Source: Candidatus Nitrospira neomarina
GTDB lineage: Bacteria; Nitrospirota; Nitrospiria; Nitrospirales; UBA8639
NCBI RefSeq assembly: GCF_032051675.1
Contig: NZ_CP116968.1
Location: 2,046,001-2,110,000 of the forward strand
Length of the DNA: 64,000 bases
Direction of reading: 5' to 3'
Part shown: in pieces, positions 1 through 64,000 of the stretch
Layout of the letters: each line of letters begins with the position of its first letter
How positions within the stretch are numbered: position 1 is the stretch's first letter
Translations under genes and position numbers: made by a program
Notes under the pieces: model-generated
The model's input: only the letters and a program-made list of their open reading frames with translations
What the model was told of the DNA's origin: nothing
Database searches by the model: none

Positions 1-272
1 CCATTGGGAAATGCGGTATCTTTTCCCACCTGGATTTTAATCTGTTTTTCGGCTGACGCCTCTTCAATGATAAACAGGTCTCCCTGGATGGCCTGAAGCG
101 TCCCTTCCACATTGACATACCGTGCCGTCGAAGTCGGCGAATTCGTCTGTAGTTCCTGCCGAACTTGAGGTGCTTGAGACTTCTGTTCTCCCTCCATGGC
201 AAGCCCCGAGAGCACTCCCTGGAAACCACCCATCACCACCATCAAGATGCAAAATTTGGTCAATGGTTTCAT
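1..272 (-). CDS. Secreted small protein, partial (C-terminus off the window)
   Basis: The first 90 codons of a minus-strand gene are seen; the 3' end lies beyond base 1. The ATG at 272 follows a good ribosome site (GGAGG, 275-281 on the minus strand). The N-terminus is a signal peptide: KPLTKF, then a hydrophobic stretch ending GLAMEGEQ. A Gln/Ser/Thr-rich linker follows, then a beta-type segment (YVNVEGTLQAIQGDLFII) that could be the start of a small beta barrel. I do not recognise the family. The protein is probably periplasmic or outer-surface. It shares orientation with the Spy-like gene upstream (660-1259), but a 387 bp gap with a hairpin separates them, so co-transcription is doubtful. 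Confidence 0.65.
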   Translation of the reverse strand, partial: MKPLTKFCILMVVMGGFQGVLSGLAMEGEQKSQAPQVRQELQTNSPTSTARYVNVEGTLQAIQGDLFIIEEASAEKQIKIQVGKDTAFPN

Positions 273-659
273 TTCAACCTCCTTCCACGACACATAAATG
301 CGACTGAGGACCTTATCGTGTTTCGTTGCTGACACTTAATAGATATTGCAAGGCTCATTCCCTACCATGACATCTATTTTTTCATGAACAACATCAAGTG
401 GTTAGATTTCTCCTGTGGCAAACCGCAACAGGATTCACATGAGGAGGTGCAGGCAATCGCCTACAACTTCCCCAATAACCCTGTAGGGAGATAAATGCAG
501 ATAGCCAGATACATGAAACACGACGGGCCCCTCCTCCTGTTGATGAAGAAGGGGCCCGGAAGGATGACTTAATCGAACCCTTGATGCGCCAAACCTGAAA
601 ACGTCCTCTCAGGTCCATAAGAAAACGAAAGAAATCTCCTCAAGAGGACATTTTTATCA
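273..659. other. Intergenic region between two minus-strand genes
   Basis: No convincing gene. An open frame at 394-618 on the minus strand has no ribosome site and no protein-like composition. The stretch holds the hairpin at 523-557 and must contain the promoter of the gene starting at 272. Confidence 0.55.
523..557 (-). terminator. Hairpin, possible terminator of the Spy-like gene
   Basis: An 8 bp GC-only stem (CGGGCCCC with GGGGCCCG) is extended by imperfect pairing of a CTCCTCC/GAAGAA flank around a short loop. It lies about 100 bp downstream of the stop of the minus-strand gene at 660. Only a short TGTTT follows on the minus strand, so it is a weak intrinsic terminator at best. Confidence 0.4.
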
Positions 660-1259
660 TTAGGGATGGTTTTTCTCTATCCCACCATCATGACCATGGG
701 ATTTTTCTGAATACTCTCCATGAGGGTTTTTTCCTTCACGCATTTCCCCTCCATGAAAGGCCATGTCTTCCATATGCTCACGAACCCGGGACCGAAACTG
801 CTCATATTGCACGGGCGACAAGGCCTCTTTGACTTTGAGATAAACCCCGACACGATACATCATCATGTTTTTTTGTAATAGGCTGATTTCATCAACTTTT
901 CGGGTAATGGCAGCCATATCGACTTGTTTGGCATCCATGAGAGTCCCCATATCGACCATGGCCAACCGTAAATCGGCCCCATTTTGAATCATGGTCTTCC
1001 GATAGTCCAATTCAAGCGGGCGGAGCTGGGTCACCTGATCCTCAGAAAGACCCAATTCGTCTTTCATGTCTAATGGAGAAAGACCACCATGATGCTCCAT
1101 TCCTTCATGATCACTTTTGCCATATCCCATTCCCGCATGAGGCTGTTTCCCATGGGGATCGTGAGCACTCCCGGGATCCGCTCCTGCCCAGGATGTTGTT
1201 CCCCCTATGACAAGTGTCACCAAACCTACGACCACCAGGAAGTGCTTAAAACCCTGCAT
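660..1259 (-). CDS. Spy/CpxP-like periplasmic metal- or stress-response protein
   Basis: A 199-residue exported protein. I chose the ATG at 1259 because AAAGGGGA precedes it and a clean signal peptide follows (QGFKHFLVVVGLVTLVIGG, then TTSWAGA). The open frame extends 26 codons further up without a ribosome site. The mature N-terminus and C-terminus are rich in His, Gly, Met and Asp (HDPHGKQPH; EYSEKSHGHDGG), suited to metal binding. The middle, LGLSEDQVTQLRPLELDYRK to ALSPVQYEQF, has the helical layout of Spy/CpxP/ZraP proteins: an L-x-x-Q-type repeat near each end of a helical hairpin. Such proteins act as periplasmic chaperones or metal sensors; which one cannot be told here. A second, shorter relative lies at 14734-15180. 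Confidence 0.75.
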   Translation of the reverse strand: MQGFKHFLVVVGLVTLVIGGTTSWAGADPGSAHDPHGKQPHAGMGYGKSDHEGMEHHGGLSPLDMKDELGLSEDQVTQLRPLELDYRKTMIQNGADLRLAMVDMGTLMDAKQVDMAAITRKVDEISLLQKNMMMYRVGVYLKVKEALSPVQYEQFRSRVREHMEDMAFHGGEMREGKNPHGEYSEKSHGHDGGIEKNHP

Positions 1260-1387
1260 ACTCAAATCCCCTTTCTTGAAAGTAAAATTACTCACGCTTC
1301 CGAAACCAATGATGAATGTCTCCTTCGCAATCAACACCTGACTTCAGACTAATTTCCCACTTAACTATAGCAAATTCATACAGAAAG

Positions 1388-1417
1388 TTGGGGGGAAGAT
1401 CATCAGCAAGGTATACT
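1388..1417 (+). promoter_or_regulatory. Candidate sigma-70 promoter for citrate synthase
   Basis: TTGGGG (1388-1393) and TATACT (1412-1417) are separated by 18 bp, about 50 bp upstream of the citrate synthase ATG. The -35 is imperfect. The region is also the divergent spacer to the minus-strand Spy-like gene. Similar TATACT hexamers occur upstream of the genes at 4504 and 14734, without a clear -35. Confidence 0.35.
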
Positions 1418-1470
1418 AGAAATATACGTCATTTTTTCGGAGATGCCATCTAAGAGAAAGAGAAGGTGAC

Positions 1471-2610
1471 ATGGAAGATTATTTGCCAGGCCTGGCAGGG
1501 GTTCCTGCTGCGAAATCAACAATCAGTTATGTCGATGGAATCCAAGGAATTCTAGAATATCGCGGGATCCCGATTGAGGAACTTGCAACCCGAAGCACCT
1601 TTACCGAAACGGCGTTTTTATTATTATTCAACCGGCTTCCAACTCAAGCAGAACTCTCCCGGTTTCATGAGGATCTTACGCACCATCGCCGGATCAAATA
1701 TCGCATCACCGATCTCCTGAAATGCCTCCCGGAGCATGGACATCCGATGGATGCTCTCCAAGCGGCAGTGGCCGCCCTCGGCATGTTTTATCCGGTGCCG
1801 GATGTCCGGGATGATGCCACCCGGTATTGGACCGCTGTCCGGCTCATCGCCAAACTCCCCACCATCGTCGCGGCGTTTGCCCGCCTGCGTCATGGTGATG
1901 AGCAGATCCAACCACGTGACGACCTTTCCTTCGCCGAAAACTTTTTATACATGCTCACGGAGAAAGTTCCTGCTCCCGACATTGCCAGGATGTTTGATAT
2001 CTGTCTGATTCTCCATGCCGAACACACCATGAACGCTTCGACATTTAGCGGACTGGTGACGGCCTCCACACTGGCCGATCCGTTTACGGTCATCGCCTCC
2101 GCCATTGGCACACTGGAGGGCCCATTACATGGCGGCGCCAATGAGGCGGTCATTCACATGCTGGAGGAAATAGGAACCGTTGAGGCTATTCCTGCATACC
2201 TGGACCACAAATTTTCTTTAAAGCAAAAAATTATGGGGTTCGGGCATCGGATTTATAAGGTCAAAGACCCACGCGCCACTGTGTTACAAGAATTCGCCCA
2301 AGAATTGGATACCCGACCGGATGGCAATTCTTTATTTACTCTGGCCAGGGCGGTTGAGCAGGAAATGGAAAAACGCGTGGGACCCAAAGGGATACGGCCC
2401 AACGTGGATTTTTACTCCGGGATTATTTACCATCGAATGGGCATCGACACTGATTTATTCACGCCGGTCTTTGCGATGGCCAGGGTGGCCGGGTGGTTGG
2501 CGCACTGCTTTGAACAATATCAGGATAATCACTTGTTCCGGCCTGACCAGATTTATGAGGGGCCCCGCCATCGGTCTTACCAATCAGTGGAAACGCGTGA
2601 AACCCGTTAA
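1471..2610 (+). CDS. Citrate synthase (bacterial 370-380-residue type)
   Basis: Condenses acetyl-CoA with oxaloacetate to citrate in the cytosol. The 379-residue length fits the short bacterial/archaeal citrate synthases (CitZ/PrpC group) rather than the 430-residue NADH-regulated GltA. The opening GLAGVPAAKSTISYVDG is typical. The catalytic triad is visible as His220 in GPLHGGANEA, His259 in GFGHRIYK and Asp313 in NVDFYSG. The ATG is preceded by GAGAAGG. The gene lies 62 bp upstream of SdhA on the same strand, then SdhB and SdhE, so it forms a small TCA-cycle operon. A 2-methylcitrate synthase role (PrpC) cannot be excluded from motifs, but the neighbours give no support for propionate use. 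Confidence 0.93.
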   Translation: MEDYLPGLAGVPAAKSTISYVDGIQGILEYRGIPIEELATRSTFTETAFLLLFNRLPTQAELSRFHEDLTHHRRIKYRITDLLKCLPEHGHPMDALQAAVAALGMFYPVPDVRDDATRYWTAVRLIAKLPTIVAAFARLRHGDEQIQPRDDLSFAENFLYMLTEKVPAPDIARMFDICLILHAEHTMNASTFSGLVTASTLADPFTVIASAIGTLEGPLHGGANEAVIHMLEEIGTVEAIPAYLDHKFSLKQKIMGFGHRIYKVKDPRATVLQEFAQELDTRPDGNSLFTLARAVEQEMEKRVGPKGIRPNVDFYSGIIYHRMGIDTDLFTPVFAMARVAGWLAHCFEQYQDNHLFRPDQIYEGPRHRSYQSVETRETR

Positions 2611-2672
2611 TCAGGGCACAAACCCCGCCGGTGTCATCGCTGTGAGAACCTTTGTGCTATTGGTTGAGGATA

Positions 2673-4388
2673 ATGAACGCCTCCTATACTTATGATGTGC
2701 TCGTCATTGGGGCCGGTCTGGCGGGAATGCGGGCGGCTCTTGCCGCGCATAACCAAGGGGCTTCAGTGGCCATCATGACGAAAGTCCATCCTGTGCGCAG
2801 TCATTCCAATGCCGCACAAGGCGGCATTAACGCCGCCCTGACCGACCGGGGAGACCACTGGGAAGACCATGCCTTCGAAACGGTTAAAGGCAGTGATTAT
2901 CTGAGCGACCAGGATGCCGTTGAGGTCCTCGCTCAAGAAGCCGGCCAGGATATCATCGCCTTGGAGCATATGGGGGTCATCTTTAACCGGAACGAGGAAG
3001 GCCACCTCGGGACGCGCCGATTCGGTGGACAAAAACGGGCCCGAACTTTTTTTGTGTCAGACTTTACCGGGCAGGCGCTGCTTCACGTGCTGTATGAACA
3101 AACGCTGCAGGCAAACATTCCCGTCTATGAAGAATGGTTTGCGACCTCCCTCGTGAAAGACGACCAGGGACGGTGTGCCGGAGTGGTGGCCTTTGAAATT
3201 CGCACAGGAACCTTCGCGCTCTTTCGAGCCAAAGCCGTGATCATGGCCACAGGCGGTTTAGGCCGGGTGTACGAACCCAGCACCAATGCCTTGATTTGTA
3301 CGGGTGATGGCATGGCCGTGGCCTATCGGGCCGGGGCGCCCTTAATGGATATGGAAATGGTGCAATATCACCCGACGACGCTGAAGGGGAAGGGCCTCCT
3401 GATTACGGAAGCCGCCAGAGGAGAAGGGGCCTATCTTCTCAACAGCAAGGGAGAGCGCTTCATGGAACGCTATGCGCCCAATATGCTGGAGCTGGCTTCG
3501 CGGGATGTCGTCTCCCGTGCGGAACAAATCGAAATCAATGAAGGGCGTGGCATCAAAGGCTGCGTCCTGCTTGACTGCAGGCATTTGGGACGGGCCTTCC
3601 TTCAGGATCGTCTCGGACAAATCTATGCCGAAGCCAAAACGTTTGCCAATATCGATTTAGCCGAAGAGCCGTTACCCATCCGCCCAGGGATGCATTACCA
3701 AATGGGGGGCATCAAAACCGATACCGAAGGCCGATGTTGGGATGTCCAGGGCCAATGGGCCGGCGTGCCGGGTCTTTTCGCTGCGGGAGAAACCGCCTGC
3801 GTGAGCTTGCATGGCGGCAACAGGCTGGGCGCGAACTCTCTCTTGGACACCGTGGTATTTGGCCGACGGGCTGGAACATGTGCCGCAGAGTATGCCAGCA
3901 CGATCCCTTCTCCCTCCATTCCAGACAGCGCCATTGACGCAGACAAACACCTGGTGGCCGGCATCGTGTCACGGAAAGGACCGGGAGAACGAGCGGCTGC
4001 GATGCGGCTGGAAATGGGCACCACCATGAACCGGCATGTGTCGGTCTTTCGTGAGGAGGAAGGCATGGAGACCGCCCTCCACCAAATCACCCAATTAAAA
4101 GCACGTTGGCCCGACCTCACCATCCAGGATAAAGGGCAGGTGTTTAATACCGGATTGATCGCGGCACTGGAATTGGGGTTTATGTTGGACTGTGCGGAAG
4201 CCATCATTGTGGGCGCGCTCACCAGACAGGAAAGCCGTGGGGCCCATTTCCGGACGGATTATCTTGATCGGGACGACGAACACTGGCTCAAACATGTGTT
4301 GTTGTATCATAGACCCGATGCTCCTCCACACGTCGACTATCTACCGGTGCGAATCACCCAATGGCAACCTCAAATTCGCGTCTATTAA
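2673..4388 (+). CDS. sdhA: Succinate dehydrogenase/fumarate reductase flavoprotein subunit
   Basis: FAD subunit that interconverts succinate and fumarate; 571 residues. The start at 2673 is chosen because TTGAGGA precedes it and the Rossmann motif DVLVIGAGLAGMRAAL then begins at residue 8. The FAD-linking His is His44 in RSHSNAAQGG. Other family marks are MEMVQYHPTTL, ITEAARGEGAYLLN, SRDVVSRA, the substrate-domain segment LLDCRHLG and the late FAD motif HGGNRLGANSLLD. It is followed by the iron-sulfur subunit and a CCG-domain protein, not by SdhC/SdhD membrane anchors. That is the layout of type E succinate:quinone reductases and of Campylobacter MfrABE. Direction (dehydrogenase or reductase) is not decided by sequence. 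Confidence 0.93.
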   Translation: MNASYTYDVLVIGAGLAGMRAALAAHNQGASVAIMTKVHPVRSHSNAAQGGINAALTDRGDHWEDHAFETVKGSDYLSDQDAVEVLAQEAGQDIIALEHMGVIFNRNEEGHLGTRRFGGQKRARTFFVSDFTGQALLHVLYEQTLQANIPVYEEWFATSLVKDDQGRCAGVVAFEIRTGTFALFRAKAVIMATGGLGRVYEPSTNALICTGDGMAVAYRAGAPLMDMEMVQYHPTTLKGKGLLITEAARGEGAYLLNSKGERFMERYAPNMLELASRDVVSRAEQIEINEGRGIKGCVLLDCRHLGRAFLQDRLGQIYAEAKTFANIDLAEEPLPIRPGMHYQMGGIKTDTEGRCWDVQGQWAGVPGLFAAGETACVSLHGGNRLGANSLLDTVVFGRRAGTCAAEYASTIPSPSIPDSAIDADKHLVAGIVSRKGPGERAAAMRLEMGTTMNRHVSVFREEEGMETALHQITQLKARWPDLTIQDKGQVFNTGLIAALELGFMLDCAEAIIVGALTRQESRGAHFRTDYLDRDDEHWLKHVLLYHRPDAPPHVDYLPVRITQWQPQIRVY

Positions 4389-4503
4389 TGAAGTCAAAAT
4401 GCCCATTATGGCCTCTTTGGAACCATTTTAGAGTTGCAAAGCCACCCGGTAACGGCCTAAAGGAGGTATACTATAAACATAAGCCGAGGAATCACCCCCA
4501 CTG

Positions 4504-5463
4504 ATGCACACCACTCTTCGCATACGCCGCTTTAATCCTGAACACGATCATCCCTCCTCGTACTATCAGGAATATGACCTGGAAATCGATCCTTCCGACA
4601 GTGTCCTCGATGGACTCATCAAAATCCGGGAAACCATTGATGATTCTTTAACACTTCGTTGTTCCTGTCGTGGAGCCATTTGCGGATCTTGCGGCATGCG
4701 CATTAACGGACACGCCACACTGGCCTGTAAAACCAAAATGATTTCGGTCGCCTCGGAAGGAGGGACGATCCAGGTTGAACCCATGAATAACATGCCGGTC
4801 ATTAAAGATCTGGTCACGGATATGGCGCCGTTCTGGTCAAAGATTCGACAGATTCAGCCGTGGCTCCAACCGGAAGGGCCGCTTCCCACCGCTGAATATA
4901 CCGCCTCCCCGGAATCCATGAGCCATCTCTCCGGGGTCATGAGCTGTATCATGTGTGGCGCCTGCGTCTCCGACTGCACGGTCTTGGATGTCGATAAGAC
5001 ATTCGTCGGGCCTGCTGCCCTGGCGAAAGCCTATCGGTTTGTCGCCGATCCGCGAGATGCGGCCACTTCCCAACGACTGACTTCCCTCAATCAGGCGGGC
5101 GGCATGTGGGATTGCACCCGCTGCATGGAATGTATTCAGGTCTGCCCCAAAGGGGTAGGCCCGATGGACCGAATCATGGCGTTGCGGGCAAAAGGTCTGG
5201 CAGAAAAAGTTCCTGCTACCTGTGGCTCCCGACATGCCGAGGTATTTTCGGACATCATCAAACACAAAGGGATTCTTGACGAACCGATGCTGGCGATCAG
5301 AACCTTCGGCCTTAAAAATATTGGCCGATTAATCGGTATGATCCCCATGGTTGTTCAATCGGTCTTTAAAGGCAAAGTCCCTCTCTCGGGTCCGCTTCAC
5401 CGGCCGATTCCGGGAATCCAACATATCCAACGGCTCTTTAAACAGGTCAGGATTAAACGATGA
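4504..5463 (+). CDS. sdhB: Succinate dehydrogenase/fumarate reductase iron-sulfur subunit
   Basis: Carries electrons from the flavoprotein to the membrane partner. It has 319 residues, longer than the usual 240-260 because of a C-terminal tail of about 70 residues. The N-terminal plant-ferredoxin domain has a 2Fe-2S cluster set (CSCRGAICGSCG, then TLACKT). The C-terminal domain has two ferredoxin-type Cys groups, CIMCGACVSDC and CTRCMECIQVCPKG. The last part (FGLKNIGRLIGMIPMV) is amphipathic and could contact the membrane or SdhE. It lies 115 bp after SdhA; CCGAGGA stands about 12 bases before the ATG. A TATACT hexamer at 4467 may mark an internal promoter. Confidence 0.92.
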   Translation: MHTTLRIRRFNPEHDHPSSYYQEYDLEIDPSDSVLDGLIKIRETIDDSLTLRCSCRGAICGSCGMRINGHATLACKTKMISVASEGGTIQVEPMNNMPVIKDLVTDMAPFWSKIRQIQPWLQPEGPLPTAEYTASPESMSHLSGVMSCIMCGACVSDCTVLDVDKTFVGPAALAKAYRFVADPRDAATSQRLTSLNQAGGMWDCTRCMECIQVCPKGVGPMDRIMALRAKGLAEKVPATCGSRHAEVFSDIIKHKGILDEPMLAIRTFGLKNIGRLIGMIPMVVQSVFKGKVPLSGPLHRPIPGIQHIQRLFKQVRIKR

Positions 5464-5545
5464 CATCTGCCAAAATCATTGCCATTATTTCCGGGCACAA
5501 ACCTTTTCTCCCCGTAAGAGAGAGAAAACAAGAAGGGGGAGAGCA

Positions 5546-6430
5546 ATGAAATATGCCTTCTTTCCCGGGTGCGTCTCAAAGGGAGCCTGCCCCGAATTGT
5601 ATCAATCCGTCATGCAGGTCTATCCCAGATTGGGAATCGAACTCGCGGAAATGACCACCGCCTCCTGTACCGGTGCGGGTGTGTTGCAGGAAAAAGACCT
5701 GCGGCTGGGCGATGCGCTGAATGCCCGCACCTTTGCGCTGGCCGAACAACAAGGCCTCCCCATCATGACCATCTGTAGTACCTGCCAGGGCGTGATGAGC
5801 CAGGCCAACCATCGTCTCACGACTCAACCGCACTATCTTCAGGAAATTAATGGCTTGCTCCAAGAGGAAGGATTGACCTATCGGGGAACCACCACGATCA
5901 AACATTTTTTGTGGATTCTCCTGGAAGACGTGGGGGAGGAAACTTTGCGACGCCATATCACCCGTCGCTTATCGGGTCTTCGTGCCGCGCCGTTTTATGG
6001 GTGCTATATTCAACGGCCGACTAATGCCCTGGAATTCGACCGGCATCCTGATCGGGGAAAGTCCCTTGAACGGATCATCGAAATATTAGGAGCGGAGGTC
6101 GTGGACTTTCCAGGGAAAACCCGATGTTGCGGATTTCCCATTTTGACCATTAATGAAAAAAACTCGCTCACGATGGTCGCCACGCATACGCGGGATGCCA
6201 AATCACACGGAGCCGATATCATGGTTACCCCCTGCCCGCTCTGCCATCTCAACCTCGACGGCATGCAGACCAAAGCCGCCAGTCAGGAACAGGCATCTAT
6301 CGATCTCCCGATTCTCCATCTTCCGCAACTGTTAGGCCTTGCCATGGGGTTGGATACCAAGAGCCTCGGATTACAACGAAACCTTATTTCTCCTGAATCG
6401 GCTCTGGCTAGAATTGGTGGCGGCGGATAA
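5546..6430 (+). CDS. CCG-domain SdhE/HdrB-like subunit
   Basis: A 294-residue cysteine-rich subunit related to heterodisulfide reductase HdrB and the SdhE/MfrE subunit of type E complexes. The ATG at 5546 follows AGGGGGAGA and opens with the first CCG domain (KYAFFPGCVSKGACPE). The open frame runs 65 codons upstream without a start signal. The second CCG domain is canonical: FYGCY, then TRCCGFP and TPCPLCHLNLD. The first is partly degenerate, with SCTGAG where a CCG would be expected and then CSTC. In known complexes these domains bind unusual 4Fe-4S clusters and replace SdhC/D as the quinone-side module. It ends the citrate synthase-SdhABE operon. Confidence 0.85.
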   Translation: MKYAFFPGCVSKGACPELYQSVMQVYPRLGIELAEMTTASCTGAGVLQEKDLRLGDALNARTFALAEQQGLPIMTICSTCQGVMSQANHRLTTQPHYLQEINGLLQEEGLTYRGTTTIKHFLWILLEDVGEETLRRHITRRLSGLRAAPFYGCYIQRPTNALEFDRHPDRGKSLERIIEILGAEVVDFPGKTRCCGFPILTINEKNSLTMVATHTRDAKSHGADIMVTPCPLCHLNLDGMQTKAASQEQASIDLPILHLPQLLGLAMGLDTKSLGLQRNLISPESALARIGGGG

Positions 6431-6478
6431 CCACAGTTTTCCTGATAATAAAAGAGGTCTGCAGTGTTAGAACGGCGC

Positions 6479-7438
6479 CTAATCGAAGCTTAACGCAATA
6501 GCGTAAATACCGAATTGGGGCACCCAATGCCCGTGTTTTCGATAATCATCCCGCCAATACTTCGGCATCTCCATGTGCGTCGCTATATGGTTCACGTACA
6601 GCTCACGGAAAACCGGATCTTGCGTATGCTGATAAAGGGTCCACAATCCCCAGCTCCGGCTGAAGTTCAGGCCGGCTGAATGGACCGTGGGGAAAGAAGT
6701 CAGAGGAAAAAGGTTTCCGATTTCCTGGATGTAGGACTCCAGCCATTCCGCAGAGTCTTCAGGTGGAAGAATCGTAAGCAGTGCCCGGCATCGCTGGAGC
6801 GCCGCCGGGAAAAATTCATCCGTAACCTGGTCAAGGGAGGGAGAACATTTCTCATTAAGCGGCAATAGGCGGATTCGCGTAAAATTTGCCAGTTTTTCAA
6901 GCAAATCAGAATCCTGCTTCCATTTTCCCCAATGCCAGAGATTCAGCAGAGGCCAGGAAAGATTGGCATATGCCTTTTGTTGGGCATGCCAACGGACACC
7001 TTCATCTGAAAGGGAAACAAACCATGCTTCTAACCGCATGGCGATTTCATGAGCTAACGGCAGTAGGTCGAGTATTTCATAACCTTGTTCACGCTCTTGC
7101 GCAAGCTTGAGAAACCATGCAAATCCATAGGGCAACTCATGATCCAATTCGCCTCGTTTGAGCGCAGCCAACTCCTTCTCCAGACATCCAGGTGCAAGGG
7201 CCCCGTCTACAACCCTGCCCCACCGGGGTTCACTCGTCAGCCGCGAAGCCGTTAATAACGCGTAGGCGCCATGAACACTGGAATGCCAATCGATACACCC
7301 ACAGAATGTCGGATGCGTCGTGTCCCGCCGGAGAAAACTCTGTTCCACCGTCTCAGCCAAGAGCCGAACATAGTCCAGCCGGGCCCCGCAAAATGCCTCC
7401 CACGACGGATAGTGTTGACCGGATTGTGCATTCACCAT
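6479..7438 (-). CDS. DUF2891 family protein
   Basis: A 319-residue soluble protein. The ATG at 7438 has a strong ribosome site (GGAGGGAGTAGG). The DUF2891 signature is clear near residue 45: HPTFCGCIDWHSSVHGAY. Later conserved blocks are ELPYGFAWFLKL, HSAGLNFSRSWGLW and WVPQFGIYAI. The protein is all-alpha, rich in Trp and Leu, and may adopt a helical toroid like glycoside-processing enzymes, but function is not established. It is convergent with the SdhE gene (48 bp gap) and has no obvious operon partner. Confidence 0.8.
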   Translation of the reverse strand: MVNAQSGQHYPSWEAFCGARLDYVRLLAETVEQSFLRRDTTHPTFCGCIDWHSSVHGAYALLTASRLTSEPRWGRVVDGALAPGCLEKELAALKRGELDHELPYGFAWFLKLAQEREQGYEILDLLPLAHEIAMRLEAWFVSLSDEGVRWHAQQKAYANLSWPLLNLWHWGKWKQDSDLLEKLANFTRIRLLPLNEKCSPSLDQVTDEFFPAALQRCRALLTILPPEDSAEWLESYIQEIGNLFPLTSFPTVHSAGLNFSRSWGLWTLYQHTQDPVFRELYVNHIATHMEMPKYWRDDYRKHGHWVPQFGIYAIALSFD

Positions 7439-7617
7439 TGAACCTACTCCCTCCTCGAATAGTAACCTACATCCCACCATCATGGCTCAGCTAGAGAGTC
7501 TGGTTCCTCTAAAGATTTCGTTTGCCCTTGCCAGATTTTGGATACGCAAACTCGTCGGAATCTGCTACACTCCCTCGACGTTCAGATACCTCATCTTCAC
7601 AGACAAAGGTGTTTCCC

Positions 7618-8052
7618 ATGAATTTTGATCCAGCTATCGCTGCCCTGCATGCCCTACAACAGGCTGAGGAGCAAGGGGAACTTGGCGATTTTGAATCGGA
7701 CATTTTAGAAGCGGAGGCGATATTTTCCACCGACCAAGGACCACAAGCCAAGCGCGCGTTTGATACTCTTCAGGAATTGGGGGCACAGCTTCCCCAGGCT
7801 CGACACCTGCAGGAGTTCCTCATTTACATTACCTGGCAGCAAGTCACCGAAGGCCCCCTGCCCCGTTATTTTCAACTTGGGCTGGACCTCTGCGATCGGT
7901 TCCTCGATCGATTCGGAAAACAAATTGAAGGCACTCCCTCACATCAACACGTGATCGCCATCCGGGAATCGTTTCAGGGCGGATTAGGCATCGAGGAAGA
8001 AGAGGATCTCATGCCGGAACATGACGAGGATGCGTTCCTGGGCGGTGATTAA
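7618..8052 (+). CDS. Small acidic protein of unknown function
   Basis: A 144-residue cytosolic protein. I chose the ATG at 7618 because AAAGGTG lies just upstream; the frame is open for 32 further codons with no start signal. It is predicted mostly helical and strongly acidic, with a C-terminal tail of Glu and Asp (GIEEEEDLMPEHDEDAF). I recognise no family. The gene stands alone between divergent DUF2891 and the SET-domain gene. Confidence 0.65.
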   Translation: MNFDPAIAALHALQQAEEQGELGDFESDILEAEAIFSTDQGPQAKRAFDTLQELGAQLPQARHLQEFLIYITWQQVTEGPLPRYFQLGLDLCDRFLDRFGKQIEGTPSHQHVIAIRESFQGGLGIEEEEDLMPEHDEDAFLGGD

Positions 8053-8277
8053 CCTTGAAACATTCCCTGTGCACTCACCGGTGTCTCCGGGAATGATCAC
8101 ACCTCCTGCGGGTTCGTCCGATCGAATGAATGAGCTTCGCTGAAAAACACATGCCGTCTCTCCTTTCCCTTCATCTCTCCTCTATCCTTGCCTCACCAAC
8201 TTCCCATTTTGTACAGTTCGCTGAAATCCGTTTCCCTATAAATATTCCAACGTATTGCTTTTTACTCCCCTCTTCGA

Positions 8278-8715
8278 ATGTCCCTAACTAATCGAGCTTC
8301 GGCCCGCAAAACCAGATGGCCCGTTCCGATGGAAGTCAAACCCAGTGGCATTGAGGGCCGAGGCTTATTCACCAAAGTGCCATTGCGATCCAGACAAAAA
8401 ATCGGAGAGTATGAAGGAGAACGCATTACCCAACGAGAAGGACGAAGGCGCGCCAAAACTCAAAAGTGGATTGCCATCGTCGAAGTGAATAATGGGAAGT
8501 CGATCGATGGGGCAGCAGAGACAACAGGATTCCGGTTCATCAACCATTCCTGCACACCCAATACCTTTATGCGGATCATAGGTGAACGGGCAGAGTTTTA
8601 TGCCTTGCACCCGATCAAGGCCGGAGCCGAACTCACGCTCGATTATGGCGACTCGCACCATAACGGGGAACTGCCCTGTACGTGTGGAAGCCTAACATGT
8701 CGAAGATTTCTTTAG
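8278..8715 (+). CDS. SET-domain protein (putative protein-lysine methyltransferase)
   Basis: A 145-residue protein that is almost entirely a SET domain. Visible motifs in order are GIEGRGLFTK (SAM-binding loop), FRFINHSCTPN (the NHS motif of the knot), AELTLDYGD (catalytic Tyr) and a compact post-SET zinc motif, CTCGSLTCRRFL. Such proteins transfer methyl groups from SAM to lysine side chains. Bacterial targets are mostly unknown, and eukaryote-like SET genes in bacteria are usually taken to be horizontally acquired. No ribosome site of note precedes the ATG. Nothing nearby names a substrate. Confidence 0.85.
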   Translation: MSLTNRASARKTRWPVPMEVKPSGIEGRGLFTKVPLRSRQKIGEYEGERITQREGRRRAKTQKWIAIVEVNNGKSIDGAAETTGFRFINHSCTPNTFMRIIGERAEFYALHPIKAGAELTLDYGDSHHNGELPCTCGSLTCRRFL

Positions 8716-8814
8716 AAAAGCTGATACGCGATCATTTCCCATATGTGCCGACTCGCCAGGCCTCCTATCAACGGTCACCACATCTTTTCTGAATGGCCTT
8801 CCGTAAGCATTCTT

Positions 8815-9785
8815 AAGCCCATTTGCGGTTTAAAAAAATCTCCGCACGAATTTCCGGACCACGTGCAACCAGGATTACCCTGACTTTCAGGTTGTCCTTT
8901 CGGTTCAACATCCGGACGATCCGGCAATCCCGCTATTATATGAAATCCGAAGGGAATTCGGACGAAAACGAGTCACGGGACTATTGCCAATTATCACATT
9001 GGCCCAAATGGAAAAATCAACAATCTGATCGGCGGGCTCAAACACGCTCGGGACGATATTCTGATTATCAGTGACAGCGACGTCTAATTCAGGCCTGATT
9101 ATTTCAAAACCATGGTCGGACCTCTTGCCAATCCCAACCTGGGTTATGTCTGCACCTTGTACAAGGCCGTCAGGGCACAAACCTGGTGGGAGAAGATGGA
9201 ACTGTTAACCGTCAATACCTAATTGATCCCCAATATGATTTTTGCACACGTCACGGGAGCATCCCGGTTTTGTGGGAGCGTCCACTGCCATACGGCGCTG
9301 CACTCCTACAGAAATTGGAGGATTTGAAAAACTGTCAGATTACCTCACGGAAGATTATGAAATGGGTCGTCTGATCTGTCACAGAGGACAACCAATGATC
9401 ATTCTCCCGTATCTGGTGGAGACCATTGTCGACCTTCAAACCCCACGCGCATGGTGGAACCACTGGATCCGCATGGGTCAATCCCAACGCGCTGTTCGCC
9501 CGATGGCCCTGTTTGACACCGTGTTTTTTAAACCTATTTCCTTCGCCTGTCTCTATGTCCTTCTCTCCGGTGGGTCCCGGGTGGGGATGTCTCACCGTGG
9601 CGATCCGCCTCATGACGACAGGGATTATTCTGAAAGGCTGGCTTCAAGATCGAGAGGGACTTCTAAGTTTATGGTTATTGCCCATCCGAGATATTGCGGC
9701 ACTGGCACCATGGGCAGTGGCCTATATCCAACGAACCATAAACTGGCGACACGCAACATGTATGCTGCCGGTCAATGGCCGGTAA
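8815..9785 (+). pseudogene. Broken GT21/HpnI-like glycosyltransferase
   Basis: Fragments of a ceramide-glucosyltransferase-like family 2/21 enzyme lie in order in changing frames. Frame 1 gives KPICGL. From 8873, frame 2 gives DYPDFQVVLSVQHPDDPAI. From about 8995, frame 1 gives HIGPNGKINNLIGG and ILIISDSDV, the DxD-type site. Two in-frame stops follow at 9085 and 9220. From about 9275, frame 2 gives GGFEKLSDYLTEDYEMG and the segment with LVETIV. From about 9570, frame 3 gives LLSLWLLPIRDIAAL, the usual C-terminus. At least four frame changes and two stops make it non-functional. HpnI acts in hopanoid glycosylation, but no other hpn gene is seen here, so the family name is tentative. The decay is clear regardless. 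Confidence 0.85.
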
Positions 9786-10368
9786 GTCGCAGAGGGGGTG
9801 ATTGACAATTCTCGCCATCCGAACCTTCTCACCAAAGCCCGTCTTATGGTCCAGACCCTCGCAACAAAACCAACCCGTGGAAGCAGGCAAGAAGATGCTC
9901 AACGGCAAAATTATATCTGAATGTGCTTCTGCAGGATCTGTGAATGTAGTGAGGCGCCTCAGCAGCCCCTCCGAAACACGCCGGAAACCCGATAGCCTCC
10001 ATGGTCACTTCCTTGGAAGACTCAAAACGATCAATGGCTTAGCTTCGAAAAACATCGGGGACACCTATCAAGAAGGAGTGTCTGACCGGCCTGTCGGTCT
10101 CTCTTGTGGTGGTTTCTTTCCTAATAGATACCACTTATAGACATCGGTGGGACTTGCACGACATTCCCCACTTCAGATCTTTATGGCTGAGCTGATTATG
10201 AGCAATTTTGAACAGACTATGCCCGGTCTTTTGATCATACTGAACAGTGGCCATTTAGCAGGCTCTAGCAGATGATAGAGGGAGGACAGTTTTCCTCAAA
10301 AGGCAGTTAGCACGAAAGTTCCATACTACCCAGCCCTCATGATCCGCCAATCTTTCGGAATAGGAATT
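9786..10368. other. Gene-free stretch after the broken glycosyltransferase
   Basis: About 580 bp. A frame at 9802-10140 is open, but it has a low-quality composition and no ribosome site. It probably continues the decayed locus. No repeats or terminal inverted repeats of a mobile element are visible. Confidence 0.5.
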
Positions 10369-12642
10369 ATGAATCGTTTCCTTGGCCCACATGAATTTTT
10401 CCCGCTTTTCAAGCATCCCCGGTCGCTCGCTTATCTATTGAGCTGGTGGGCGGTGATTCTTATCGGCATCCAACAAGCCGAACGGTGGTTTCTTCTTCCT
10501 TACGTCATAGCAAAAGAACCACCGACAATCAGTCTCTTGGGCAAGACTCTCCTCTTGGGGGTCCTCAGTGATGGCGTGACGGCAAGTGCGGGAATTCTTC
10601 TGGCTATGATCCTCGCTCTATCTGGTATACCCTTATGCTTGTTTATGGAAAGACCTCCTGGCTCGAAATGTTTGATTTCCATCTATCGACGGACACTTCA
10701 GTGGGCTCTCATACTATTAGGTGCATTGTTCTTAATGAGCGCCATGGTGGATGCTTCATACTATCGTATGTTTCACCATCACCTGAATTTTCCATTTTTT
10801 GAATACGTGGATGAAGCCTTCCAAGCCAGCCGGCACCATACGGAATCTCAGGGCTCCAACCAAACCATCGCGGAATTGGCTGAAGCCGGGAGTTGGCTTC
10901 GATATCTCATCACATATTTCCTTCTCCTCGCTTTGACCATCCTGACAGGAATCTGGGGAATGAATCGCCTCTGGTCTCATTCGATATTCGCCTACGCACA
11001 AACCACTCACTTTCAGTTCCGAGCAGTCCTGTTTGCCGTTCCATTTGCCCTTGGGGCTGCCGCATGGAGTCCCTTGCTTCCAGAGGCCTTTACCCTGCAA
11101 ATTGAAAGTCCGGCCTATCATAACTTAGCTCAAAATCCAATCCTCTCCGCCTCACGCCCACTTCAAGAATACCTCCGATCCCAAGGGATGTGGACACCGG
11201 CGCAGCTTTCCCGACCCATGAGTGCGAACAAGGCACTAACCGTCACCCATCAGATTCTCGCTCCATCGGCAATATGGCCATCCACTCAATTTCCCCTGAT
11301 CAAAGAACAATCCACCTTCCCGTCATTCATGTTTCCCTCACGAGTGAATATCCTTTTATTGTTGGTTGAAGGCCTCGATCGACGTTTTCTTGGAAAAATC
11401 CTATCCCTTTCGAATCCGGCACAGGAGCGAACGAACCTTCCCTCAAGAATCTCTCTCACTCCATTTCTTAATTCTCTGCGGCAAGACAGTGTGTATTTTG
11501 AACATTTTTTCAGCAATGGGGTGCAAACCACCCGAGGCCTCCTAGCCACCCTATGCTCAGTGTTCCCGAGGCAGGGAACCGCCGTCATCAAGACACGCAA
11601 TACGCATGAGTATCTCTGCTTTCCCTCTGTGCTCCAGAAGGCCGGGTACCGGACAGAAATGATGATGGGCCTCGATAGCGATATTCCAGGTTCACGTACA
11701 TTTTTAGCCAGAAATGGAATCGAGCAGATCTCCGGTGGTCAGGATTTTCCCGCGGGTGTGGAGCGAATGGGCATCGGCCTCACGGACGGCGCCTTGCTTG
11801 ATGGCCTGTACCAACGAGTCGCCGAATTGCAGCAGCAGCCCGACCCCTATTTCCTTGCTGCCCTCACAACCGGGACCCATCATCCTTTTACGATTCCCTT
11901 GCGGCACCCTGAAGTTCGGGCATTAAAAGATCAGCCTGATCCCTATCTGGCAGCTCTTCGAAATTTTGATCTTGAATTTTCGCGGGTGTTTGCCCATCTC
12001 AAACGTGACGGGCTGCTGACCAACACCATACTCTTCGTCCTGGGAGACCATGGCCGACATGAAGCCGTAGGCTTCACGGAAGGCGAACGTGTGGCAGGAC
12101 ATTTTTCGATCCCTCTGTTCATCTGGATGGATGAGGCGCTCAGAACTCAACTCCAGATCGTGCCCCATACCGTGACAACCGTTGCCAGTCAGGTAGATAT
12201 CGCACCGACGATATTGTCCCTCACTGGTCTCACACCGAACCTCACCCCTTTCATGGGAAGAGATTTGACTTGCCTCCTCATCAAGAACTGTTTGTCGGAC
12301 AACCTGGCGTATCTCAGCAATATGTATGATGATGCGATTGGACTAGCCGATCATCAAGGGATCTGGTGGTATGCGTTCGATACCGGATTGCTCAACCATA
12401 CCGATCTGGATCTGCAGACACCCGTCATGCACCCTTCCCTTGATGAAATTGAAGCGGCGCACGCTTACCGTTCCATGATCGGTCTCTATCTCACCGCCAA
12501 TACCCTCATCGAATACAATCGGATCTGGTCGCGTGGAAAAATCGACTCACCATTCACCCCAACCGGAACTTTGCATTCCGTATCTCCAACTCGTGTCCCT
12601 GCCTCAACCCCTGGTGAAACCCCTCTTCTCCAATATGAATGA
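10369..12642 (+). CDS. LTA-synthase-like membrane phospho-/alkaline-phosphatase superfamily transferase
   Basis: A 757-residue inner-membrane enzyme. Its N-terminal third has about five membrane segments, the first beginning SLAYLLSWWAVILIGIQ. Its C-terminal half is a periplasmic sulfatase-fold domain (PF00884 type). Metal- and substrate-site features are ILLLLVEGLD (Glu ligand), the nucleophile segment GVQTTRGLLA (candidate Thr), GTHHPFT and LGDHGRHE (Asp/His ligands). Relatives add phosphoglycerol to lipoteichoic acid or to glucans (MdoB) or decorate lipid A; the substrate here is unknown. I prefer the ATG at 10369, preceded by AATAGGA; an in-frame ATG lies at 10339. The downstream barrel gene is close, so they may be co-transcribed. 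Confidence 0.82.
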   Translation: MNRFLGPHEFFPLFKHPRSLAYLLSWWAVILIGIQQAERWFLLPYVIAKEPPTISLLGKTLLLGVLSDGVTASAGILLAMILALSGIPLCLFMERPPGSKCLISIYRRTLQWALILLGALFLMSAMVDASYYRMFHHHLNFPFFEYVDEAFQASRHHTESQGSNQTIAELAEAGSWLRYLITYFLLLALTILTGIWGMNRLWSHSIFAYAQTTHFQFRAVLFAVPFALGAAAWSPLLPEAFTLQIESPAYHNLAQNPILSASRPLQEYLRSQGMWTPAQLSRPMSANKALTVTHQILAPSAIWPSTQFPLIKEQSTFPSFMFPSRVNILLLLVEGLDRRFLGKILSLSNPAQERTNLPSRISLTPFLNSLRQDSVYFEHFFSNGVQTTRGLLATLCSVFPRQGTAVIKTRNTHEYLCFPSVLQKAGYRTEMMMGLDSDIPGSRTFLARNGIEQISGGQDFPAGVERMGIGLTDGALLDGLYQRVAELQQQPDPYFLAALTTGTHHPFTIPLRHPEVRALKDQPDPYLAALRNFDLEFSRVFAHLKRDGLLTNTILFVLGDHGRHEAVGFTEGERVAGHFSIPLFIWMDEALRTQLQIVPHTVTTVASQVDIAPTILSLTGLTPNLTPFMGRDLTCLLIKNCLSDNLAYLSNMYDDAIGLADHQGIWWYAFDTGLLNHTDLDLQTPVMHPSLDEIEAAHAYRSMIGLYLTANTLIEYNRIWSRGKIDSPFTPTGTLHSVSPTRVPASTPGETPLLQYE

Positions 12643-12675
12643 ACATGATGACCACTCATCCGAAAACCATGAACC

Positions 12676-14046
12676 ATGCACCGACAATTTTTCGGGGCTT
12701 TGAACAGGATCGTTACCTTCATGATTTTTGTGGAGTGCGGAGCGGTGTTTTCCCCGGAAACCTCCCTGGGGCGAAACGCTCCCGAGACCGAGCAGGCTTC
12801 TCAAGAGCGGCAGGAACGATTCAAATATGACCCGGATTTTCCAGTACAGGGTACGGAAGGACAGAGAGGGGAAGCGAAACAGGAAAAAGCCAAAGAGGAA
12901 GCGATCAGGTCCCTTCCGACCAAGGGAGAATTTACGGTGTTTCCCGTCCCGGCTTTCTCCTATAGCCGCAATGAAGGGGCCTATTACGGTTTCCTCGTCC
13001 CGATGCTCCGATCAAATGTGAACGGCCATTTGGAAGACATTATTGCTCCCCAATATTTGCATAATAAATATATCGGGGAAACATTGACCATGAACTACTA
13101 TGGATATCCGTCTGATACCACGCAATACCGGGCGATCCTGTCCTACTCCACCAAGGTTCAGCGTGACATCGATCTGTCTTACAAAAATGTTGGGGCAGGA
13201 GGGGGGCGGTATATCCTGGCGGGACAGGGCTCCTGGTTTAAAAATCCCTTCCGACGATTTTTTGGAATCGGGAGCCAAACGAATGAATCCGATGAAACCT
13301 CTTATACTTCAAAGGAAATACTGGTGGATCTCACTGCCGGGATCCATTTGGCTCAGGATATTGCCCTTATGTGGAGCGAGCGGTACCACCAAGTACGCGT
13401 CGACGATGGAATCATCAATACGCTTCCTACCATTCAAGAGGATTTTCCAAACACTAACGGCATTGACGGAGCAGATATTCTGGGACATAAACTGACATTT
13501 CGTTATGACACAAGGGACCGCCAATTGATCTCCACGCAGGGAACCTATTTGAACGTTTCCGTCGAATGGAATCAGAATTTCAAACAACATCCTGTGACGG
13601 ACTGGTGGCGAACCACCATTGATGCCCGCCATCTTGTCCCACATTTCCATAACCGTCTGGTTTTTGTTTCCCATTTGTACGCCGACACCGTCAATGGGGG
13701 AACACCCCCCTTTTATGAACAACCGACCTTGGGGGGAGAGGATTCCCTTCGAGCCTTTGGAAGAAGCCGATTCATCGACTCCACCGCCCTGGTGATCAAT
13801 CTGGAAGAGCGGGTGCTGATTCGACAACAAAAAATTTTCGGATATCTCCTGGACTTCCAAGTCGCGCCATTCATTGATATCGGTCGTGTAGGATCCCATT
13901 TTAGTAGCAACACCATCCTTCATCCTCAGGTCAATCCTGGGATAGGATTCCGGTTCCTAGCCCGCCCCCATATCGTGGGTCGGGTTGATGTGGCGTATGG
14001 GAAGGATGGAGCCAATGTGTTTGCCGGATTGGATTATCCCTTTTAA
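12676..14046 (+). CDS. Outer-membrane 16-strand barrel of the Omp85/surface-antigen type, no POTRA domains
   Basis: A 456-residue protein. A signal-like hydrophobic N-terminus is followed by a charged, Glu/Lys-rich linker (residues about 30-80) with no POTRA domains. From about residue 90 there are alternating beta strands, ending in the C-terminal aromatic residue of outer-membrane barrels (FAGLDYPF). GGEDSLRAFGRSRF corresponds to the conserved (V/L)RG(F/Y)-type loop of Omp85 proteins, here with Ala for Gly. BamA/TamA-like barrels without POTRAs occur as PF01103 surface antigens of unclear function. The start is uncertain (12676 or 12721); neither has a strong ribosome site. It lies 33 bp after the LTA-synthase-like gene. 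Confidence 0.8.
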   Translation: MHRQFFGALNRIVTFMIFVECGAVFSPETSLGRNAPETEQASQERQERFKYDPDFPVQGTEGQRGEAKQEKAKEEAIRSLPTKGEFTVFPVPAFSYSRNEGAYYGFLVPMLRSNVNGHLEDIIAPQYLHNKYIGETLTMNYYGYPSDTTQYRAILSYSTKVQRDIDLSYKNVGAGGGRYILAGQGSWFKNPFRRFFGIGSQTNESDETSYTSKEILVDLTAGIHLAQDIALMWSERYHQVRVDDGIINTLPTIQEDFPNTNGIDGADILGHKLTFRYDTRDRQLISTQGTYLNVSVEWNQNFKQHPVTDWWRTTIDARHLVPHFHNRLVFVSHLYADTVNGGTPPFYEQPTLGGEDSLRAFGRSRFIDSTALVINLEERVLIRQQKIFGYLLDFQVAPFIDIGRVGSHFSSNTILHPQVNPGIGFRFLARPHIVGRVDVAYGKDGANVFAGLDYPF

Positions 14047-14106
14047 CGGGGTGAATGCTTTCTTGAGCGATTGGGTATGAATAGACATCCAGCCACAGGA
14101 CCCATC

Positions 14107-14628
14107 ATGAACAGATACAGTTATCGTCTTGCCTACCTGGGCATGGCCTTGATGCTTTCAGGATGCTCCTTGTCGTATTTTAACGCCGCCACCAACGGCG
14201 ACACGGAAAAAGTGTTGGCCCTCCTCAAGGATGGAATCGATGTCAACACCACCTTTCCCATTGTCAGGACCCACGCACTGATGGTCGCGGCCGCATTCGG
14301 TCATGTGGACACAGTCAGCGCGCTTATTGAAAGGGGAGCAGACGTCAACGCGAAGGATTTGACAGGGTGGACTCCCCTGCATGCCGCAGCATTCAAAGGC
14401 AACATGCAAATCGTTCGCCTTCTCCTTGAAAAAGGCGCGGTCGCTGAGCCATCGACCTGGTTTTTGGAAAGTCCGTGGGTCATGGCAGAGGAATTGGGAT
14501 ATCTGGTAATCGTTCCCATATTGAAACAAGCTGAATGGCAAACGGTGGCAAGCCCCCTGCCCTGCATCCCCGAGGATTTCGTCACGAATAACGCCCTCAT
14601 GACCGCATCTTCTCAACACGTTTGTTAA
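14107..14628 (+). CDS. Ankyrin-repeat lipoprotein
   Basis: A 173-residue protein. The ATG at 14107 gives a lipoprotein signal ending LMLSGC with the lipid-bearing Cys at residue 20. Two or three ankyrin repeats follow: NGDTEKVLALLKDGIDVN, then FGHVDTVSALIERGADVN, then TGWTPLHAAAFKGN with IVRLLLEKGA. Ankyrin repeats bind other proteins, so this is likely a periplasmic or outer-membrane-anchored scaffold or inhibitor. The C-terminus (about 45 residues) is unrelated to the repeats. It lies 60 bp after the barrel gene in the same direction, so a link with that barrel is possible but unproven. Confidence 0.82.
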   Translation: MNRYSYRLAYLGMALMLSGCSLSYFNAATNGDTEKVLALLKDGIDVNTTFPIVRTHALMVAAAFGHVDTVSALIERGADVNAKDLTGWTPLHAAAFKGNMQIVRLLLEKGAVAEPSTWFLESPWVMAEELGYLVIVPILKQAEWQTVASPLPCIPEDFVTNNALMTASSQHVC

Positions 14629-14733
14629 TCATTGATGGGGACCCACCACACAGCTTCTTTCGGATCTGATATACTGGATAGTTTTCCCATAACCGTTCAC
14701 CCTGTGTGGCATTTCTTAATCTAGGAGGTAGGT

Positions 14734-15180
14734 ATGAAGCATTCACTCGAACACCAGATTACCCATGCCGGCCAACAACCATGGCTGTGCCGAATGATGA
14801 TCGCCGGATTGTTCAGCAGCGCGATGATTTTTGGTGCCGGAGCAGCCTGGGCGGATGGAGACGGTCATGGTTACGGGCATGATCCGAAATCTCATCTGGA
14901 GAAACTCACGAAGAAGCTGGATCTCACGAAAGAACAACAGGACAAGATTCTCCCCATCATTGAGGAGAAGCACCAGAAGATGGAGGGGCTTCACCAACAA
15001 ATGAAGGACATGCGCAAACAGGCCATGGCAAAAATTGAGGCCGAACTGACACCGGAACAACAAGCGAAATGGAAGGAAATGCAAGAAGAACGGGAAGCCA
15101 AGATGAAGGAATACAAAGAAAAGCATGGCAAAGATGGTGACAAAAAAGGCAAACACGGCAAGGGCGAAAAGCATGATTAA
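14734..15180 (+). CDS. Spy-like periplasmic protein
   Basis: A 148-residue exported protein with an excellent ribosome site (TAGGAGGTAGGT) and a signal peptide ending GAGAAWADG. The mature part has the Spy/CpxP helical core with two copies of the family's LTxxQ-type motif: LDLTKEQQDKILPI and AELTPEQQAKWKEM. The C-terminus is a Lys/Gly/His/Asp-rich tail (KGKHGKGEKHD). Spy homologues are ATP-independent periplasmic chaperones induced by envelope stress or metals. It is a paralogue of the 660-1259 protein but closer to canonical Spy. A TATACT hexamer at 14670 may be its -10 element. Confidence 0.8.
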   Translation: MKHSLEHQITHAGQQPWLCRMMIAGLFSSAMIFGAGAAWADGDGHGYGHDPKSHLEKLTKKLDLTKEQQDKILPIIEEKHQKMEGLHQQMKDMRKQAMAKIEAELTPEQQAKWKEMQEEREAKMKEYKEKHGKDGDKKGKHGKGEKHD

Positions 15181-15197
15181 GCCTTAACTGAGAATGG

Positions 15198-15235
15198 GGG
15201 GCGGATCTATTCACTATCAGGTGCATATCCGTCCC
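15198..15235 (+). terminator. Possible terminator after the Spy-like gene
   Basis: GGGCGGAT (15199-15206) pairs with ATCCGTCC (15227-15234) through one G-U wobble, around a 20-base loop. A pyrimidine-rich tract (TCTTCCCTACCC) follows. It starts 18 bases after the stop codon. The U-tract is weak. Confidence 0.4.
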
Positions 15236-15590
15236 TCTTCCCTACCCTTTCAGACTCCTGCTCCCTATCCTCCCCTGCAAAAGTAACCGCAGGCCGCAAC
15301 CTGTCTCCCCTTCATCGACCTCCCGATGATGGCAAGTCTTAGAAGTCTACAATCCCCAACACTGTCAATCCGTAGAAGAGGTCACGGGCTCAAATGGAGG
15401 GCCGGAAACCAGCCGGGATGCCCGATTAAAATCAGGCATGAGAGTAACGGAGGGGGGAAAAGGCAAGGCCTGTCTGCCAAGACAGAAAAAAAATTCACAA
15501 GCACTCTTCTCAATTTCCCAATACACGCCATTATTGTTAGCATATGACTTTCCAAATAGGGTGTATTCGACCGCATAGGGGGATCAAGAC
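15236..15590. other. Intergenic region
   Basis: No gene. The frame at 15326-15547 has no ribosome site. A small perfect hairpin (CTGTCT/AGACAG, 15470-15485) is followed by A's rather than T's on the plus strand and is not a terminator. Confidence 0.5.
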
Positions 15591-15962
15591 ATGCTTGAGG
15601 TGGTAGAGATTCGGGTCAGCTATCGATATGTGAAAGAGCATTCCTGGGTGGTACAGGGCATTACGGGGTTTCTTTCTGCTTATTTCATGGAAAAACCAGG
15701 CTTTACTCTGAAACGACACTTTGAAGAATTGGAAACCGGCATGCACGTCTGGTTATGTGATGTTCCTCCCAAGATGAAAGTTCCCACCCTTCTGAGGCGG
15801 CTGAAGGATGACATCCCTCCCTGCCAATATACACAGCTCGAAACAAGCCCACCCGCGCCACCGCGATTTCTCATCGATTCACTAGAGCCGGAATCCGCCT
15901 CTTCCTCTTCTACTCCAAACGAAGATTTCGAAGCCACTAAGGACGAAAGGACAAAAGGGTAA
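15591..15962 (+). CDS. Small protein of unknown function
   Basis: A 123-residue protein with a good ribosome site (AGGGGGATCAAGAC) before the ATG. The first 80 residues look like a small alpha/beta domain (EIRVSYRYVKEHSWVVQGIT). The last 40 are a disordered, Pro/Ser/Glu-rich tail. There is no signal peptide. I do not recognise the family. Confidence 0.6.
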   Translation: MLEVVEIRVSYRYVKEHSWVVQGITGFLSAYFMEKPGFTLKRHFEELETGMHVWLCDVPPKMKVPTLLRRLKDDIPPCQYTQLETSPPAPPRFLIDSLEPESASSSSTPNEDFEATKDERTKG

Positions 15963-16018
15963 CAACACGGAAAGCGCCACGAGGTGAGCGGAAATTCACG
16001 CTCGTTAGGCCGAGCAAA

Positions 16019-16459
16019 CTAGAGGGGTTGGTTGGGATCAATGCGCAAAGCCGACCGAAGAAGGTGGACCCGTTCGGACAACTGTTCAGCGGAAAGCCGA
16101 ACAGCCTCATGCGGCACACACCACACCGGTTTCAACGGATCGGGATCGGTCTTGAGCCTTGGAATCAGATGCCAATGGATGTGAGACACCTGATTCCCGA
16201 GCAGTTCATAGTTGATCTTCTTCGCGTCAAATACCTGTGTCAGTATCTGCGCCACGTGGGTGACTTCCTCCATCAACATGCCACGCGCATCTCTGGATAA
16301 ATCAAACAGTTCTGAAGCATGGTCTTTCAACACCAATACGGTCCAGCCCGCAAAAAACTGGTCCTCAAACACAAACGCTCTGGTCAGACCACAATCGACA
16401 ATATAATGATCTGTGAACGGCCATGCTCCAACACATATTTTGCAAGATGGCTCAGTCAC
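16019..16459 (-). CDS. HIT-family (histidine triad) protein
   Basis: A 146-residue cytosolic nucleotide hydrolase or transferase of the HIT superfamily. The HxHxH triad is in NQVSHIHWHLIPR near residue 93. The N-terminal segment DCGLTRAFVFEDQFFAGWTV and LVLKDHASELFDL match the family's first strands. Two early Cys (SCKIC) recall the zinc-binding Cys pair of some HIT proteins. The frame opens with GTG at 16459, and no clear ribosome site supports it. The gene is divergent from the dioxygenase-like gene and convergent with the 15591 gene. Substrate unknown; probably AMP- or ADP-linked compounds. Confidence 0.85.
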   Translation of the reverse strand: MTEPSCKICVGAWPFTDHYIVDCGLTRAFVFEDQFFAGWTVLVLKDHASELFDLSRDARGMLMEEVTHVAQILTQVFDAKKINYELLGNQVSHIHWHLIPRLKTDPDPLKPVWCVPHEAVRLSAEQLSERVHLLRSALRIDPNQPL

Positions 16460-16768
16460 GGCAGTAGAAAATACGAGGGAATGAGGAATTCACCAATAGA
16501 GAGTAAAGATTTCAGGGACACCACACGGAAGAGACGAGGCCGATTGGACCCATGACCCCTTCTGTTATCCTGAAACAACATACCGCACGTTCCCTTCATC
16601 GTGGAAGACTACATCCTGCATCATGTGGTATTTGAAAGTACGGAGAATATATGAAAAAATGACCGAAGAAGCGAACGATCCATCCATTGTCCGGAGTTGT
16701 CACCCGTCCGCAATCAGCCTTACGGTTGCCATAGTCTTGCCACTTCCATATTTGGAGAAGGGACCCAT

Positions 16769-17578
16769 ATGACAATAGAACCGCATAACTTGTCTAGAAG
16801 AACCCTGTTAAAGCGGGGGATGGGCATCTTCGGCTTGTTCGCTGGAGGCCTTATTAGCTCCTCCAGCCTTGCAGAAATACTCAAGGAACCAACTCCCCGT
16901 CAATCCCTGGGGCCATTTTTCCCCGACGAGGGAGACCCGATAGATGCCATTCGCGAAAACCACGGGATCGGGATTCCCATCAGTCAGGCGAACGATCAGG
17001 ATCTCACATTTGTCAAAGGTCGCAGGGGAAAAGCCAAAGGAAAGGTCATCTATCTGAGAGGAAAAGTCTTGAGCGCAAAAACCGGAAAGGCGATACCTCA
17101 CACGGTGATCATCATGTGGAGTGCCTCAGCCTCCGGCCGATACAACCACAAAAAGGATGACGGTATGTTGAGATTTCCCCATCCCACGACCGGAGAAATC
17201 ATTCACCGGACCTACGATGCGTATTTTCAATACTGGGGACGAGCGGTCACCAATGAGCAGGGAGACTATTGGTTCAAAACCATTGTTCCCGGCTTTTACC
17301 CCATTGACCTGGAAGCCGGACTGTACCGCCCTTCCCACCTGCACTTTCAACTGTTCCCTCCAGAGCATCAAAAACTGGTCACCCAGCTCTATTTCCGTGG
17401 CGACCAAATACCCAACAATGAACTGAACCAGAAATTACTTCCAATGGATGTGGTCATTTTGGATGCGGGACTCACCACAATCGATTTAGAGAGAGTGATC
17501 GTGGACTATGCCCCGGACGCATCGGGAGAGATATCGGATGGCTTGGTCGGTCATTACGATTTTCTGGTGCCAAACTAG
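16769..17578 (+). CDS. Tat-exported intradiol ring-cleavage dioxygenase-like protein
   Basis: A 269-residue protein. The ATG at 16769 is chosen because GGAGAAGGGACCC precedes it. It starts a twin-arginine signal, LSRRTLLKRG, with a hydrophobic run ending SSLAEI. The catalytic domain resembles the protocatechuate 3,4-dioxygenase beta chain. Putative Fe(III) ligands are Tyr in SASGRYNHKKDD, Tyr in VPGFYPI, and the two His in RPSHLHFQL. Intradiol dioxygenases open catechol rings between the hydroxyls. Export to the periplasm is unusual for catabolic versions but known for a Tat-linked subgroup of unclear substrate. No aromatic-catabolism genes lie nearby. Confidence 0.85.
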   Translation: MTIEPHNLSRRTLLKRGMGIFGLFAGGLISSSSLAEILKEPTPRQSLGPFFPDEGDPIDAIRENHGIGIPISQANDQDLTFVKGRRGKAKGKVIYLRGKVLSAKTGKAIPHTVIIMWSASASGRYNHKKDDGMLRFPHPTTGEIIHRTYDAYFQYWGRAVTNEQGDYWFKTIVPGFYPIDLEAGLYRPSHLHFQLFPPEHQKLVTQLYFRGDQIPNNELNQKLLPMDVVILDAGLTTIDLERVIVDYAPDASGEISDGLVGHYDFLVPN

Positions 17579-17621
17579 GAGAAACAGGCTTCTCTGAAAA
17601 GGCGCTTTGGCGCAAGACCGA

Positions 17622-18287
17622 TTAGATCCGGTCGGGGAAATTGGAAATAATTCCATCGACCTCCAGCCGCTTCATTCGTGCAATATCATCAGGCTCGTCA
17701 ACCGTATAAACGAATACTTTGATGTCTTTCGCCTGAAGCGCCTGTACAAGCGCAGGCGTCACAACATTCAACGCCACTCCCACATGGGTCGCTTGAGCGG
17801 CGGTGGCAAAGGCCGTGAAAGGTATGGGCACGTCTTCGATTAACGCCAATGTGAAAGCATCTCCTATCAACCTTCTCACCGGTAACAGTTCCTCATGAAA
17901 AAACGAGGCATAAATCACTGTCCCCTGAAAGTCAGCGGCCTTCACCAAAGCGCAGACGTCAGCGGCAATTCCCCTTACCTTTAGTTCAATCATGGCACCA
18001 GCCCGTCCACTGAGACAGGCGAGAGCTTCTTCAAGGAGAGGAATCCTCTCGCCCCCTCCCGCATCCAATGCCCGAAGTACGCTTAGCGATAACTCTTCAA
18101 TTTTCCCCACCCCGTTTGTCGTCCGGTCGACCGAATCATCATGAAGGAGCACCAGGGCTCCATCTGCCGTTCGCCGGACATCAAACTCGACCATATCGAC
18201 ACCATATTTAATCGCCAGTTCCAGAGCAGCCAGCGTATTCTCAGGCGCATGGCCCGCCGCACCCCGGTGTCCAATCCGAAGAAGCAT
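17622..18287 (-). CDS. Glycerophosphodiester phosphodiesterase
   Basis: Hydrolyses glycerophosphodiesters to glycerol-3-phosphate and an alcohol; 221 residues, like cytosolic UgpQ. Family motifs are RIGHRGAAGHAPENTL (catalytic HRG with a downstream PENT), DMVEFDVRRTADG (metal-binding Glu and Asp) and VLLHDDSVDRTTNG (HD motif). The C-terminus has KVFVYTVDEPDDIARM and VDGIISNFPDRI, which close the TIM barrel. There is no signal peptide. It is convergent with the dioxygenase-like gene (43 bp gap). Confidence 0.92.
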   Translation of the reverse strand: MLLRIGHRGAAGHAPENTLAALELAIKYGVDMVEFDVRRTADGALVLLHDDSVDRTTNGVGKIEELSLSVLRALDAGGGERIPLLEEALACLSGRAGAMIELKVRGIAADVCALVKAADFQGTVIYASFFHEELLPVRRLIGDAFTLALIEDVPIPFTAFATAAQATHVGVALNVVTPALVQALQAKDIKVFVYTVDEPDDIARMKRLEVDGIISNFPDRI

Positions 18288-18602
18288 TCAGATGTGATCC
18301 GTTTCCTTGATCATACGCGTATCAGTTAAAGGTGTTGAGTGGACTATTTTCTATAGGATGATAAGGGACTCGTCAAAAATGTTCTTGCAGGAGCAACTCA
18401 AAGCCAATGACCGAAATGCAAACTAAGTTCAACGAATGTTTTTGTGGATATGCATATCTCCCATCGCTGTGCTTTCCGGGTGTATAATAAAATGTGATGC
18501 CTAGGCGTTGGTCTTTGAGATGATCTAGAGTAATCAAGGACGAAAACAACGAGAAGGCGAACTCTAAATTCCGGTAACAACGTATGGGAGCAACAGAAAA
18601 AA
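18288..18602. other. Divergent spacer
   Basis: About 315 bp between the minus-strand GDPD gene and the plus-strand cupredoxin gene. It should carry both promoters. Open frames on the minus strand here have no start signal. No clear hairpin. Confidence 0.5.
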
Positions 18603-19010
18603 ATGATTGTGGGAAAATCGTCTTTTGTTTTTGAACCATTACATATTGGAGGAACGGTCCTTTTTTTAATGATGAGCATTGCTTTGATTGTGCCTTTTAC
18701 GTCAGCGGCGACTCCTACATTTCGGATTATCCTTAACACTTTCTCCCCGTATTATTCCCCAAAATTTGTTGAACTTGCGGCCGGCACTCCAATTTCGTGG
18801 GAAAACCCAACGGCCGATATTCATTCCATTACCCACGATGGGTGTATAAGCGGTGGACAATGTGACTTTGATTCCGGACCTATTGGCCCCAATCGTACCT
18901 TCACAGTCAACCATTTACCTCCAGGCTATTATCCCTACCACTGTTCGTTTCATCCCATCATGCGAGGAACCCTGGTAGTGCTAGAGTCCACCAGCCCCAG
19001 TGAGACCTGA
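18603..19010 (+). CDS. Plastocyanin-like blue-copper protein
   Basis: A 135-residue exported cupredoxin. The signal peptide ends around IALIVPFTSAAT. The copper site is readable: a His in DIHSITHDG, then Cys114, His117 and Met120 in HCSFHPIM (C-x-x-H-x-x-M). It likely shuttles single electrons in the periplasm or buffers copper. The C-terminus is short, with no membrane anchor. The ATG at 18603 lacks a good ribosome site, and ATGs further in would cut the signal. It stands near, but not in, the minus-strand cytochrome/SodC cluster. Confidence 0.85.
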   Translation: MIVGKSSFVFEPLHIGGTVLFLMMSIALIVPFTSAATPTFRIILNTFSPYYSPKFVELAAGTPISWENPTADIHSITHDGCISGGQCDFDSGPIGPNRTFTVNHLPPGYYPYHCSFHPIMRGTLVVLESTSPSET

Positions 19011-19258
19011 TCCGGCATTTTCCTGAATGCTGTAGTCTCATGGGTAAGATTGAATAAACCCATAGGCTTGGCTAGGGTTAGACGTTAGAAAGGACTTTGT
19101 GGGTTCATAGAGGATCTCCTTTTTTCACACAATTGAAGTTTTTCAATCGCATATCACGCTTTGAATTTTTCCCACGTCTGCGATTCCTTTGACCGTGTTC
19201 GTACCAATGTGTCACCCCCTCGGTTAGCACCTATAAATAATAGATGGTTTTTCTGGAA

Positions 19259-19987
19259 TTAGCCGTGAGTAAGGATAATACCGAGAGCAACCGCAACACC
19301 GCCCCCCATGGCTGCCAGACTGTAGGGACGGTCTTCCCGCTCGGCTAAGGGCAGAAGATGCGTGGCTCCCACATACACAAACGCTCCGGCTGAAACCGCA
19401 AGCAACGCGCCCAGGACGGTCTCATTGATCTGATGGATCATGGGGATGGCCAACAATGTCCCAACCGGTGTGGTGAGCGCTGCTGCAAGAAAGGCCCAGA
19501 GCCATGACTTTTTTGGAGTGAACCCGCTGCGAAGTAACAATACATAGGTGACAATCCCTTCGGGAAACTCATGTAAGACCATACCGATACCCGCTAAGGT
19601 TCCGGTTAAGACGCTGACGCTAAACGTGATGGCATACACGACCCCATCCAGCGTCGAATGCAGGCCGATACCGAGCAGAGGAATCAATCCAATGGCTGTG
19701 TCGGGAGTACTATCGCAAACATAGGCATGAATGAACCGGTTGATCAGATGAAAGGCCAGATAGCCCGCCAGCAAATACAGGGGCGCCTGGTCGTTCATGT
19801 GAAAAGCCTGAGGAATGATATGGAGAAAGGCCACCGAGATCATCACCCCTGCTGCGAAACAGGAAAAATAGGTGGCATTGTATTGTCCCCATGATCCAAA
19901 CCGACGAATGACATAAAGGCCCGCGGTCGTGACCCCGGCCGCGAGGAGACTGGCCAGGATGGCATATTCGTAATGTGTGTTCGTCAT
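19259..19987 (-). CDS. ZIP-family metal transporter
   Basis: A 242-residue inner-membrane protein with about eight membrane segments. It imports Zn2+ or other divalent metal by the ZIP mechanism. The two signature helices carry the metal-binding motifs GIGLHSTLDGVVYA and MVLHEFPEGIV. A short His-containing loop follows helix 3. It lies downstream of the cytochrome c'-like gene on the same strand, with a 124 bp gap. It may therefore serve metal supply to the redox cluster, for example zinc for SodC, but that is inference. Confidence 0.87.
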   Translation of the reverse strand: MTNTHYEYAILASLLAAGVTTAGLYVIRRFGSWGQYNATYFSCFAAGVMISVAFLHIIPQAFHMNDQAPLYLLAGYLAFHLINRFIHAYVCDSTPDTAIGLIPLLGIGLHSTLDGVVYAITFSVSVLTGTLAGIGMVLHEFPEGIVTYVLLLRSGFTPKKSWLWAFLAAALTTPVGTLLAIPMIHQINETVLGALLAVSAGAFVYVGATHLLPLAEREDRPYSLAAMGGGVAVALGIILTHG

Positions 19988-20111
19988 GATATCGGGTCAC
20001 TTGTGGGAGGGATGCGAAAGATATCTGCCAATACCCTCTGTGCCTGACAGATAAGGAGAGAATTCTAGACTTTACTCGGAAGAGAAACAATAATGATCGC
20101 AGGAATTTGTC

Positions 20112-20681
20112 TTAATCCTGCAAACGAAAGACTTGATGGCATTTCACACAGGCATGGATGGTTTGCTCAAGGTGAGGGAGGATCTGTTTGAGGTCTTTGG
20201 TCGGGATCACTTCTCCCAGCGCTTCCGCAGCCTGATGATGTGCCATCGCCAGATCATGGTATTCCGGCGGGAATGTGGCACCCTGCTCACGCTGCATGGC
20301 CACATGGTGTTTCGGGAAACCCAGTTCCTCATTTGTCAAAGTAGCCGCCCCGGCAAAATCTTCTCGCCCTAATGCGCCAACGATGGCATCAATGGCTTCA
20401 AGATGCTCTCGCATGGTCAACTTCAGACCCTCCTTGGCAGCCGGAGGGAGATCCAATGTCATGAGTTTTGTTCCCGACATCTTCCGCATGGCAGGATCCC
20501 CTGGGTGTGAGGCATGATGATACATTTCGGCGCTTGAAAGACCAATGCTTACCACCAACATCACCATGATGACCATTCCAGCGCAGGCCTCCCTATTGAT
20601 AGTCCGTCGAATCATGAATGGGTTTTTATTATGCGATTCTAAATCTGGTTTCAGGAGAAAATTCATTATGATGCCAACCAT
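20112..20681 (-). CDS. Monohaem cytochrome c'-like periplasmic protein
   Basis: About 167-189 residues. After a hydrophobic export signal (GMVIMVMLVVSIGLSSAEM) the protein is helical with a single haem site, CVKCHQVFRL, at its extreme C-terminus. That is the layout of cytochrome c' four-helix bundles. Other His/Met candidates for the sixth ligand lie in the helices (HHASHP, HVAMQREQG). Cytochromes c' bind NO or transfer electrons. The ATG at 20681 is 3 bp after the stop of the decayed cytochrome gene, implying former translational coupling; internal ATGs at 20666 and 20615 are possible starts. Confidence 0.78.
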   Translation of the reverse strand: MVGIIMNFLLKPDLESHNKNPFMIRRTINREACAGMVIMVMLVVSIGLSSAEMYHHASHPGDPAMRKMSGTKLMTLDLPPAAKEGLKLTMREHLEAIDAIVGALGREDFAGAATLTNEELGFPKHHVAMQREQGATFPPEYHDLAMAHHQAAEALGEVIPTKDLKQILPHLEQTIHACVKCHQVFRLQD

Positions 20682-20684
20682 TTT

Positions 20685-21038
20685 TTACGGTTTCAGCGAA
20701 CGGATGTAGACAGAGATCATTGAATTGATCATCCTTCATCACTTCCTTAAAACCCACCATAGCTGTCCCTGATCTTCCATTCATGATTACCTCTTTAAGT
20801 TGGGCGTCTGACTTGGACTTGGTATCCTCACTGGCCAGATTGGCGGGAGGAGGATTTAAGTATCCACCATTTCTCCGTCACCTTTCCCCTCCGTGACAAT
20901 GGCCACAGGACTGTCGATACTATGTTTTCCCTTTTTCGATATCCCCGGTTCCGGCAACGGCGAAGCCGGCCATGATTACTCCCAACGCGAGCCCCACGAA
21001 CAGCATCGCACTACTCTTCTTTGATTTACCTTTTTCAT
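20685..21038 (-). pseudogene. Decayed monohaem cytochrome c
   Basis: A clear remnant on the minus strand. An ATG at 21038 has a strong ribosome site (GAGGAGGCCGG). A one-base shift then gives the signal KKSSAMLFVGLALGV and GTGDIEKGKT, followed by a TAG where Ile/Leu is expected. The haem site CGHCH is still present (20893-20907). More frame changes give GKGDGEMVDT, then LNPPPANLASEDTKSKSDAQ and GTAMVGFKEVMKDDQ. A last shift gives SVYIRSLKP and the natural stop at 20685. There is at least one internal stop and several indels. It sits in operon order between two intact cytochrome genes, so it is an in-place loss rather than an import. Confidence 0.85.
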
Positions 21039-21094
21039 CCGGCCTCCTCTGGAATCCCTGCTATGGTTGAGTGACGGCATACGCTTTCTGTTTA

Positions 21095-21613
21095 TTAGCG
21101 ATACCTCATCATGCCCCGGCCCTGGTGCCGTCCGCCTCCCTGAGGACCTCCTCTTCCACCATGGGATCCTCCGGAAAAACTTTCCTCATATTGCATCACG
21201 GTCCATATTTCTTCATCCGAAAGCATTCCACCAAAAGGAATCATCCCGGTCCCCGGCGATCCATATTTGATCACCCAAAAAATTTCCCCTTCCGACCGAT
21301 GTCTCCAAAACCCATGTGACCGGAGTACACGAGGCGGGGGGTTGAGAGTCGCCGCACCCGGGCCATCGCCGCGTCCACTCACCCCATGACAATTGACGCA
21401 CCCACCCTTCCCTTCATATATCGATTTTCCTTTTTCGATAATGTCCGGTGAGGACGGCAACGGGCTCTGCAGCGCTCTGGCTTCAGCCAGCTTGTCCGCG
21501 GAGACCCGGGGCTTCATCATCTGTTGGTGCCCATGTTCTTGAGCCAACACCTGGGATCCACTCACCACCAGCGCTAAGATGAGTCCACTCGCCCATCGAC
21601 ATGCCTGTCTCAT
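21095..21613 (-). CDS. Monohaem cytochrome c
   Basis: A 172-residue periplasmic cytochrome. The ATG at 21613 has an excellent ribosome site (AGAAGGAGGAACA) and starts a signal peptide ending SGSQVLAQ. The haem motif is GCVNCHGVSGRGDGPGA, with a Pro-rich loop (LNPPPRVL) and a C-terminal Met-rich segment (GTGMIPFGGMLSDEEIW) that should supply the axial Met. The tail of about 25 residues is Gly/Arg-rich (GGRGGPQGGGRHQGRG) and low-complexity. It is paralogous to the 22388 cytochrome: both have a segment of the form (P/L)xx(R/P)VxxDxxxxAxxL before the haem. Confidence 0.87.
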   Translation of the reverse strand: MRQACRWASGLILALVVSGSQVLAQEHGHQQMMKPRVSADKLAEARALQSPLPSSPDIIEKGKSIYEGKGGCVNCHGVSGRGDGPGAATLNPPPRVLRSHGFWRHRSEGEIFWVIKYGSPGTGMIPFGGMLSDEEIWTVMQYEESFSGGSHGGRGGPQGGGRHQGRGMMRYR

Positions 21614-21708
21614 TGTTCCTCCTTCTGTTTTTTCTTCTCTGCATCCTACATCGACATGAGGCTTATACAACTTTTCATACCAACCCAGCGTCATCCAGGA
21701 CGTTTCGC

Positions 21709-22305
21709 CTACATCGAGGTTACCGGTTCAATGATTCCGCAGGCATCACGAGCCCCACCGGCACATCCAGGATTGAGTTCGCTATCCTGATCGCAATAGA
21801 GATCTTCATTGGTGTGGATGATGAATGCACTGCCATCTTCATCAAACACGCTCAACCGGCCATCCGATAACGCAACCCGGGTGGTTACCGCATGCAGTTT
21901 CCCCACTCCGTTGACTACCGTGATATTGACCAAATCCCCCATGTGGAAGGGATGATTGAAGTCCGGCGCGTCAGGTGTGGACTTACCAAAGGGTCCGGGA
22001 TCATGATGGCCCTTCGCAGCTCCACACGGCTGACAACTGGCAACCTCATGAATATGGACCGCATGCTTCCCATCCTTTAATCCCTTGACTTCCATCTGGA
22101 CATAGAGTTTTTTGATTCCCTCTTCAGATTCAAATTCTTTGAGAGTGGCGGTTCCCGTAATGGCCGGATCCGTGCATCCTTGAATGGTCGCGTTGGCCGA
22201 TTTCGATATGTCGTGGTTTCCGTAATGACTACACCCCCCAACGACCGCCAACAGAAGAACCGCAAACCCTACCAGCTTACTTCTTCTGAATTGTTGTTCC
22301 CACAT
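21709..22305 (-). CDS. sodC: Cu,Zn superoxide dismutase, lipoprotein
   Basis: Converts superoxide to oxygen and peroxide in the periplasm; 198 residues. The signal ends VVGGC with the lipidated Cys at residue 25, so the enzyme is membrane-anchored. Copper and zinc ligands are in HAVHIHEVASC, HHDPGPFGK and NHPFHMGDL. The C-terminal signature is GGARDACGIIE. The final His of the copper site is likely in FIIHTNEDLYC. It lies between two cytochrome genes with gaps of 82 and 95 bp, all on the minus strand, so it belongs to a periplasmic redox and oxygen-defence cluster. Confidence 0.93.
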   Translation of the reverse strand: MWEQQFRRSKLVGFAVLLLAVVGGCSHYGNHDISKSANATIQGCTDPAITGTATLKEFESEEGIKKLYVQMEVKGLKDGKHAVHIHEVASCQPCGAAKGHHDPGPFGKSTPDAPDFNHPFHMGDLVNITVVNGVGKLHAVTTRVALSDGRLSVFDEDGSAFIIHTNEDLYCDQDSELNPGCAGGARDACGIIEPVTSM

Positions 22306-22387
22306 GATGTCCCTCCTCTGTATATATGATTAAGAGATGAAATCCTTTTACACGACTGCGTGTCTTCTAATGAACAGAGATGGGCCA

Positions 22388-22852
22388 TTATGTTCCTCCG
22401 AAGGTTCGGATGTAGGCGATGATCTGCCAGGCCTCCTTATCCGTAATATACTGCGGCATGTATGCCACCATGTCAGTCCCGTGACTCCCATGAATTAGAA
22501 CCCAGAACAGTTCCCCATCACTTCTGGCTGCCTGCCAGGCCGCATCTGCAAAATTGGTTGGCATTTTGATATCAGGAGGAAAGGTTCGACCCGCGGTCGG
22601 TGCCCCTGTCCCCTCCCAGCCATGACAAAAGGCGCACCAGCCCTTGCCTTCATAAAGTTTTTTTCCGCTCGCAATAAATTCCTCGGTGGGGGTGAAGGGA
22701 TTCGTAAAGGATAGGGCCTGCTCCATACGATCAGACGGGACTCGTGGCTGAAGATCTCCGGCACTGCCCGCCCAAGCCGAGGCACAGGCGAAAGAAACCG
22801 TTACAAGGATGATCCAGACTCTCGATTGCATCTTTTGCCTTAATATTTGCAT
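22388..22852 (-). CDS. Monohaem cytochrome c
   Basis: A 154-residue periplasmic cytochrome and the first gene of the minus-strand cluster. The ATG at 22852 follows AAGGAG. A signal peptide ends SAWAGSAG. The haem site is WCAFCHGWEGTGAP, with a C-terminal Met (DMVAYMPQYITDKEAW) for the sixth ligand. The region before the haem (RVPSDRMEQALSFTNPF) repeats the pattern of the 21095 cytochrome, so these are duplicates. An alternative ATG lies 7 codons further in, at 22831. Confidence 0.87.
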   Translation of the reverse strand: MQILRQKMQSRVWIILVTVSFACASAWAGSAGDLQPRVPSDRMEQALSFTNPFTPTEEFIASGKKLYEGKGWCAFCHGWEGTGAPTAGRTFPPDIKMPTNFADAAWQAARSDGELFWVLIHGSHGTDMVAYMPQYITDKEAWQIIAYIRTFGGT

Positions 22853-23366
22853 CAGGACTGTCTCCTTGGTTGGTGATATAGACTCGGCTCTTACCTGTTT
22901 CCCCATGTTATTCCAAATTACGTGCCAATGTTAAAGTCCGGTTTTTCTACTGTTTTCAGTTTTCAATCATGGAAGTGAGGCAATTTGCATCACACCTTAG
23001 AGTACGCTGATGGACAAATATCCCCAAACCAGGATCCTGTGTTGTGAGGCCGCAATGGGTAGGACTCTAAAACGAAATCCCTTCGGTCCATTAGCAATTT
23101 TCTAGGTTGTTAAGATTTTTTAGATCGTTTAGAAGGGAGAGGATTTGGCGCGACAACGAACCAAATATTCGACAGTCCCGGCCCGAAGGCAACACGGCAG
23201 AAAGCCAGAAACGACGGGGTCATGCAAAGGGAAGAAATGTCGGTGAATCACACGAGGATTCAGGAGCAGGCTGCAATTTAACGGTAAGATCTGGTGTAGA
23301 AGTCCATATCGGCTTGATCGTATGAATGCCAAGTATTTTCTTATGACCGCAGGAGAAGGGTAAGGG
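22853..23366. other. Intergenic region upstream of the cytochrome cluster
   Basis: About 510 bp. It must hold the promoter of the cytochrome/SodC cluster and the 3' region of DUF2130. A frame at 23107-23325 lacks a ribosome site and protein-like composition. No hairpin of note. Confidence 0.5.
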
Positions 23367-24653
23367 TTACAATAATTTTCCGTCGGATTCGTCCGTCGGC
23401 GCGTTTAAAGCCTGAAGTTCCAGCCCTTCAATTTCCTGCAAAGTCTTTCCGGCTATGCCTTGCAGGTCCCCATACATGCCCACGGTCGCCATCATCACCC
23501 GATCAATTTGCTCTTCACGTTTAGCCCATTGTTTCATAATGACTTTCCGCTCCTTATCAAGATCCTCCTTCATCGAGGAGAACCCTTCGACGATCGCTTG
23601 AACCCGTTGCCGGAAGCGCGGACCCATCAAATACTGATAGACCATTTCCATTTTGGTTTGCTGCCCCTCCGAGGCCTGCCGGGCGCAGGCCACCTCCATG
23701 AGCGTATTACGCATGGCAATGGCCAGCGGCAGAGCGACCTTGGGATGAGTGACCCAGACGCCGTCGATGAATTCGAATGTTTCCACTTCTTTGGGTAGGG
23801 CTTGGCTGACGATGATCGCAATTTCAGCTTTGGCCTGCCGCTGATCCTCACGTAACTTGATGAGCCAGCCATCGCTCCAGTTCTTGGTTCTCTTCGATTC
23901 CCACAAGATGGTTCCGCAGGCTTGCCCAAATGGGCCGGCAACCCGGTGCAGCACATCGCCGCCATGCTCGCCTTTGGCCACGGGTGAAACCTGATCCAGA
24001 GGGAATTTCGAGATGAGCATGGCTTCGAGTTCGAGCTCCTGGACTTCGCCCTGAAGTTGTTGGGATCCCTGTTCAGCACGACGCTTGAGTTCTTCAATTT
24101 GTTTTTGCATGGAAGCAATGGTCTGCTCTTTCTCCATGACTTTAAATTTGAGCCCTTCTTCGGCTTCTTTTTTGGCCTGATCCCTGGTGGCGGTGAGTCC
24201 TTCCTGAACGCGCTTTTCTATGGTGAGATCCAATTCGCGTTTGGCGTCATCCAGTTCCCGTTGCTTTCGGAGCAGATCGGCTTGAACTTTTTGTGCTTCC
24301 GAAAGTTTTTCATCCTTTTGTTTAAGAATTTCTTGAATCTCACGTATTTCTTTAGATTTCTGATCGAGATCATTCGAGAGCGCCAGCCTGGCTTTTCTCG
24401 CTTCTTCCGCCGCAATTTTGCTGCGTTCGAGTTTCAGCTTGTCAGCCACTTGCTCTTCGAACCTTTCCTGTGATTTGGCCAGCAGAGCTTCGCGCTCACG
24501 CAAGGCCGCATCCCGCTTGGCGGCATCAGCATCTTTTTGAGCAAGTCGTTGCTCGAACTCCCGCTTGGTGGCTTCGAGAAGAGGGGCCGCGAGCGACTCA
24601 GTCAGTTTGATTTCCGTTTTACACTGCGGGCAGATGATCGTGGGTTCAGTCAT
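23367..24653 (-). CDS. DUF2130 family protein (RmuC-like, possible nuclease fold)
   Basis: A 428-residue cytosolic protein. The N-terminus has a small zinc-ribbon-like Cys pair (ICPQCKTEI). Residues about 30-210 are one long coiled coil, rich in Glu, Lys and Arg. The C-terminal half is the DUF2130 domain, with GTILWESKRTKNWSDGW. The E-x-K in that segment, after an upstream Asp (GGDVLHRV), has the look of a PD-(D/E)xK nuclease core, as in RmuC. No enzymatic activity is established for the family as far as I know. It lies 82 bp after the TIR gene on the same strand. Confidence 0.85.
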   Translation of the reverse strand: MTEPTIICPQCKTEIKLTESLAAPLLEATKREFEQRLAQKDADAAKRDAALREREALLAKSQERFEEQVADKLKLERSKIAAEEARKARLALSNDLDQKSKEIREIQEILKQKDEKLSEAQKVQADLLRKQRELDDAKRELDLTIEKRVQEGLTATRDQAKKEAEEGLKFKVMEKEQTIASMQKQIEELKRRAEQGSQQLQGEVQELELEAMLISKFPLDQVSPVAKGEHGGDVLHRVAGPFGQACGTILWESKRTKNWSDGWLIKLREDQRQAKAEIAIIVSQALPKEVETFEFIDGVWVTHPKVALPLAIAMRNTLMEVACARQASEGQQTKMEMVYQYLMGPRFRQRVQAIVEGFSSMKEDLDKERKVIMKQWAKREEQIDRVMMATVGMYGDLQGIAGKTLQEIEGLELQALNAPTDESDGKLL

Positions 24654-24735
24654 AGCATTTCTTTTTGTTCTTCCATTGAATAATAAACATATCTTTTTTC
24701 AGGGATAGGATCTGAATACTCCGTCCTTTCAAAGA

Positions 24736-25224
24736 TTATTTGACCACGATTTTATCCAAACGGGCTTCGACCTGCCGAAACAATTCCAACGCAAATTGAT
24801 CACGATGAGACCCCGAACATTCACCGTAGGCTTTCGGAGAGGCGAAACGCGTGCGATCCAGCCGAAAGATTTGCGTCTGGAGTAAACCTTTCAGATCATG
24901 ACGTTCCAAATCGATGGGTTGCAACATGACCGGAATGACGGCTTGCCCTCCACTCTTCACAAACTTGGGAAGTTCGTGATCCTGTATATATTGAGATCCG
25001 AGCAACGCAGGACTGATCAGGACCAATCCCACGTCGCACTCTCCCAAGGCATGTTGAATTTCTTCGTGCCATTTCTCCCCTACCAGGATATCGCTATCCC
25101 GCCAGAAGGTATAGTGATACTGCTTGGAGGGCGCGGCCTGCTCTTTAAACTTTTTCAAAAACCGAGTCGCCAGATCACGATTGGCGCGGGCATAGGACAC
25201 AAACACGGTGATGTTTTTTTTCAT
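24736..25224 (-). CDS. TIR-domain protein
   Basis: A 162-residue protein that is a single TIR domain. I chose the ATG at 25224 because it starts directly before strand A, NITVFVSYARANRDLATRF; the frame is open 17 codons further up. Conserved parts are the DSDILVGEKWHEEIQHAL segment with the W-x-x-E Glu that is catalytic in NAD-cleaving TIRs, CDVGLVLISPALLGS (strand D) and YIQDHELPKFV. Bacterial TIR proteins commonly degrade NAD+ in abortive phage defence. With DUF2130 downstream, this could be a two-gene defence unit. There is no signal peptide or membrane segment. Confidence 0.86.
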   Translation of the reverse strand: MKKNITVFVSYARANRDLATRFLKKFKEQAAPSKQYHYTFWRDSDILVGEKWHEEIQHALGECDVGLVLISPALLGSQYIQDHELPKFVKSGGQAVIPVMLQPIDLERHDLKGLLQTQIFRLDRTRFASPKAYGECSGSHRDQFALELFRQVEARLDKIVVK

Positions 25225-25378
25225 ACTCGTGTAAGCAGGGGCGGCCGATCTGTCGGACCATCCTAGCCAACACATGCAACAATGTACAGGTCAGGGTCTT
25301 GGTGGTTGCTCCCTCTTCACTTACGACCTTTTTCATGTCAGGATTGAGGCTTCAGCCACCATCTCAGTTAGCCTTTGA

Positions 25379-26071
25379 ATGACACAGAAGATTCTCCTGA
25401 TCGGCAATTCTGATGGAATCGGAGCGGCTGTGACCCGTACCCTTATTGCCCGCGGCGAACAGGTCGTCGGCCTTTCAAGAAGCCCCAGTCCACTTGGACC
25501 CGATGGCCCACGGCATATCCTACAGGATATTACCGCTCCCGAATATCCGCAGGTTCTAGCAACCCTTCTTGCCAACGAAGGGCCTTTTGACGTCTGCATA
25601 TTTTGCGCGGCCATTGGCTCAAAACTAACGCTTCCTGACCTCTCACAGGAGGCCCGCGTCATTGACGTGAATTTTACGTCGATGGTACGGACCCTGGCCG
25701 CCCTCGCCCCCGGCTGGCTTGAGCGAAGACAGGGGCACTTTATCGGCCTATCAAGTCTCGCCGATGATTTTTACAACGCCGACTCCCCTGCCTATACAGC
25801 ATCGAAGGCCGGGTTTAGTCATTATTTAGTCTCCATGGGATTAAAGCTCCGATTGCATGGTGTGTACGTAACCAATATCCGCTTTGGCTTTGTGGATACA
25901 AAACTGCCTAAGGCGTCCTGGAAGCCGCTGATGATGACGGCCGATCAGGCCGCAGCCCATGTCCTACGATGCTTGGAAACAAAACCCAGACAACTGAGCG
26001 TCCCCAAATTCGCAGGCCTCGCCATTCACGGTATCCGTTGGATGCAATCAATTCGAATATGGTGGTCCTAA
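25379..26071 (+). CDS. Short-chain dehydrogenase/reductase
   Basis: A 230-residue NAD(P)-dependent Rossmann oxidoreductase. The cofactor motif is LIGNSDGIGAAV (G-N-S-D-G-I-G, a variant of TGxxxGIG). The active site has Ser in FIGLSSLADD and Tyr/Lys in SPAYTASKAGF. FCAAIG replaces the usual NNAG. The C-terminus ends with a hydrophobic/basic stretch (IHGIRWMQSIRIWWS), perhaps membrane-associated. Substrate unknown. The ATG at 25379 has no clear ribosome site. It is divergent from the TIR gene. Confidence 0.85.
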   Translation: MTQKILLIGNSDGIGAAVTRTLIARGEQVVGLSRSPSPLGPDGPRHILQDITAPEYPQVLATLLANEGPFDVCIFCAAIGSKLTLPDLSQEARVIDVNFTSMVRTLAALAPGWLERRQGHFIGLSSLADDFYNADSPAYTASKAGFSHYLVSMGLKLRLHGVYVTNIRFGFVDTKLPKASWKPLMMTADQAAAHVLRCLETKPRQLSVPKFAGLAIHGIRWMQSIRIWWS

Positions 26072-26181
26072 AAACGGTTTAAAGAATTGGCAAGATTTGA
26101 TGCAGTTTTGAACTTCAGATCACCAGTCACTTCGCCTCCTGACCTTCTGTGCTCACACTTTCCTGAAAGAAGCCTTTCCTA

Positions 26182-26753
26182 ATGACCGGAACACATCATT
26201 CCGACCCTACCCATGTGAAAATCATTCCCCGCTAGGGCCTACTCACTTCTCTAGCCGGAACCTGCAAAGGCGATACGGGTGCCGATAACGCACCGGCCAA
26301 AGAAGGCAGCCATGAAACTCATTTCTGGGAACGCTTGCAGTTTTATCTCATCGGACCTGTCGTCAATGACTCGGAAAGGCTCTATGGTCTCCGTTACTCG
26401 ACTGCGGTCTGGCCATTAATTCAGGAACAGCCGTTTCACGAAGAAGTCGGGTATTGGTTGTGGGATGCAGCCAGTCAACAGGTGATGCGGTGTTCCATGG
26501 TCCCTCGAGGCGCCCTGGTGCATGCAGGTGGGACTTCAGAGCCTGCTGTAAAAGAGTTTCACCTGGCCGCTGAGGCAGGGAACGGTGTGTATGGAATTCT
26601 CTCCATCCCTATCTGGATCAGGCTGCCAAAACGGTGCGATATGAATTATCTGTCACCATTCACGAAATCTGGCAATTCAGCTATACGGAAGATACGCAGG
26701 TACAGATTGCAGGACGCCCTAATGTCCTTCACCACACTGATCAAACACCCTGA
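26182..26753 (+). pseudogene. Disrupted nitrobindin-like (FABP-fold haem-binding) protein
   Basis: From an ATG at 26182 the reading runs 17 codons to a TAG at 26233. It then continues in the same frame as a nitrobindin-like beta barrel: LTSLAGTCKGDTGAD, RLYGLRYSTAVW and PFHEEVGYWLWDAAS. The frame changes near 26605, where one base seems missing, and the true C-terminus continues as YLDQAAKTVRYELSVTIHE, FSYTEDTQVQIAG and LHHTDQTP to TGA at 26753. In the usual motif GTWEG, Trp is Cys here (TGG to TGC). Three lesions in a short gene argue for recent decay. The family binds haem in a small barrel and may handle peroxynitrite or NO; the family call rests on motif memory. Confidence 0.75.
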
Positions 26754-27153
26754 CACGTGTGTCAGAGCTTTTACCCGTATAAATAAAAAGGAAAATTTTG
26801 TCGCATCTTAAAAGAGTCATTCTTAGTGCTCGGGATTACGTCGTGTAATCTCAAACCTTCCTTCTCCACCTCACTACCATCAACCCTTCCCTAACTACCA
26901 GACTGTTTTTTTTCAAGACGAATTATGGGACCAAGACTTATCCTTTGGACATAATTCGGATTCTTCTTTCAAAATTATCTCTACTGCCTGTAACCAGTCG
27001 TTCATTAACATTCAATTAATCGTCTCTTCCGAAGGTTCCCAATAATTGTCCGCTTTGGACTGTCTCTTGTCGTTTTCAAAGAGTAGGGAAGAAGGGCGTG
27101 AATAGACCATATTTTATTTACTTTACACACGTGCTCAATGGAGGAGTTTGCCA
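26754..27153. other. Intergenic region, AT-richer
   Basis: No gene seen. A near-perfect palindrome (CTGACAC/GTGTCAG, 26750-26765) with a 2-base centre overlaps the end of the pseudogene. It could be an operator but has no partner. The upstream part of the 27154 gene lies here. Confidence 0.45.
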
Positions 27154-27588
27154 ATGAAAAAGTATGGGATTATTACAGTCATGATGTTTTTACTCAGTAG
27201 CACATTTGCTGCTCAGGGGATGGCTCAAAGTCATCTCAAAACCACTGATTTTTGTCAACAACATGCCGAATTATGGGACAAGGATGGGAGAATCACACTC
27301 GAGGGGCATAAACTGTTATATCTTGAGCATCCGGACTGGTGGTTTGATGCACAAAACAAAGAATGGAAAGAATGGCCCACGCAGAAAACTCATTGGTCCC
27401 TCGACGAACATCAATATCTGAACACTGATGGACCGGACTGGTGGTTTGATGCACAAAACAAAGAATGGAAAGAATGGCCCACCAACGAAAACCAGGATTC
27501 ATTGGAATGCCATAAAAAAATCTATTTAAGTGGACCCCAATGGTGGTTTGATGCAAAAACTAAGGAATGGAAACCGTGGCCAAAATAA
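27154..27588 (+). CDS. Secreted protein with three 34-residue tandem repeats
   Basis: A 144-residue protein. The ATG at 27154 has a strong site (GGAGGAGTTTGCCA), and a signal peptide follows, ending FAAQGMAQ. The mature protein is built from three repeats of exactly 34 residues (about 49-82, 83-116, 117-144). Each has a core WWFDAQNKEWKEWP preceded by a His/Glu-rich segment (LEGHKLLY; LDEHQYL; LECHKKIY). The third is diverged (WWFDAKTKEWKPWP) and ends the protein. The aromatic-rich repeats recall carbohydrate- or surface-binding modules, but I recognise no family. Two Cys (CQQ, and CHKK in the third repeat) could pair. Confidence 0.75.
   Translation: MKKYGIITVMMFLLSSTFAAQGMAQSHLKTTDFCQQHAELWDKDGRITLEGHKLLYLEHPDWWFDAQNKEWKEWPTQKTHWSLDEHQYLNTDGPDWWFDAQNKEWKEWPTNENQDSLECHKKIYLSGPQWWFDAKTKEWKPWPK
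27331..27482 (+). repeat. Identical 50 bp direct repeats, period 102 bp
   Basis: Bases 27331-27380 and 27433-27482 are identical over 50 bp and are offset by 102 bp, the exact repeat period of the 27154 gene. A third, diverged copy starts at 27535. The identity at third codon positions shows a recent in-gene duplication. Confidence 0.9.
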
Positions 27589-27647
27589 CGCGTGGATGCT
27601 AACCATTGGGTGAGTTGCTCAAGGTTTTTCCATCACATCTATCTGGG

Positions 27648-27692
27648 CAGCCCGAATGGGTAATGGCTCACACCATTGCTCTCTTCGGGCTG
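27648..27692 (+). terminator. Hairpin after the repeat-protein gene
   Basis: CAGCCCGAA pairs with TTCGGGCTG (9 bp), with an inner stem TAATGG/CCATTG around CTCACA. It lies 60 bp after the stop. Only TCTATTC follows, so the U-tract is modest. Confidence 0.5.
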
Positions 27693-28111
27693 TCTATTCA
27701 AAAGAAATAGTCCAAAAGACACGCCTCAATCTGAAGTCCAAGATGATGCATACCCATGCCCTCTACTTCAGCCTTCGGTTTGGGTGAGTAAGGTAGGATC
27801 GATCCGTGAATCTGAGCATGTCACAAATACGGCTCTTGGCTTTTGATGGCCGGACAACCCCGCAAAGAGCTCTTTCTTTTTTAAAAACACCTCTTCCTGA
27901 AACGTGATCAATCCTTTCAATCATTTTTCCATTTGCGCTCCCTGCTAAATAATTGATCTTATTTTCTTTTGTCGACCATTGGCGTTTTACGGTCTGGCTG
28001 GGGTACATTCAATTGACCATCGAACAAACCCAAGGCTGTTCATGGCTTGTTCCCGTGTAACTCATTTTATAGGACAAGAGACACGTAGTCCTCTTTGATT
28101 CTTTTGCCTTC
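27693..28111. other. Intergenic region
   Basis: No gene. A minus-strand frame at 27763-28008 has no start signal and a low-complexity look. The promoter of the DksA/TraR-like gene should lie in the last 100 bp. Confidence 0.5.
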
Positions 28112-28465
28112 ATGACACAGCCACCTCCTGATTACGACCATTTTCGAACAACGCTCCTAACCCTCCAGAGAGAATTGTTGGCCGTATCCTCCACCGGACA
28201 GGAAGCAGCCCAACCAGTGGAACTGGACCAAACCGCCGTCGGGCGCGTCTCACGAATGGATGCCCTCCAACAACAAGCAATGGCGCAAGCCGCTCAACAA
28301 CGCCGACACATTCAATTGCAGCGGATTGAATCTGCCCTCCAACGTCTTGAAAACGGCAAATTCGGCTGGTGTGTAAGGTGCGGGGAAGAAATTTTTAGAA
28401 AACGACTAGACGTGGCTCCCACCGTTCCCCTCTGTATCGCTTGTGCCGATGGAAGAAACCCATAA
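28112..28465 (+). CDS. DksA/TraR-family zinc-finger regulator
   Basis: A 117-residue protein of the DksA/TraR superfamily, which binds the RNA polymerase secondary channel and modulates transcription. A helical N-terminal half (LLTLQRELLAVSS to IQLQRIESALQRLENG) forms the coiled-coil hairpin. The C4 zinc finger is FGWCVRCGEEIF and PLCIACADG. It is shorter than E. coli DksA (151) and closer to the TraR/short DksA group. The acidic DxxDxA tip is only partly recognisable, so ppGpp-like action is not certain. The ATG has no strong ribosome site. Confidence 0.85.
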   Translation: MTQPPPDYDHFRTTLLTLQRELLAVSSTGQEAAQPVELDQTAVGRVSRMDALQQQAMAQAAQQRRHIQLQRIESALQRLENGKFGWCVRCGEEIFRKRLDVAPTVPLCIACADGRNP

Positions 28466-28556
28466 ATGTCACAGATCCTGCGCACCCACCCGTCTCCCAC
28501 CAAAATCCACAAACGAACGTGGATAACTGTCATGAAGCAATCTCATACTGAGACGG

Positions 28557-29291
28557 TTGACCAAGCCTGGCGAGATATTTTCTATCATCCCACTCCTTGT
28601 TCATCCTGAATCCTTACGCGGGGAACCTATCGCCATTTCTCATGCCTGCCCACTGTGTTTCAAACCGGAACCCACATTAGTGGGAAACGACCGGTGCCGG
28701 TCATACTTCTCCTGCAGGCAGTGTCGGCTCATTTTCGTTCCGCCCGTCTATCACCTATCACCCGAACAGGAAAAGGATCACTACGACCACCATGAAAACC
28801 ATTCTGACGACCCGGGCTATCGAAAATTTTTAAACCAATTGGCCGAACCACTCCACAATCGCCTGAGACCACATAGTTCCGGATTGGATTTTGGCTCTGG
28901 TCCCGGTCCGACCCTCTCTCTCATTCTTCAAGAATCCGGACATACTCTGTCGATTTACGACCCCTTTTATGCGTACAATCCTCCTCTCCTGGGACAGACC
29001 TATGATTTCATCACAGCCACGGAAGTGGCCGAGCATCTTCACCATCCCGGACTGGAATTAGACCAGTTATGGGCCCGACTGAAGGTTGATGGCATCTTGG
29101 GAATCATGACCCAATTGGCGCCATCCGATCGACCGTTTCTCGATTGGTATTACATCAAAGACCCCACGCATGTTTGCTTTTTTTCACACGAGACCTGGGG
29201 ATGGCTGAGTTCACGATGGGGAGCGGAAATCATCTACTTGCAAAAAAATGTCGTCTTGTTTCGTAAACCGTCGGACTCCCAATCCAGATAG
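28557..29291 (+). CDS. Zinc-ribbon class I methyltransferase
   Basis: A 244-residue protein with an N-terminal Cys4 zinc ribbon (CPLC, then CRSYFSCRQC) followed by a class I SAM-dependent methyltransferase domain. SAM-binding motif I is LDFGSGPGPTLSLIL, with TATEVAEHLHHPGLEL as the post-motif and an aromatic-rich end (DWYYIKDPTHVCFFS). It fits the Methyltransf_23 group, which modifies small molecules or sugars. The only start candidate in frame is TTG at 28557, preceded by GAGACGG. It lies 26 bp before the flavoprotein gene, so the two may be co-transcribed. Confidence 0.78.
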   Translation: MTKPGEIFSIIPLLVHPESLRGEPIAISHACPLCFKPEPTLVGNDRCRSYFSCRQCRLIFVPPVYHLSPEQEKDHYDHHENHSDDPGYRKFLNQLAEPLHNRLRPHSSGLDFGSGPGPTLSLILQESGHTLSIYDPFYAYNPPLLGQTYDFITATEVAEHLHHPGLELDQLWARLKVDGILGIMTQLAPSDRPFLDWYYIKDPTHVCFFSHETWGWLSSRWGAEIIYLQKNVVLFRKPSDSQSR

Positions 29292-29317
29292 ATCCACACT
29301 CGCTCAAGACGTTGCCT

Positions 29318-30595
29318 ATGCCTTCCGACATCGACATCGCCATTATCGGCGCAGGAGCAGCAGGGCTGGCAGCCGGCATTTTCGCGGCGGAGACAAACCC
29401 GCATCTCTCTATTGCCCTTCTGGACAGTGCCAAAACTATCGGTGCCAAGATCCTGGTGTCCGGAGGTGGACGCTGCAATGTCACCAATCAACGTGTCACC
29501 GCTTCCGACTTCCACGGGAACAGAAAGCTGATTGACCGGATCCTTCGACGCTTCGACGAACAGGCCACCATTCGATGGTTTAGTTCTTTGGGGATCCCGT
29601 TAAAAACCGAAGCCACGGAAAAACTGTTTCCCGTGACCAACAAAGCCCGAACCGTCCTTGATGGGCTCCTCAGACGTTGCGAGGCACTGGGCGTTTCCCT
29701 TTTAACTCAACATTTCGTTCAAGATCTGACCAGAAAAGGGGAAGATTTCTCGATCCAACATTCCCAGGGGACACTTCGGGCCAAACGAGTTATTCTCGCG
29801 ACCGGTGGCCGGTCTCTCCCCAAAACCGGATCCGATGGATCAGGTTGGGATTTAGCCCAACGGTTGGGACATACCGTCACCCCCACCTATCCGGCCTTGG
29901 TGCCTTTGCTCCTTGAGCCCGCGTTTTTTCATGCCACCCTTTCGGGTATTTCTCATGACGTAATGCTCACCACTACCCTTGCGGGAAAAACCTTGGATCG
30001 ATGCACCGGCAGCTTGTTGTGGACACATTTCGGCATCAGTGGGCCGGTGGTCTTGGATGCCAGTCGGGTTTGGGTTGGCGCAGCCGCGCAGGGAAAAGCT
30101 GTCCGCCTGCATCTCCATTGCTTCCCTCACCTCTCAAACCAGGATGTGGAGAAATGGCTCATGCAGGCCGCCACCCTCCCCGGGCGAAAACTTGTTTCCA
30201 CACTGTTAGCCGAGCGGTTACCCACGCGTGTAGCTAGCATGCTGGCCAGCATCCAAGAACCCGGCCTTTCTGACACGCCGATTAACCTCTTGCCCAAAGA
30301 GGCTCGCCGGAATCTGATCCGGACACTCACCAATCTTGATCTTCCCGTCATTGGATCACGCGGATGGAACTTTGCCGAAGTCACGGCCGGGGGTGTCCCC
30401 CTGGAAGAAATATCTGTCCATTCCATGGGCTCTCGGCACATGCCTGGGCTCTATGTGATTGGAGAAATGTTGGATTGCGATGGCCGCATCGGCGGGTTTA
30501 ACTTTCAATGGGCCTGGGCAACAGGGTATCTGGCAGGATGCCATGCGGCCCTGGATATCATGAAACAACCAGTAGCAGCAGAGGGACAGCGATGA
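29318..30595 (+). CDS. HI0933/BaiN-like flavoprotein
   Basis: A 425-residue FAD-dependent oxidoreductase of the HI0933 family (also called BaiN or RdsA-like). FAD motif: DIAIIGAGAAGLAAGI. The family mark is SGGGRCNVTN near residue 49. Further features are LFPVTNKARTVLDGL, ATGGRSLPKTGSDG and the C-terminal GGFNFQWAWATGYLAG. The substrate is unsettled across the family; some members act on bile-acid intermediates in gut bacteria, not expected here. I chose the ATG at 29318 over the TTG at 29312. The stop overlaps the next gene's ATG (ATGA), indicating translational coupling. Confidence 0.88.
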   Translation: MPSDIDIAIIGAGAAGLAAGIFAAETNPHLSIALLDSAKTIGAKILVSGGGRCNVTNQRVTASDFHGNRKLIDRILRRFDEQATIRWFSSLGIPLKTEATEKLFPVTNKARTVLDGLLRRCEALGVSLLTQHFVQDLTRKGEDFSIQHSQGTLRAKRVILATGGRSLPKTGSDGSGWDLAQRLGHTVTPTYPALVPLLLEPAFFHATLSGISHDVMLTTTLAGKTLDRCTGSLLWTHFGISGPVVLDASRVWVGAAAQGKAVRLHLHCFPHLSNQDVEKWLMQAATLPGRKLVSTLLAERLPTRVASMLASIQEPGLSDTPINLLPKEARRNLIRTLTNLDLPVIGSRGWNFAEVTAGGVPLEEISVHSMGSRHMPGLYVIGEMLDCDGRIGGFNFQWAWATGYLAGCHAALDIMKQPVAAEGQR

Positions 30596-31377
30596 ATCAG
30601 TATATATTCGACAACAAATCAGAAGAGCGGGAATTTCAACGACTACAATTGGTTGAAGCCGCGAACGATCCCACTACCATCAGACTGTTGGAGGAAACGG
30701 GAATTCAACCGGGTTGGCATTGTCTGGAGGTGGGCGCAGGGGCAGGTTCCATCTTGCGTTGGATGGGAAGTCAGGTGGGACCGACAGGACTGGCGGTGGG
30801 TGTCGACAAGAAAATCGCGTATCTTCACAAGGTTGATTCTCCGCCTGTTCGGATATACAAGGGCTCTTTTCTTGATGTCCCCTTAGAACAATCCTTTGAT
30901 CTCCTTCATAGCCGGTATGTTTTGATTCATAATCAAGAAGAGAGGGCCATACTGGAAAAAATGTATTCTCTCCTCAAGCCAGGAGGCTGGGCACTTTTTG
31001 AAGAACCGGACTTCACCTCGGCGACATTGCCAGAACCAGAGCATAAGACCCCCCAGGGAAGGGTGAACCGAGCCATGTGCCAGATGTTCATCAATCTCGG
31101 ATTAGATCCGGCCTATGGCCTCCGGCTTCCGCACAAACTGCAAGATGCGGGATACCATATCGTCAGAGTTCAATCCCTCATGCATCTCTGTCCTGGAAAT
31201 TCGCCAATGGCTAAGGTGATGGCGGAATCGGCGATGGTACTCGAACAGGAATATTCAAAGACCGGCCTATGCTCACCCGAAGACATTCAAGCGTATGTCC
31301 GACTCTCACAAGACTCCACTCATTGGGCATTGTACCATTCCACCACCTCCGTGATCGCTCAGAAGCCCATCATCTGA
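30592..31377 (+). CDS. Class I SAM-dependent methyltransferase
   Basis: A 261-residue methyltransferase. The ATG overlaps the flavoprotein stop by 4 bases. Motif I is HCLEVGAGAGSILRWMG, acidic motif II GVDKKIAYL, then FDLLHSRYVLIH and LLKPGGWALFEEPD. The C-terminal half (INLGLDPAYGLRLPHKLQDA) resembles small-molecule or quinone methyltransferases. Substrate unknown. Coupling with the flavoprotein suggests a shared pathway that I cannot name. Confidence 0.82.
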   Translation: MNQYIFDNKSEEREFQRLQLVEAANDPTTIRLLEETGIQPGWHCLEVGAGAGSILRWMGSQVGPTGLAVGVDKKIAYLHKVDSPPVRIYKGSFLDVPLEQSFDLLHSRYVLIHNQEERAILEKMYSLLKPGGWALFEEPDFTSATLPEPEHKTPQGRVNRAMCQMFINLGLDPAYGLRLPHKLQDAGYHIVRVQSLMHLCPGNSPMAKVMAESAMVLEQEYSKTGLCSPEDIQAYVRLSQDSTHWALYHSTTSVIAQKPII

Positions 31378-31739
31378 TCCCACACGGCGTACCCATTCAC
31401 ACACGTGCAATGGACTCGAATACATTTTCTCCGGCTTCTCTGTCTGCTCCATTAGGATTAATGGCTACGATGGGTGCGCAGGTGAATCTTCTGTAGACAT
31501 CTTCATTGACCGTCCCTTCTTCTTGGTCCTAAACACTCCAATCACTCTTTCCATTTTTCCTATTTATTTTCAGGACTGTTTTCCAAAAGAGTGCCCTATT
31601 CCCTTATCAGCCCATTAGGGCACATTGGTTGCAAGATACGGATGGTTATAAACGCTTGATACCATACAGATGAATTCAAAATGTTTCTTTGGGCAGAGAT
31701 ACCATTTCACTGCATACGAGGCTTCAAGGAGGATTGGCT
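31378..31739. other. Intergenic region
   Basis: About 360 bp without a convincing gene. It contains the inverted repeat at 31591-31623 and leads into the response-regulator gene with its site CAAGGAGG. Confidence 0.5.
31591..31623. repeat. 8 bp inverted repeat, possible operator
   Basis: GTGCCCTA and TAGGGCAC, perfectly inverted, with 17 bases between. It lies about 117 bp upstream of the response-regulator ATG. No U-tract follows, so it is not a terminator on either strand; a dimeric regulator site is possible. Confidence 0.35.
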
Positions 31740-32198
31740 ATGAACACGAATTACGTATCAGACACGGCTCAACGAACCGCAGGCATGTTTTCCGGCCAGA
31801 GTTATCGGGGCGGAGTCCTGGTCATCGATGATGAAGCCGCCATTTGCAAAGTCGTTCGAATGGCCTTGGAAAAAGACGGCTACTATGTGGTGGACGCGGA
31901 AGACGGCGCGCAAGCCATCCGCATCCTCAACGAAGGAGAGCATCCAGTGGTCATTGATGTCATTATCACGGATATTCGGATGCCCAATATCAATGGCATA
32001 GAAGCCATAAAATACTTTCAACGGGAATATCCCAGCGTGCCGTTGATCGTATTAACCGGTTTTCCCGATATCGATCTGGCCACACAGCTCATGAAACAAG
32101 GAATAACCGATTATCTGGTCAAGCCGGTCGATCGGAAAAAATTACACACCGCTGTGGCCGATGCCATAGCCTCACGACACCTCGACTGGTTTGCTTAA
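31740..32198 (+). CDS. Single-domain response regulator
   Basis: A 152-residue CheY-like receiver domain with a 25-residue N-terminal extension and no output domain. The ATG at 31740 follows CAAGGAGGATTGG. Acidic pair DDE at the start of the domain (VLVIDDEAAI), phospho-acceptor Asp78 in VIITDIRMPN, conserved Thr in LTGFP, and Lys in LVKPVD. It is a phosphorelay carrier; no histidine kinase is near, so its partner is elsewhere. It lies 182 bp upstream of MscS. Confidence 0.9.
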   Translation: MNTNYVSDTAQRTAGMFSGQSYRGGVLVIDDEAAICKVVRMALEKDGYYVVDAEDGAQAIRILNEGEHPVVIDVIITDIRMPNINGIEAIKYFQREYPSVPLIVLTGFPDIDLATQLMKQGITDYLVKPVDRKKLHTAVADAIASRHLDWFA

Positions 32199-32380
32199 GG
32201 ATGTTTTTGCAACATTTTTGGTGTTCCCCAAGGAGAGTCTCCCCCTCACTCTTCTGGGCGGATCCAGGATTTCGGAGAGGACGCTTCTTGGCATGGTCTC
32301 TTCCTATCATTCTTTTACCAATTTAGCTTTATCCTTCCCGCGAATTCGGGCATAATGCGACATTCTTTATTCGTAACATT

Positions 32381-33457
32381 ATGACCTTCCTTGATCACTT
32401 CTTTGATACCCTCCCTATCTTTCTTCCAATTTTATTGGTCCTCGCACTGGTCAGTACCGGGTTATGGGTGGCCCATTGGTTCTTCTTTCGCCGAAATGGC
32501 GGCCTGAAGGAGGAAGATCGATTTTCAGCCCGTGTGGGGATGTTACTACTAGTGGGAGCTGGGATTGTTCTCATTCTCCTGGCCCTTCCTGTCGACAAAG
32601 AAACTCACAAAGAACTTTTTCAGCTATTGGCGCTATTGATCACCGCCGTCATTACCCTTTCTTCCACGACCTTCGTCTCCAATGCCTTAGCGGGTTTTAT
32701 GTTGCGGGGCATGCAAAGCTTTCGGTTAGGTGATTTTCTTCGCGTGGAAAATCAATTCGGGCGGGTCACAGAACGAGGATTGTTCCACACGGAAATTCAA
32801 ACAGAAGAACGCGACCTCACGACTCTTCCTAACTTATTTTTAGTTTCTCACCCGATTACCGTGCTTCGTTCATCCGGCACGATTGTCTCCGCCACGGTGT
32901 CGTTAGGATATGACATCTCCCACAAGACCATTGAAAAACTCTTATCGGATGCCGCTCTTGCCGCCAAACTCAAAGACCCGTTTGTCCACATTATGGAACT
33001 CGGGGATTATTCCGTGACCTATCGAGTCTCCGGATTTTTAAGTGAGGTCAAACAATTGCTCAGTGCACGGTCGAACCTTCGCGCACAGATGCTCACCACG
33101 CTGCATAATGCGGGCATTGAAATTGTATCCCCTGTGGTCATGAATCAACGCCGGCTGGAGGATGGCATTCGAGTCTTGCCGCCCCAACTCTCCGAATTGC
33201 CGCATGAAGAAGAAAAGATCGTTGAGTGTAATCCTGAATCACTGATTTTTGACAAAGCCGACGCAATGGCACAGATAGAGGCGCTAAAAGAGCAGCGTGA
33301 AGCAATTCGAGAGGAAATTACTGTTTTGGAGGGTCAAGCCAAATCCAAAAAAGAACATATCGGCCCCTGGATTGAACAACGAATAACCCGCATTCGACAG
33401 GAAGAGGAGCGTCTCTCCCTCCAGATTCAACAAGCCGAAGCAGCAAAAATTGAGTAA
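32381..33457 (+). CDS. MscS-family mechanosensitive channel with a C-terminal coiled coil
   Basis: A 358-residue channel. Three N-terminal membrane segments (residues about 8-33, 50-70 and 80-105) end in the pore helix with SNALAGFMLRGMQSF. The cytoplasmic beta/alpha part then follows: VENQFGRVTERGLFHTEI, with TLPNLFLVSHPI, is the MscS beta domain. It opens under membrane tension to release solutes on osmotic downshock. The last 70 residues are a charged coiled coil (EALKEQREAIREEITVLEGQ) not found in E. coli MscS. It is convergent with the CBS-domain gene. Confidence 0.88.
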   Translation: MTFLDHFFDTLPIFLPILLVLALVSTGLWVAHWFFFRRNGGLKEEDRFSARVGMLLLVGAGIVLILLALPVDKETHKELFQLLALLITAVITLSSTTFVSNALAGFMLRGMQSFRLGDFLRVENQFGRVTERGLFHTEIQTEERDLTTLPNLFLVSHPITVLRSSGTIVSATVSLGYDISHKTIEKLLSDAALAAKLKDPFVHIMELGDYSVTYRVSGFLSEVKQLLSARSNLRAQMLTTLHNAGIEIVSPVVMNQRRLEDGIRVLPPQLSELPHEEEKIVECNPESLIFDKADAMAQIEALKEQREAIREEITVLEGQAKSKKEHIGPWIEQRITRIRQEEERLSLQIQQAEAAKIE

Positions 33458-33530
33458 GTTCGTTAGAAATCCCTCATCACCAGTAATCATTTCAGAGGTT
33501 TACTACTTTTCTGATTAGGGATGATCAAGC

Positions 33531-33944
33531 TCACCCATCCTCTTCAGCTATCTTGAGGTCCTTCGCTACTGTTTTAAAATAGGCCAAAAGGTCTCGCACC
33601 GATATGATACCGACAATGTCTCCTTTTTCTCCGGTGACGGCCAAGTGGCGAATCTTCCGATCGGCCATGAGATCCCGGGCATAATGAACAGACATATTCC
33701 TGTCCACGGTTATGATCGGGCTGGACATCAGCTCCTTCACCTTCAAGCGTTCAATTTGGGCAGGGTGTTCAGCTACTGCGCGCACGACATCCGTTTCCGT
33801 CACAATTCCGGAAAATTCAGACTCGTGCTTAACCAACAAGGAACCAATCCGCTGGTTATGCATATGTGTAGCCGCTTCCTGGATGCTGGCATCTTCAGTC
33901 ACAAAGCTCAGATTCCGTGTCATGAATTGCCCGATCGTGGCCAT
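33531..33944 (-). CDS. CBS-domain protein (two CBS repeats)
   Basis: A 137-residue protein consisting of a CBS pair. Each half has the family's VTEDASIQEAATHM and VDRNMSVHYARDLM pattern; the ends are GIVTETDVVRAV and GIISVRDLLAYF. CBS pairs bind adenosine nucleotides such as AMP, ATP or SAM and act as energy sensors, often stand-alone in bacteria. The ATG at 33944 has a strong ribosome site (GGAGGGAAGAGAC). No partner domain is fused. Confidence 0.9.
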   Translation of the reverse strand: MATIGQFMTRNLSFVTEDASIQEAATHMHNQRIGSLLVKHESEFSGIVTETDVVRAVAEHPAQIERLKVKELMSSPIITVDRNMSVHYARDLMADRKIRHLAVTGEKGDIVGIISVRDLLAYFKTVAKDLKIAEEDG

Positions 33945-34032
33945 GTCTCTTCCCTCCTGCTTCTAAATTGAAAAAATCTATTGTGGAGGAAATGCCGGAA
34001 AAGATCCAGATTAAAAACCTTTCCGTTTTCCA

Positions 34033-34420
34033 TTAATCTTCAGCCATAACAAGTGAAGCGCTCGCCGCATCAGCGAATTCCACTCTCGTTTTTCTTAAAT
34101 CCCCAGGCACGGGCCACTCCATTACGATAGCGAAGCCAAAGGAGAAGAGTTTTTTCGATCCCGGCCAGAATTTCATTTGATGGGAACGAGTGCCGTCATA
34201 GTGGACCACCATCGCATAGGCATCATGACGATGACCGGCCTCAACCCTTTGATGCGATCGGATAAAATCCAAGGTCTCGGGGATGCTCCTTGGTATCGCA
34301 CACATAACACCTTTTAGGAAGAAACAATGGAGCCATCGTGCCTGCAAAATTTTCCAAGATGGTTTCCAGAGTTTCGCAGGCACGATCCGCATCCGAAGAT
34401 TCCTGGAAAATTTACTTTCC
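34033..34420 (-). pseudogene. Decayed 3' fragment duplicated from the haem-oxygenase-fold gene
   Basis: Bases about 34104-34275 match 35578-35748 closely on the same strand, including the segment that encodes GHRHDAYAM. The copy has at least one missing base (TTCATTTGATGG against TTCATCTTGATGG), which shifts frame. It lacks the first two thirds of the gene. Upstream it is fused to unrelated sequence that in another frame reads ETLETILENFAGTMAPLF. It cannot encode the enzyme. The open frame across it (to 34527) also overlaps the lipoprotein gene. Confidence 0.75.
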
Positions 34421-34852
34421 TCAAGAATCAGTAACCAAGTACCCTTTTTCATATAGGCAAGCTTGAAAACGTTGATCTTCGGATTGTCCACTTTGATAAA
34501 GCGCACCCAATGCCCCAACCAAACCAATCACTTTCCCAACAGATTCTCCAGCTTGGGCTCCAGTGTTGTTATCAGCCTTGGTAACTAAATCAGACATGCT
34601 GCCAGCCTCTCGGCCTGCATCCCCAAAAGTCTCTCGGGATTGGTTAATCAGATCTAACGTCTCTTGCATGGACAGAGTTGTTTTTGCCCTACAATAGGCA
34701 ACAGCCTCGTGCTCGCCCCCCTTAGGAGAATTCTCGGCAAGAGGCTTTACGACAGGGGGATGGCTACAACCCATTATTAGCCCCAGACTCATTGAGGAAA
34801 TCCATCCCATAAGGAATTTCTTATTCCATGATATGTTAGTGCTGTTTCTCAT
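34421..34852 (-). CDS. Lipoprotein of unknown function
   Basis: A 143-residue lipoprotein. The ATG at 34852 follows AAGGAGGGACGGCC. The signal ends LGLIMGC, with the lipidated Cys at residue 29. The mature domain has two further Cys (VAYCRAKTT and FQACLYEKGY) that could form a disulfide, and a Gly/Ala-rich stretch (AQAGESVGKVIGLVGALGAL) of amphipathic or membrane-active character. The C-terminal CLYEKGY recalls small secreted lipoproteins of unknown role. No family recognised. Confidence 0.75.
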   Translation of the reverse strand: MRNSTNISWNKKFLMGWISSMSLGLIMGCSHPPVVKPLAENSPKGGEHEAVAYCRAKTTLSMQETLDLINQSRETFGDAGREAGSMSDLVTKADNNTGAQAGESVGKVIGLVGALGALYQSGQSEDQRFQACLYEKGYLVTDS

Positions 34853-35557
34853 GGCCGTCCCTCCTTGGTGAATGACCTTTTATCTCCTATAATAAATTTC
34901 AATTGCATAACAAATGCCCAGAAATGATGAGTCGAATTGCATGTTACAAAATCACTAATTTCCGTGTGATAAACATTAACAATTATGCGATTGTAAATAT
35001 GAATAAAATCATTTTTGTGGGCAAAATCTGTAAATATGGAAACTTAGACAGTGTAGATAAAGTGTACATTTCACTCCGATTGGTATGCCAAGCCGGGGAG
35101 TTCAATGCGCGAATCTAGTAAAACTTGCGAACAATGGCCAAGATATTATGAAGGCGTGACTACCGTAACCATGATGCCGCCAACCTGAATTTGGAATTAA
35201 TGATCGTCACGTTACCCAAAAATCTATTTATTTATGTGCGTGACGACAACAGATGATTGACGGAAATATGCAGAGGGAATTGGCGAACGAGAAGCCAGAG
35301 TATGGGGCCAGGCCAGAGAGAATCGGCAGGATCGAGGTAGATAAAAGTGTACCGACTATAGTACTCCTAAAGGTTGCTTCGGTTTAGACATAAGGACCAG
35401 CGATTCCGTTGCAATGTACAATTTCAAAGAACTCAATCGCAGCCAGGCTAACCTCCCAACCACCCAAACAAAAAATAGATCGATTTACCAATAGCGGGGT
35501 CCATAGGTTGAGTGGTTTTAGGGGCAATGCCAGCCTGTATATACGATTTTTCATACC
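34853..35557. other. Long AT-rich intergenic region
   Basis: About 700 bp. The open frame at 34903-35118 has no ribosome site and an unusual composition. The rest reads as non-coding in all frames, with frequent stops. No transposase or terminal repeat is seen. It separates a gene from its decayed copy and may be the scar of a deletion or insertion. Confidence 0.5.
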
Positions 35558-36310
35558 TCACCGTTGTGTCAATCCGCAGGCACGGGCCACTCCATCACGA
35601 TAGCGAAGCCAAAGGAGAAGTGTTTTTTTGATTGCGGCCAGAATTTCATCTTGATGGGAATGAGTGCCGGCATAGTGGATCACCATCGCATAGGCATCAT
35701 GACGATGACCGGTCTCAACCATTTGATGCGCTCGGATAAGATCCATGGCTTGGTGCGAGACCCCATGATGCTGAACCAGGGGATGATGTGTAATCTTTTT
35801 CTGAATATGCCGGGGAGCTTTGGATTTAACCGGATGGAGGAGTTCCTGACGATCGTTGACGCTGCCTTCGACAAAAATTGTCAAAACGGCGGCGCTTAAG
35901 ACCCAATCAGAACTATTAGAAATCCGGTCCAACCAGGACCGATAGCGCTGGGTAGCAGGCAATAACCGAATCTTTTCAAATTCGCGTGAGCGAAACCCTA
36001 AACCCTCCATCATTCTCATAAAGAGTTCAGGATGTGAAGTCCCCAATGACAGCATCCCGGTATCTTCCTCATAAATATTTTCGGCTAACATTTTTCGGAC
36101 TTCTAACGGAGGATTTTGCCCGTGAATACGCGCCAGGAAAACGGGGAAGTCCCGGACATACACGGCGTACTCTTGTTGATAATGAATTTTGAGTTGCGCT
36201 TTGGAGATGGATGGCCCAACGAATTGAGGCCAGGCCCAATGATGCTTCTGAGTCATGAGATTCAGCAATTTCAGACGAAATTGCGCTGAAGATAATTTCT
36301 TGATGGACAT
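35558..36310 (-). CDS. TENA/PqqC-like (haem-oxygenase-fold) putative metal oxidase
   Basis: A 250-residue all-helical protein. Conserved family features are HWAWPQFVGP near the start, LKIHYQQEYAVYVRDFPVF, ENIYEEDTG followed by SHPELFMRMMEGLG, FVEGSVNDR, and AHQMVETGHRHDAYAM. The Glu in ENIYEE, the His of SHPEL, the Glu of VEGS and the H-x-x-x-E-x-x-H set in AHQMVETGH match the spacing of metal ligands in haem-oxygenase-like dimetal oxidases (UndA/CADD type), though whether iron binds is not shown. I prefer the ATG at 36310; a TTG at 36361 is upstream. A partial decayed copy lies 1.3 kb away. Confidence 0.75.
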   Translation of the reverse strand: MSIKKLSSAQFRLKLLNLMTQKHHWAWPQFVGPSISKAQLKIHYQQEYAVYVRDFPVFLARIHGQNPPLEVRKMLAENIYEEDTGMLSLGTSHPELFMRMMEGLGFRSREFEKIRLLPATQRYRSWLDRISNSSDWVLSAAVLTIFVEGSVNDRQELLHPVKSKAPRHIQKKITHHPLVQHHGVSHQAMDLIRAHQMVETGHRHDAYAMVIHYAGTHSHQDEILAAIKKTLLLWLRYRDGVARACGLTQR

Positions 36311-37103
36311 CCTGTATTTCTTGTTAATGATTCGGTGAATTACTAATCCATCAATGCTCAAACCAAATTCAACTTACTAACCATTCGGAGTTCAATTGAT
36401 TTTCTGGAGTCTTTAATGTTTTGCGGGAATTGATAACCACAAATTCAGCCGTTCAAGAATGATTTCTGGCTCATATGAAGATCTTGTCCAGACATTCAGA
36501 ATAGCAGGATGACTTAAATACGCAACTTAAAGAAGAAATTAAAGAATTCTCTAGAAAGCACGAACACCCCTACCATAACAAAAACAAATAATTACAACTT
36601 AAACCGTATCATAATCAGCGTCATTACCCCCATCCTTTTTCTTTCTGGATCAAGGGAATCAAAGACCTAACATAATAAAAATAGCATAAAAAGAAACAAG
36701 ATCGGAAAAATTTCCCCAGGCAACTATCAATGTGAGGCATCCACCAAAATGTGCCAATTCGCATCAGAACGGAAAGGCCCGTAAATATTTTATTCGTCGA
36801 AAAATTTTTTCACGTTCCTGGCGCTTCATCTCAGATGCACTCAAGCCCATCTTGATGTTTTACAATAAATGAATCCATCCGTGCTGATGTAAAAAACAGT
36901 GACCGTACTCAGCCATTTCAGGAATCGAGCATGCACAAGTTGGATATTCAGTGATGAAAATTCATTGAATCATCAAGCCTTTAGGTGTCAAATCCTGAGG
37001 AAAACGGAATGTGGCAACAGGTTTGCTTTTGTCCTATAAATTAACGGGCAATCGGATTAATGCATTGAAAGTATCAACCGTCAACACACGGAGGGATCAA
37101 CCA
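36311..37103. other. AT-rich intergenic region
   Basis: About 790 bp with no reliable gene on either strand. A GTG-initiated frame from 37011 runs into the 37104 gene but lacks its own ribosome site. Promoter sequences of both flanking genes should lie here. Confidence 0.5.
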
Positions 37104-37415
37104 ATGATGTATGTGGATAGCCGGTACATAAATCTGGCTCGCAAAAGCGAATTATTACAACATGAGCACGCCATGAACCAATTACGCAGACAGGTGGCGC
37201 AACTCTCAAAAGCGGTTGCGTGGGAATTGGAACAACATCACTCTCATCTCATGGAACTTCAACAGGTGGAAGATACTCTTACTGGTAAAAACCAGCCCGC
37301 ACCCGCTACTCAGCCGAACCCGGAGCCAGCTCCTCCTAGTACCGGCAGATGGACTAAACAGCGAAACCACAATCACCGGTCTTTTCGAAAACCAGTAGCC
37401 GAACTCGTCGGATAG
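37104..37415 (+). CDS. Small basic protein of unknown function
   Basis: A 103-residue protein. The ATG at 37104 follows GGAGGG by a short spacer. Residues 10-55 are a helix with heptad character (SELLQHEHAMNQLRRQVAQL). The rest is a Pro/Gln-rich linker (NQPAPATQPNPEPAPP) and a basic tail. A good terminator hairpin follows directly, so it is a single-gene transcript. Family not recognised. Confidence 0.6.
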   Translation: MMYVDSRYINLARKSELLQHEHAMNQLRRQVAQLSKAVAWELEQHHSHLMELQQVEDTLTGKNQPAPATQPNPEPAPPSTGRWTKQRNHNHRSFRKPVAELVG

Positions 37416-37442
37416 TTTTTCCCCGCTCAATGTTCATCACTT

Positions 37443-37465
37443 GACCCACGGAATTTCCGTGGGTC
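37443..37465 (+). terminator. Rho-independent terminator
   Basis: GACCCACGG and CCGTGGGTC form a 9 bp perfect stem, with one further A-T pair closing a tiny loop. The T-rich run ATCTCTGTTTCTTCC follows. It starts 28 bases after the stop of the small basic protein gene. Confidence 0.75.
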
Positions 37466-37964
37466 ATCTCTGTTTCTTCCTCAGGTTCCTCCCAAAGCAT
37501 CATTGACAAAAACTTCAGCCATCCTCCTCACACAGCCCCTCAAACAAGTTATTGCCCACTTTCCCTCCCCTGACGACATGATGAGGTCTCTCGAAACCCC
37601 AATGCGCATATTTTCCCATAAGCAAGAGAACCAGAAAAATCCAACTCAATCGGGAGAACTCGGATTGTGCGAACGCAGATTGGGTATTCGCCTATCGCAC
37701 TGCTGTGCACTAACTACCGGCAACTTCCTCTTTCCCAACGCACGACCTCCCTTTTTCTCAACCTCCAGCCTTTTGTCAAAAATTCAGCCTGTAACCCGGA
37801 CAACTTGTCCTGATTGGACAAGCACATCCATCAACAACTGGAAACATCCTCGCGCACAATTTATCAAGTTCACCCAGATAAAAATTTACTAACTTGGCTC
37901 GCCAATTCATTTTTTCGATCAAATAAACCTGCTCTGTTGTCGCACTTGGCCATACCTGCAGCTT
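37466..37964. other. Intergenic region before the PBP gene
   Basis: A TTG-initiated frame at 37503-37892 and another at 37814-38089 overlap the PBP start. Neither has a ribosome site or protein-like composition. No other structure is seen. Confidence 0.5.
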
Positions 37965-40900
37965 ATGAAATCCATAAAACCTTCGTACATTTTTTGCACA
38001 ATTGTATTTCGAAACACTTGGCTAGGGTGGCTTACGTTCCGTTATCACATGTCCATGCTCTTTTACACACAGACCGGGCCTTTCCATAAGCCAGCGACTT
38101 TTCTGGCATCTCTTCTCCAATCAAGAAAGGCCCTGACCTTTCCTCCTGCCGACCCTTGGTTGGGCGCTGATACCACACCTGGTAATTCGCAGCAAATCGA
38201 GAAATGGCGAAATCTGGGTCGCCTCCTTCAAAGCTTTCGCCCCCCCTACAAAACCACCCATATTGTCTTCCTGGCCACATTGACTTTTTTAGGCTGGGCG
38301 ATACTTGAACTGAACACTTCCTGGCTGCAATCCCATCTATTTCATGCAATCTCCGCTCAACTAACATCCGAAGTAAAGCCGGGACCCTCCCCACTCACCG
38401 TGTTTCCATCTTCAGGCCCCCTGGACGAACGGCGCGGGTACACCCGACTCCCCGCTATCCTTTCAAAGCTCCCAAAAAAAGGATTTGTCATTCAGGCGCA
38501 AGCCCATCCCTCGACTGAACTCACAACTATCTCCAATCTGGGTATCCCTCCCATCTACCGGGTAAAGGCCCAGGGCGGGTTACACATTGTGGATAGTCAT
38601 GGCCAGGATCTGTTTCTACATATTGACCCCAAGCGAGTATTTCCTAATTTTGAAGCGATTCCCCCTTTATTGGTCCAAACCCTCCTTTTTATTGAAAATC
38701 GAGAATTACTTGATCCCTGCTGTCCCTATGCCAATCCGGCCGTGGAATGGGACCGGTTAGGGCAAGCATTCCTCACGCAAGGCATCCGGTTGGTGAAAAA
38801 CGACCAGAACGTTCCCGGGGGAAGCACTTTGGCCACGCAATTGGAGAAATTCCGGCATTCTCCCGGAGGCCAAACCTCCTCCCTGCTGGAAAAAGCCAAA
38901 CAGGTAACGGCCGCCAGTCTCCGGATTTATCACGACGACATACGCACGCAAGAAGCTCAAAAACATTTGGTCCTGGATTATATGAATTCATTCCCGCTCG
39001 GCGCGTATCCTGGTGCCGGGGAGATCCATGGATTCGGTGATGGACTATCGGCCTGGTTTCACATGGACCTCAACCGGTTTGACCAGATTCTGGCTGACGC
39101 TGAAGCGGCATCTTTAGAAAAAATGGCCTTGGCGGCAGCCACCTACAAAAAAGGAGTTAGTCTCCTCCTAGCTCTCAGGCGACCTTCCTACTACCTCACA
39201 CACATTGATGCCCTGAACGAAAAAACCAATACTTACCTTCGCCTCCTGACACATGCCGGTATTATTTCCCCTGCTTTGCGGGACCTGGCACTTATTTATC
39301 CCTTGGTTTTTGCGCCAGCATCATCAACGAATTCAAGCATCACCTCCTTTCAGGATCAAAAAGCCCCAAATTTCATACGCGCCAATTTACAAAATTTATT
39401 AGGGCTTCCAAGTCTGTATGCCTTGGATCATCTGGACGCTACCGTGGAAACTACCCTGGACCGCGATCTCCAATTCCGGGCGACCACCCTCCTACAACAA
39501 CTGGCAGATCCCACCTTTGTGACAGACTCCCAACTGAGTCAACCTCATCTGCTTGCTCAAGGGAACCCGGCGGATATCATTTATAGCCTGACTCTGTATG
39601 AGCGAACTCCCCACGGCAATCTCCTTCGAGTTCAAACCGACACCCTCAATCAACCATTGGATATGAATCAGGGCTCAAAGATGGATCTGGGCTCCACGGC
39701 CAAACTTCGTACATTGGTCACATATCTGGAAGCCATTGAACGCCTCCATCACGCGTATGCCGGGCAATCCCCGCAAAAGCTCGTGGAGCTCAACCAGCAA
39801 TCCCTGGACCCACTGAGCCGGTGGGCATTAACCTATCTGCAAACTTCTTCAGACCAATCCCTCTCTGGGATATTAAAAGCCGCCCTCGATCGACAGTATT
39901 CCGCGAGCCCAAGCGAACGGTTTTGGACTGGAGGCGGGCTCCACACCTTTGCCAATTTCAACAAAGCCGACAACGGGAAACTGTTTACCGTCCGGGAAGC
40001 TTTTCATCACTCAGTGAATTTAGTCTTTATCCGCTTAATGCGGGACCTCGTCCAGTATCACACTCTCGCCATACCCGGATCGACCGCGATGGTCCTCAAG
40101 GACCCTCTCAATCCCATACGCCGGCAATATTTACAAAAATTCGCCCAACAGGAAGGTCGGATCTTTCTCTATCGTTTCTACGACAAATACAAAGGACTTT
40201 CGCCGGAAGAAGCCTGGCAGCTGGTCCTTTCCCAGACTCGGCTCACACCGCTCCGACTGGCTGTCCTCCTGCGCTCGATCGAACCTGAGAAGGATGTCCG
40301 GGCCTTCACCACATCTCTGCGACAGACATTTCCAACCATCAAGCTCTCCCCCGAGCAAGCCGACCGGCTTTTTACACAGACTGATCCCCGCATGCTCAGC
40401 CTTGCTGATCGAGGCTATGTGGCCCGCATCCATCCACTCGAATTGTGGACGGTTGCATTCCTCCGGCAACACCCCGATTCCGGCAAATCCGAACTTGCCA
40501 ACGCCAGTGAGCAGGAGTTGTTGGAGGTGTACGCCTGGTTATTTAAGACTCATCGCAAAGCCGCACAGGATAGTCGGATTCGACTTATTCTGGAACAAGA
40601 GGCATTCATGGAAATCCACAAAGCCTGGAAACGGGTTGGCTATCCCTTTGCAACATTAGTCCCGTCGTTAGCTACCGCAATTGGCAGCTCCGCCGACCGC
40701 CCGGCGGCTTTGACCGAACTCATGGGTATTCTGGTCAACGAGGGAAGAAAAATTCCCACGGTGACAATTCGACAACTGCACTTTGCGGAAGGAACTCCGT
40801 TTGAAACACTTGTCGCGCCTCAAGAACCAGACCAGGAACAAATTTTGAACCCGCTGGTCGCTCAAATTCTCCGTCAGGAACTTATCGAAGTGGTGGAACA

Positions 40901-41249
40901 TGGAACAGCGATCGGCGCAAAAGGCGCCTTGTCACCCATAGAGGGTATGACCATCTCGATCGGTGGGAAAACCGGAACCGGGGATCATCGTCAAAAAGTG
41001 TATGAACGAGGCTATCGATTAATTGAATCCCGCCCCATCGCCCGAACAGCCACATTTGTGTTTCTCATTGACAACCGATTTTTTGGAACCATTACCGCCC
41101 AGGTATCAGGTCCGCATTCTGGCGATTTCAGCTTCACCAGCAGTTTACCCGTCCGCATCTTTCGCTTATTCGCACCGCATCTCCACGCGTATGTGATGCC
41201 TCATGCTTTAGAAGCCGAAGTCTCCCAGCCCTTTCAACCACGGAGTTGA
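37965..41249 (+). CDS. Class A penicillin-binding protein (GT51 + transpeptidase) with a long insert
   Basis: A 1094-residue bifunctional peptidoglycan synthase. A cytosolic N-terminus of about 95 residues precedes one membrane anchor (THIVFLATLTFLGWAILEL). The GT51 glycosyltransferase has the lipid-II site around QTLLFIENRELLD, then GGSTLATQLEKF and NSFPLGAYPGAGEIHGFGDG. The transpeptidase has S577-T-A-K580 (DLGSTAKLRTL), S683-V-N685 (HHSVNLVFI) and K1002-T-G (GGKTGTGDH). The gap from SxN to KTG is about 317 residues, against 120-190 in E. coli PBP1a/1b, and holds an acidic helical insert. The ATG at 37965 has a weak ribosome site, and later starts are possible. No operon partner. Confidence 0.9.
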   Translation: MKSIKPSYIFCTIVFRNTWLGWLTFRYHMSMLFYTQTGPFHKPATFLASLLQSRKALTFPPADPWLGADTTPGNSQQIEKWRNLGRLLQSFRPPYKTTHIVFLATLTFLGWAILELNTSWLQSHLFHAISAQLTSEVKPGPSPLTVFPSSGPLDERRGYTRLPAILSKLPKKGFVIQAQAHPSTELTTISNLGIPPIYRVKAQGGLHIVDSHGQDLFLHIDPKRVFPNFEAIPPLLVQTLLFIENRELLDPCCPYANPAVEWDRLGQAFLTQGIRLVKNDQNVPGGSTLATQLEKFRHSPGGQTSSLLEKAKQVTAASLRIYHDDIRTQEAQKHLVLDYMNSFPLGAYPGAGEIHGFGDGLSAWFHMDLNRFDQILADAEAASLEKMALAAATYKKGVSLLLALRRPSYYLTHIDALNEKTNTYLRLLTHAGIISPALRDLALIYPLVFAPASSTNSSITSFQDQKAPNFIRANLQNLLGLPSLYALDHLDATVETTLDRDLQFRATTLLQQLADPTFVTDSQLSQPHLLAQGNPADIIYSLTLYERTPHGNLLRVQTDTLNQPLDMNQGSKMDLGSTAKLRTLVTYLEAIERLHHAYAGQSPQKLVELNQQSLDPLSRWALTYLQTSSDQSLSGILKAALDRQYSASPSERFWTGGGLHTFANFNKADNGKLFTVREAFHHSVNLVFIRLMRDLVQYHTLAIPGSTAMVLKDPLNPIRRQYLQKFAQQEGRIFLYRFYDKYKGLSPEEAWQLVLSQTRLTPLRLAVLLRSIEPEKDVRAFTTSLRQTFPTIKLSPEQADRLFTQTDPRMLSLADRGYVARIHPLELWTVAFLRQHPDSGKSELANASEQELLEVYAWLFKTHRKAAQDSRIRLILEQEAFMEIHKAWKRVGYPFATLVPSLATAIGSSADRPAALTELMGILVNEGRKIPTVTIRQLHFAEGTPFETLVAPQEPDQEQILNPLVAQILRQELIEVVEHGTAIGAKGALSPIEGMTISIGGKTGTGDHRQKVYERGYRLIESRPIARTATFVFLIDNRFFGTITAQVSGPHSGDFSFTSSLPVRIFRLFAPHLHAYVMPHALEAEVSQPFQPRS

Positions 41250-41903
41250 TCATTCCGGCCGTTACCTGTTATCAGACTGAACTTCATGCCCGCCTAAGCC
41301 TCTCCTCTCCTTCATCACTTGAAATTTTGGATAAGATCTTCGGTTAAAAAGGTGCCCTGTGTATGAGTCCAACGGGCCGCTTCTTCAATACATTGGACCT
41401 CTCCCTCAACCAACATCACACCCATCACAAAGCTTTTGTGGGTCCTGACAATTATTTGGTGCTTCGTTTACTGACTTCGTTTAAGAAACGCACGGACAAA
41501 GTTTCTTTTCTCAGACATGATGTCCATGGGCACTCACGCATGATTCAGCCCTTTTCCTGATTTTGCATGCAAAAATAGGTCTTTTAGCTGTTCATATTTC
41601 TCATCCTCGTCTTTTTGTGGTCACAATCCTTTGGCATCTTCTTTGCTCATTGAATCTCTACTTAAAGAAAAAGCCGCTCAGGAACAGGAAGGGAACGAAA
41701 GAACTCACGTCTCTCGTATCGGAAATGTCTTACCCAAACATTCCGCGGATACACCAACGCTGTGCTTTTCAGGCAAGTCAGTGGGATTCGTTAACGAGGG
41801 CATGGAATTCGCCCCTTTCACCAACCGTGGGCCAGGCTCGTACAACCATCACCAACGGGGAGGGAATCTCCTCTCTCAATCATAAAGGAGGAAATTGATA
41901 AAC
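41250..41903. other. Intergenic region upstream of the DUF4398-LDT pair
   Basis: About 650 bp. A TTG-initiated frame at 41631-41885 (84 codons) has no ribosome site; I leave it out. It must contain the promoter of the DUF4398/LDT pair, whose site AAAGGAGG lies at 41884-41891. Confidence 0.5.
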
Positions 41904-42521
41904 ATGGGAAACGTGATTCAATCATTGAAAACGGGGACTCTCGTATTGCTATTCGGCACCATGCTTATGGCCTGCGCCGAAAAACCCATTCAAGGGACGG
42001 ACTCGGCCTTGCAAGCCCTTCAGGCTGCCAAGCAAGCCGGTGCGGAGAAATATGCTCCTGAATCCTTGCGTGTTGCGGAGGACGAATATCAAAAAGCCCA
42101 GGAAGAAATTGCAGCGCAAGACGATACATTTGTCATGACGCGCAACTATGATACGGCAAATGCCATCTTAGTAAAGGTCGTAGCGGATGCCGAAAAAGCC
42201 AAAACCGAGGCCATCGCAAGCAGGCAATTGGTGAAAACCGAAGCGGAAGGAGCCGTGGTACTAGCCAAAACCTCATTAGATGAAGCCAAAAATCAGTTGG
42301 CTCAAGCGCCAACGGGCAAGGGAACCCAGGCCGATCTGCAAGCCTTACGTGGCGACCTCCAAGCTGCAGAAACCACATTTGCTGAGATTGACGCCATCAT
42401 GGCCATGGAAGACTATATAGGAGTCAAGGCTAAAGCCGAATCTGTTCAAGCCTTAGCAGCCCGCGTGAATGAACAGGTCGCGCAGGCCATTCAGAAGACA
42501 GGAAAACACAAGAAGGCCTAA
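41904..42521 (+). CDS. DUF4398-domain lipoprotein
   Basis: A 205-residue envelope lipoprotein. The ATG at 41904 stands 12 bases after GGAGG; a TTG in frame at 41895 is too close to the site. The signal ends TMLMAC with the lipidated Cys at residue 24. The mature part is one long amphipathic helical bundle, with the DUF4398 opening LQALQAAKQAGAEKYAPESL and a repeated Ala/Glu/Lys pattern. DUF4398 proteins occur as outer-membrane-attached coils, often near OmpA- or L,D-transpeptidase genes. Here the next gene, 3 bp on, is an L,D-transpeptidase, and the same pair recurs at 58938-60828. It may act as a scaffold or regulator of peptidoglycan attachment. Confidence 0.85.
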   Translation: MGNVIQSLKTGTLVLLFGTMLMACAEKPIQGTDSALQALQAAKQAGAEKYAPESLRVAEDEYQKAQEEIAAQDDTFVMTRNYDTANAILVKVVADAEKAKTEAIASRQLVKTEAEGAVVLAKTSLDEAKNQLAQAPTGKGTQADLQALRGDLQAAETTFAEIDAIMAMEDYIGVKAKAESVQALAARVNEQVAQAIQKTGKHKKA

Positions 42522-42524
42522 CAC

Positions 42525-43691
42525 ATGCAAGGGTGGGGCTCTGGCCGACAACCAGCCAAACGACCAGCAGTTTGGCTGGCGGCTGGAGCTCTCATCATGC
42601 TTTCATTCCTGTTTGTTGCCTGGTGGAAGGCAGAACGCCTTCCCGAAATCTTCCCACCTCAGCTTGAATCGCTCGATCGCCAGGCTTGGAGCCACGGCGC
42701 GGAAGCCTATTTCCCGGAACGATATCGCACATTTCACCAGGACATCATCGATCTTCGAACGCAATGGCGGGGAGAACAAGCACGTTGGTGGACAACCACC
42801 GACACTTATACACTTCAAGCAACCTACCAACACCTGCTGCAAGAGGGCTCGACCCTTCTGAAGGCCTCCACACACCAAAAATTCACCCGGCACCAGCAAC
42901 TGACAACCGTTCTGGAGTCTGAACGTCGCCAAGTCACCCGTCTCCGTGCATTAACCGGTATATTTGATGTTCGACGAAACCTACGGACCCTATCGGGAAC
43001 AGAGGGGCTACTGAACCAGGCAGCATCTCGACTCGCACAAGACAGCGATAAGCAAGCCCTTATTCTCCTCAGACAGGCAAGAGAATCTCTTGTACCCGTC
43101 GAGGCTCAAGCCATTTCCCAAATGGAACGGTATGGGACCGTCTCACAACTGGCCACGTGGAACCATTGGGTCACCAACACCCTGGATTGGTCTTCAAAGA
43201 CAGGTGGCACAGCTATCGTGGTCATTAAAGCCTCCCGCCACCTCGTCGTCTATCGGAATGGAAAACCGCTACGCCGTTTTTCTAGTGATCTCGGCTTTTC
43301 AGGACTTCAGGACAAGTTGCAGGAAGGGGATGGCGCGACGCCGGAGGGACAGTTTCGTATTCTGCAAAAGAAAGGACCGGGATCCACCAAATTCCATAAA
43401 GCCCTTTTACTCAATTATCCCACCGATGCCCATCGTCAACGCTTCCAGGAGGCCAAGAACAAGGGAGGCGTGGCGGCACACCGCGGCATCGGAGGCCTCA
43501 TCGAAATTCATGGCCAACAACCCGATGGCAACAGCACAACGAATGGCTGCATCGCCCTCCATAATGCAGATATGGATGTCGTCTTTCATCTTGCGGAAGA
43601 AGGGACTCCGGTGACAATCGTCGGGGCCCTACAACCGGACAATTGGGTGGTAAAAACGCTTGGTGACATCACCAACCATGCGCGCCAATGA
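42525..43691 (+). CDS. L,D-transpeptidase with an N-terminal helical domain
   Basis: A 388-residue membrane-anchored enzyme. The signal anchor is VWLAAGALIMLSFLFVAWW. Residues about 40-215 are a charged helical domain without a name I know. The YkuD domain covers about 230-370, with GDGATPEGQFRI, EIHGQQPDGN and TTNGCIALHN: His329 and the catalytic Cys342. These enzymes make 3-3 crosslinks or attach proteins to meso-DAP in the periplasm. The stop of DUF4398 is 3 bp away. The domain order is the same as in its paralogue at 59617, down to SLDRQAW near residue 47. Confidence 0.9.
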   Translation: MQGWGSGRQPAKRPAVWLAAGALIMLSFLFVAWWKAERLPEIFPPQLESLDRQAWSHGAEAYFPERYRTFHQDIIDLRTQWRGEQARWWTTTDTYTLQATYQHLLQEGSTLLKASTHQKFTRHQQLTTVLESERRQVTRLRALTGIFDVRRNLRTLSGTEGLLNQAASRLAQDSDKQALILLRQARESLVPVEAQAISQMERYGTVSQLATWNHWVTNTLDWSSKTGGTAIVVIKASRHLVVYRNGKPLRRFSSDLGFSGLQDKLQEGDGATPEGQFRILQKKGPGSTKFHKALLLNYPTDAHRQRFQEAKNKGGVAAHRGIGGLIEIHGQQPDGNSTTNGCIALHNADMDVVFHLAEEGTPVTIVGALQPDNWVVKTLGDITNHARQ

Positions 43692-43753
43692 ATTGGTCTC
43701 CCTACAGATTCCCTTACCGTCCGACACCGACACGATCATTCGAAGAAAACCTT

Positions 43754-44290
43754 TTAAGGTGGTGCATTCGACAGGGAATTGTCGGATGACCGCTGCACCC
43801 GCTTTATCAACATTTGGGGTTCTACCAGTTCCACATCATTGAGATCACGCAACTTTGCAATACTATTAAGCGCCGTGGCAATATTTCCGTCCCGGCTCCG
43901 AAGCCATGCGGCATGAGGTGCATAGGAAAGTGATTCACGAATGGAGAAGCCACACGCTTCAATTTCTTTTTGCCGAACCTCGACAGAAATCTGTGGCCGG
44001 AAACGAATAAACACATTGCCGGACGGCACTCCTTGCGGACCATTGGGCTCAAGACGATAGACCGGTGTCACTATCAGGTCGGATGGAAACTCCGACAAGG
44101 CCGAAATCTCACCTCGGCACACGTTGATGACCGGATCATTAAAAGAGTACAACACCGAAGTATTCAAGGCCGGAGGCACTGACCCATGAACCGCAAAGCA
44201 GTCAGATTCACGAACATAGACACGGGACAAGGCTTGGGCCTCTACCCTCATCCTGAGAGGAAAGGAAGAAAAGAGATCGTTCACAGCCAT
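43754..44290 (-). CDS. Stand-alone subtilase-propeptide-like protein
   Basis: About 178 residues (start uncertain: ATG at 44290, others at 44251 and 44332). Its C-terminal half (NVFIRFRPQISVEVRQKEIE, then ACGFSIRESLSYAPHAAW, then DVELVEPQMLIKR) matches, position by position, residues about 110-180 of the divergent subtilase (ENLFAKFDDDLAESTCRKIL, then KACGLRIKRVLEYA, then HVELCHPELVRQ). No protease domain is present. It has no clear signal peptide. Subtilase propeptides fold and inhibit their protease; a separate copy could be an inhibitor or chaperone for the neighbour. The two genes start 70 bp apart in opposite directions. Confidence 0.68.
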   Translation of the reverse strand: MAVNDLFSSFPLRMRVEAQALSRVYVRESDCFAVHGSVPPALNTSVLYSFNDPVINVCRGEISALSEFPSDLIVTPVYRLEPNGPQGVPSGNVFIRFRPQISVEVRQKEIEACGFSIRESLSYAPHAAWLRSRDGNIATALNSIAKLRDLNDVELVEPQMLIKRVQRSSDNSLSNAPP

Positions 44291-44360
44291 GAGCCATTCT
44301 ACGAAGGAATGCGAAGCAAGTCCACGCATCATTGTGTAGTCAAACAGAAGGAGAACACCC

Positions 44361-46328
44361 ATGCTGTCATTTCGTTATGGAGGACAAAACGGGAAAGCGT
44401 TCAAACTGAAAACCGATGAAGAGCTCGTGGTGGTGCGAACGGAGAGTCGTCGACCATTGGAAGCCGCCGCTCAGTCAACGCGAGCTCGGCAGGCACTGGA
44501 CAATCTTGAGCCCGTGCACCGGTTTCACCATGCCGGCGTGGAAATCTTTCGATATCCCCAAGCCGTTCGACGCGCAAGCGCGCGAGGAGCCATCCGCACC
44601 ACCATACAATCCGTAAAAGACGTCCAATTTGCCGGACGAGTCCTGGTCGACCCTCAATCAAAACAACCTGTTCTGTACACTGAAAATCTTTTCGCAAAAT
44701 TTGATGATGACCTGGCGGAATCCACTTGTCGGAAAATCCTAAAAGCCTGCGGACTTAGAATCAAACGGGTGTTGGAATATGCTCGCAATACCTTCTTTAT
44801 CGAAGCGCCAGAGGGCACAGGACAGAAAGTGTTTGCCATAGCCGAGAGTCTCTTGCAGCATAAACATGTGGAGCTCTGCCACCCTGAACTTGTCAGACAA
44901 ATGGGATGGCGCACAGCGTTCCCACAACAATGGCATTTAAAAAAGACCACGATTGATGGAACGGTCTATGATGCCCATGCCAACGTGGAGGCAGCCTGGG
45001 CACTCAGTGAGGGAGAGAATATCACTATCGCAATCATTGATGACGGCATGGATCTTGATCACGAAGAGTTTGCCGGTTCAGGAAAACTTATCGCTCCTCG
45101 CGACGTAACTCGCGCCACGGACGATCCTCGACCCGGCAGCCGGGATAATCATGGAACCGCCTGTGCAGGCGTCGCCACCGGCAACGGTTTTCATGGTGCC
45201 TCCGGAGTCGCTCCCAAAGCCCGATTAATGGCCATCCGGTATGTATCTCCGTTAGGCTCACAAGCCGAGGCTGATGCATTTATCTGGGCCGCCCAACATG
45301 GCGCGGATGTCATTTCCTGTAGCTGGGGTCCGGAGGATGGCGCCTGGTGGGATCCGCGCGACCCGCTCCATCACACCGTCGTGCCCCTACCGGATTCCAC
45401 TCGTCTTGCTATTGATTGGGCCGTCGCGAATGGACGCAACGGAAAAGGCTGTGTGATCACCTGGGCCGCCGGAAACGGCAACGAAAGTGTCGATAACGAT
45501 GGTTATGCCAGTTATGAAAAAGTAATTGCCGTGGCCGCCTGCCACGCCAAAGGGAAAAGGAGTGCCTATAGTGATTTCGGCAAGGCAATTTGGTGTACCT
45601 TTCCCAGCAACGATACCATTCTCCCCATCCCGGGAATCTGGACCACCGATCGCTCAGCATCAGCAGGATATAATCCCGGACAAGTCAGTCGAGGCGATGC
45701 GGCAGGCAATTATGTCAACGATTTTGGCGGCACATCAAGCGCATGTCCCGGTGTCGCCGGGGTGGCCGCCCTCATTCTCGCTCGCAACCCTTCCCTGCGA
45801 TGGGATGAGGTCAAAGATCTGCTCAAACGCTCGTGTGATCAAATTGATCCAAGCGCTGGCAGATATGACACCAACGGCCATAGCACCTTATATGGGTATG
45901 GCCGGATCAATGCCAAACGTGCGGTAGAATTGGCTGCACCGGCCATTCCAACTCCCACCACTGTGCATACCTCAACCGCCATCATTCCCATTCGCGACCT
46001 TCAAACGTCACAACTCTCTCTTCAAGTGGCCGAGACCACCCCCCTTACCTCCGTCAAGATCGGAGTGGATATCGAGCATTCGTATATTGGTGATTTGATC
46101 ATTAAGGTGGTACCCCCCAATTCAACAGGAGTATCGTCCATTGTGCTCCATAATCGAATTGGAGGCGGCACAAATAATATTCACACCACCTATGATGTCA
46201 CCACGACCCCTGACCTCCTGGCATTCGTCGGCAAAAATCCAAAGGGAAAATGGTCCCTGACGGTTCAGGATAAAGCAAAACTTGATACCGGGCGCATCTT
46301 ACAGTTTTCAGTGACCCTGATTTTCTGA
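44361..46328 (+). CDS. Subtilisin-like serine protease (S8) with P domain
   Basis: A 655-residue protease. The ATG follows AGAAGGAG. Residues 1-180 are an N-terminal pro-region (VVVRTES, then NLFAKF...CGLRI). The S8 domain has Asp227 (AIIDDGMD), His264 (DNHGTACAGVATG), the oxyanion Asn (AAGNGNES) and Ser459 (GGTSSACPGVAG). The C-terminal P domain (proprotein-convertase type) has VKIGVDIEHSYIGDLIIKV and GKNPKGKWSLTVQD. I see no signal peptide, so secretion must use another route, or the enzyme acts inside the cell. The divergent propeptide-like gene is its likely partner. Confidence 0.87.
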   Translation: MLSFRYGGQNGKAFKLKTDEELVVVRTESRRPLEAAAQSTRARQALDNLEPVHRFHHAGVEIFRYPQAVRRASARGAIRTTIQSVKDVQFAGRVLVDPQSKQPVLYTENLFAKFDDDLAESTCRKILKACGLRIKRVLEYARNTFFIEAPEGTGQKVFAIAESLLQHKHVELCHPELVRQMGWRTAFPQQWHLKKTTIDGTVYDAHANVEAAWALSEGENITIAIIDDGMDLDHEEFAGSGKLIAPRDVTRATDDPRPGSRDNHGTACAGVATGNGFHGASGVAPKARLMAIRYVSPLGSQAEADAFIWAAQHGADVISCSWGPEDGAWWDPRDPLHHTVVPLPDSTRLAIDWAVANGRNGKGCVITWAAGNGNESVDNDGYASYEKVIAVAACHAKGKRSAYSDFGKAIWCTFPSNDTILPIPGIWTTDRSASAGYNPGQVSRGDAAGNYVNDFGGTSSACPGVAGVAALILARNPSLRWDEVKDLLKRSCDQIDPSAGRYDTNGHSTLYGYGRINAKRAVELAAPAIPTPTTVHTSTAIIPIRDLQTSQLSLQVAETTPLTSVKIGVDIEHSYIGDLIIKVVPPNSTGVSSIVLHNRIGGGTNNIHTTYDVTTTPDLLAFVGKNPKGKWSLTVQDKAKLDTGRILQFSVTLIF

Positions 46329-46836
46329 TGGAGCCCTGGCCCGGCCAGTGGCAATAAACTTCGATCACTTTCTGGAGAGGTATTGCCCTTCTTTCAGACA
46401 AATTCCGTCTAATCAAGTCACGGGCTGCCGTCGCAAAATCACCCCGGCTATCCAGGCAATCGGGGAATAATGGACAATAGATCGCAAATTATTCGAAATG
46501 GGAGAGAGCATATCTTTACTGATTGAATGAGTTTCCCCCTCTATATACGGAGGGAATCTATGCGTCCCGGCTTCACACCCCACGAGCAAAAATTATTTGG
46601 TGTTCAAAAAAAGCCGCATTTTCCCTTGTGATTCCAGCCTTCAATACGTAAAATCCAGAGGAAACGAAACATTCACACTTGTGAGGGAATTTTCCTGGAT
46701 GGAGACAGGAAGGGTTTCTTGGGCATTAATCACAAGTTGGTCTCAAGCCACTCCGGCATGTGAGTCCGGCGTTCCCTCTTAGCGAGCTTCTCCAAATTGT
46801 CAGTATTCCGTTGAAGAAATCGCAAAGAGGACTCCT
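46329..46836. other. Intergenic region
   Basis: About 510 bp. The open frame at 46597-46782 has no start signal. It should carry the promoter of the NHL-protein gene, whose site AAAGAGG is at 46823-46829. Confidence 0.5.
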
Positions 46837-49008
46837 TTGAAAAATATTTTCCTCCCACTTTCCAGCTTCTATCTTTCAAGCACATTCAGCGTTCTTCTGT
46901 TGACTGGCGTCCTTATAGCTCCTTACCAATCTTTAGGATTTGAAAAAGTGGAGTACGTCCAAGAATTTCGCGCGGGACTTCAAGAACCCGTCGACGTCGC
47001 CCTTGCCGTTAATGGCGATGTGTATGTGTTAGACAAAGAAGCTTCTAAGATCTTTGTCTTTGATGCTTCCGGGAAACCTAAATTCGACTTTGGGAGACCA
47101 GGTTCCGACCCCGGCCAATTGGACGAGCCCGAATCACTTGCCATTTCTCCAAAAGGCCAGGTGTTTGTGGCGGACACAGAAAATGACAGGATTCAGGCCT
47201 TCGATGCTTCTGGGAAATTTTTATTTCACTTCGGATCCTCCGGCAATCAACCGGGCCAGTTAAATAATCCATCCGGGTTGGCCATCGATCAATTTGGAAT
47301 GGTCTTCGTAGCCGACCGAAAAAACCAACGGATTCAAAAGTTCAGCTATCGCGGCATTTTTTTGCAGGCCTTTCCACTAGACACTGCCCCAATAGACATT
47401 GCCATCGATCCAGAAGGAAATGTATTTGCCTTGGTGCCCGGCAAACCGGAAATTGTCAAAATTTATCCCCATACGCAAAAACGGGAATGGGTCTTTCAAT
47501 CCGTCCAGAAGCCTGACTTCCTCAGTTCGGGAAGAGGCATGGCCGTAGACATAAAAGGAGATGTGTATATCAGCGAACGATCTGATCACAGCATTAAAAA
47601 AGTGGATACAAAAGGTAGCCTGCTGGTGACCTTTGGGTCAGGGGGTGAAGGACGGGGCCAATTCGATGACCCCAGCGGGTTGGCTGCTGATGAACAAGGG
47701 AATATCTATATCGCCGATTCCGACAACCATCGGGTGCAAGTGTTTCATGTGGCAGGAAGTCAGAAGCACACCATGATGGTTCAAACCCTATCTCCGCCGA
47801 TTATCGAATTCGAGTCCCTACTCAAGGCTGAGGAGGCCATCACAGACCTCTTTTATGTCCCAACAAAAGGGCTGCATGTTCTCTCTCAGGAGCGGGATCA
47901 TATTCTGCGAATCGGCTCCCCAAATCAGGTATACGGAAGGGAAGGAACTAAACCAGGGGAATTTGATGCTCCCATGGCTTTGACAGCCTCTGCAGATGGA
48001 ATACTGGCGGTAGCGGATACCGGCAATGATCGTGTGCAACTACTCGATCCAGAAGGGGCCTCTTTAAACCATTTTGGCAAATCAGGAGAAAAAACAGGAC
48101 AATTCGATGAACCGGCCGGCATTGCCATCAGCAAGAAAAATTTAATCTATGTGGCCGATACGGAAAACCATCGAATACAAATTTTTAATTCGGAGGGCAT
48201 TTTTCTCACGAGTTTTGGCCAGGAAAGTGACAAAATTACACCACAGACACCGGAACATGGAAAATTTAATAATCCAACATCTCTGGCAATCAACTCACAA
48301 CACCAGGTGTATGTGTTGGATGCCAACAATCACCGAGTGCAACTGTTCGAGGAAGAAGGACAGTTTATCAAGGTGATCGGATCAAAGGGCCGGAACCCAG
48401 GCCAATTCCTGGAACCCGTTGATATCACCGTGGACGAACAGGACCATCTCTACGTCGCCGATCGGGGAAATCATCGAATTCAAGTGTTTGATTCCCAAGG
48501 CCACCTTATTTTCATGTTTGGTACATCAGCAGCAAAGCAGATATTCGGGTTTTCATTTTGGGCGCATCCAGAGTCCCAACCAGGAAATTTCCCCACGTTG
48601 TCTTCGATTGCCGCGTTCCAAGAAAAGGTCTATGTAGCGGATTTTCATTCCGAGCATATCCAGGTTTTCCGGTTTTATCCAACCGGCTTGGTCAAGGAGG
48701 AGCGATTTTTTCTAACCAAGTCCGCTTTCCCTCCTCATGAGGGCTCCAAAGATGCGACAGAATCACAACGCTTAGCCCAGGAATCAGCTCTCCAGCAAGC
48801 CTTGGAGGAATTGACCGTGAAAACCGGACTAACGAAAATTCAACTAAAAAACGCTCTTCGCATTGAACGGATCGAATCACTTTCCACTGGAGCGATTCAA
48901 GTAACGGTCAGCGTACCAAAGCAATTCGTTAGTGGGGACCCGTCTAACAAACCTTCAGATCCGGAAAAAGAAGAGCCCACGAAATCTGAGGAGTTTATTC
49001 TGCAATAG
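46837..49008 (+). CDS. Exported NHL-repeat propeller with a C-terminal FlgT/LPP20-like domain
   Basis: A 723-residue protein initiated by TTG, with AAAGAGG 8 bases upstream. The signal peptide ends about VLIAPYQSLGFEK. Then come at least ten NHL-type blades of about 45-50 residues, each with patterns such as GQLDEPESLAISPKGQVFV and VADTENDRIQAFD, so two propellers of six or more blades are likely. The last 80 residues have a different fold: RLAQESALQQALEEL followed by a beta segment (GAIQVTVSVP). That is the pattern of the N-terminal domain of FlgT/LPP20, found also in the 54859 gene. NHL propellers bind proteins or sugars. First gene of a four-gene block. Confidence 0.78.
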   Translation: MKNIFLPLSSFYLSSTFSVLLLTGVLIAPYQSLGFEKVEYVQEFRAGLQEPVDVALAVNGDVYVLDKEASKIFVFDASGKPKFDFGRPGSDPGQLDEPESLAISPKGQVFVADTENDRIQAFDASGKFLFHFGSSGNQPGQLNNPSGLAIDQFGMVFVADRKNQRIQKFSYRGIFLQAFPLDTAPIDIAIDPEGNVFALVPGKPEIVKIYPHTQKREWVFQSVQKPDFLSSGRGMAVDIKGDVYISERSDHSIKKVDTKGSLLVTFGSGGEGRGQFDDPSGLAADEQGNIYIADSDNHRVQVFHVAGSQKHTMMVQTLSPPIIEFESLLKAEEAITDLFYVPTKGLHVLSQERDHILRIGSPNQVYGREGTKPGEFDAPMALTASADGILAVADTGNDRVQLLDPEGASLNHFGKSGEKTGQFDEPAGIAISKKNLIYVADTENHRIQIFNSEGIFLTSFGQESDKITPQTPEHGKFNNPTSLAINSQHQVYVLDANNHRVQLFEEEGQFIKVIGSKGRNPGQFLEPVDITVDEQDHLYVADRGNHRIQVFDSQGHLIFMFGTSAAKQIFGFSFWAHPESQPGNFPTLSSIAAFQEKVYVADFHSEHIQVFRFYPTGLVKEERFFLTKSAFPPHEGSKDATESQRLAQESALQQALEELTVKTGLTKIQLKNALRIERIESLSTGAIQVTVSVPKQFVSGDPSNKPSDPEKEEPTKSEEFILQ

Positions 49009-49115
49009 GGACAACACTTCTAAACTCCACCTTCTCGGGCTAAGGAGCTGCAGAGAGGAAATGTTTTTCATTTTCCTGAAAAGCCTAAGCCCTAAATTTG
49101 GTATGGGAGAAAGTG

Positions 49116-51395
49116 ATGAATAATCAAGGACGGATTGCCACTCGCATAATCGTTGGTCTCTTATTGGTGCTGTTTGGAAGTGGGTGCGGGTCAATAAAGG
49201 AGAGCTTCGATGGGGCCACCTCAACCCTCACGGAGGGGATAGACAATGCGACATCAGCAATTGGACTGGGGAATGACGAGGCTTATGAAGAAGGAAAAAC
49301 TTATTTAGAAGCTCAAGCCTATGATCAGGCTATTTTGAAATTTGAGGAAGCACTAAAAGAGAACCCGGACGACACCAGGATTCAAACTGATTTGGCTCAA
49401 GCCAAATCCTTTGCCGCAGCCCAACACTTTGAACGGGGCAAAGCGCTCACAGAGAAGCACGAAATCAACGGGGCCTTAATCGCTTTCGAAAAAGCCACAT
49501 CTTACCAACCGGCCAACACCACCTACGCCACACGATATCAACAAGAAAAGGAGAAATACGCCAAGTTAAAAGGAGAGATACTCCGGCTTGTCCAGGAAGG
49601 GGAGGAGTCGAAACAATGGGATCAGAGTATCAGGGGGCTGGAATCGATGAAACGATACGAGTCCTCATTTCCGGAATTGGCCACCCACATTCAGCATACC
49701 CGCCAACAAGCCTCCGAATACCATGAAGGTCGATCTGATGCACATCTTCATCAGCAAGCCTTTCAAGAGGCGGCCCAGGAAATTCAAAAAGCCGCTGAGT
49801 ATGACCAAAATTCCTCTATCAGTCTCAAGAATAAGGCGCGACATCATTTGTTATTAGCTAAGCAAGCCTGGGACCAGAACAAGTATTTCCTGGGCTACGA
49901 AGAAATGCAGAAAAGTCTGGAATTTGAGCCACAGAACCCGGAAATTAAAAAATTCCACGCCCATCTGGTCGACCAGTGGACGGATATCCTTTACAACGAA
50001 GCGGTTCAAGATCAGAACACGGGAAACTTACAGGGGGCAAAGGACAAGCTTTCTCGGATTTCCAAGCTCAAGCCGGGATATCTCAATGTGGAATCGCTGT
50101 TATCGGAGTTGCAAGGAAATTTAGCGGCGACCTATTACACCAAGGCCGACTCGCTTATGCGGCAAGAGGATCGTACTCGTCTGGGATTGGCCCTAGCCAA
50201 TTATTTAATCGTTCGTGAACAGCATGATTCCCAATACCAGGACCTAGAGGAGAAAATCGCCCTGGTCAAAAAAATGCTGTTGGAAGAAGTCCAACTGCGG
50301 ATAGCCGTGCACTTTGACAATAAATCCTCCGAGTCTGGTGCCGGAGGGGTGGTCTACAATCAACTATTAGATCGCTTGCGAAACTCGGAAAGACTGAAAA
50401 ATTTGACCCTGATTGACCGGGAAGTGATCGATCAAATTCTACAGGAGCAGGCTCTGGGACAGGGATTTTTGGATCCGTCCACCAGTCCACAGGTTAAAAA
50501 AATAAAGGGTGCGCATGGAGGAATTTTCGGCGAAGTCCTGAGGGCCAGAGTCAAAGAAACCGGGAGAGATCAACCGACATTCGGCAGCTCCACCTATGTC
50601 AGCGGGACCCGATTGGTCCCGAACCCAGAATATGAACCGAGAAGACAGGCAGTCGGCTCGGCTCGACAGGATATGGTCCTTGCCCAACAGGAATTGACCA
50701 ACGCCGAAGTCCAATCCAAACAGAGTCAAGCCAACATGATGGCAACGCAGCAGCAACTGAACCAATCGCCAGGATCTCAAAAAAGTCAGGCCCCGATAGC
50801 CATTGGAAGCATTCTGCAGGGGCTGGGTTCGGTGGCCGGAGTGAAAGCGGCACGTTCGCGGCTTACGAATGCACAAAATCGATTACGATTTTCGGAGGAT
50901 GAGCTTGCCCGCACCCCTCCCACACTTGAAGAAGAAATCACTGATAGTTTTCGCTATCCCATTTATGATCTCAAATTAGAGGGAGAGGTGATGCTAGCTT
51001 ATCGCTTTGTGAATTTCACCACCTCTGAAGTGGGAGATTCTAAAACCATTACTAAAACCGATGAAATTTTAGACCGCTACGTACAGGGGGATCCCGGGAA
51101 AGGAGTCAATAGCGACCCCAATGAATTGCCCGCCAAAGAAGAATTTCTTCAGAAGCTCCTAGCCCAAGCCATTGAAGGGGCCGCTCAGGCCATCGAGGAT
51201 AAAATGGCGAATTTTTCGGAGTCCTACTATGAAGAAGGGAAAAAAGCCGAAGAACATGGGTTGGAAGAGGAGGCTATTGAAAATTATATGCGGTATATGT
51301 ATTCAACCTCCGATCTTAGCGCCTCAACCGTGCAACATGCCAATCAATATATTTATGACAAAATGGGTGTACTCATTATCCGTCGGAAAACGTAG
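49116..51395 (+). CDS. TPR lipoprotein with CsgG-like domain
   Basis: A 759-residue lipoprotein-like protein; the ATG at 49116 follows GGGAGAAAG. The signal ends FGSGC with Cys at residue 24. Residues 50-360 hold TPR-like helical repeats (AYDQAILKFEEALKENPDD). Then comes a CsgG-like domain: LRIAVHFDNKSSESGAGG, LLDRLRNSERLKNLTLIDRE and DQILQEQALGQGF (a typical CsgG/curli-secretin 'dre-l...q' segment). A helical linker follows, then a beta strand segment (YPIYDLKLEGEVMLAYRFVN) and a last TPR-like helix pair. CsgG-type proteins form outer-membrane pores or regulate surface structures. It sits between the NHL propeller and the 1134-residue protein. Confidence 0.75.
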   Translation: MNNQGRIATRIIVGLLLVLFGSGCGSIKESFDGATSTLTEGIDNATSAIGLGNDEAYEEGKTYLEAQAYDQAILKFEEALKENPDDTRIQTDLAQAKSFAAAQHFERGKALTEKHEINGALIAFEKATSYQPANTTYATRYQQEKEKYAKLKGEILRLVQEGEESKQWDQSIRGLESMKRYESSFPELATHIQHTRQQASEYHEGRSDAHLHQQAFQEAAQEIQKAAEYDQNSSISLKNKARHHLLLAKQAWDQNKYFLGYEEMQKSLEFEPQNPEIKKFHAHLVDQWTDILYNEAVQDQNTGNLQGAKDKLSRISKLKPGYLNVESLLSELQGNLAATYYTKADSLMRQEDRTRLGLALANYLIVREQHDSQYQDLEEKIALVKKMLLEEVQLRIAVHFDNKSSESGAGGVVYNQLLDRLRNSERLKNLTLIDREVIDQILQEQALGQGFLDPSTSPQVKKIKGAHGGIFGEVLRARVKETGRDQPTFGSSTYVSGTRLVPNPEYEPRRQAVGSARQDMVLAQQELTNAEVQSKQSQANMMATQQQLNQSPGSQKSQAPIAIGSILQGLGSVAGVKAARSRLTNAQNRLRFSEDELARTPPTLEEEITDSFRYPIYDLKLEGEVMLAYRFVNFTTSEVGDSKTITKTDEILDRYVQGDPGKGVNSDPNELPAKEEFLQKLLAQAIEGAAQAIEDKMANFSESYYEEGKKAEEHGLEEEAIENYMRYMYSTSDLSASTVQHANQYIYDKMGVLIIRRKT

Positions 51396-51410
51396 TGGGG
51401 ATATTCCGGT

Positions 51411-54400
51411 ATGGGTAGAAAGACCAAATGGGTTTCTTCCATTAATGAAAACCCGAGGGACCCACACTCCATGACCGTACACGAACAATGGCATGAACAA
51501 CCTTGGTCATCCATGAAAGGGATCGTGAGTCTCTCTGCTTTTGTGGTTTTGCTCTCTTTGTACGGGTTAGCCATGGGGGTTGAAACCGAGAAGCCTGGTG
51601 AATACACCATTTTGGATGCAGACCGGCACCTTAAGACGATACTAGGGGAATTGCCGATCTATGAACCCACCACCAACACATTTACTCCCGCAGTTCCCCC
51701 TTCATCAACGCTTAAACAGGCAGTCACCAATCTCGAACCCGAATGGAATCGACTGTATGACAACAGCGATCTGCACGATGTCCCGCCGCCCGGACGGGCT
51801 AACATACTCCAACGCTGTGACGATCTGAAGAAACATCTTACAGGGCCTATTCAGACCAAGCATACATTGGAGACTGAACGGCTCACACTCGAACAGCGGG
51901 AACGCTTCGTGGATAGTGCTCGCAAACAAGTCGAATTACGAAATTGGACGGAATTTGTCTTTGCCATGGGCAACCTGGGGAAGGAGGCGTTTAATTCTTT
52001 CAAAAAGATCCTTTCCCCTTCTCCGAAAGATGTGAAAAAGCTGTATGAAGCCCTTGCCCTTGTCAAAAAAATGATTCAGAGTGCAAGAAAGCCCACGGTC
52101 AAGAATCCCGGGGGCACGGCAATTAACTCGGCAGATGCTATAAAACTTGGCGAGAATGGGAACAAGTATTTTGTTGAAAAGCAAGCCGAGATCACTAAGA
52201 GAGTCAATGACTATATCATGAACCGCAAATTCACCGAGAAGGAATTACGAAACCCTGAGCAGATTCAAAAGGAAATTTTCATTCTTATCCGTGATTACCT
52301 CAAGTCTCTGGCAGTTGCTGAGCGCGGTGACCTTCGACTACGGATTCAACAAATCGATATAGAATTAAAAAAATACGCACAAATTACCTTGCCTGCGGGA
52401 GCCTTTAGTTTTGTTGAGTACGAACCCCTGTGTAAAAAGATTCGTGATCTCAAAGATTGGAATATTCGAACCATAGAAGGGTTGAGAATTGACCCGCCAA
52501 AAGTCCGGATCGAAGTAGGAGAAACAACAAAACAGTTTAAGGCCATTGGAAAATATTCTAGTGGAAAAGGAAGAGAGGTGGACGTCACCGACATGGTGAA
52601 TTGGCCTAAAGGTCATTCCTTTACCGGAAACAAGCCAGGAAAGTTCACTTTAACAGCCGAATATCGGAGTCTCACGAGCACTGCTGAAATTATGGTCGTT
52701 CCCTCTACACAGCCGGTGCCTTCCGCAGCCCACCCCACAGGGAAATGTCCCGCGGGAAAAATCGAAGTGCCCTATGTCATACGAATGCAAAAGACGAATG
52801 CAGAAGGTGTTGTGAATGGCCTTGGTCTGCGCTTACCGGTCGTAGGGCAAGAGCCGAGCAACCATTTCAATCCTGGTGAGATCACGGACCAGGTTCCGTA
52901 TGCAGGCGATTGTGTCGACCCGAATACGGAAATTAAGGTCAAACTTGCTTTGGAAGTACCTGACGCACCCGTAGGCCCATTCCGTGCGGAATTGAACTGC
53001 GGGAGAGCTATAGAAATAGAGGCCGGGGCTGAGCCTTCAAGGATATGTGGAATCGTCGTGCGGGGATGGAAGCCTGAGGGAAAGGTTTCTGTCACTGTAA
53101 CACCGATTCCAAAGCGCAGTGGAATACGGATTTTCCCGGGAGACATGTCACAAGAAGCCTTCAATATGCATACCACCGGTCCCTCGGATTTTCATGACAG
53201 GTATATTTTCGAACAGCTCATCAGTGCGAAGGGGATTGCTCAGGAAGGAGTGACCACTATCGTTTTTGATGTGAGCCAGGAAGGGTACGGCCGAGTAAGC
53301 CTCCCTTTGAATATTTCGGTCTTACCAAGCGGACGGGCTCCAAGTCGCGGCGGAGGCGTGCGACCACCGGTTGAACCGGCAACGGGTTCTTCCGAAGGCC
53401 TCTATTGTGTCTGGCGATCCAAGTCATTCGGAGATGGTCCAAACTGCTTTGATATTAATCGCGCTCAATGTGACAATCCGAGGTATGCCGGAAACCCAAA
53501 GTATGAGCGGGTAGGTTCAGGCTTGACGCCCATTGAGTCAGCAGCCTTGGCTTCCCGGCTAAGCCCTTATAAAGGCGATGCCTATGGCTGCCGTAGCAAC
53601 ACCTCGGGCAATTCAGATCCAGAAGGAGGCCATGATCCCGGCGGAGGGGCAGGTACTGGTGAGGGACAAGGTGCGGGTGGGACATCAGGCTCTGGCAGTG
53701 ACGGAGACACCGGAGAGGATGCGGGCACTGGAGACGGTGCAAGCATCGGAGAGGGTGAAGGCACTGGGGAAGGCGAAGGCACTGGAGACGGTGAAGATAC
53801 CGAAGAGAACCAGGCAGCGAATGGAGGGGAAGAAGATAGCGATTTGTTAGCAGGATTTCCAGACGTACCAGGGGATGCACCACCGACTGATGATGGGCCG
53901 ATAACCCCCGAACAGGCCGAAGCGGTGGAAGGGTTTGGAGAGAATGGCTCCACCAGTCACTTGCCCCCTTCTGACCCGGATCAGATGGTCAGCGATGATT
54001 CAGATGCCACGCCCCCCATGGATATCGCCGCAGTGGCCCAAGCCGACAAAGACCAAGACGAAGCCCGCAATCGCGACCGGGAAGGAATCCAGAGAGAGGC
54101 AGACCGACAAGCGGGTAACGATCGCCAAAGGATTAATCAACAAAATGCGCAAGACCGACAAACACAGGACGCGGCGGCCCAGCAAGGAGTGGCACAAGCG
54201 CAAGCCCAAGGGCAAGTGATGATCGATCAAACCAACCAGAATGCCGATCCCATTATGAGCGGTCAGGATATGGCCGGAGCCATCAATACAATTCAGCAAG
54301 AAGGGGATGACAAGATCCAAGCCATTGATGATCAAATTCGCCAAGGGTTAGGGGGAAGTGGTCAAGGAGCCGGAGGATCGGGATCTACCCGCCAGCCTCT

Positions 54401-54815
54401 ACCACCACCCTCTTCAATGGGAACAGGCCCGGTGGACACCGCCGTAGTCCAGTGTAATACGAAGTATGGTTCAGGAGGTGATAATCCTGGCTTTTTCACG
54501 ATCGACTTTAATGGAGCAACCGGGGTGGCACAATTTGTATATGATACCGAAAGCATCAAGGATGAAATGGAAGTGAATGCGGGAGGGGCTTCTTTTAATA
54601 CGACATGCCGTAGTAACGGCGAAAAAGTGCCCATCACGATCCCATCGCCGAACACGCCGGTGACTGTGACGGTGAAGCCCAATTGTGCGTGCAAGAAATC
54701 AAAATGTACAGGGACCAGTTGGAGTTTCACCTTTCATTGTCCCAACCAAGCCGGATCGCCAAACGGGGGGCTATTACCGAGAGGAAATCCTACTGGGGGT
54801 CTTTTTGGGCAATAA
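51411..54815 (+). CDS. Large multi-domain exported protein of unknown function
   Basis: A 1134-residue protein. A hydrophobic segment (residues about 37-55, GIVSLSAFVVLLSLYGLAMG) serves as a signal or anchor after a long N-terminus. Then a helical region (60-370), a Big2/Ig-like part (RIDPPKVRIEVGETTKQF), and a PASTA-like domain around residue 455 with VPYVIRMQKTNAEGVVNGLG and FNPGEITDQVPYAGDCV. Then beta domains with Cys (ELNCGRAIEI, YCVWRSKSFGDG). Residues about 738-803 are a Gly/Glu/Asp/Thr repeat (GEGEGTGEGEGTGDGED). A Gln/Arg/Asp-rich helix (876-980) and a Cys-rich end (PNCACKKSKCTGTSW) follow. No known protein matches the whole. It starts 15 bp after the CsgG-like gene. Confidence 0.65.
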   Translation: MGRKTKWVSSINENPRDPHSMTVHEQWHEQPWSSMKGIVSLSAFVVLLSLYGLAMGVETEKPGEYTILDADRHLKTILGELPIYEPTTNTFTPAVPPSSTLKQAVTNLEPEWNRLYDNSDLHDVPPPGRANILQRCDDLKKHLTGPIQTKHTLETERLTLEQRERFVDSARKQVELRNWTEFVFAMGNLGKEAFNSFKKILSPSPKDVKKLYEALALVKKMIQSARKPTVKNPGGTAINSADAIKLGENGNKYFVEKQAEITKRVNDYIMNRKFTEKELRNPEQIQKEIFILIRDYLKSLAVAERGDLRLRIQQIDIELKKYAQITLPAGAFSFVEYEPLCKKIRDLKDWNIRTIEGLRIDPPKVRIEVGETTKQFKAIGKYSSGKGREVDVTDMVNWPKGHSFTGNKPGKFTLTAEYRSLTSTAEIMVVPSTQPVPSAAHPTGKCPAGKIEVPYVIRMQKTNAEGVVNGLGLRLPVVGQEPSNHFNPGEITDQVPYAGDCVDPNTEIKVKLALEVPDAPVGPFRAELNCGRAIEIEAGAEPSRICGIVVRGWKPEGKVSVTVTPIPKRSGIRIFPGDMSQEAFNMHTTGPSDFHDRYIFEQLISAKGIAQEGVTTIVFDVSQEGYGRVSLPLNISVLPSGRAPSRGGGVRPPVEPATGSSEGLYCVWRSKSFGDGPNCFDINRAQCDNPRYAGNPKYERVGSGLTPIESAALASRLSPYKGDAYGCRSNTSGNSDPEGGHDPGGGAGTGEGQGAGGTSGSGSDGDTGEDAGTGDGASIGEGEGTGEGEGTGDGEDTEENQAANGGEEDSDLLAGFPDVPGDAPPTDDGPITPEQAEAVEGFGENGSTSHLPPSDPDQMVSDDSDATPPMDIAAVAQADKDQDEARNRDREGIQREADRQAGNDRQRINQQNAQDRQTQDAAAQQGVAQAQAQGQVMIDQTNQNADPIMSGQDMAGAINTIQQEGDDKIQAIDDQIRQGLGGSGQGAGGSGSTRQPLPPPSSMGTGPVDTAVVQCNTKYGSGGDNPGFFTIDFNGATGVAQFVYDTESIKDEMEVNAGGASFNTTCRSNGEKVPITIPSPNTPVTVTVKPNCACKKSKCTGTSWSFTFHCPNQAGSPNGGLLPRGNPTGGLFGQ

Positions 54816-54858
54816 CGACAAAAAAAACTTATTCCTTAACAATGGACAAAGGCTTTCC

Positions 54859-56100
54859 TTGAAAACGAATTGGACTGCCATCGACCTATTATTGGGGTAC
54901 ACCTCCAGTAGAAAACCCATACATGCCTTGTTGTACGTTGTGTTGATGTTGTGGTGTACCTTCCCATACCTTTTTCCACCTACCGTACTCGCTGAAACTT
55001 TCACGACATTTTCCGGAAAGGGGTCCGCTATAGTGATTGAGGGCAATCAGTCGCGTGCCCAAGAACTGGCCCACCAATCGGCTTTAAGAAAAGCGATTTC
55101 CCAGGCTATAGAAAGTGAAATCCAAAAAGGTACAAAGGAAGAGCTTCAGTACCAGGTTAAGAAAGTCGGCCTGCTGAAAGAACCCTATCCCTACCTGATG
55201 ACCCAAAAAGTCATTGAGTCCGGAATGGAAGGCAAACTGTTGACGGTGTCCTTGGAAATTCAAGTGGATTCTGAGGCTCTCACCAGATTCCTTGGACAAC
55301 AGGGAATTCTTGCAGAACGGATGGAGGAACAGAAACGAAAAGAATGGCCGATGATCATGGTCCTAGTCGGAGAGGAAATCAACGGCAAGGAACATCGCCC
55401 ATCATTTTGTGGCACGATGCTAACGAAAACCTTACTTGGCGAAGGATTCTCTTTGGTTGACGAAGAGGCCATTCAACGAAGCATCCAACATGATCAAGCT
55501 GTCCAAAGCCTATTAAGAGGGAATCAGAAAGCCGCCGCGGCCATGGCATTACAATATGGAGCAGGCATTGTCATTTCCGGACGAGCGGTAGTCACCAAGT
55601 CCGGATTAAAATCAGGCCCCATGCAAGTGCATGGGGCCAATGTCACCTTACAAGCACTTCATTCTGATTCAGGGGAAATCTTCGCTTCGGCCATCGGGGA
55701 TGGCTTCTATCCACATGTAAATATGATAACGGGTTCACAGAAAGCCGTAGAGGAGGCCACGCAGAAGGCACTAAAAAGTCTTCTTGAAGACTTTCAACGA
55801 CAATTAGAAACCTCGGCCTCCACACTCCTGGTTTCCATTAGCGGGATTACCTATGGGCAGCTGGCCTACCTAAAAAAAATTCTTAGAGAAAATTCCCGTT
55901 TCCCTAATTTGACCGATATTCAACAAAAAAGTTTTCAGGGGCAAGTAGCTAAACTTCAATTCACCATTACCAACAGCCCACAAGAGTTTACGGATCGTCT
56001 CGCCACCTATGATTTTCAGAAATTCGCCCTAAATGTCCTCAGCTATTCTCCACGAAAAGTTGATTTTGCCCTGAACCTGAAGCCCTTTTCCTCCCGGTAA
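54859..56100 (+). CDS. Exported FlgT/CsgG-like protein
   Basis: A 413-residue protein. No ATG fits; TTG at 54859, 7 bases after AAAGG, starts a signal peptide (RKPIHALLYVVLMLWCTF, ending PTVLAETF). The first domain (GKGSAIVIEGNQSRAQELAH, then SALRKAISQAIESE) is of the FlgT/LPP20 N-terminal type. It is followed by a CsgG-like fold: IMVLVGEEINGKEH, LLGEGFSLVDEEAIQRS, YGAGIVISGRAVV, DSGEIFASAIG. FlgT and LPP20 are outer-membrane-linked proteins of flagella or the cell surface. No flagellar gene is near, so it more likely belongs to the local block. It lies 43 bp after the 1134-residue gene. Confidence 0.7.
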   Translation: MKTNWTAIDLLLGYTSSRKPIHALLYVVLMLWCTFPYLFPPTVLAETFTTFSGKGSAIVIEGNQSRAQELAHQSALRKAISQAIESEIQKGTKEELQYQVKKVGLLKEPYPYLMTQKVIESGMEGKLLTVSLEIQVDSEALTRFLGQQGILAERMEEQKRKEWPMIMVLVGEEINGKEHRPSFCGTMLTKTLLGEGFSLVDEEAIQRSIQHDQAVQSLLRGNQKAAAAMALQYGAGIVISGRAVVTKSGLKSGPMQVHGANVTLQALHSDSGEIFASAIGDGFYPHVNMITGSQKAVEEATQKALKSLLEDFQRQLETSASTLLVSISGITYGQLAYLKKILRENSRFPNLTDIQQKSFQGQVAKLQFTITNSPQEFTDRLATYDFQKFALNVLSYSPRKVDFALNLKPFSSR

Positions 56101-56551
56101 AGAGGTTGAGCCCCATCCGCTTCCCCGTCCCCAGAAAACCTGTGTGTAAAAGAAGAAAAGGTATCTCGTCCATTTTCACGCATGTCTCGTGAGGACGGCC
56201 TTTCGGAGATTTTTTCAATCAGGCTTGATCTGCAGAAAACTCTCCCATTATATTTGCCATACCAAGATGGCAATTCTAGTCGATTGTTGTAAAGCTACCT
56301 GCTTTCCCATTACTCGCCACAACCGTGCTCATTCCTGCACACTCGTGAACGTTCACTCTCCCCGCTCAACAGCAGTTAACCAACTTGGAATGATGAGTTC
56401 TTTTTTATTCTCGGTCGTCACATCCAAGGTCAACGGAAACTGATCTAAAACCAAAAATGTTTTTCCCTGCATGGAGTCGGACACGACCATGTCCCAAACT
56501 TGCCGGGAGATCCCGGCGATATGATTAACACTTTTCTCTAAGGAGGTTCCT
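56101..56551. other. Intergenic region
   Basis: About 450 bp. Open frames on both strands lack ribosome sites. No hairpin of note. It carries the site CTAAGGAGG of the next gene at its end. Confidence 0.5.
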
Positions 56552-57118
56552 ATGTCCCAATCCCCAACTTCACCGGATTCTCCTCTCGGTTCACCACCGG
56601 AAGACATTCCCCATTGGATCGAACACGCATTCGAAATGGGCATTTTTGCCAGCCGATGGATACAAGCACCCTTATATGGTGGATTGATCCTCGCTGAAGT
56701 GCTCTATGCATGGAAATTCCTGACCGAACTATGGCACATGGTGCACGACATTGGGGACCTCACCGAAACCGTGTTTATGTTAGGAATCCTCACCCTGGTG
56801 GATATCACCATGGTGGCCAATCTGCTCACCATGGTCGTCATCGGAGGATATGCAACATTTGTCAGTAAAATAAGTCTGGAAAGTCATCCTGATCGACCGG
56901 ATTGGCTCAGCCATATTGACCCGGGCACGATCAAAGTGAAACTCGCAGCCTCGTTGATTGGCATTTCCAGCATTCATTTACTCAAAGCCTTCGTCAACAT
57001 TGCCAATGTGCCCATTGAACATATTCAATGGCAACTCATTATCCATCTGACCTTTTTAGGCTCAGCCATCTTGTTAGCCTGGACCGATAAAATCATGACC
57101 AGGGTGAAACCCCATTAG
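56552..57118 (+). CDS. UPF0114/YqhA family membrane protein
   Basis: A 188-residue inner-membrane protein with an excellent ribosome site (CTAAGGAGGTTCCT). Four membrane segments: ASRWIQAPLYGGLILAEVLY, the segment after LTETVFMLGILTLVDITMV, then MVVIGGYATFV, and IIHLTFLGSAILLAW. The conserved DPGTIKVKLAASLIGISSIH and the SK(I/L) loop are UPF0114 marks. Function of the family is unknown. Confidence 0.87.
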   Translation: MSQSPTSPDSPLGSPPEDIPHWIEHAFEMGIFASRWIQAPLYGGLILAEVLYAWKFLTELWHMVHDIGDLTETVFMLGILTLVDITMVANLLTMVVIGGYATFVSKISLESHPDRPDWLSHIDPGTIKVKLAASLIGISSIHLLKAFVNIANVPIEHIQWQLIIHLTFLGSAILLAWTDKIMTRVKPH

Positions 57119-57471
57119 CGCTATGGCACGGGCTGAAATGGCAAGCAGGCCCTCTCTTCTCTGCCTTCTCTGGCAACCGCCAAAGGGGGCAGAGACCACG
57201 GGTCCGCTACACGCCATACCCAGCAGCCAACCAGTCCCCCAATCGGGCTTGAAGCTCTGGAGTGCTCAGGACAGGACAGATGCATTCGAGAAAACAGCTC
57301 ACAGGAATGCTTTTTCAGCTCACGGTTCTAAGGAGAAACGACAGCGTTTCTTTTTGCCACGATTTCTTCTACAATTTCCATGGAATCTGCTTTCCCGAGA
57401 AAGTCGAATCCGTTGTCTCACAGCGTTTCTTTCTATTCGTTAAACAGAGTTCTTCCCCAATAGATTGTCTC
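57119..57471. other. Spacer before the YkgJ-like gene
   Basis: The frame of the next gene is open from 57262, so a longer N-terminus is possible, but no start or ribosome site supports it. No other feature. Confidence 0.45.
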
Positions 57472-58251
57472 ATGGAATCTTCTACCCCTCACGAATCCTA
57501 CAACCTGGATATTCACACCCCTGCCGGACATCTGACGGCGTCGGTTGCGGTACCGACCGGATTCATTCTCATTACCGACATTATCCCCCTCATGCAATCA
57601 CTTGGAGAACAAGCTCACCAGCTGGCCATCGACAACACCACTCAAACCGGTGCCACCATATCCTGCCAAAAAGGCTGCGCCGCCTGCTGTCGCATGATGA
57701 TTCCCGTCGCCCCTCCGGAGGCCCTTGCGCTCCTGTCGGTTGTTGAAGCCCTCCCTTCTCCGAAAAAGGAGCGGTTGCTTGAGCGATTTCAGGCGGCTCA
57801 AAGGACCTTGCGTGAGGCCGGCCTGGAGGAGGGGTTACAACGATTGGCTTTTTCTGAGGATCAAGGCACCGATGAAGAATTGGAACCTCTTAATCGGGCG
57901 TACTATGCGCTGCGAATGCCCTGTCCATTTCTGGAAGATGAAATCTGCTCAATCTATGAACAGCGGCCATCCGCCTGCCGGGAATTGCTGGTCACTTCCC
58001 CTGCGGAACTTTGCCAAGACTTGATACGAAACCCCATCCAACTGATTCCTTCCCCGTTTCGAATCGGGACGGTTCTGAGCAAACTTTGGACGGATTGTTA
58101 CCAGGGCCCGGTTCGTCTCATTCCCCTCCCCTATGCACTGGACTGGGCCACAGTCTATAAAACCCAGAACACCCGAACCTGGGCCGGGCCTGAACTGCTG
58201 AGCCGGGCCTTGGATGCCGCGGCGCAATATTTACAACGCCAATCCCCCTAA
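57472..58251 (+). CDS. YkgJ-family cysteine-cluster protein
   Basis: A 259-residue protein. A zinc- or iron-sulfur-type cysteine cluster is visible: SCQKGCAACCRMM near residue 65, then PCPFLEDEICSIYEQRPSACR near residue 150, and ELCQDL. These match the YkgJ (DUF/UPF0153) signature CxxxCxxCC plus CxFLxxxxCxIYxxRPxxCR. The family function is unknown; it may bind metal or an Fe-S cluster. The ATG at 57472 has no ribosome site. It lies alone. Confidence 0.83.
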   Translation: MESSTPHESYNLDIHTPAGHLTASVAVPTGFILITDIIPLMQSLGEQAHQLAIDNTTQTGATISCQKGCAACCRMMIPVAPPEALALLSVVEALPSPKKERLLERFQAAQRTLREAGLEEGLQRLAFSEDQGTDEELEPLNRAYYALRMPCPFLEDEICSIYEQRPSACRELLVTSPAELCQDLIRNPIQLIPSPFRIGTVLSKLWTDCYQGPVRLIPLPYALDWATVYKTQNTRTWAGPELLSRALDAAAQYLQRQSP

Positions 58252-58648
58252 GAGGCACAAAGCCCCTCCTGTTTCGTACACGAATCAAAGGTCCTTTGTG
58301 CGTGCCTACCGAGTATCAACCAGCACCGGCAAAAGAATGGTAAGAGCGGGATCAAACCTCTGCCCTTAAGCCGGAAACCATCCCCGGACCTCCATCGAAA
58401 CGCCGGAAAATATTTCACGGAGACACTCCAAATCTGAACCAAAATTTTCGGGGAAAATGGACAAGATTTCTTTCCTTGGACAGGATGTCTCTGCGCATGA
58501 TGTTCTTGCGAGAGATTTCACCGCCTTAACTCAAAAAAATGCAGGAATTCCCCCTGCACAGGAGATCAAAATCTGGCATTACCTTTGCTGATATATTCAA
58601 GAGTAGTAAGCCATGACGGCTTACCTAACCTTTAAAGGAGGTGTTACT
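58252..58648. other. Spacer before the 38-residue protein gene
   Basis: No gene on either strand. The last 40 bases carry the ribosome site AAAGGAGG of the next gene, and a possible promoter lies before it. Confidence 0.5.
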
Positions 58649-58765
58649 GTGAACCAATCAAATCCAAAAGACCCCAAAAAGGGTATGCCAATCGGCAAAC
58701 CGACTGCCGCCCCGAGCCCCGCGAAGCCACAGCAAAACCCGGCCAAAAAGCCAATGGGCAAATAG
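58649..58765 (+). CDS. 38-residue Pro/Lys-rich small protein
   Basis: A GTG start with a strong ribosome site (TTTAAAGGAGGTGTTACT) begins an open frame of 38 codons. It codes for a protein rich in Pro, Lys, Ala and Gly with no hydrophobic segment: NQSNPKDPKKGMPIGKPTAA, then PSPAKPQQNPAKKPMGK. Composition and the near-perfect site argue for real translation. It may be a disordered cytosolic protein. Family unknown. A terminator hairpin lies 92 bp downstream. Confidence 0.7.
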   Translation: MNQSNPKDPKKGMPIGKPTAAPSPAKPQQNPAKKPMGK

Positions 58766-58856
58766 GTATCCGGACGATACCCGATACCTGCGATTCACGA
58801 CCTTTTACCATCAAGGAAAAGGCCCCACCTGTTCAGATTTAGATTCGGGCGAAAAC

Positions 58857-58886
58857 AAGAGGGGCCGGAATGGTTCGGCCCCTCTT
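58857..58886 (+). terminator. Hairpin terminator, possibly bidirectional
   Basis: An 11 bp perfect stem (AAGAGGGGCCG with CGGCCCCTCTT) closes a GAATGGTT loop. CCTCCTAAAG follows on the plus strand; the minus strand side has GTTTTC. It is the only strong hairpin between the small-protein gene and the second DUF4398 gene. Confidence 0.65.
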
Positions 58887-58937
58887 CCTCCTAAAGAAAA
58901 ACCGGCCTTCCTGACTGATAAGGATACCCCAATCATC

Positions 58938-59603
58938 GTGACTGAAAGAATCCAAATCAACGCTGGCTGGAAATCCCTCAACGGGCACATACCTCGAACC
59001 CTTGACCTTCCCTGGGGCAGACATGCGCTTTTCCTGACCTGGCTGCTCTTGACCGGTTGCGCAGAACCGCCTATCTCCCAATTGAACGCAGCCACCCAAG
59101 CTCTTGAAGACGCGAGAATATCAGAAGCCGAACATTACGCAATCGAGAGATTCGCTGAAGCAGAAACGGCATTTCGACAGGTACAACAAACGCTGGATCG
59201 ACAGGAAGATCGGATGCCGCTCTTTCGTAATTATGATCCTGTCATCACAATGCTGTCGGAAGTCTTCAACAGCGCAACCCAGGCCAAAATCGAAGCCATT
59301 GCCAATAAAAAGGAGTCCAAAGCCAATGCCGAGGTGGCTCTCGCCTTTGCCAAGCAGCATCTTCAAGATGTTCGTGCGCTCCTGGCAGACGTTTCCGCTC
59401 ACACGCCTGATCACGGGGAGCTGGACCAACTTCTACAAGCGTTTCAGGACACGGAAACCCTCCTCGCTGAAATCGAATCCATTATGGCACAAGAACACTT
59501 CATCGACGTGATGACCACCTCCCATTCCGTAGAATCTTTTGCCACTCGAATTCAAGCACAGATTATCTCTGTCAAACGGCTTGCCGCAAAGCAACACGTC
59601 TAA
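58938..59603 (+). CDS. DUF4398-like lipoprotein (second copy)
   Basis: A 221-residue lipoprotein starting with GTG. The signal is long, with LFLTWLLLTGC giving the lipidated Cys at residue 41. The mature helix bundle has LNAATQALEDARISEAEHYA near its start, the DUF4398 pattern seen in the 41904 protein, and shares FRNYDPVITML and IESIMAQEHFIDV with TRNYDTANAIL and IDAIMAMEDYIGV of that copy. The next gene is an L,D-transpeptidase 13 bp on, as in the first copy. AAGGA lies 13 bases before the GTG. Confidence 0.83.
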   Translation: MTERIQINAGWKSLNGHIPRTLDLPWGRHALFLTWLLLTGCAEPPISQLNAATQALEDARISEAEHYAIERFAEAETAFRQVQQTLDRQEDRMPLFRNYDPVITMLSEVFNSATQAKIEAIANKKESKANAEVALAFAKQHLQDVRALLADVSAHTPDHGELDQLLQAFQDTETLLAEIESIMAQEHFIDVMTTSHSVESFATRIQAQIISVKRLAAKQHV

Positions 59604-59616
59604 CAATGGGGAATGT

Positions 59617-60828
59617 ATGATCACTCCGCCAACCAGGTTTCAGTCGGCCTGGCGTCGGCGCTGGATGATCACGCTCATGCTGGTCCTGCTTCCAGCGTTG
59701 ACGTTTGCCTGGTGGGGCCACACGGACTATCCCGACACGTTTCCTTCACTGGTCGAAGATTTGGACCGACAGGCGTGGGTAAACGGCGCAGAGACCTTGT
59801 TTCCTGATCGATATCAACAATTCCATACACAAGTGCTCGAGCTCCGTTCCCAATGGCGGACAGAGGCCAATCACTGGTGGACAACCGGCGACGCAGAACA
59901 GTTCAACCAGACCTATCAACAACTGGTGGAAGAAGGCTCTCTGCTGATTGAAGCCTCTCGCCAAAAAATCACTGCCCTGCGCTTGGAGGCCGAGGAGCTC
60001 CTTCAGCCTGAACAGGCGCAACTCACACGGTTGCGAGCGCTTTCTCATGATTTCGACCTGGAGGACGACATGCTGGCACTGTCCCAGGCAGAGGGATTGC
60101 TTCGAGAAAGTGTGTTGAGATTGGAGCAGGGACAATACATGCAGGCCAGGTCAGCCGGAGAGCAGGCAATTGAACATCTCCGCCGCGTGGAAGCCCATGT
60201 CGTCACACAAATGAACCGCTATACAAACGAAGCCCAAATTGCCCGCTGGGAAGAATGGGTCACGCAAACCATACAACGATCAGTGGGCACAGCCGTCATT
60301 GTCCTCAAGGCACCCCGTCGCCTTCTCGTCTACCAACACGGCCGGGTCGTTGCGGAGTATCCGGCACGGGTGGGATTTTCAGGATTGGCCGACAAGCTTT
60401 ACGAGGGAGACGGCGCCACGCCGGAAGGACAGTTTCGCGTGATGCACAAAAAAGAAGGACCGGGGACCATCTATTATAAAGCGTTACTCTTGGACTATCC
60501 CACGATAACCCACCAACAACGTTTCGACGAGGCCAAAGCCAATGGCCTGGTACCTCAGAACCGGTCAATCGGCAGCCTGATTGAAATTCATGGCGAAGAT
60601 CCCAATAACGAAGAAACCACCAACGGGTGCATTGCCTTGGAAAATTCCGCGATGGGTGACGTATTCGAGCGGGTAAAAGTCGGGACGCCTGTCACCATCG
60701 TAGGGGCACTGAACCAGGACAATGACGTCGTGACCTCCTTACACCAGCTGGAAGTCCATATTCAGGAACGGTATGTACGGTGGCACAAACCCCGTACGCG
60801 TGCCGCCTCCTTCGCCCGCACAGAATAA
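59617..60828 (+). CDS. L,D-transpeptidase with an N-terminal helical domain (second copy)
   Basis: A 403-residue paralogue of the 42525 protein. The ATG at 59617 follows GGGGAATGT. A signal anchor (MITLMLVLLPALTFAWWG) is followed by a helical domain that shares the segment EDLDRQAWVNGAETLFPDRY with the first copy. The YkuD domain has GDGATPEGQFRVM, IEIHGEDPNN and TTNGCIALEN, with catalytic Cys338. The two copies differ in the helical domain more than in YkuD. A third L,D-transpeptidase follows 1 bp later. Confidence 0.9.
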   Translation: MITPPTRFQSAWRRRWMITLMLVLLPALTFAWWGHTDYPDTFPSLVEDLDRQAWVNGAETLFPDRYQQFHTQVLELRSQWRTEANHWWTTGDAEQFNQTYQQLVEEGSLLIEASRQKITALRLEAEELLQPEQAQLTRLRALSHDFDLEDDMLALSQAEGLLRESVLRLEQGQYMQARSAGEQAIEHLRRVEAHVVTQMNRYTNEAQIARWEEWVTQTIQRSVGTAVIVLKAPRRLLVYQHGRVVAEYPARVGFSGLADKLYEGDGATPEGQFRVMHKKEGPGTIYYKALLLDYPTITHQQRFDEAKANGLVPQNRSIGSLIEIHGEDPNNEETTNGCIALENSAMGDVFERVKVGTPVTIVGALNQDNDVVTSLHQLEVHIQERYVRWHKPRTRAASFARTE

Positions 60829-60829
60829 C

Positions 60830-61468
60830 ATGACATCCTTCATGCCCCCCCACTCACGCCAGACACTTCTACTGAGCCTGCTCGTCGTCCTGACAACGGT
60901 ACTGGCCGCTTCTCCTCCCCAGGCTCCAAAGCGCACCCCAGCCGTGGTCCCGGTGACGATCCACCCCCAGGAAGCACACATCCCGTTTTATCCTTCCGCT
61001 CCCGGTCTCCTTGCCACGGCACCCAAGGGCCTCTACCTCGTGGTCGATACGGCTCAAAATCGGGTATCCCTTCGAAAGGGCAATCGAATTCTCTACAGTG
61101 CCGTGGCTTCAACCGGCAGCGGGGCACGACTGCAAGATCCCCGCAATCCCGGTAACGGATGGGTGTTTGATACTCCGCGTGGAGTATTTACGATTTCCAG
61201 TAAAATTAAAAATCCGGCCTGGAACAAACCCGATTGGGCTTTCATTGAAGAGGGACAACCCATTCCAACCAAACCCCAAGACCGGATTGAAACGGGCGTG
61301 CTGGGAGACTATGCCCTTGGTTTCGGCAATGGCTATTTCATCCATGGCACGCTGTATACGCGAACGCTGGGCACCAACGTCACCCATGGCTGCATCAGAC
61401 TCGGCGATGAACCGCTTAAATATGTCTTTCACCACGTGCCCCTTGGCACCACCCTGATCATCTATTGA
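60830..61468 (+). CDS. L,D-transpeptidase (ErfK/YbiS type)
   Basis: A 212-residue exported enzyme. The ATG at 60830 is 1 bp after the stop of the 59617 gene. Signal peptide LLLSLLVVLTTVLAAS. The YkuD domain starts at LYLVVDTAQNRVSLRKG, with FDTPRGVFTI, YFIHGTLYTR and THGCIRLGDE (catalytic Cys188). It lacks the helical domain of the other two. Together with the next gene it makes a four-gene operon of peptidoglycan crosslinking proteins. Confidence 0.9.
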   Translation: MTSFMPPHSRQTLLLSLLVVLTTVLAASPPQAPKRTPAVVPVTIHPQEAHIPFYPSAPGLLATAPKGLYLVVDTAQNRVSLRKGNRILYSAVASTGSGARLQDPRNPGNGWVFDTPRGVFTISSKIKNPAWNKPDWAFIEEGQPIPTKPQDRIETGVLGDYALGFGNGYFIHGTLYTRTLGTNVTHGCIRLGDEPLKYVFHHVPLGTTLIIY

Positions 61469-62142
61469 ATCCTCACAAGCCGTTTTTCATCCACTGGCCA
61501 CTCCAAACCACCAGCTCCTACCTGGTGTGGATGCTTCTCCTCATGCTTGTCCTGGGAGAAGCCTGTTCTTCCCAGAGCGGGGCTCAACAAAAAACCTTTT
61601 CTCCTCCCGTTGAACAAGAGCTGCAAATGGCAAAAACCAAATCTCTCTATTTCATCGTCGATACCGACAAAAACATCGTATTGCTCAAAGCCCGTGGCAT
61701 CCCCCTGCGGACATTTCCCCTGACCGGCGCCGAGTGGATCGGAGCCCCTCTCACCCACTCAACCGTACTGCACCTCCAGACGAAGGACCCATCGGTCTCC
61801 CCCCTGCCCATTTCTCCCCCATCAGATTTATCTCAGGAATCTCCGCCGGAGGATCCCATCACTCCGTTAACCGTCAGCAACATGCCCACTCGCTATGAGC
61901 TCACCTTTCAAGAATCCCTGACCATTCTGGTCCAACCCCCTCACCTCCCCTCTTTTTGGGCAAACCTGGGGCATCAAATAGCCGGATGGGGGCGACGGGT
62001 CACAGCCAGAATGGCGACCTGGGGCGGATCCCACCAATACCTGGTGCTCTCACTTGATCCTGCCGAAGCACAAGCCTTGTATTGGGCCGCCATCCCACCA
62101 ATGACGTGCCTGGTGATTCCGGGAAATCCCGCAGACCAATAA
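61465..62142 (+). CDS. YkuD-like protein lacking the catalytic motif
   Basis: A 225-residue protein starting with TTG that overlaps the previous stop (TTGA). After a hydrophobic N-terminus (LVWMLLLMLVLGEACSS) it has SLYFIVDTDKNIVLLKARG, which aligns with LYLVVDTAQNRVSLRKG of the preceding L,D-transpeptidase. The HG and HGC motifs are absent; a Pro/Ser-rich linker (SVSPLPISPPSDLSQESPPE) lies where the active site should be. The C-terminus has QYLVLSLDPAEAQALYW. It may be an inactive partner or regulator of the enzyme next to it. Confidence 0.75.
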   Translation: MNPHKPFFIHWPLQTTSSYLVWMLLLMLVLGEACSSQSGAQQKTFSPPVEQELQMAKTKSLYFIVDTDKNIVLLKARGIPLRTFPLTGAEWIGAPLTHSTVLHLQTKDPSVSPLPISPPSDLSQESPPEDPITPLTVSNMPTRYELTFQESLTILVQPPHLPSFWANLGHQIAGWGRRVTARMATWGGSHQYLVLSLDPAEAQALYWAAIPPMTCLVIPGNPADQ

Positions 62143-62535
62143 AACCCGTTCTCTCATTCAGCGATCAATAGATCGTTTCCTACCAGGGGCTGAAGATTCG
62201 CCAACGACATCACCCAAAACATGAAAGCTCAGAATCTACCAACCGCCCTGGGCATGGGACAGGAAAAAAGGAATACTATCCGAAGGATTAAAGATGGCAT
62301 ACAAAATAACAAGGGAGACGGAATGATAAAAAAGCGGCAACCGGAGAACGGGAACTCCAAGCCGGCAGGGAGTACTTCAATCCAAACGGCTGGAGATAAA
62401 CGGCACCGGGTGGGAAAATCCTTTTCGCTTGGAGCGACACGAAAGTCGAAGGGAGAGAGGATGATGTTACTGAAATGTTTGAAATTCAGACATGTTCTAG
62501 GCGAATAAACCGTCTTGCGCTGGAAATGGGGACAA
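62143..62535. other. Intergenic region
   Basis: A basic frame at 62221-62508 (95 codons) has no ribosome site at its ATG. I do not list it as a gene. No terminator is seen between the convergent genes. Confidence 0.5.
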
Positions 62536-63231
62536 CTACTTTTTTAACATGACATACAATTGACCATCCTGGATTTTCATATCCTCAACACCCTTCGAAA
62601 ATTGATCCCAAAACCCGCCTGAGCCACCAAATTCTTCCACCAGGTTGGTATTCTTAATATCTCCCCACCAGGCACTGGGAAGCGGAATGCCACCGAGACT
62701 AATACCCCGCATCGCCACCACAGGCTTCCCATGGGTATAACTGAGTTCCAGGCCAAAATTGAGTTTCAACATCTTTCCACCCACAATGGGCATTTCATGG
62801 TTAATCGGGACCACCAGTTGGACACTGACGAGATCGTCCGCCATATCAACAGCCACATGTCTGGCCATATACGAATCCGTGGCAATCAAGGCATTCACTT
62901 CCCGCTCGGTTAACTGAATCTCCCGATTTCCATCTGCTTCAGAATACGGCACGGGATCAAGGGCCGCGTCTAGTGTGGACGGGAGAGGTTGAGACACAGA
63001 TGAAGAAGCGGCATCGGCCGTATGAAGCAAGTGTGCCACTTTGGCATTCAGAACCTGCTGCTCCGACTCACCCAATCGGGTCGGTTGAAACATCGTGGCA
63101 TACACGTACTGGTTCATCCACCAAACGACACCCAACGTCGTGGCCAACACCGCAAGCCCGACAAAAAGGATAACCTGTTTCCCACTAAACTTTCTCCGTG
63201 AAACCACGACTTGGGATGTCTCAATATTCAT
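62536..63231 (-). CDS. Membrane-anchored protein of unknown function
   Basis: A 231-residue protein with a good ribosome site (GGGAGAGGCG). One membrane segment (VILFVGLAVLATTLGVVWW) at residues about 20-38 is followed by a periplasmic domain. That domain is beta-rich, with NREIQLTEREVNALIATDSY and VSVQLVVPINHEMPIVGGKM. The region resembles lipid-binding or YpmS-like folds, but this is weak. It is divergent from the M48 protease gene, whose start is 175 bp away. Confidence 0.68.
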   Translation of the reverse strand: MNIETSQVVVSRRKFSGKQVILFVGLAVLATTLGVVWWMNQYVYATMFQPTRLGESEQQVLNAKVAHLLHTADAASSSVSQPLPSTLDAALDPVPYSEADGNREIQLTEREVNALIATDSYMARHVAVDMADDLVSVQLVVPINHEMPIVGGKMLKLNFGLELSYTHGKPVVAMRGISLGGIPLPSAWWGDIKNTNLVEEFGGSGGFWDQFSKGVEDMKIQDGQLYVMLKK

Positions 63232-63406
63232 CGCCTCTCCCTTTCCCAGGTGACCATCATGCAGAAAATACGCATGCCGATTTCAGGATTACCAATGGTA
63301 GCCTCTCTTGGCTGGTTTGCAGTAAGCTTTCAAAGTCTCCCCATCTATTCTACCGCAAAATTTTATTAGCGATACCGTTTGATTAAACCCCCGGAGAACA
63401 CAGACG

Positions 63407-64000
63407 ATGGGATTCGGATTATTTGGGAGAAATAGGGGAATAGGTGGACGCCCCCGTGCCCGCATGAGTTGGAAAATGCGGCTCATCCCGCTCATCTTAT
63501 TCGCGTTATACGGATTGTATTTTTACGTCTCGAACCAGGAAACCGTACCGTTGACGGGCCGATCGCAATTGGTGGGCATGACCCATGAGCAGGAAATGGC
63601 CTTGGGACTTCAGTCCTACCAGGAAATCCTCAGCCAGTCGCAAGTCATTCCGGAAGGACAGGTCGTCGATCTAGTCCGAACCATCGGCCGCCGTCTGGCT
63701 CACGCGGCAGCCGATGTGGATCCCGGATTCGAATGGGAATTTAATGTGATTGACTCTCAACAAGCCAATGCCTTTGCCTTACCGGGTGGGAAAACCGCCG
63801 TATATACCGGGCTCATTCCGGTGGCCGAAAACCAGAGTGGATTAGCCGTCGTCATGGGCCATGAAATCGCCCATGCCATCGCGCGCCATGGTGCCGAGCG
63901 CATGGCGCATCAAAAATTAGTCCAGATGGGTACCATCGCCGCCACGGTGGCCGTCGGCGATATGGATTACGATACACAAAGAATGGTCATGGGCGCATTA
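63407..64000 (+). CDS. M48-family zinc metalloprotease, partial
   Basis: The first 198 codons of a gene cut by the window end. The ATG at 63407 follows CGGAGAAC. A basic N-terminus precedes a membrane segment (LIPLILFALYGLYFYVS). Then GMTHEQEMALGLQSYQEILS, the pattern of M48 (YcaL/LoiP/BepA) proteases, FALPGGKTAVYTGLI, and the zinc site GHEIAHAIARHGAERM, with His152-Glu153-x-x-His156. Such enzymes degrade misfolded outer-membrane proteins. The third zinc ligand (a Glu further on) is outside the window. Confidence 0.92.
   Translation, partial: MGFGLFGRNRGIGGRPRARMSWKMRLIPLILFALYGLYFYVSNQETVPLTGRSQLVGMTHEQEMALGLQSYQEILSQSQVIPEGQVVDLVRTIGRRLAHAAADVDPGFEWEFNVIDSQQANAFALPGGKTAVYTGLIPVAENQSGLAVVMGHEIAHAIARHGAERMAHQKLVQMGTIAATVAVGDMDYDTQRMVMGAL

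Follow-up and report, generated by a model that had tools for sequence, protein, structure and literature searches.

A stand-alone TIR gene is exclusively linked to a gene for a predicted PD-(D/E)xK nuclease of the DUF2130 family in Candidatus Nitrospira neomarina and its relatives

The window, a stretch of 64,000 nucleotides from the 4.8 Mb single-contig genome of Candidatus Nitrospira neomarina, carries on its minus strand a gene for a stand-alone TIR protein and, downstream of it, a gene for a DUF2130 protein (Table 1). Linkage in all TIR-bearing genomes of the host's family, spacers as short as 14 bp, rearranged flanks and purifying selection make it well supported that both genes form one functional unit. 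The likeliest role of this unit is that of a two-component defence or abortive module, a reading held with about even confidence. In such a module the DUF2130 protein, a predicted coiled-coil PD-(D/E)xK nuclease, would recognise or cut foreign or damaged DNA, and the TIR protein would serve as an NAD+-cleaving effector which is either switched on by DUF2130 or acts jointly with it. A preceding sequence-only reading had proposed the pair as a possible anti-phage unit. This role, with phage as the presumed trigger, is plausible: the conservation of the pair under selection and the occurrence of DUF2130 relatives in defence operons speak for it, whereas the location of the pair outside defence islands speaks against it.

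Table 1. Features of the TIR-DUF2130 locus (window positions).
Feature	Position	Strand	Basis or remark
Stand-alone TIR protein, putative NAD+-cleaving effector, 162 aa	24736..25224	-	Pfam TIR_2, profile, fold, purifying selection
DUF2130 protein, 428 aa: CPxC knuckle, long coiled coil, PD-(D/E)xK core, C-terminal helices	23367..24653	-	PF09903, model, fold
Spacer of 82 bp, TIR stop to DUF2130 ATG	24654..24735	-	14 to 570 bp in relatives
E84 codon, probable catalytic glutamate (Y79-x4-E84, WxxxE equivalent)	24973..24975	-	AbTir alignment, 16/16 orthologues
E55 codon, not conserved	25060..25062	-	D, A, A, T or A in 5/16 orthologues
D233 to K254 codons; predicted active-site set D233, E252, K254	23892..23957	-	Invariant in 82/82 DUF2130 proteins

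The start of the TIR protein corresponds to an internal ATG within an ORF of 179 aa. Pfam assigns the protein to TIR_2 (PF13676, E 3.4e-14), and the ThsB model of PADLOC matches it at 7e-9. A search of the PDB with the single sequence gave no match; with a profile of 23 TIR rows, the CRISPR-associated TIR protein Cat1 (6.7e-10) and the NAD hydrolase AbTir (1.7e-8) were found. The predicted model (pLDDT 78) is closest in fold to the TIR domain of SPARTA (Z 14.1), followed by AbTir (13.5) and SARM1 (13.2). In AbTir and SARM1, catalysis uses the glutamate of a WxxxE motif. The sequence-only reading had assigned this role to E55, the last residue of the W-x-x-E stretch W52-H-E-E55. This residue is ruled out by its variation among the 16 orthologues (Table 1) and by the profile alignment, which places the AbTir glutamate at E84; the adjacent E54 is likewise replaced in three of the 16. 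Loss of the TIR glutamate in close relatives, which had been named as a finding that would speak against the proposal, is thus seen for E55 and not for E84, which is unchanged throughout. E84 is therefore the likely catalytic residue. Judged from its sequence and model, the protein combines the TIR fold with a conserved, probable catalytic glutamate of NADase TIRs, the exact WxxxE spacing not being kept, and is a putative NAD+-cleaving effector. A scan of viral contigs with the TIR protein alone revealed no relative.

The DUF2130 protein matches PF09903 with an E-value of 4.8e-78 (262 bits, compared with a Pfam cut-off of 26.7). Its AlphaFold model (pLDDT 82) starts with a small N-terminal strand pair bearing the CPxC knuckle, which is followed by a coiled coil of about 200 residues, an alpha-beta core and C-terminal helices. 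The core (approximately residues 200-330) resembles PD-(D/E)xK nucleases, with Z-scores of 10.5 for VC1899, 10.3 for McrC, 9.6 for Can1 and about 8.9 for Hjc. Within this core, the aspartate and the (D/E)-x-K residues expected for the active site of the superfamily are present as D233, E252 and K254, each invariant in 82 of 82 aligned rows. The long coiled coil and the PD-(D/E)xK core anticipated from the sequence are thereby supported, and ORF coordinates and Pfam confirm that the TIR gene precedes DUF2130 with both genes on one strand. On the basis of the model, the protein is predicted to be a PD-(D/E)xK nuclease. Counting against the defence-module reading, a Foldseek search with the model returned nothing under 0.001 (best match MspJI, 8e-3), and the best hit of a PDB profile search (E 0.025) was noise of the coiled-coil type. 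No family of PADLOC 2.0 matches DUF2130 at E 0.1.

Among 48 genomes of the host's family, a TIR orthologue is present in 16, comprising 15 of the 20 host-genus genomes and one from another genus, and DUF2130 is present in 29. Leaving the query itself aside, the TIR orthologues are 79-98% identical. By coordinates, the next gene downstream of TIR on the same strand is DUF2130 in all 16 genomes, and none of the 48 contains a TIR orthologue without DUF2130. Four genomes of the host genus (G172, G176, G182 and G185) carry neither gene; since the orthologue of the flanking dehydrogenase is missing there too, they are uninformative, and the missing pair was not used as evidence. In G185 the contig bearing the superoxide dismutase (SOD) gene stops after 3565 bases. 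The pair occurs in all 15 genomes of the genus in which the locus is assembled; in G173 it is cut by the end of the contig, where DUF2130 is still present. Both genes are under purifying selection, with a median dN/dS of 0.087 for TIR and 0.063 for DUF2130, and the TIR copy of G181 is interrupted. The dN values of the two genes are correlated (r 0.76), a correlation that shared ancestry alone would give. The spacer of the window contains no terminator-like site on the minus strand, and in a promoter and terminator scan such signals were no commoner than in shuffled sequences.

In a sister genus, the corresponding site carries DUF2130 with no TIR beside it (L217-L219), so that TIR probably joined it later. 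In addition, the TIR label requires two changes on the DUF2130 tree, a quick one with long branches among the viral rows, and is compatible with a single origin. These observations, together with the mostly vertical synteny, are also what would be expected if TIR had inserted a single time next to a pre-existing DUF2130 gene and the arrangement had then been inherited in the absence of functional coupling. That the two are mere neighbours is nevertheless improbable, because the linkage persists in 16 of 16 genomes over distances at which synonymous sites are saturated, three loci have spacers of only 14 bp, and the pair is intact between different flanks in L212, L214 and L215. Even less probable, and in our view very unlikely, is a toxin-antitoxin pair in which DUF2130 restrains a TIR toxin. 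The order of a small putative toxin followed by its partner, their constant association and the lack of any TIR orthologue without DUF2130 in the family would fit such a pair, but DUF2130 is widespread without TIR and retains its nuclease residues there, which suggests that it has an independent function.

The context of DUF2130 was analysed further in the loci of the best 80 of 566 confirmed relatives, which are not a random draw. At least one of seven defence-type families, i.e. SNF2 helicase (DrmD-like), type III-like methylase, OLD-like AAA_15, AAA_13 (PDC-S06), SIR2, HerA and SMC-like proteins, lies within about 6 kb of DUF2130 in 32 of these loci, at least two are found in 19, and none in 48. 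The same families are absent from 39 random Nitrospirota windows (40 were drawn, and L247 was dropped owing to overlap with a DUF2130 locus); as the seven families were chosen because they recur, 32/80 versus 0/39 denotes rarity elsewhere and not unbiased enrichment. Of the DUF2130 loci titled Nitrospirota, 9 of 23 have a defence-type partner. SIR2 is encoded directly downstream of DUF2130 in 8 of the 80 loci; an OLD-like protein and AAA_13 take this place in 6 loci each. Several of these genes overlap DUF2130 by 4 bp. On the tree, these partners are scattered nearly as in shuffled data, with 7, 8 and 7 changes for 8, 9 and 8 rows, respectively, which indicates repeated pairing. Among 189 immediate neighbours from 98 of 103 loci (simple ORF calls; L038 was not detected, and L041, L050, L051 and L052 are duplicates), Pfam identified AAA_15 13 times, AAA_13 11 times, SIR2_2 10 times and SNF2 six times.

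TIR proteins of the present kind are rare in this context. Outside the window, only one of the 80 loci (L067) contains one, and in a sample of the phylum TIR lies beside DUF2130 in one of 23 genomes by coordinates. That DUF2130 occurs mostly without TIR, and has its partner downstream elsewhere while TIR lies upstream here, counts against the defence-module reading. Such a distribution, combined with a location outside defence islands, had been expected to weaken the proposal; the first part is borne out, and as to the second, defence-type genes accompany DUF2130 in 32 of the 80 loci and are lacking in 48. Taken as a family, DUF2130 has the appearance of a modular defence nuclease that has gone unnoticed. 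More tentatively, and as a possibility that we consider less likely than not, it may be a portable sensor-nuclease which heads modular defence operons. It would then have been joined many times to different killer proteins, namely SIR2-HerA, OLD-like proteins, PrrC-like AAA_13, SMC-like ATPases and, in the host genus, a TIR NADase, all of which would receive a common DNA-state signal from it.

The family also extends to mobile elements, with 46 plasmid records, mostly rhizobial, seven records from Helicobacter prophages and 20 viral contigs. Two neighbours of viral DUF2130 genes were tested, and both encode DNA polymerase A (L147:7137-9053 and L151:7251-9305, the polymerase gene following DUF2130), suggesting that DUF2130 belongs to the replication region of some phages. 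In several phyla, SIR2-HerA immediately follows DUF2130, the genes frequently overlapping by 4 bp (L096, L097, L105, L114, L136, L071, L090 and L130). A second DUF2130 copy of G147 is split over two frames (L037, G147:C1:3729366-3730104).

The locus of the pair is mostly syntenic, with a dehydrogenase gene upstream and cytochrome and SOD genes downstream. In the window, the latter comprise a Cu/Zn superoxide dismutase gene flanked by genes of the cytochrome c type (20112-22906), and many relatives retain this arrangement downstream of the pair. In L214 and L215 different genes are found next upstream and the cytochromes downstream are missing. The sequence-only reading had looked to a recurrence of the same two genes side by side, especially in defence islands. 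The adjacency recurs in 16 of the 48 family genomes; a location inside a defence island was rejected, given that none of 15 pair loci contains any of the seven recurrent families and that the PADLOC scan of 58 window ORFs yielded, besides TIR, only single matches and no ThsA. The pair thus occupies, for the most part, a conserved and vertically kept site among cytochrome and SOD genes, unlike most defence genes, and this counts against the defence-module reading.

Five relatives have a metabolic gene cluster upstream of the pair. Its genes were considered as further parts of the system and rejected, since they encode fatty-acid hydroxylase, GH3 and mandelate-racemase-like enzymes and a fourth protein without Pfam match. 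In L206 (3577-7677; also in L209, L211, L212, L213 and L039) the inserted cluster consists of genes for a membrane protein, a fatty-acid hydroxylase, a GH3-like and a mandelate-racemase-like protein, and two small genes that by impression from the sequence resemble a ParD/ParE toxin-antitoxin pair (L206:7816-8424) lie between this cluster and TIR. Elsewhere in the window (27148-27588), a protein of 146 aa displays three near-repeats around 'WWFDAQNKEWKEWP' and has no Pfam match.

The surroundings of the pair give rise to the main rival reading, a chromosomal stress or DNA-damage module fixed in the genus, in which NAD+ would be lowered or a nucleotide signal made when DUF2130 meets damaged DNA, for example under oxidative stress. 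Presence in all genomes of the genus with an assembled locus, the conserved position next to genes for cytochrome c and Cu/Zn SOD and the lack of defence genes around the pair are consistent with it. On the other hand, DUF2130 relatives are found in clear defence operons, and most known examples of such TIR proteins come from immunity. Moreover, the neighbouring genes vary while the pair stays constant, and thus no link to SOD is shown. A stress module is judged unlikely, though less so than the other alternatives.

Compared with known systems, the pair resembles Thoeris in that a small TIR protein matching the ThsB model is encoded beside a larger partner; this partner is ThsA in Thoeris and the DUF2130 nuclease here, and no adjacent ThsA is present. 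With SPARTA it shares, in addition to the TIR fold, the concept that a TIR NADase is driven by a partner which senses DNA. SPARTA, however, consists of TIR-APAZ and a short Argonaute, whereas the TIR protein described here lacks APAZ and is encoded between DUF2130 and a dehydrogenase. AbTir and SARM1 share the fold, and AbTir the position of the catalytic glutamate, but the TIR protein of the pair carries Y79-x4-E84 instead of WxxxE and no sensor domain of its own, and its activity is putative. SIR2-HerA and OLD-like (AriA/GajA-type) genes, which directly follow DUF2130 in other loci, represent other effector families, and the TIR gene of the window lies on the opposite, upstream side. The nuclease core is common to VC1899, McrC, Can1 and Hjc, to which DUF2130 adds the N-terminal CPxC knuckle and the coiled coil. 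In the accessible parts of the open literature on TIR two-gene, SIR2, HerA and helicase systems no TIR-DUF2130 system was found; in the accessible parts DUF2130 appears as table entries without a function, and COG4487 is named.

The TIR-DUF2130 pair is a variant of TIR-effector modules without a matching PADLOC 2.0 model for its DUF2130 part. If the defence reading holds, DUF2130, a widespread domain whose function is unknown, would be assigned the role of a nuclease component common to many defence operons, and its pairing with TIR would be the simplest, two-gene form of such modules for testing. Two of the exchangeable effectors of DUF2130 operons, TIR and SIR2, belong to NAD-consuming families. 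Should DUF2130 control several unrelated effectors, it would constitute a general trigger responding to foreign or damaged DNA, and one that is missing from PADLOC 2.0.

What the first reader, a model, noticed from the sequence alone, without database searches (positions are those of the whole stretch)
46837..56100. Four-gene envelope block: NHL propeller, TPR/CsgG-like lipoprotein, 1134-residue protein and FlgT/CsgG-like protein
Seen directly: four same-strand genes with gaps of 15-110 bp. The first and fourth share a FlgT/LPP20-type domain (C-terminal in one, N-terminal in the other). The second and fourth carry CsgG-like segments, and the third is a large exported protein with PASTA- and Ig-like parts. 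Known: CsgG forms outer-membrane pores for curli, and FlgT/LPP20 are surface-structure proteins. Inference: an outer-membrane assembly or secretion machine with an exported propeller and a 1134-residue client or scaffold.
Basis: partly seen in the sequence, partly recalled or inferred. Interest (0 to 1): 0.68.

Follow-up and report, generated by a model that had tools for sequence, protein, structure and literature searches.

The report
Envelope gene block with swappable cargo
A block of four exported-protein genes in a marine nitrite-oxidizing bacterium keeps three envelope genes constant while the large third gene is exchanged between relatives for a completely unrelated giant protein, which suggests an outer-membrane apparatus that handles interchangeable surface or secreted proteins.

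Summary
The four genes are real and form a unit, but the pore claim is not supported. Genes 1 (NHL propeller), 2 (lipobox, TPR, CsgG-like domain with a coiled-coil insertion) and 4 (FlgT-like fold: LPP20/FlgP-like N domain, CsgG/PelC/TolB-N-like middle domain) are constant. In two relatives of the same genus (Nitrospirales MAGs NPIRA03 and NPIRA06), DNA identity of 96-98% stops exactly at the gene-2 stop codon. What follows is an exported RHS/YD-repeat protein (>1615 aa), unrelated to the 1114-aa PASTA/Ig-like protein here; identity resumes at gene 4. A third relative has a mosaic with another C-terminus, and a fourth keeps this type without PASTA. The whole ~10-kb block is absent, as a clean empty site, from three other same-genus genomes, one of them complete. 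Synonymous sites in genes 1-2 are more alike (85-97%) than in the flanking gene (72-76%), so the constant genes spread recently by recombination while the cargo changed. Best reading: a lineage-restricted outer-membrane display/export module for exchangeable large exported proteins, probably for cell-cell recognition or antagonism. The transport mechanism is inferred.

The parts
46329..56220 (.). present/absent block: four-gene unit between a subtilase gene and a UPF0114 gene; absent in G018, G013 and G019
   Evidence: homology of G018/G013/G019 stops at 46326-46332 and resumes at 56375-56532 (weakly from ~56224), with only 0.4-0.5 kb between in those genomes
46837..49008 (+). gene 1: exported protein of NHL repeats, 723 aa; constant
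   Evidence: (NHL 242 bits; Teneurin-NHL 81 bits); orthologs in G003, G016, G030
48640..49005 (+). gene 1 tail, proposed FlgT/LPP20-like; not confirmed
49098..51395 (+). gene 2: TPR plus CsgG-like lipoprotein (likely ATG start 49116; lipobox Cys30); constant
49272..50111 (+). gene 2 TPR solenoid (residues 59-338)
   Evidence: (mostly pLDDT 70-95)
50298..51233 (+). gene 2 CsgG-like domain (residues 401-712)
50631..50912 (+). long helical hairpin (residues 512-605) inserted within the CsgG-like domain; absent from the distant homolog in G008
51396..54908 (+). variable cassette: DNA identity to G003/G016 ends at 51394/51391 and resumes in G016 at 54909
51471..54815 (+). gene 3: exported 1114-aa cargo (ORF open from 51411): N-terminal region, Ig-like segment, PASTA, Gly-rich and Q/A-rich linkers, Cys-rich C-terminal domain
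52470..52697 (+). gene 3 Ig-like (bacterial Ig group 2-like) segment, weak
   Evidence: E 0.008
52761..52946 (+). gene 3 PASTA domain (missing from the G030 homolog)
54426..54743 (+). gene 3 C-terminal Cys-rich domain, conserved in G030, replaced in G009
54919..56100 (+). gene 4: exported FlgT-like protein (N domain LPP20/FlgP-like, middle CsgG/PelC/TolB-N-like, C domain); constant; exact start uncertain

Best explanation
A lineage-restricted envelope module of three constant proteins and one exchangeable large client. SHOWN: the constant genes keep their order, slot 3 is swapped with sharp borders, and the block has empty sites. INFERRED: all four proteins leave the cytoplasm by Sec. The lipoprotein (gene 2) sits at the inner face of the outer membrane and, together with the FlgT-like protein (gene 4), forms a periplasmic collar or scaffold, as CsgG, PelC and FlgT relatives do. 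This collar receives the large client (gene 3) from the periplasm and holds or passes it to the cell surface, and the NHL propeller (gene 1) binds the client or its ligand. Clients are replaced by recombination that uses the conserved flanking genes, as expected of surface proteins under diversifying selection (cell-cell recognition, antagonism, or evasion of predators or phages).
For: Order g1-g2-X-g4 in G030 (complete, one contig), g1-g2-RHS in G003 and G016, X-g4 in G009. Slot 3 is unrelated by BLASTP: RHS with 15 repeat stretches (283 bits) and an RHS core domain above cut-off (80.2 vs 32.5), against the PASTA type here; the window genome has no relative of this RHS protein anywhere at E 1e-3. 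DNA identity of 98.3% and 95.8% ends at 51394 and 51391, the gene-2 stop; in G016 it resumes at 54909, gene 4. Empty sites in G018, G013 and G019. 4-fold-site identity: g1 91-96%, g2 85-97% versus 72-76% in the adjacent subtilase gene. Fold of g4 = FlgT, its middle domain = CsgG/PelC/TolB-N; g2 CsgG-like. Gene 4 is the only FlgT-family match in the genome and G018 has none, so it is not a shared flagellar FlgT.
Against: No contact between the proteins was tested. No pore can be seen in gene 2 or 4. The RHS-g4 junction is not on one contig (G016 assembly gap), and g4 of G003 falls in a gap. The RHS examples come from two MAGs of one series. Shared expression is assumed from gene spacing; the promoter and terminator scans were no better than chance.
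Confidence: 0.5

Rival explanations
1. Polymorphic-toxin locus: slot 3 proteins are contact-dependent toxins (an RHS shell in one form), and genes 1, 2 and 4 export or display them.
For: Sec-exported RHS protein with a core domain followed by a >430-residue tail; C-terminal replacement between the G000 and G009 forms; bacterial teneurin-like RHS proteins are surface toxins without known delivery machinery (PMC13018210).
Against: No room for an immunity gene between gene 3 and gene 4 in G000 (about 100 bp) or G030 (142 bp); no toxin domain found in gene 3 or in the readable RHS tail; no match of the RHS protein in PADLOC.
Confidence: 0.2
2. Envelope sensing or cell-wall scaffold: gene 3 (PASTA) binds peptidoglycan and the TPR/CsgG/FlgT proteins stiffen or monitor the envelope; no export function.
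For: PASTA domain, LpoB/PelC/TolB-like folds, L,D-transpeptidase genes nearby.
Against: PASTA missing in the only full-length homolog; the slot is filled by RHS proteins in close relatives; the transpeptidase genes lie outside the present/absent block.
Confidence: 0.15
3. Cell-cell contact module like the Myxococcus outer-membrane-exchange accessory factor TraC: gene 2 helps process or operate a polymorphic surface receptor (slot 3).
For: Gene 2 matches the TraC model (NF040658), its best-scoring stretch being in the C-terminal part (48 bits over the whole protein; residues 584-745 to model 421-583), and the G008 homolog 61.8 bits; TraC is a TPR OM lipoprotein acting with a polymorphic receptor (PMC8546572).
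Against: Far below the family cut-off of 500 bits; other TPR proteins of the genome score higher through TPRs; no TraA/TraB search was done.
Confidence: 0.1
4. Misassembly: the apparent swap is an artefact of fragmented MAGs.
For: RHS loci come from two fragmented MAGs of one series with contig ends inside or next to the locus.
Against: Two MAGs with non-identical sequences (RHS N-part 96% identical) both join g2 to RHS on one contig; G030 and the complete window genome show contiguous four-gene loci; G009 adds a third form.
Confidence: 0.05

Closest known systems
FlgT of the Vibrio flagellar H ring (3w1e, 8z5n), with the LPP20/FlgP-like N domain (Campylobacter flagellar scaffold, 9hmf)
   Same: Gene 4 has the same three-part fold order; Foldseek best hit 3.8e-9 and N-domain sequence match to 9hmf_C, E 2.4e-6
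   Different: Not next to flagellar genes; Pfam FlgT_N below cut-off (17.6 vs 28.8); close relatives found only in genomes that have this block
CsgG / PelC / GNA1162 / LpoB family of envelope lipoproteins (PF03783 and relatives)
   Same: CsgG-like domain in the gene 2 lipoprotein and same fold in the middle domain of gene 4
   Different: TPR solenoid in front, helical hairpin inserted, second transmembrane hairpin not recognisable; no curli genes among the neighbours that were scanned
TraC, outer membrane exchange accessory lipoprotein of Myxococcus (NF040658; PMC8546572)
   Same: TPR lipoprotein with weakly similar C-terminal part
   Different: Far below cut-off; adds an NHL and a FlgT-like partner gene and a cassette of cargo
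Bacterial teneurin-like and other exported RHS/YD-repeat proteins (PMC13018210)
   Same: The RHS-type locus encodes an NHL propeller and a YD shell together
   Different: On two separate proteins, with dedicated TPR-CsgG and FlgT-like partners; the slot can also hold a non-RHS protein; no immunity gene seen

Membership tests
CsgG family (PF03783) | CsgG domain above Pfam's gathering score | tested here: met
   Gene 2 ortholog in G030 26.1 bits vs 20.8; distant homolog in G008 38.1; window copy itself 18.9, just below
CsgG family (PF03783) | lipid anchor | tested here: met
   Only one Cys, residue 30, after a hydrophobic leader, invariant in all five aligned homologs; by sequence only
CsgG outer-membrane pore | two transmembrane beta-hairpins per subunit | tested here: inconclusive
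   AF2 model shows long strands 472-508, 609-639 and 644-662, but region confidence is mixed and the last strand is 42% charged; no multimer run
FlgT | FlgT fold (N, M and C domains) | tested here: met
   Best Foldseek hit 3w1e E 3.8e-9 over 395 columns; VIA Z 10.8 over 210 residues (rmsd 10.3, so domains match better than their packing); M domain Z 10-12 to PelC/CsgG
FlgT | Pfam FlgT_N above cut-off | tested here: not met
   17.6 bits vs 28.8
FlgT | linked to flagellar genes | tested here: not met
   Adjacent genes are subtilase, L,D-transpeptidase and UPF0114
Myxococcus TraC (NF040658) | score above 500 bits | tested here: not met
   48 bits
Myxococcus TraC (NF040658) | co-occurrence with traAB | not tested
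   no search for TraA or TraB was made
RHS/YD polymorphic toxin (slot-3 alternative only) | RHS repeats and RHS core domain | tested here: met
   283 bits RHS_repeat; Rhs_assc_core 80.2 vs 32.5, in G016; absent from the window gene 3
RHS/YD polymorphic toxin (slot-3 alternative only) | toxin C-terminus plus immunity gene | tested here: inconclusive
   G016 contig ends inside the tail; in G000 and G030 (non-RHS) there is no room for an immunity gene before gene 4
Teneurin-like protein | NHL propeller and YD shell in one chain | tested here: not met
   They are separate genes

The most novel reading that the evidence does not exclude
Genes 1, 2 and 4 are a dedicated outer-membrane export/display apparatus, built from CsgG/FlgT-superfamily parts, that can carry unrelated giant exported proteins, including RHS/YD shells, with the NHL propeller supplied as a separate subunit ('split teneurin'). 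This would be a delivery route for a class of RHS proteins that now lack one.
Probability: 0.2. Interest if true: 0.82.

Novelty: new variant of a known kind. Interest (0 to 1): 0.56.

Why it matters
Some Sec-exported RHS/YD proteins, among them the bacterial relatives of animal teneurins, have no known delivery machinery (PMC13018210 says so for teneurin-like proteins). A locus that keeps a TPR-CsgG lipoprotein, an NHL propeller and a FlgT-like protein while exchanging an RHS shell for an unrelated large protein gives a concrete candidate apparatus and a natural experiment: the same machine genes with different clients in near relatives. It also suggests variable cell-surface biology in marine nitrite oxidizers, known mainly for their metabolism.

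Tried and rejected
(a) Flagellar H-ring component: rejected as the main reading; no flagellar neighbours, and the family is absent from G018. (b) FlgT/LPP20 domain at the end of gene 1: no support beyond a 31-column weak match. (c) PASTA as the defining part of gene 3: rejected, missing in the homolog. (d) Mobile element as carrier: no direct repeats at the block borders, no match of gene 2 or the gene 3 C-part in plasmids and none of gene 3 in viral contigs. (e) Anti-phage defence: only weak PD-T4-6 matches on the NHL and PASTA repeats, judged generic. (f) MFP-like (AcrA/MacA) helical hairpin in gene 2, Z up to 9.8: within the range of common helical arrangements, not used. (g) Finding more loci by protein with gene 3 alone in named genomes gave nothing. 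(h) Gene 2 model searched whole gives only TPR and helical hits; its CsgG part was not listed, which excludes nothing. (i) The rest of the G016 RHS tail was not found: gene 3's C-part has no match in G003 or G016. (k) Literature: no paper joins CsgG with NHL repeat, secretion and operon; papers for CsgG/RHS/NHL pairs showed no such locus in their titles or abstracts.

Full report
WHAT IS THERE. The window is G000:C1:2046001-2110000 of a complete 4.80-Mb genome; the only named relatives found are Nitrospirales MAGs (NPIRA06, NPIRA03, OFTM51). Four same-strand genes lie at 46837-49008, 49098-51395, 51471-54815 and ~54919-56100. Gene 1 is an exported NHL-repeat protein (242 bits; also Teneurin-NHL 81 bits). 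Gene 2 is a lipoprotein with TPRs and a CsgG-like domain (window copy 18.9 bits, just under Pfam's 20.8; G030 ortholog 26.1). Gene 3 is a 1114-aa exported protein with a PASTA domain and an Ig-like segment. Gene 4 is FlgT-like (below).

STRUCTURE. AlphaFold2 on gene 2 (mean pLDDT 65) gives a confident TPR solenoid (59-338) and a CsgG-like order of strands and helices (401-712) interrupted by a helical hairpin (512-605). The strand that would start the second CsgG transmembrane hairpin is 42% charged and no return strand is predicted, so a CsgG-type pore is not supported, though not excluded. AlphaFold2 on gene 4 (mean pLDDT 71) gives FlgT as best match (3w1e, E 3.8e-9, 395 columns; 8z5n 6.1e-9), with the middle domain matching PelC, CsgG, TolB-N and GNA1162 at Z 10-12. 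By sequence the N domain matches chain C ('Lipoprotein, putative') of the Campylobacter flagellar scaffold entry 9hmf (E 2.4e-6).

THE THIRD GENE IS A CASSETTE. In G003 (NPIRA06) and G016 (NPIRA03), same genus, gene 2 is 99% and 96% identical in protein, but the next gene is an unrelated exported RHS/YD-repeat protein (494 aa to the contig end in G003; >1615 aa in G016), with 15 RHS stretches and an RHS core domain above cut-off. DNA identity to the window (98.3% and 95.8%) ends at 51394 and 51391, at the gene-2 stop, and in G016 resumes at 54909, at gene 4. In G009 the contig begins inside a third form of slot 3: it shares the linker (35% over 195 residues) but has another Cys-rich C-terminus, followed by gene 4. 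In G030 (another genus of the family) all four genes are contiguous at about 50-65% identity, and slot 3 is of the window type but lacks PASTA. The window genome has no match to the RHS protein anywhere. Limits: the RHS-gene 4 junction in G016 falls between two contigs, and gene 4 of G003 falls in a gap.

PRESENCE, ABSENCE AND SPREAD. The block, or a recognisable part of it, occurs in 4 of 20 same-genus genomes searched and in one other genus of the family. A close gene 4 is found in 4 of 235 genomes of the order and gene 2 in 3 of 395 sampled from the phylum. In G018 (complete, 92% DNA identity in the flanks), G013 and G019 the flanks join: homology ends at the subtilase stop (46326-46332) and resumes before the UPF0114 gene (56375-56532), with only about 0.4-0.5 kb between. 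G009 has gene 4 followed by the same UPF0114 region, so the chromosomal site is shared within the genus. Fourfold-site identity to G003 and G016 is 91% and 96% in gene 1 and 97% and 85% in gene 2, against 72% and 76% in the adjacent subtilase gene; gene 4 of G016 is 55%. The constant 5' part has therefore moved between lineages recently while the cargo, and to a degree gene 4, changed. No border repeats and no plasmid or viral relatives were found. A FlgT-like gene beside or near a CsgG- or GNA1162-like lipoprotein gene recurs in other Nitrospirales without this cargo, so the gene 2/gene 4 pairing is probably the old core.

MECHANISM. Shown: constant genes, swapped slot, empty site, folds. Inferred: Sec export of all four; lipoprotein and FlgT-like protein as a periplasmic collar at the outer membrane; the large client held by or passed through it; the propeller binding the client or its ligand; selection for client diversity. 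The resemblance of gene 2 to TraC (PMC8546572) and the NHL-plus-YD pairing known from teneurins (PMC13018210) both point to cell-cell interaction, but neither is a membership: the TraC cut-off is not met, and NHL and YD lie on separate chains. A toxin role is possible for the RHS form, but no toxin domain was found and there is no room for an immunity gene in the complete (non-RHS) loci.

VERDICT. The new element is the exchangeable cargo slot between conserved CsgG/FlgT-type envelope genes in a clean present/absent block. I found no described system with this composition in the held papers I searched, but that search was limited, so I rate it a new variant of a known kind (variable exported-protein loci with envelope partners).

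Noticed in passing
41895-43691 and 58938-60828: Two paralogous gene pairs (small lipoprotein-like protein plus YkuD-type L,D-transpeptidase; 36% and 48% identical) stand on either side of the block.
   Followed up: partly
43754-44362 (-): A stand-alone ORF, divergent from the subtilase gene 44361-46328, resembles the subtilase N-terminal region (23% over 104 aa, E 3.6e-5): possibly an inhibitor or propeptide in trans.
   Followed up: partly
57125-57487: A second present/absent spot: G018 and G013 carry about 1.9 kb here that the window lacks.
   Followed up: no
48333-48418: Contigs of both NPIRA03 and NPIRA06 break at the same 84-bp stretch of gene 1, about one NHL repeat long; could be repeat variation or an assembly limit.
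   Followed up: no
L041, L042, L058, L059, L040: FlgT/LipL46-like protein genes lie beside or near CsgG/GNA1162-like lipoprotein genes in several other Nitrospirales.
   Followed up: partly
L040:3940-12960: In G008 the distant gene 4 and TPR-CsgG homologs lie near an 867-aa exported protein that looks peptidase-like by eye, perhaps another client arrangement.
   Followed up: no
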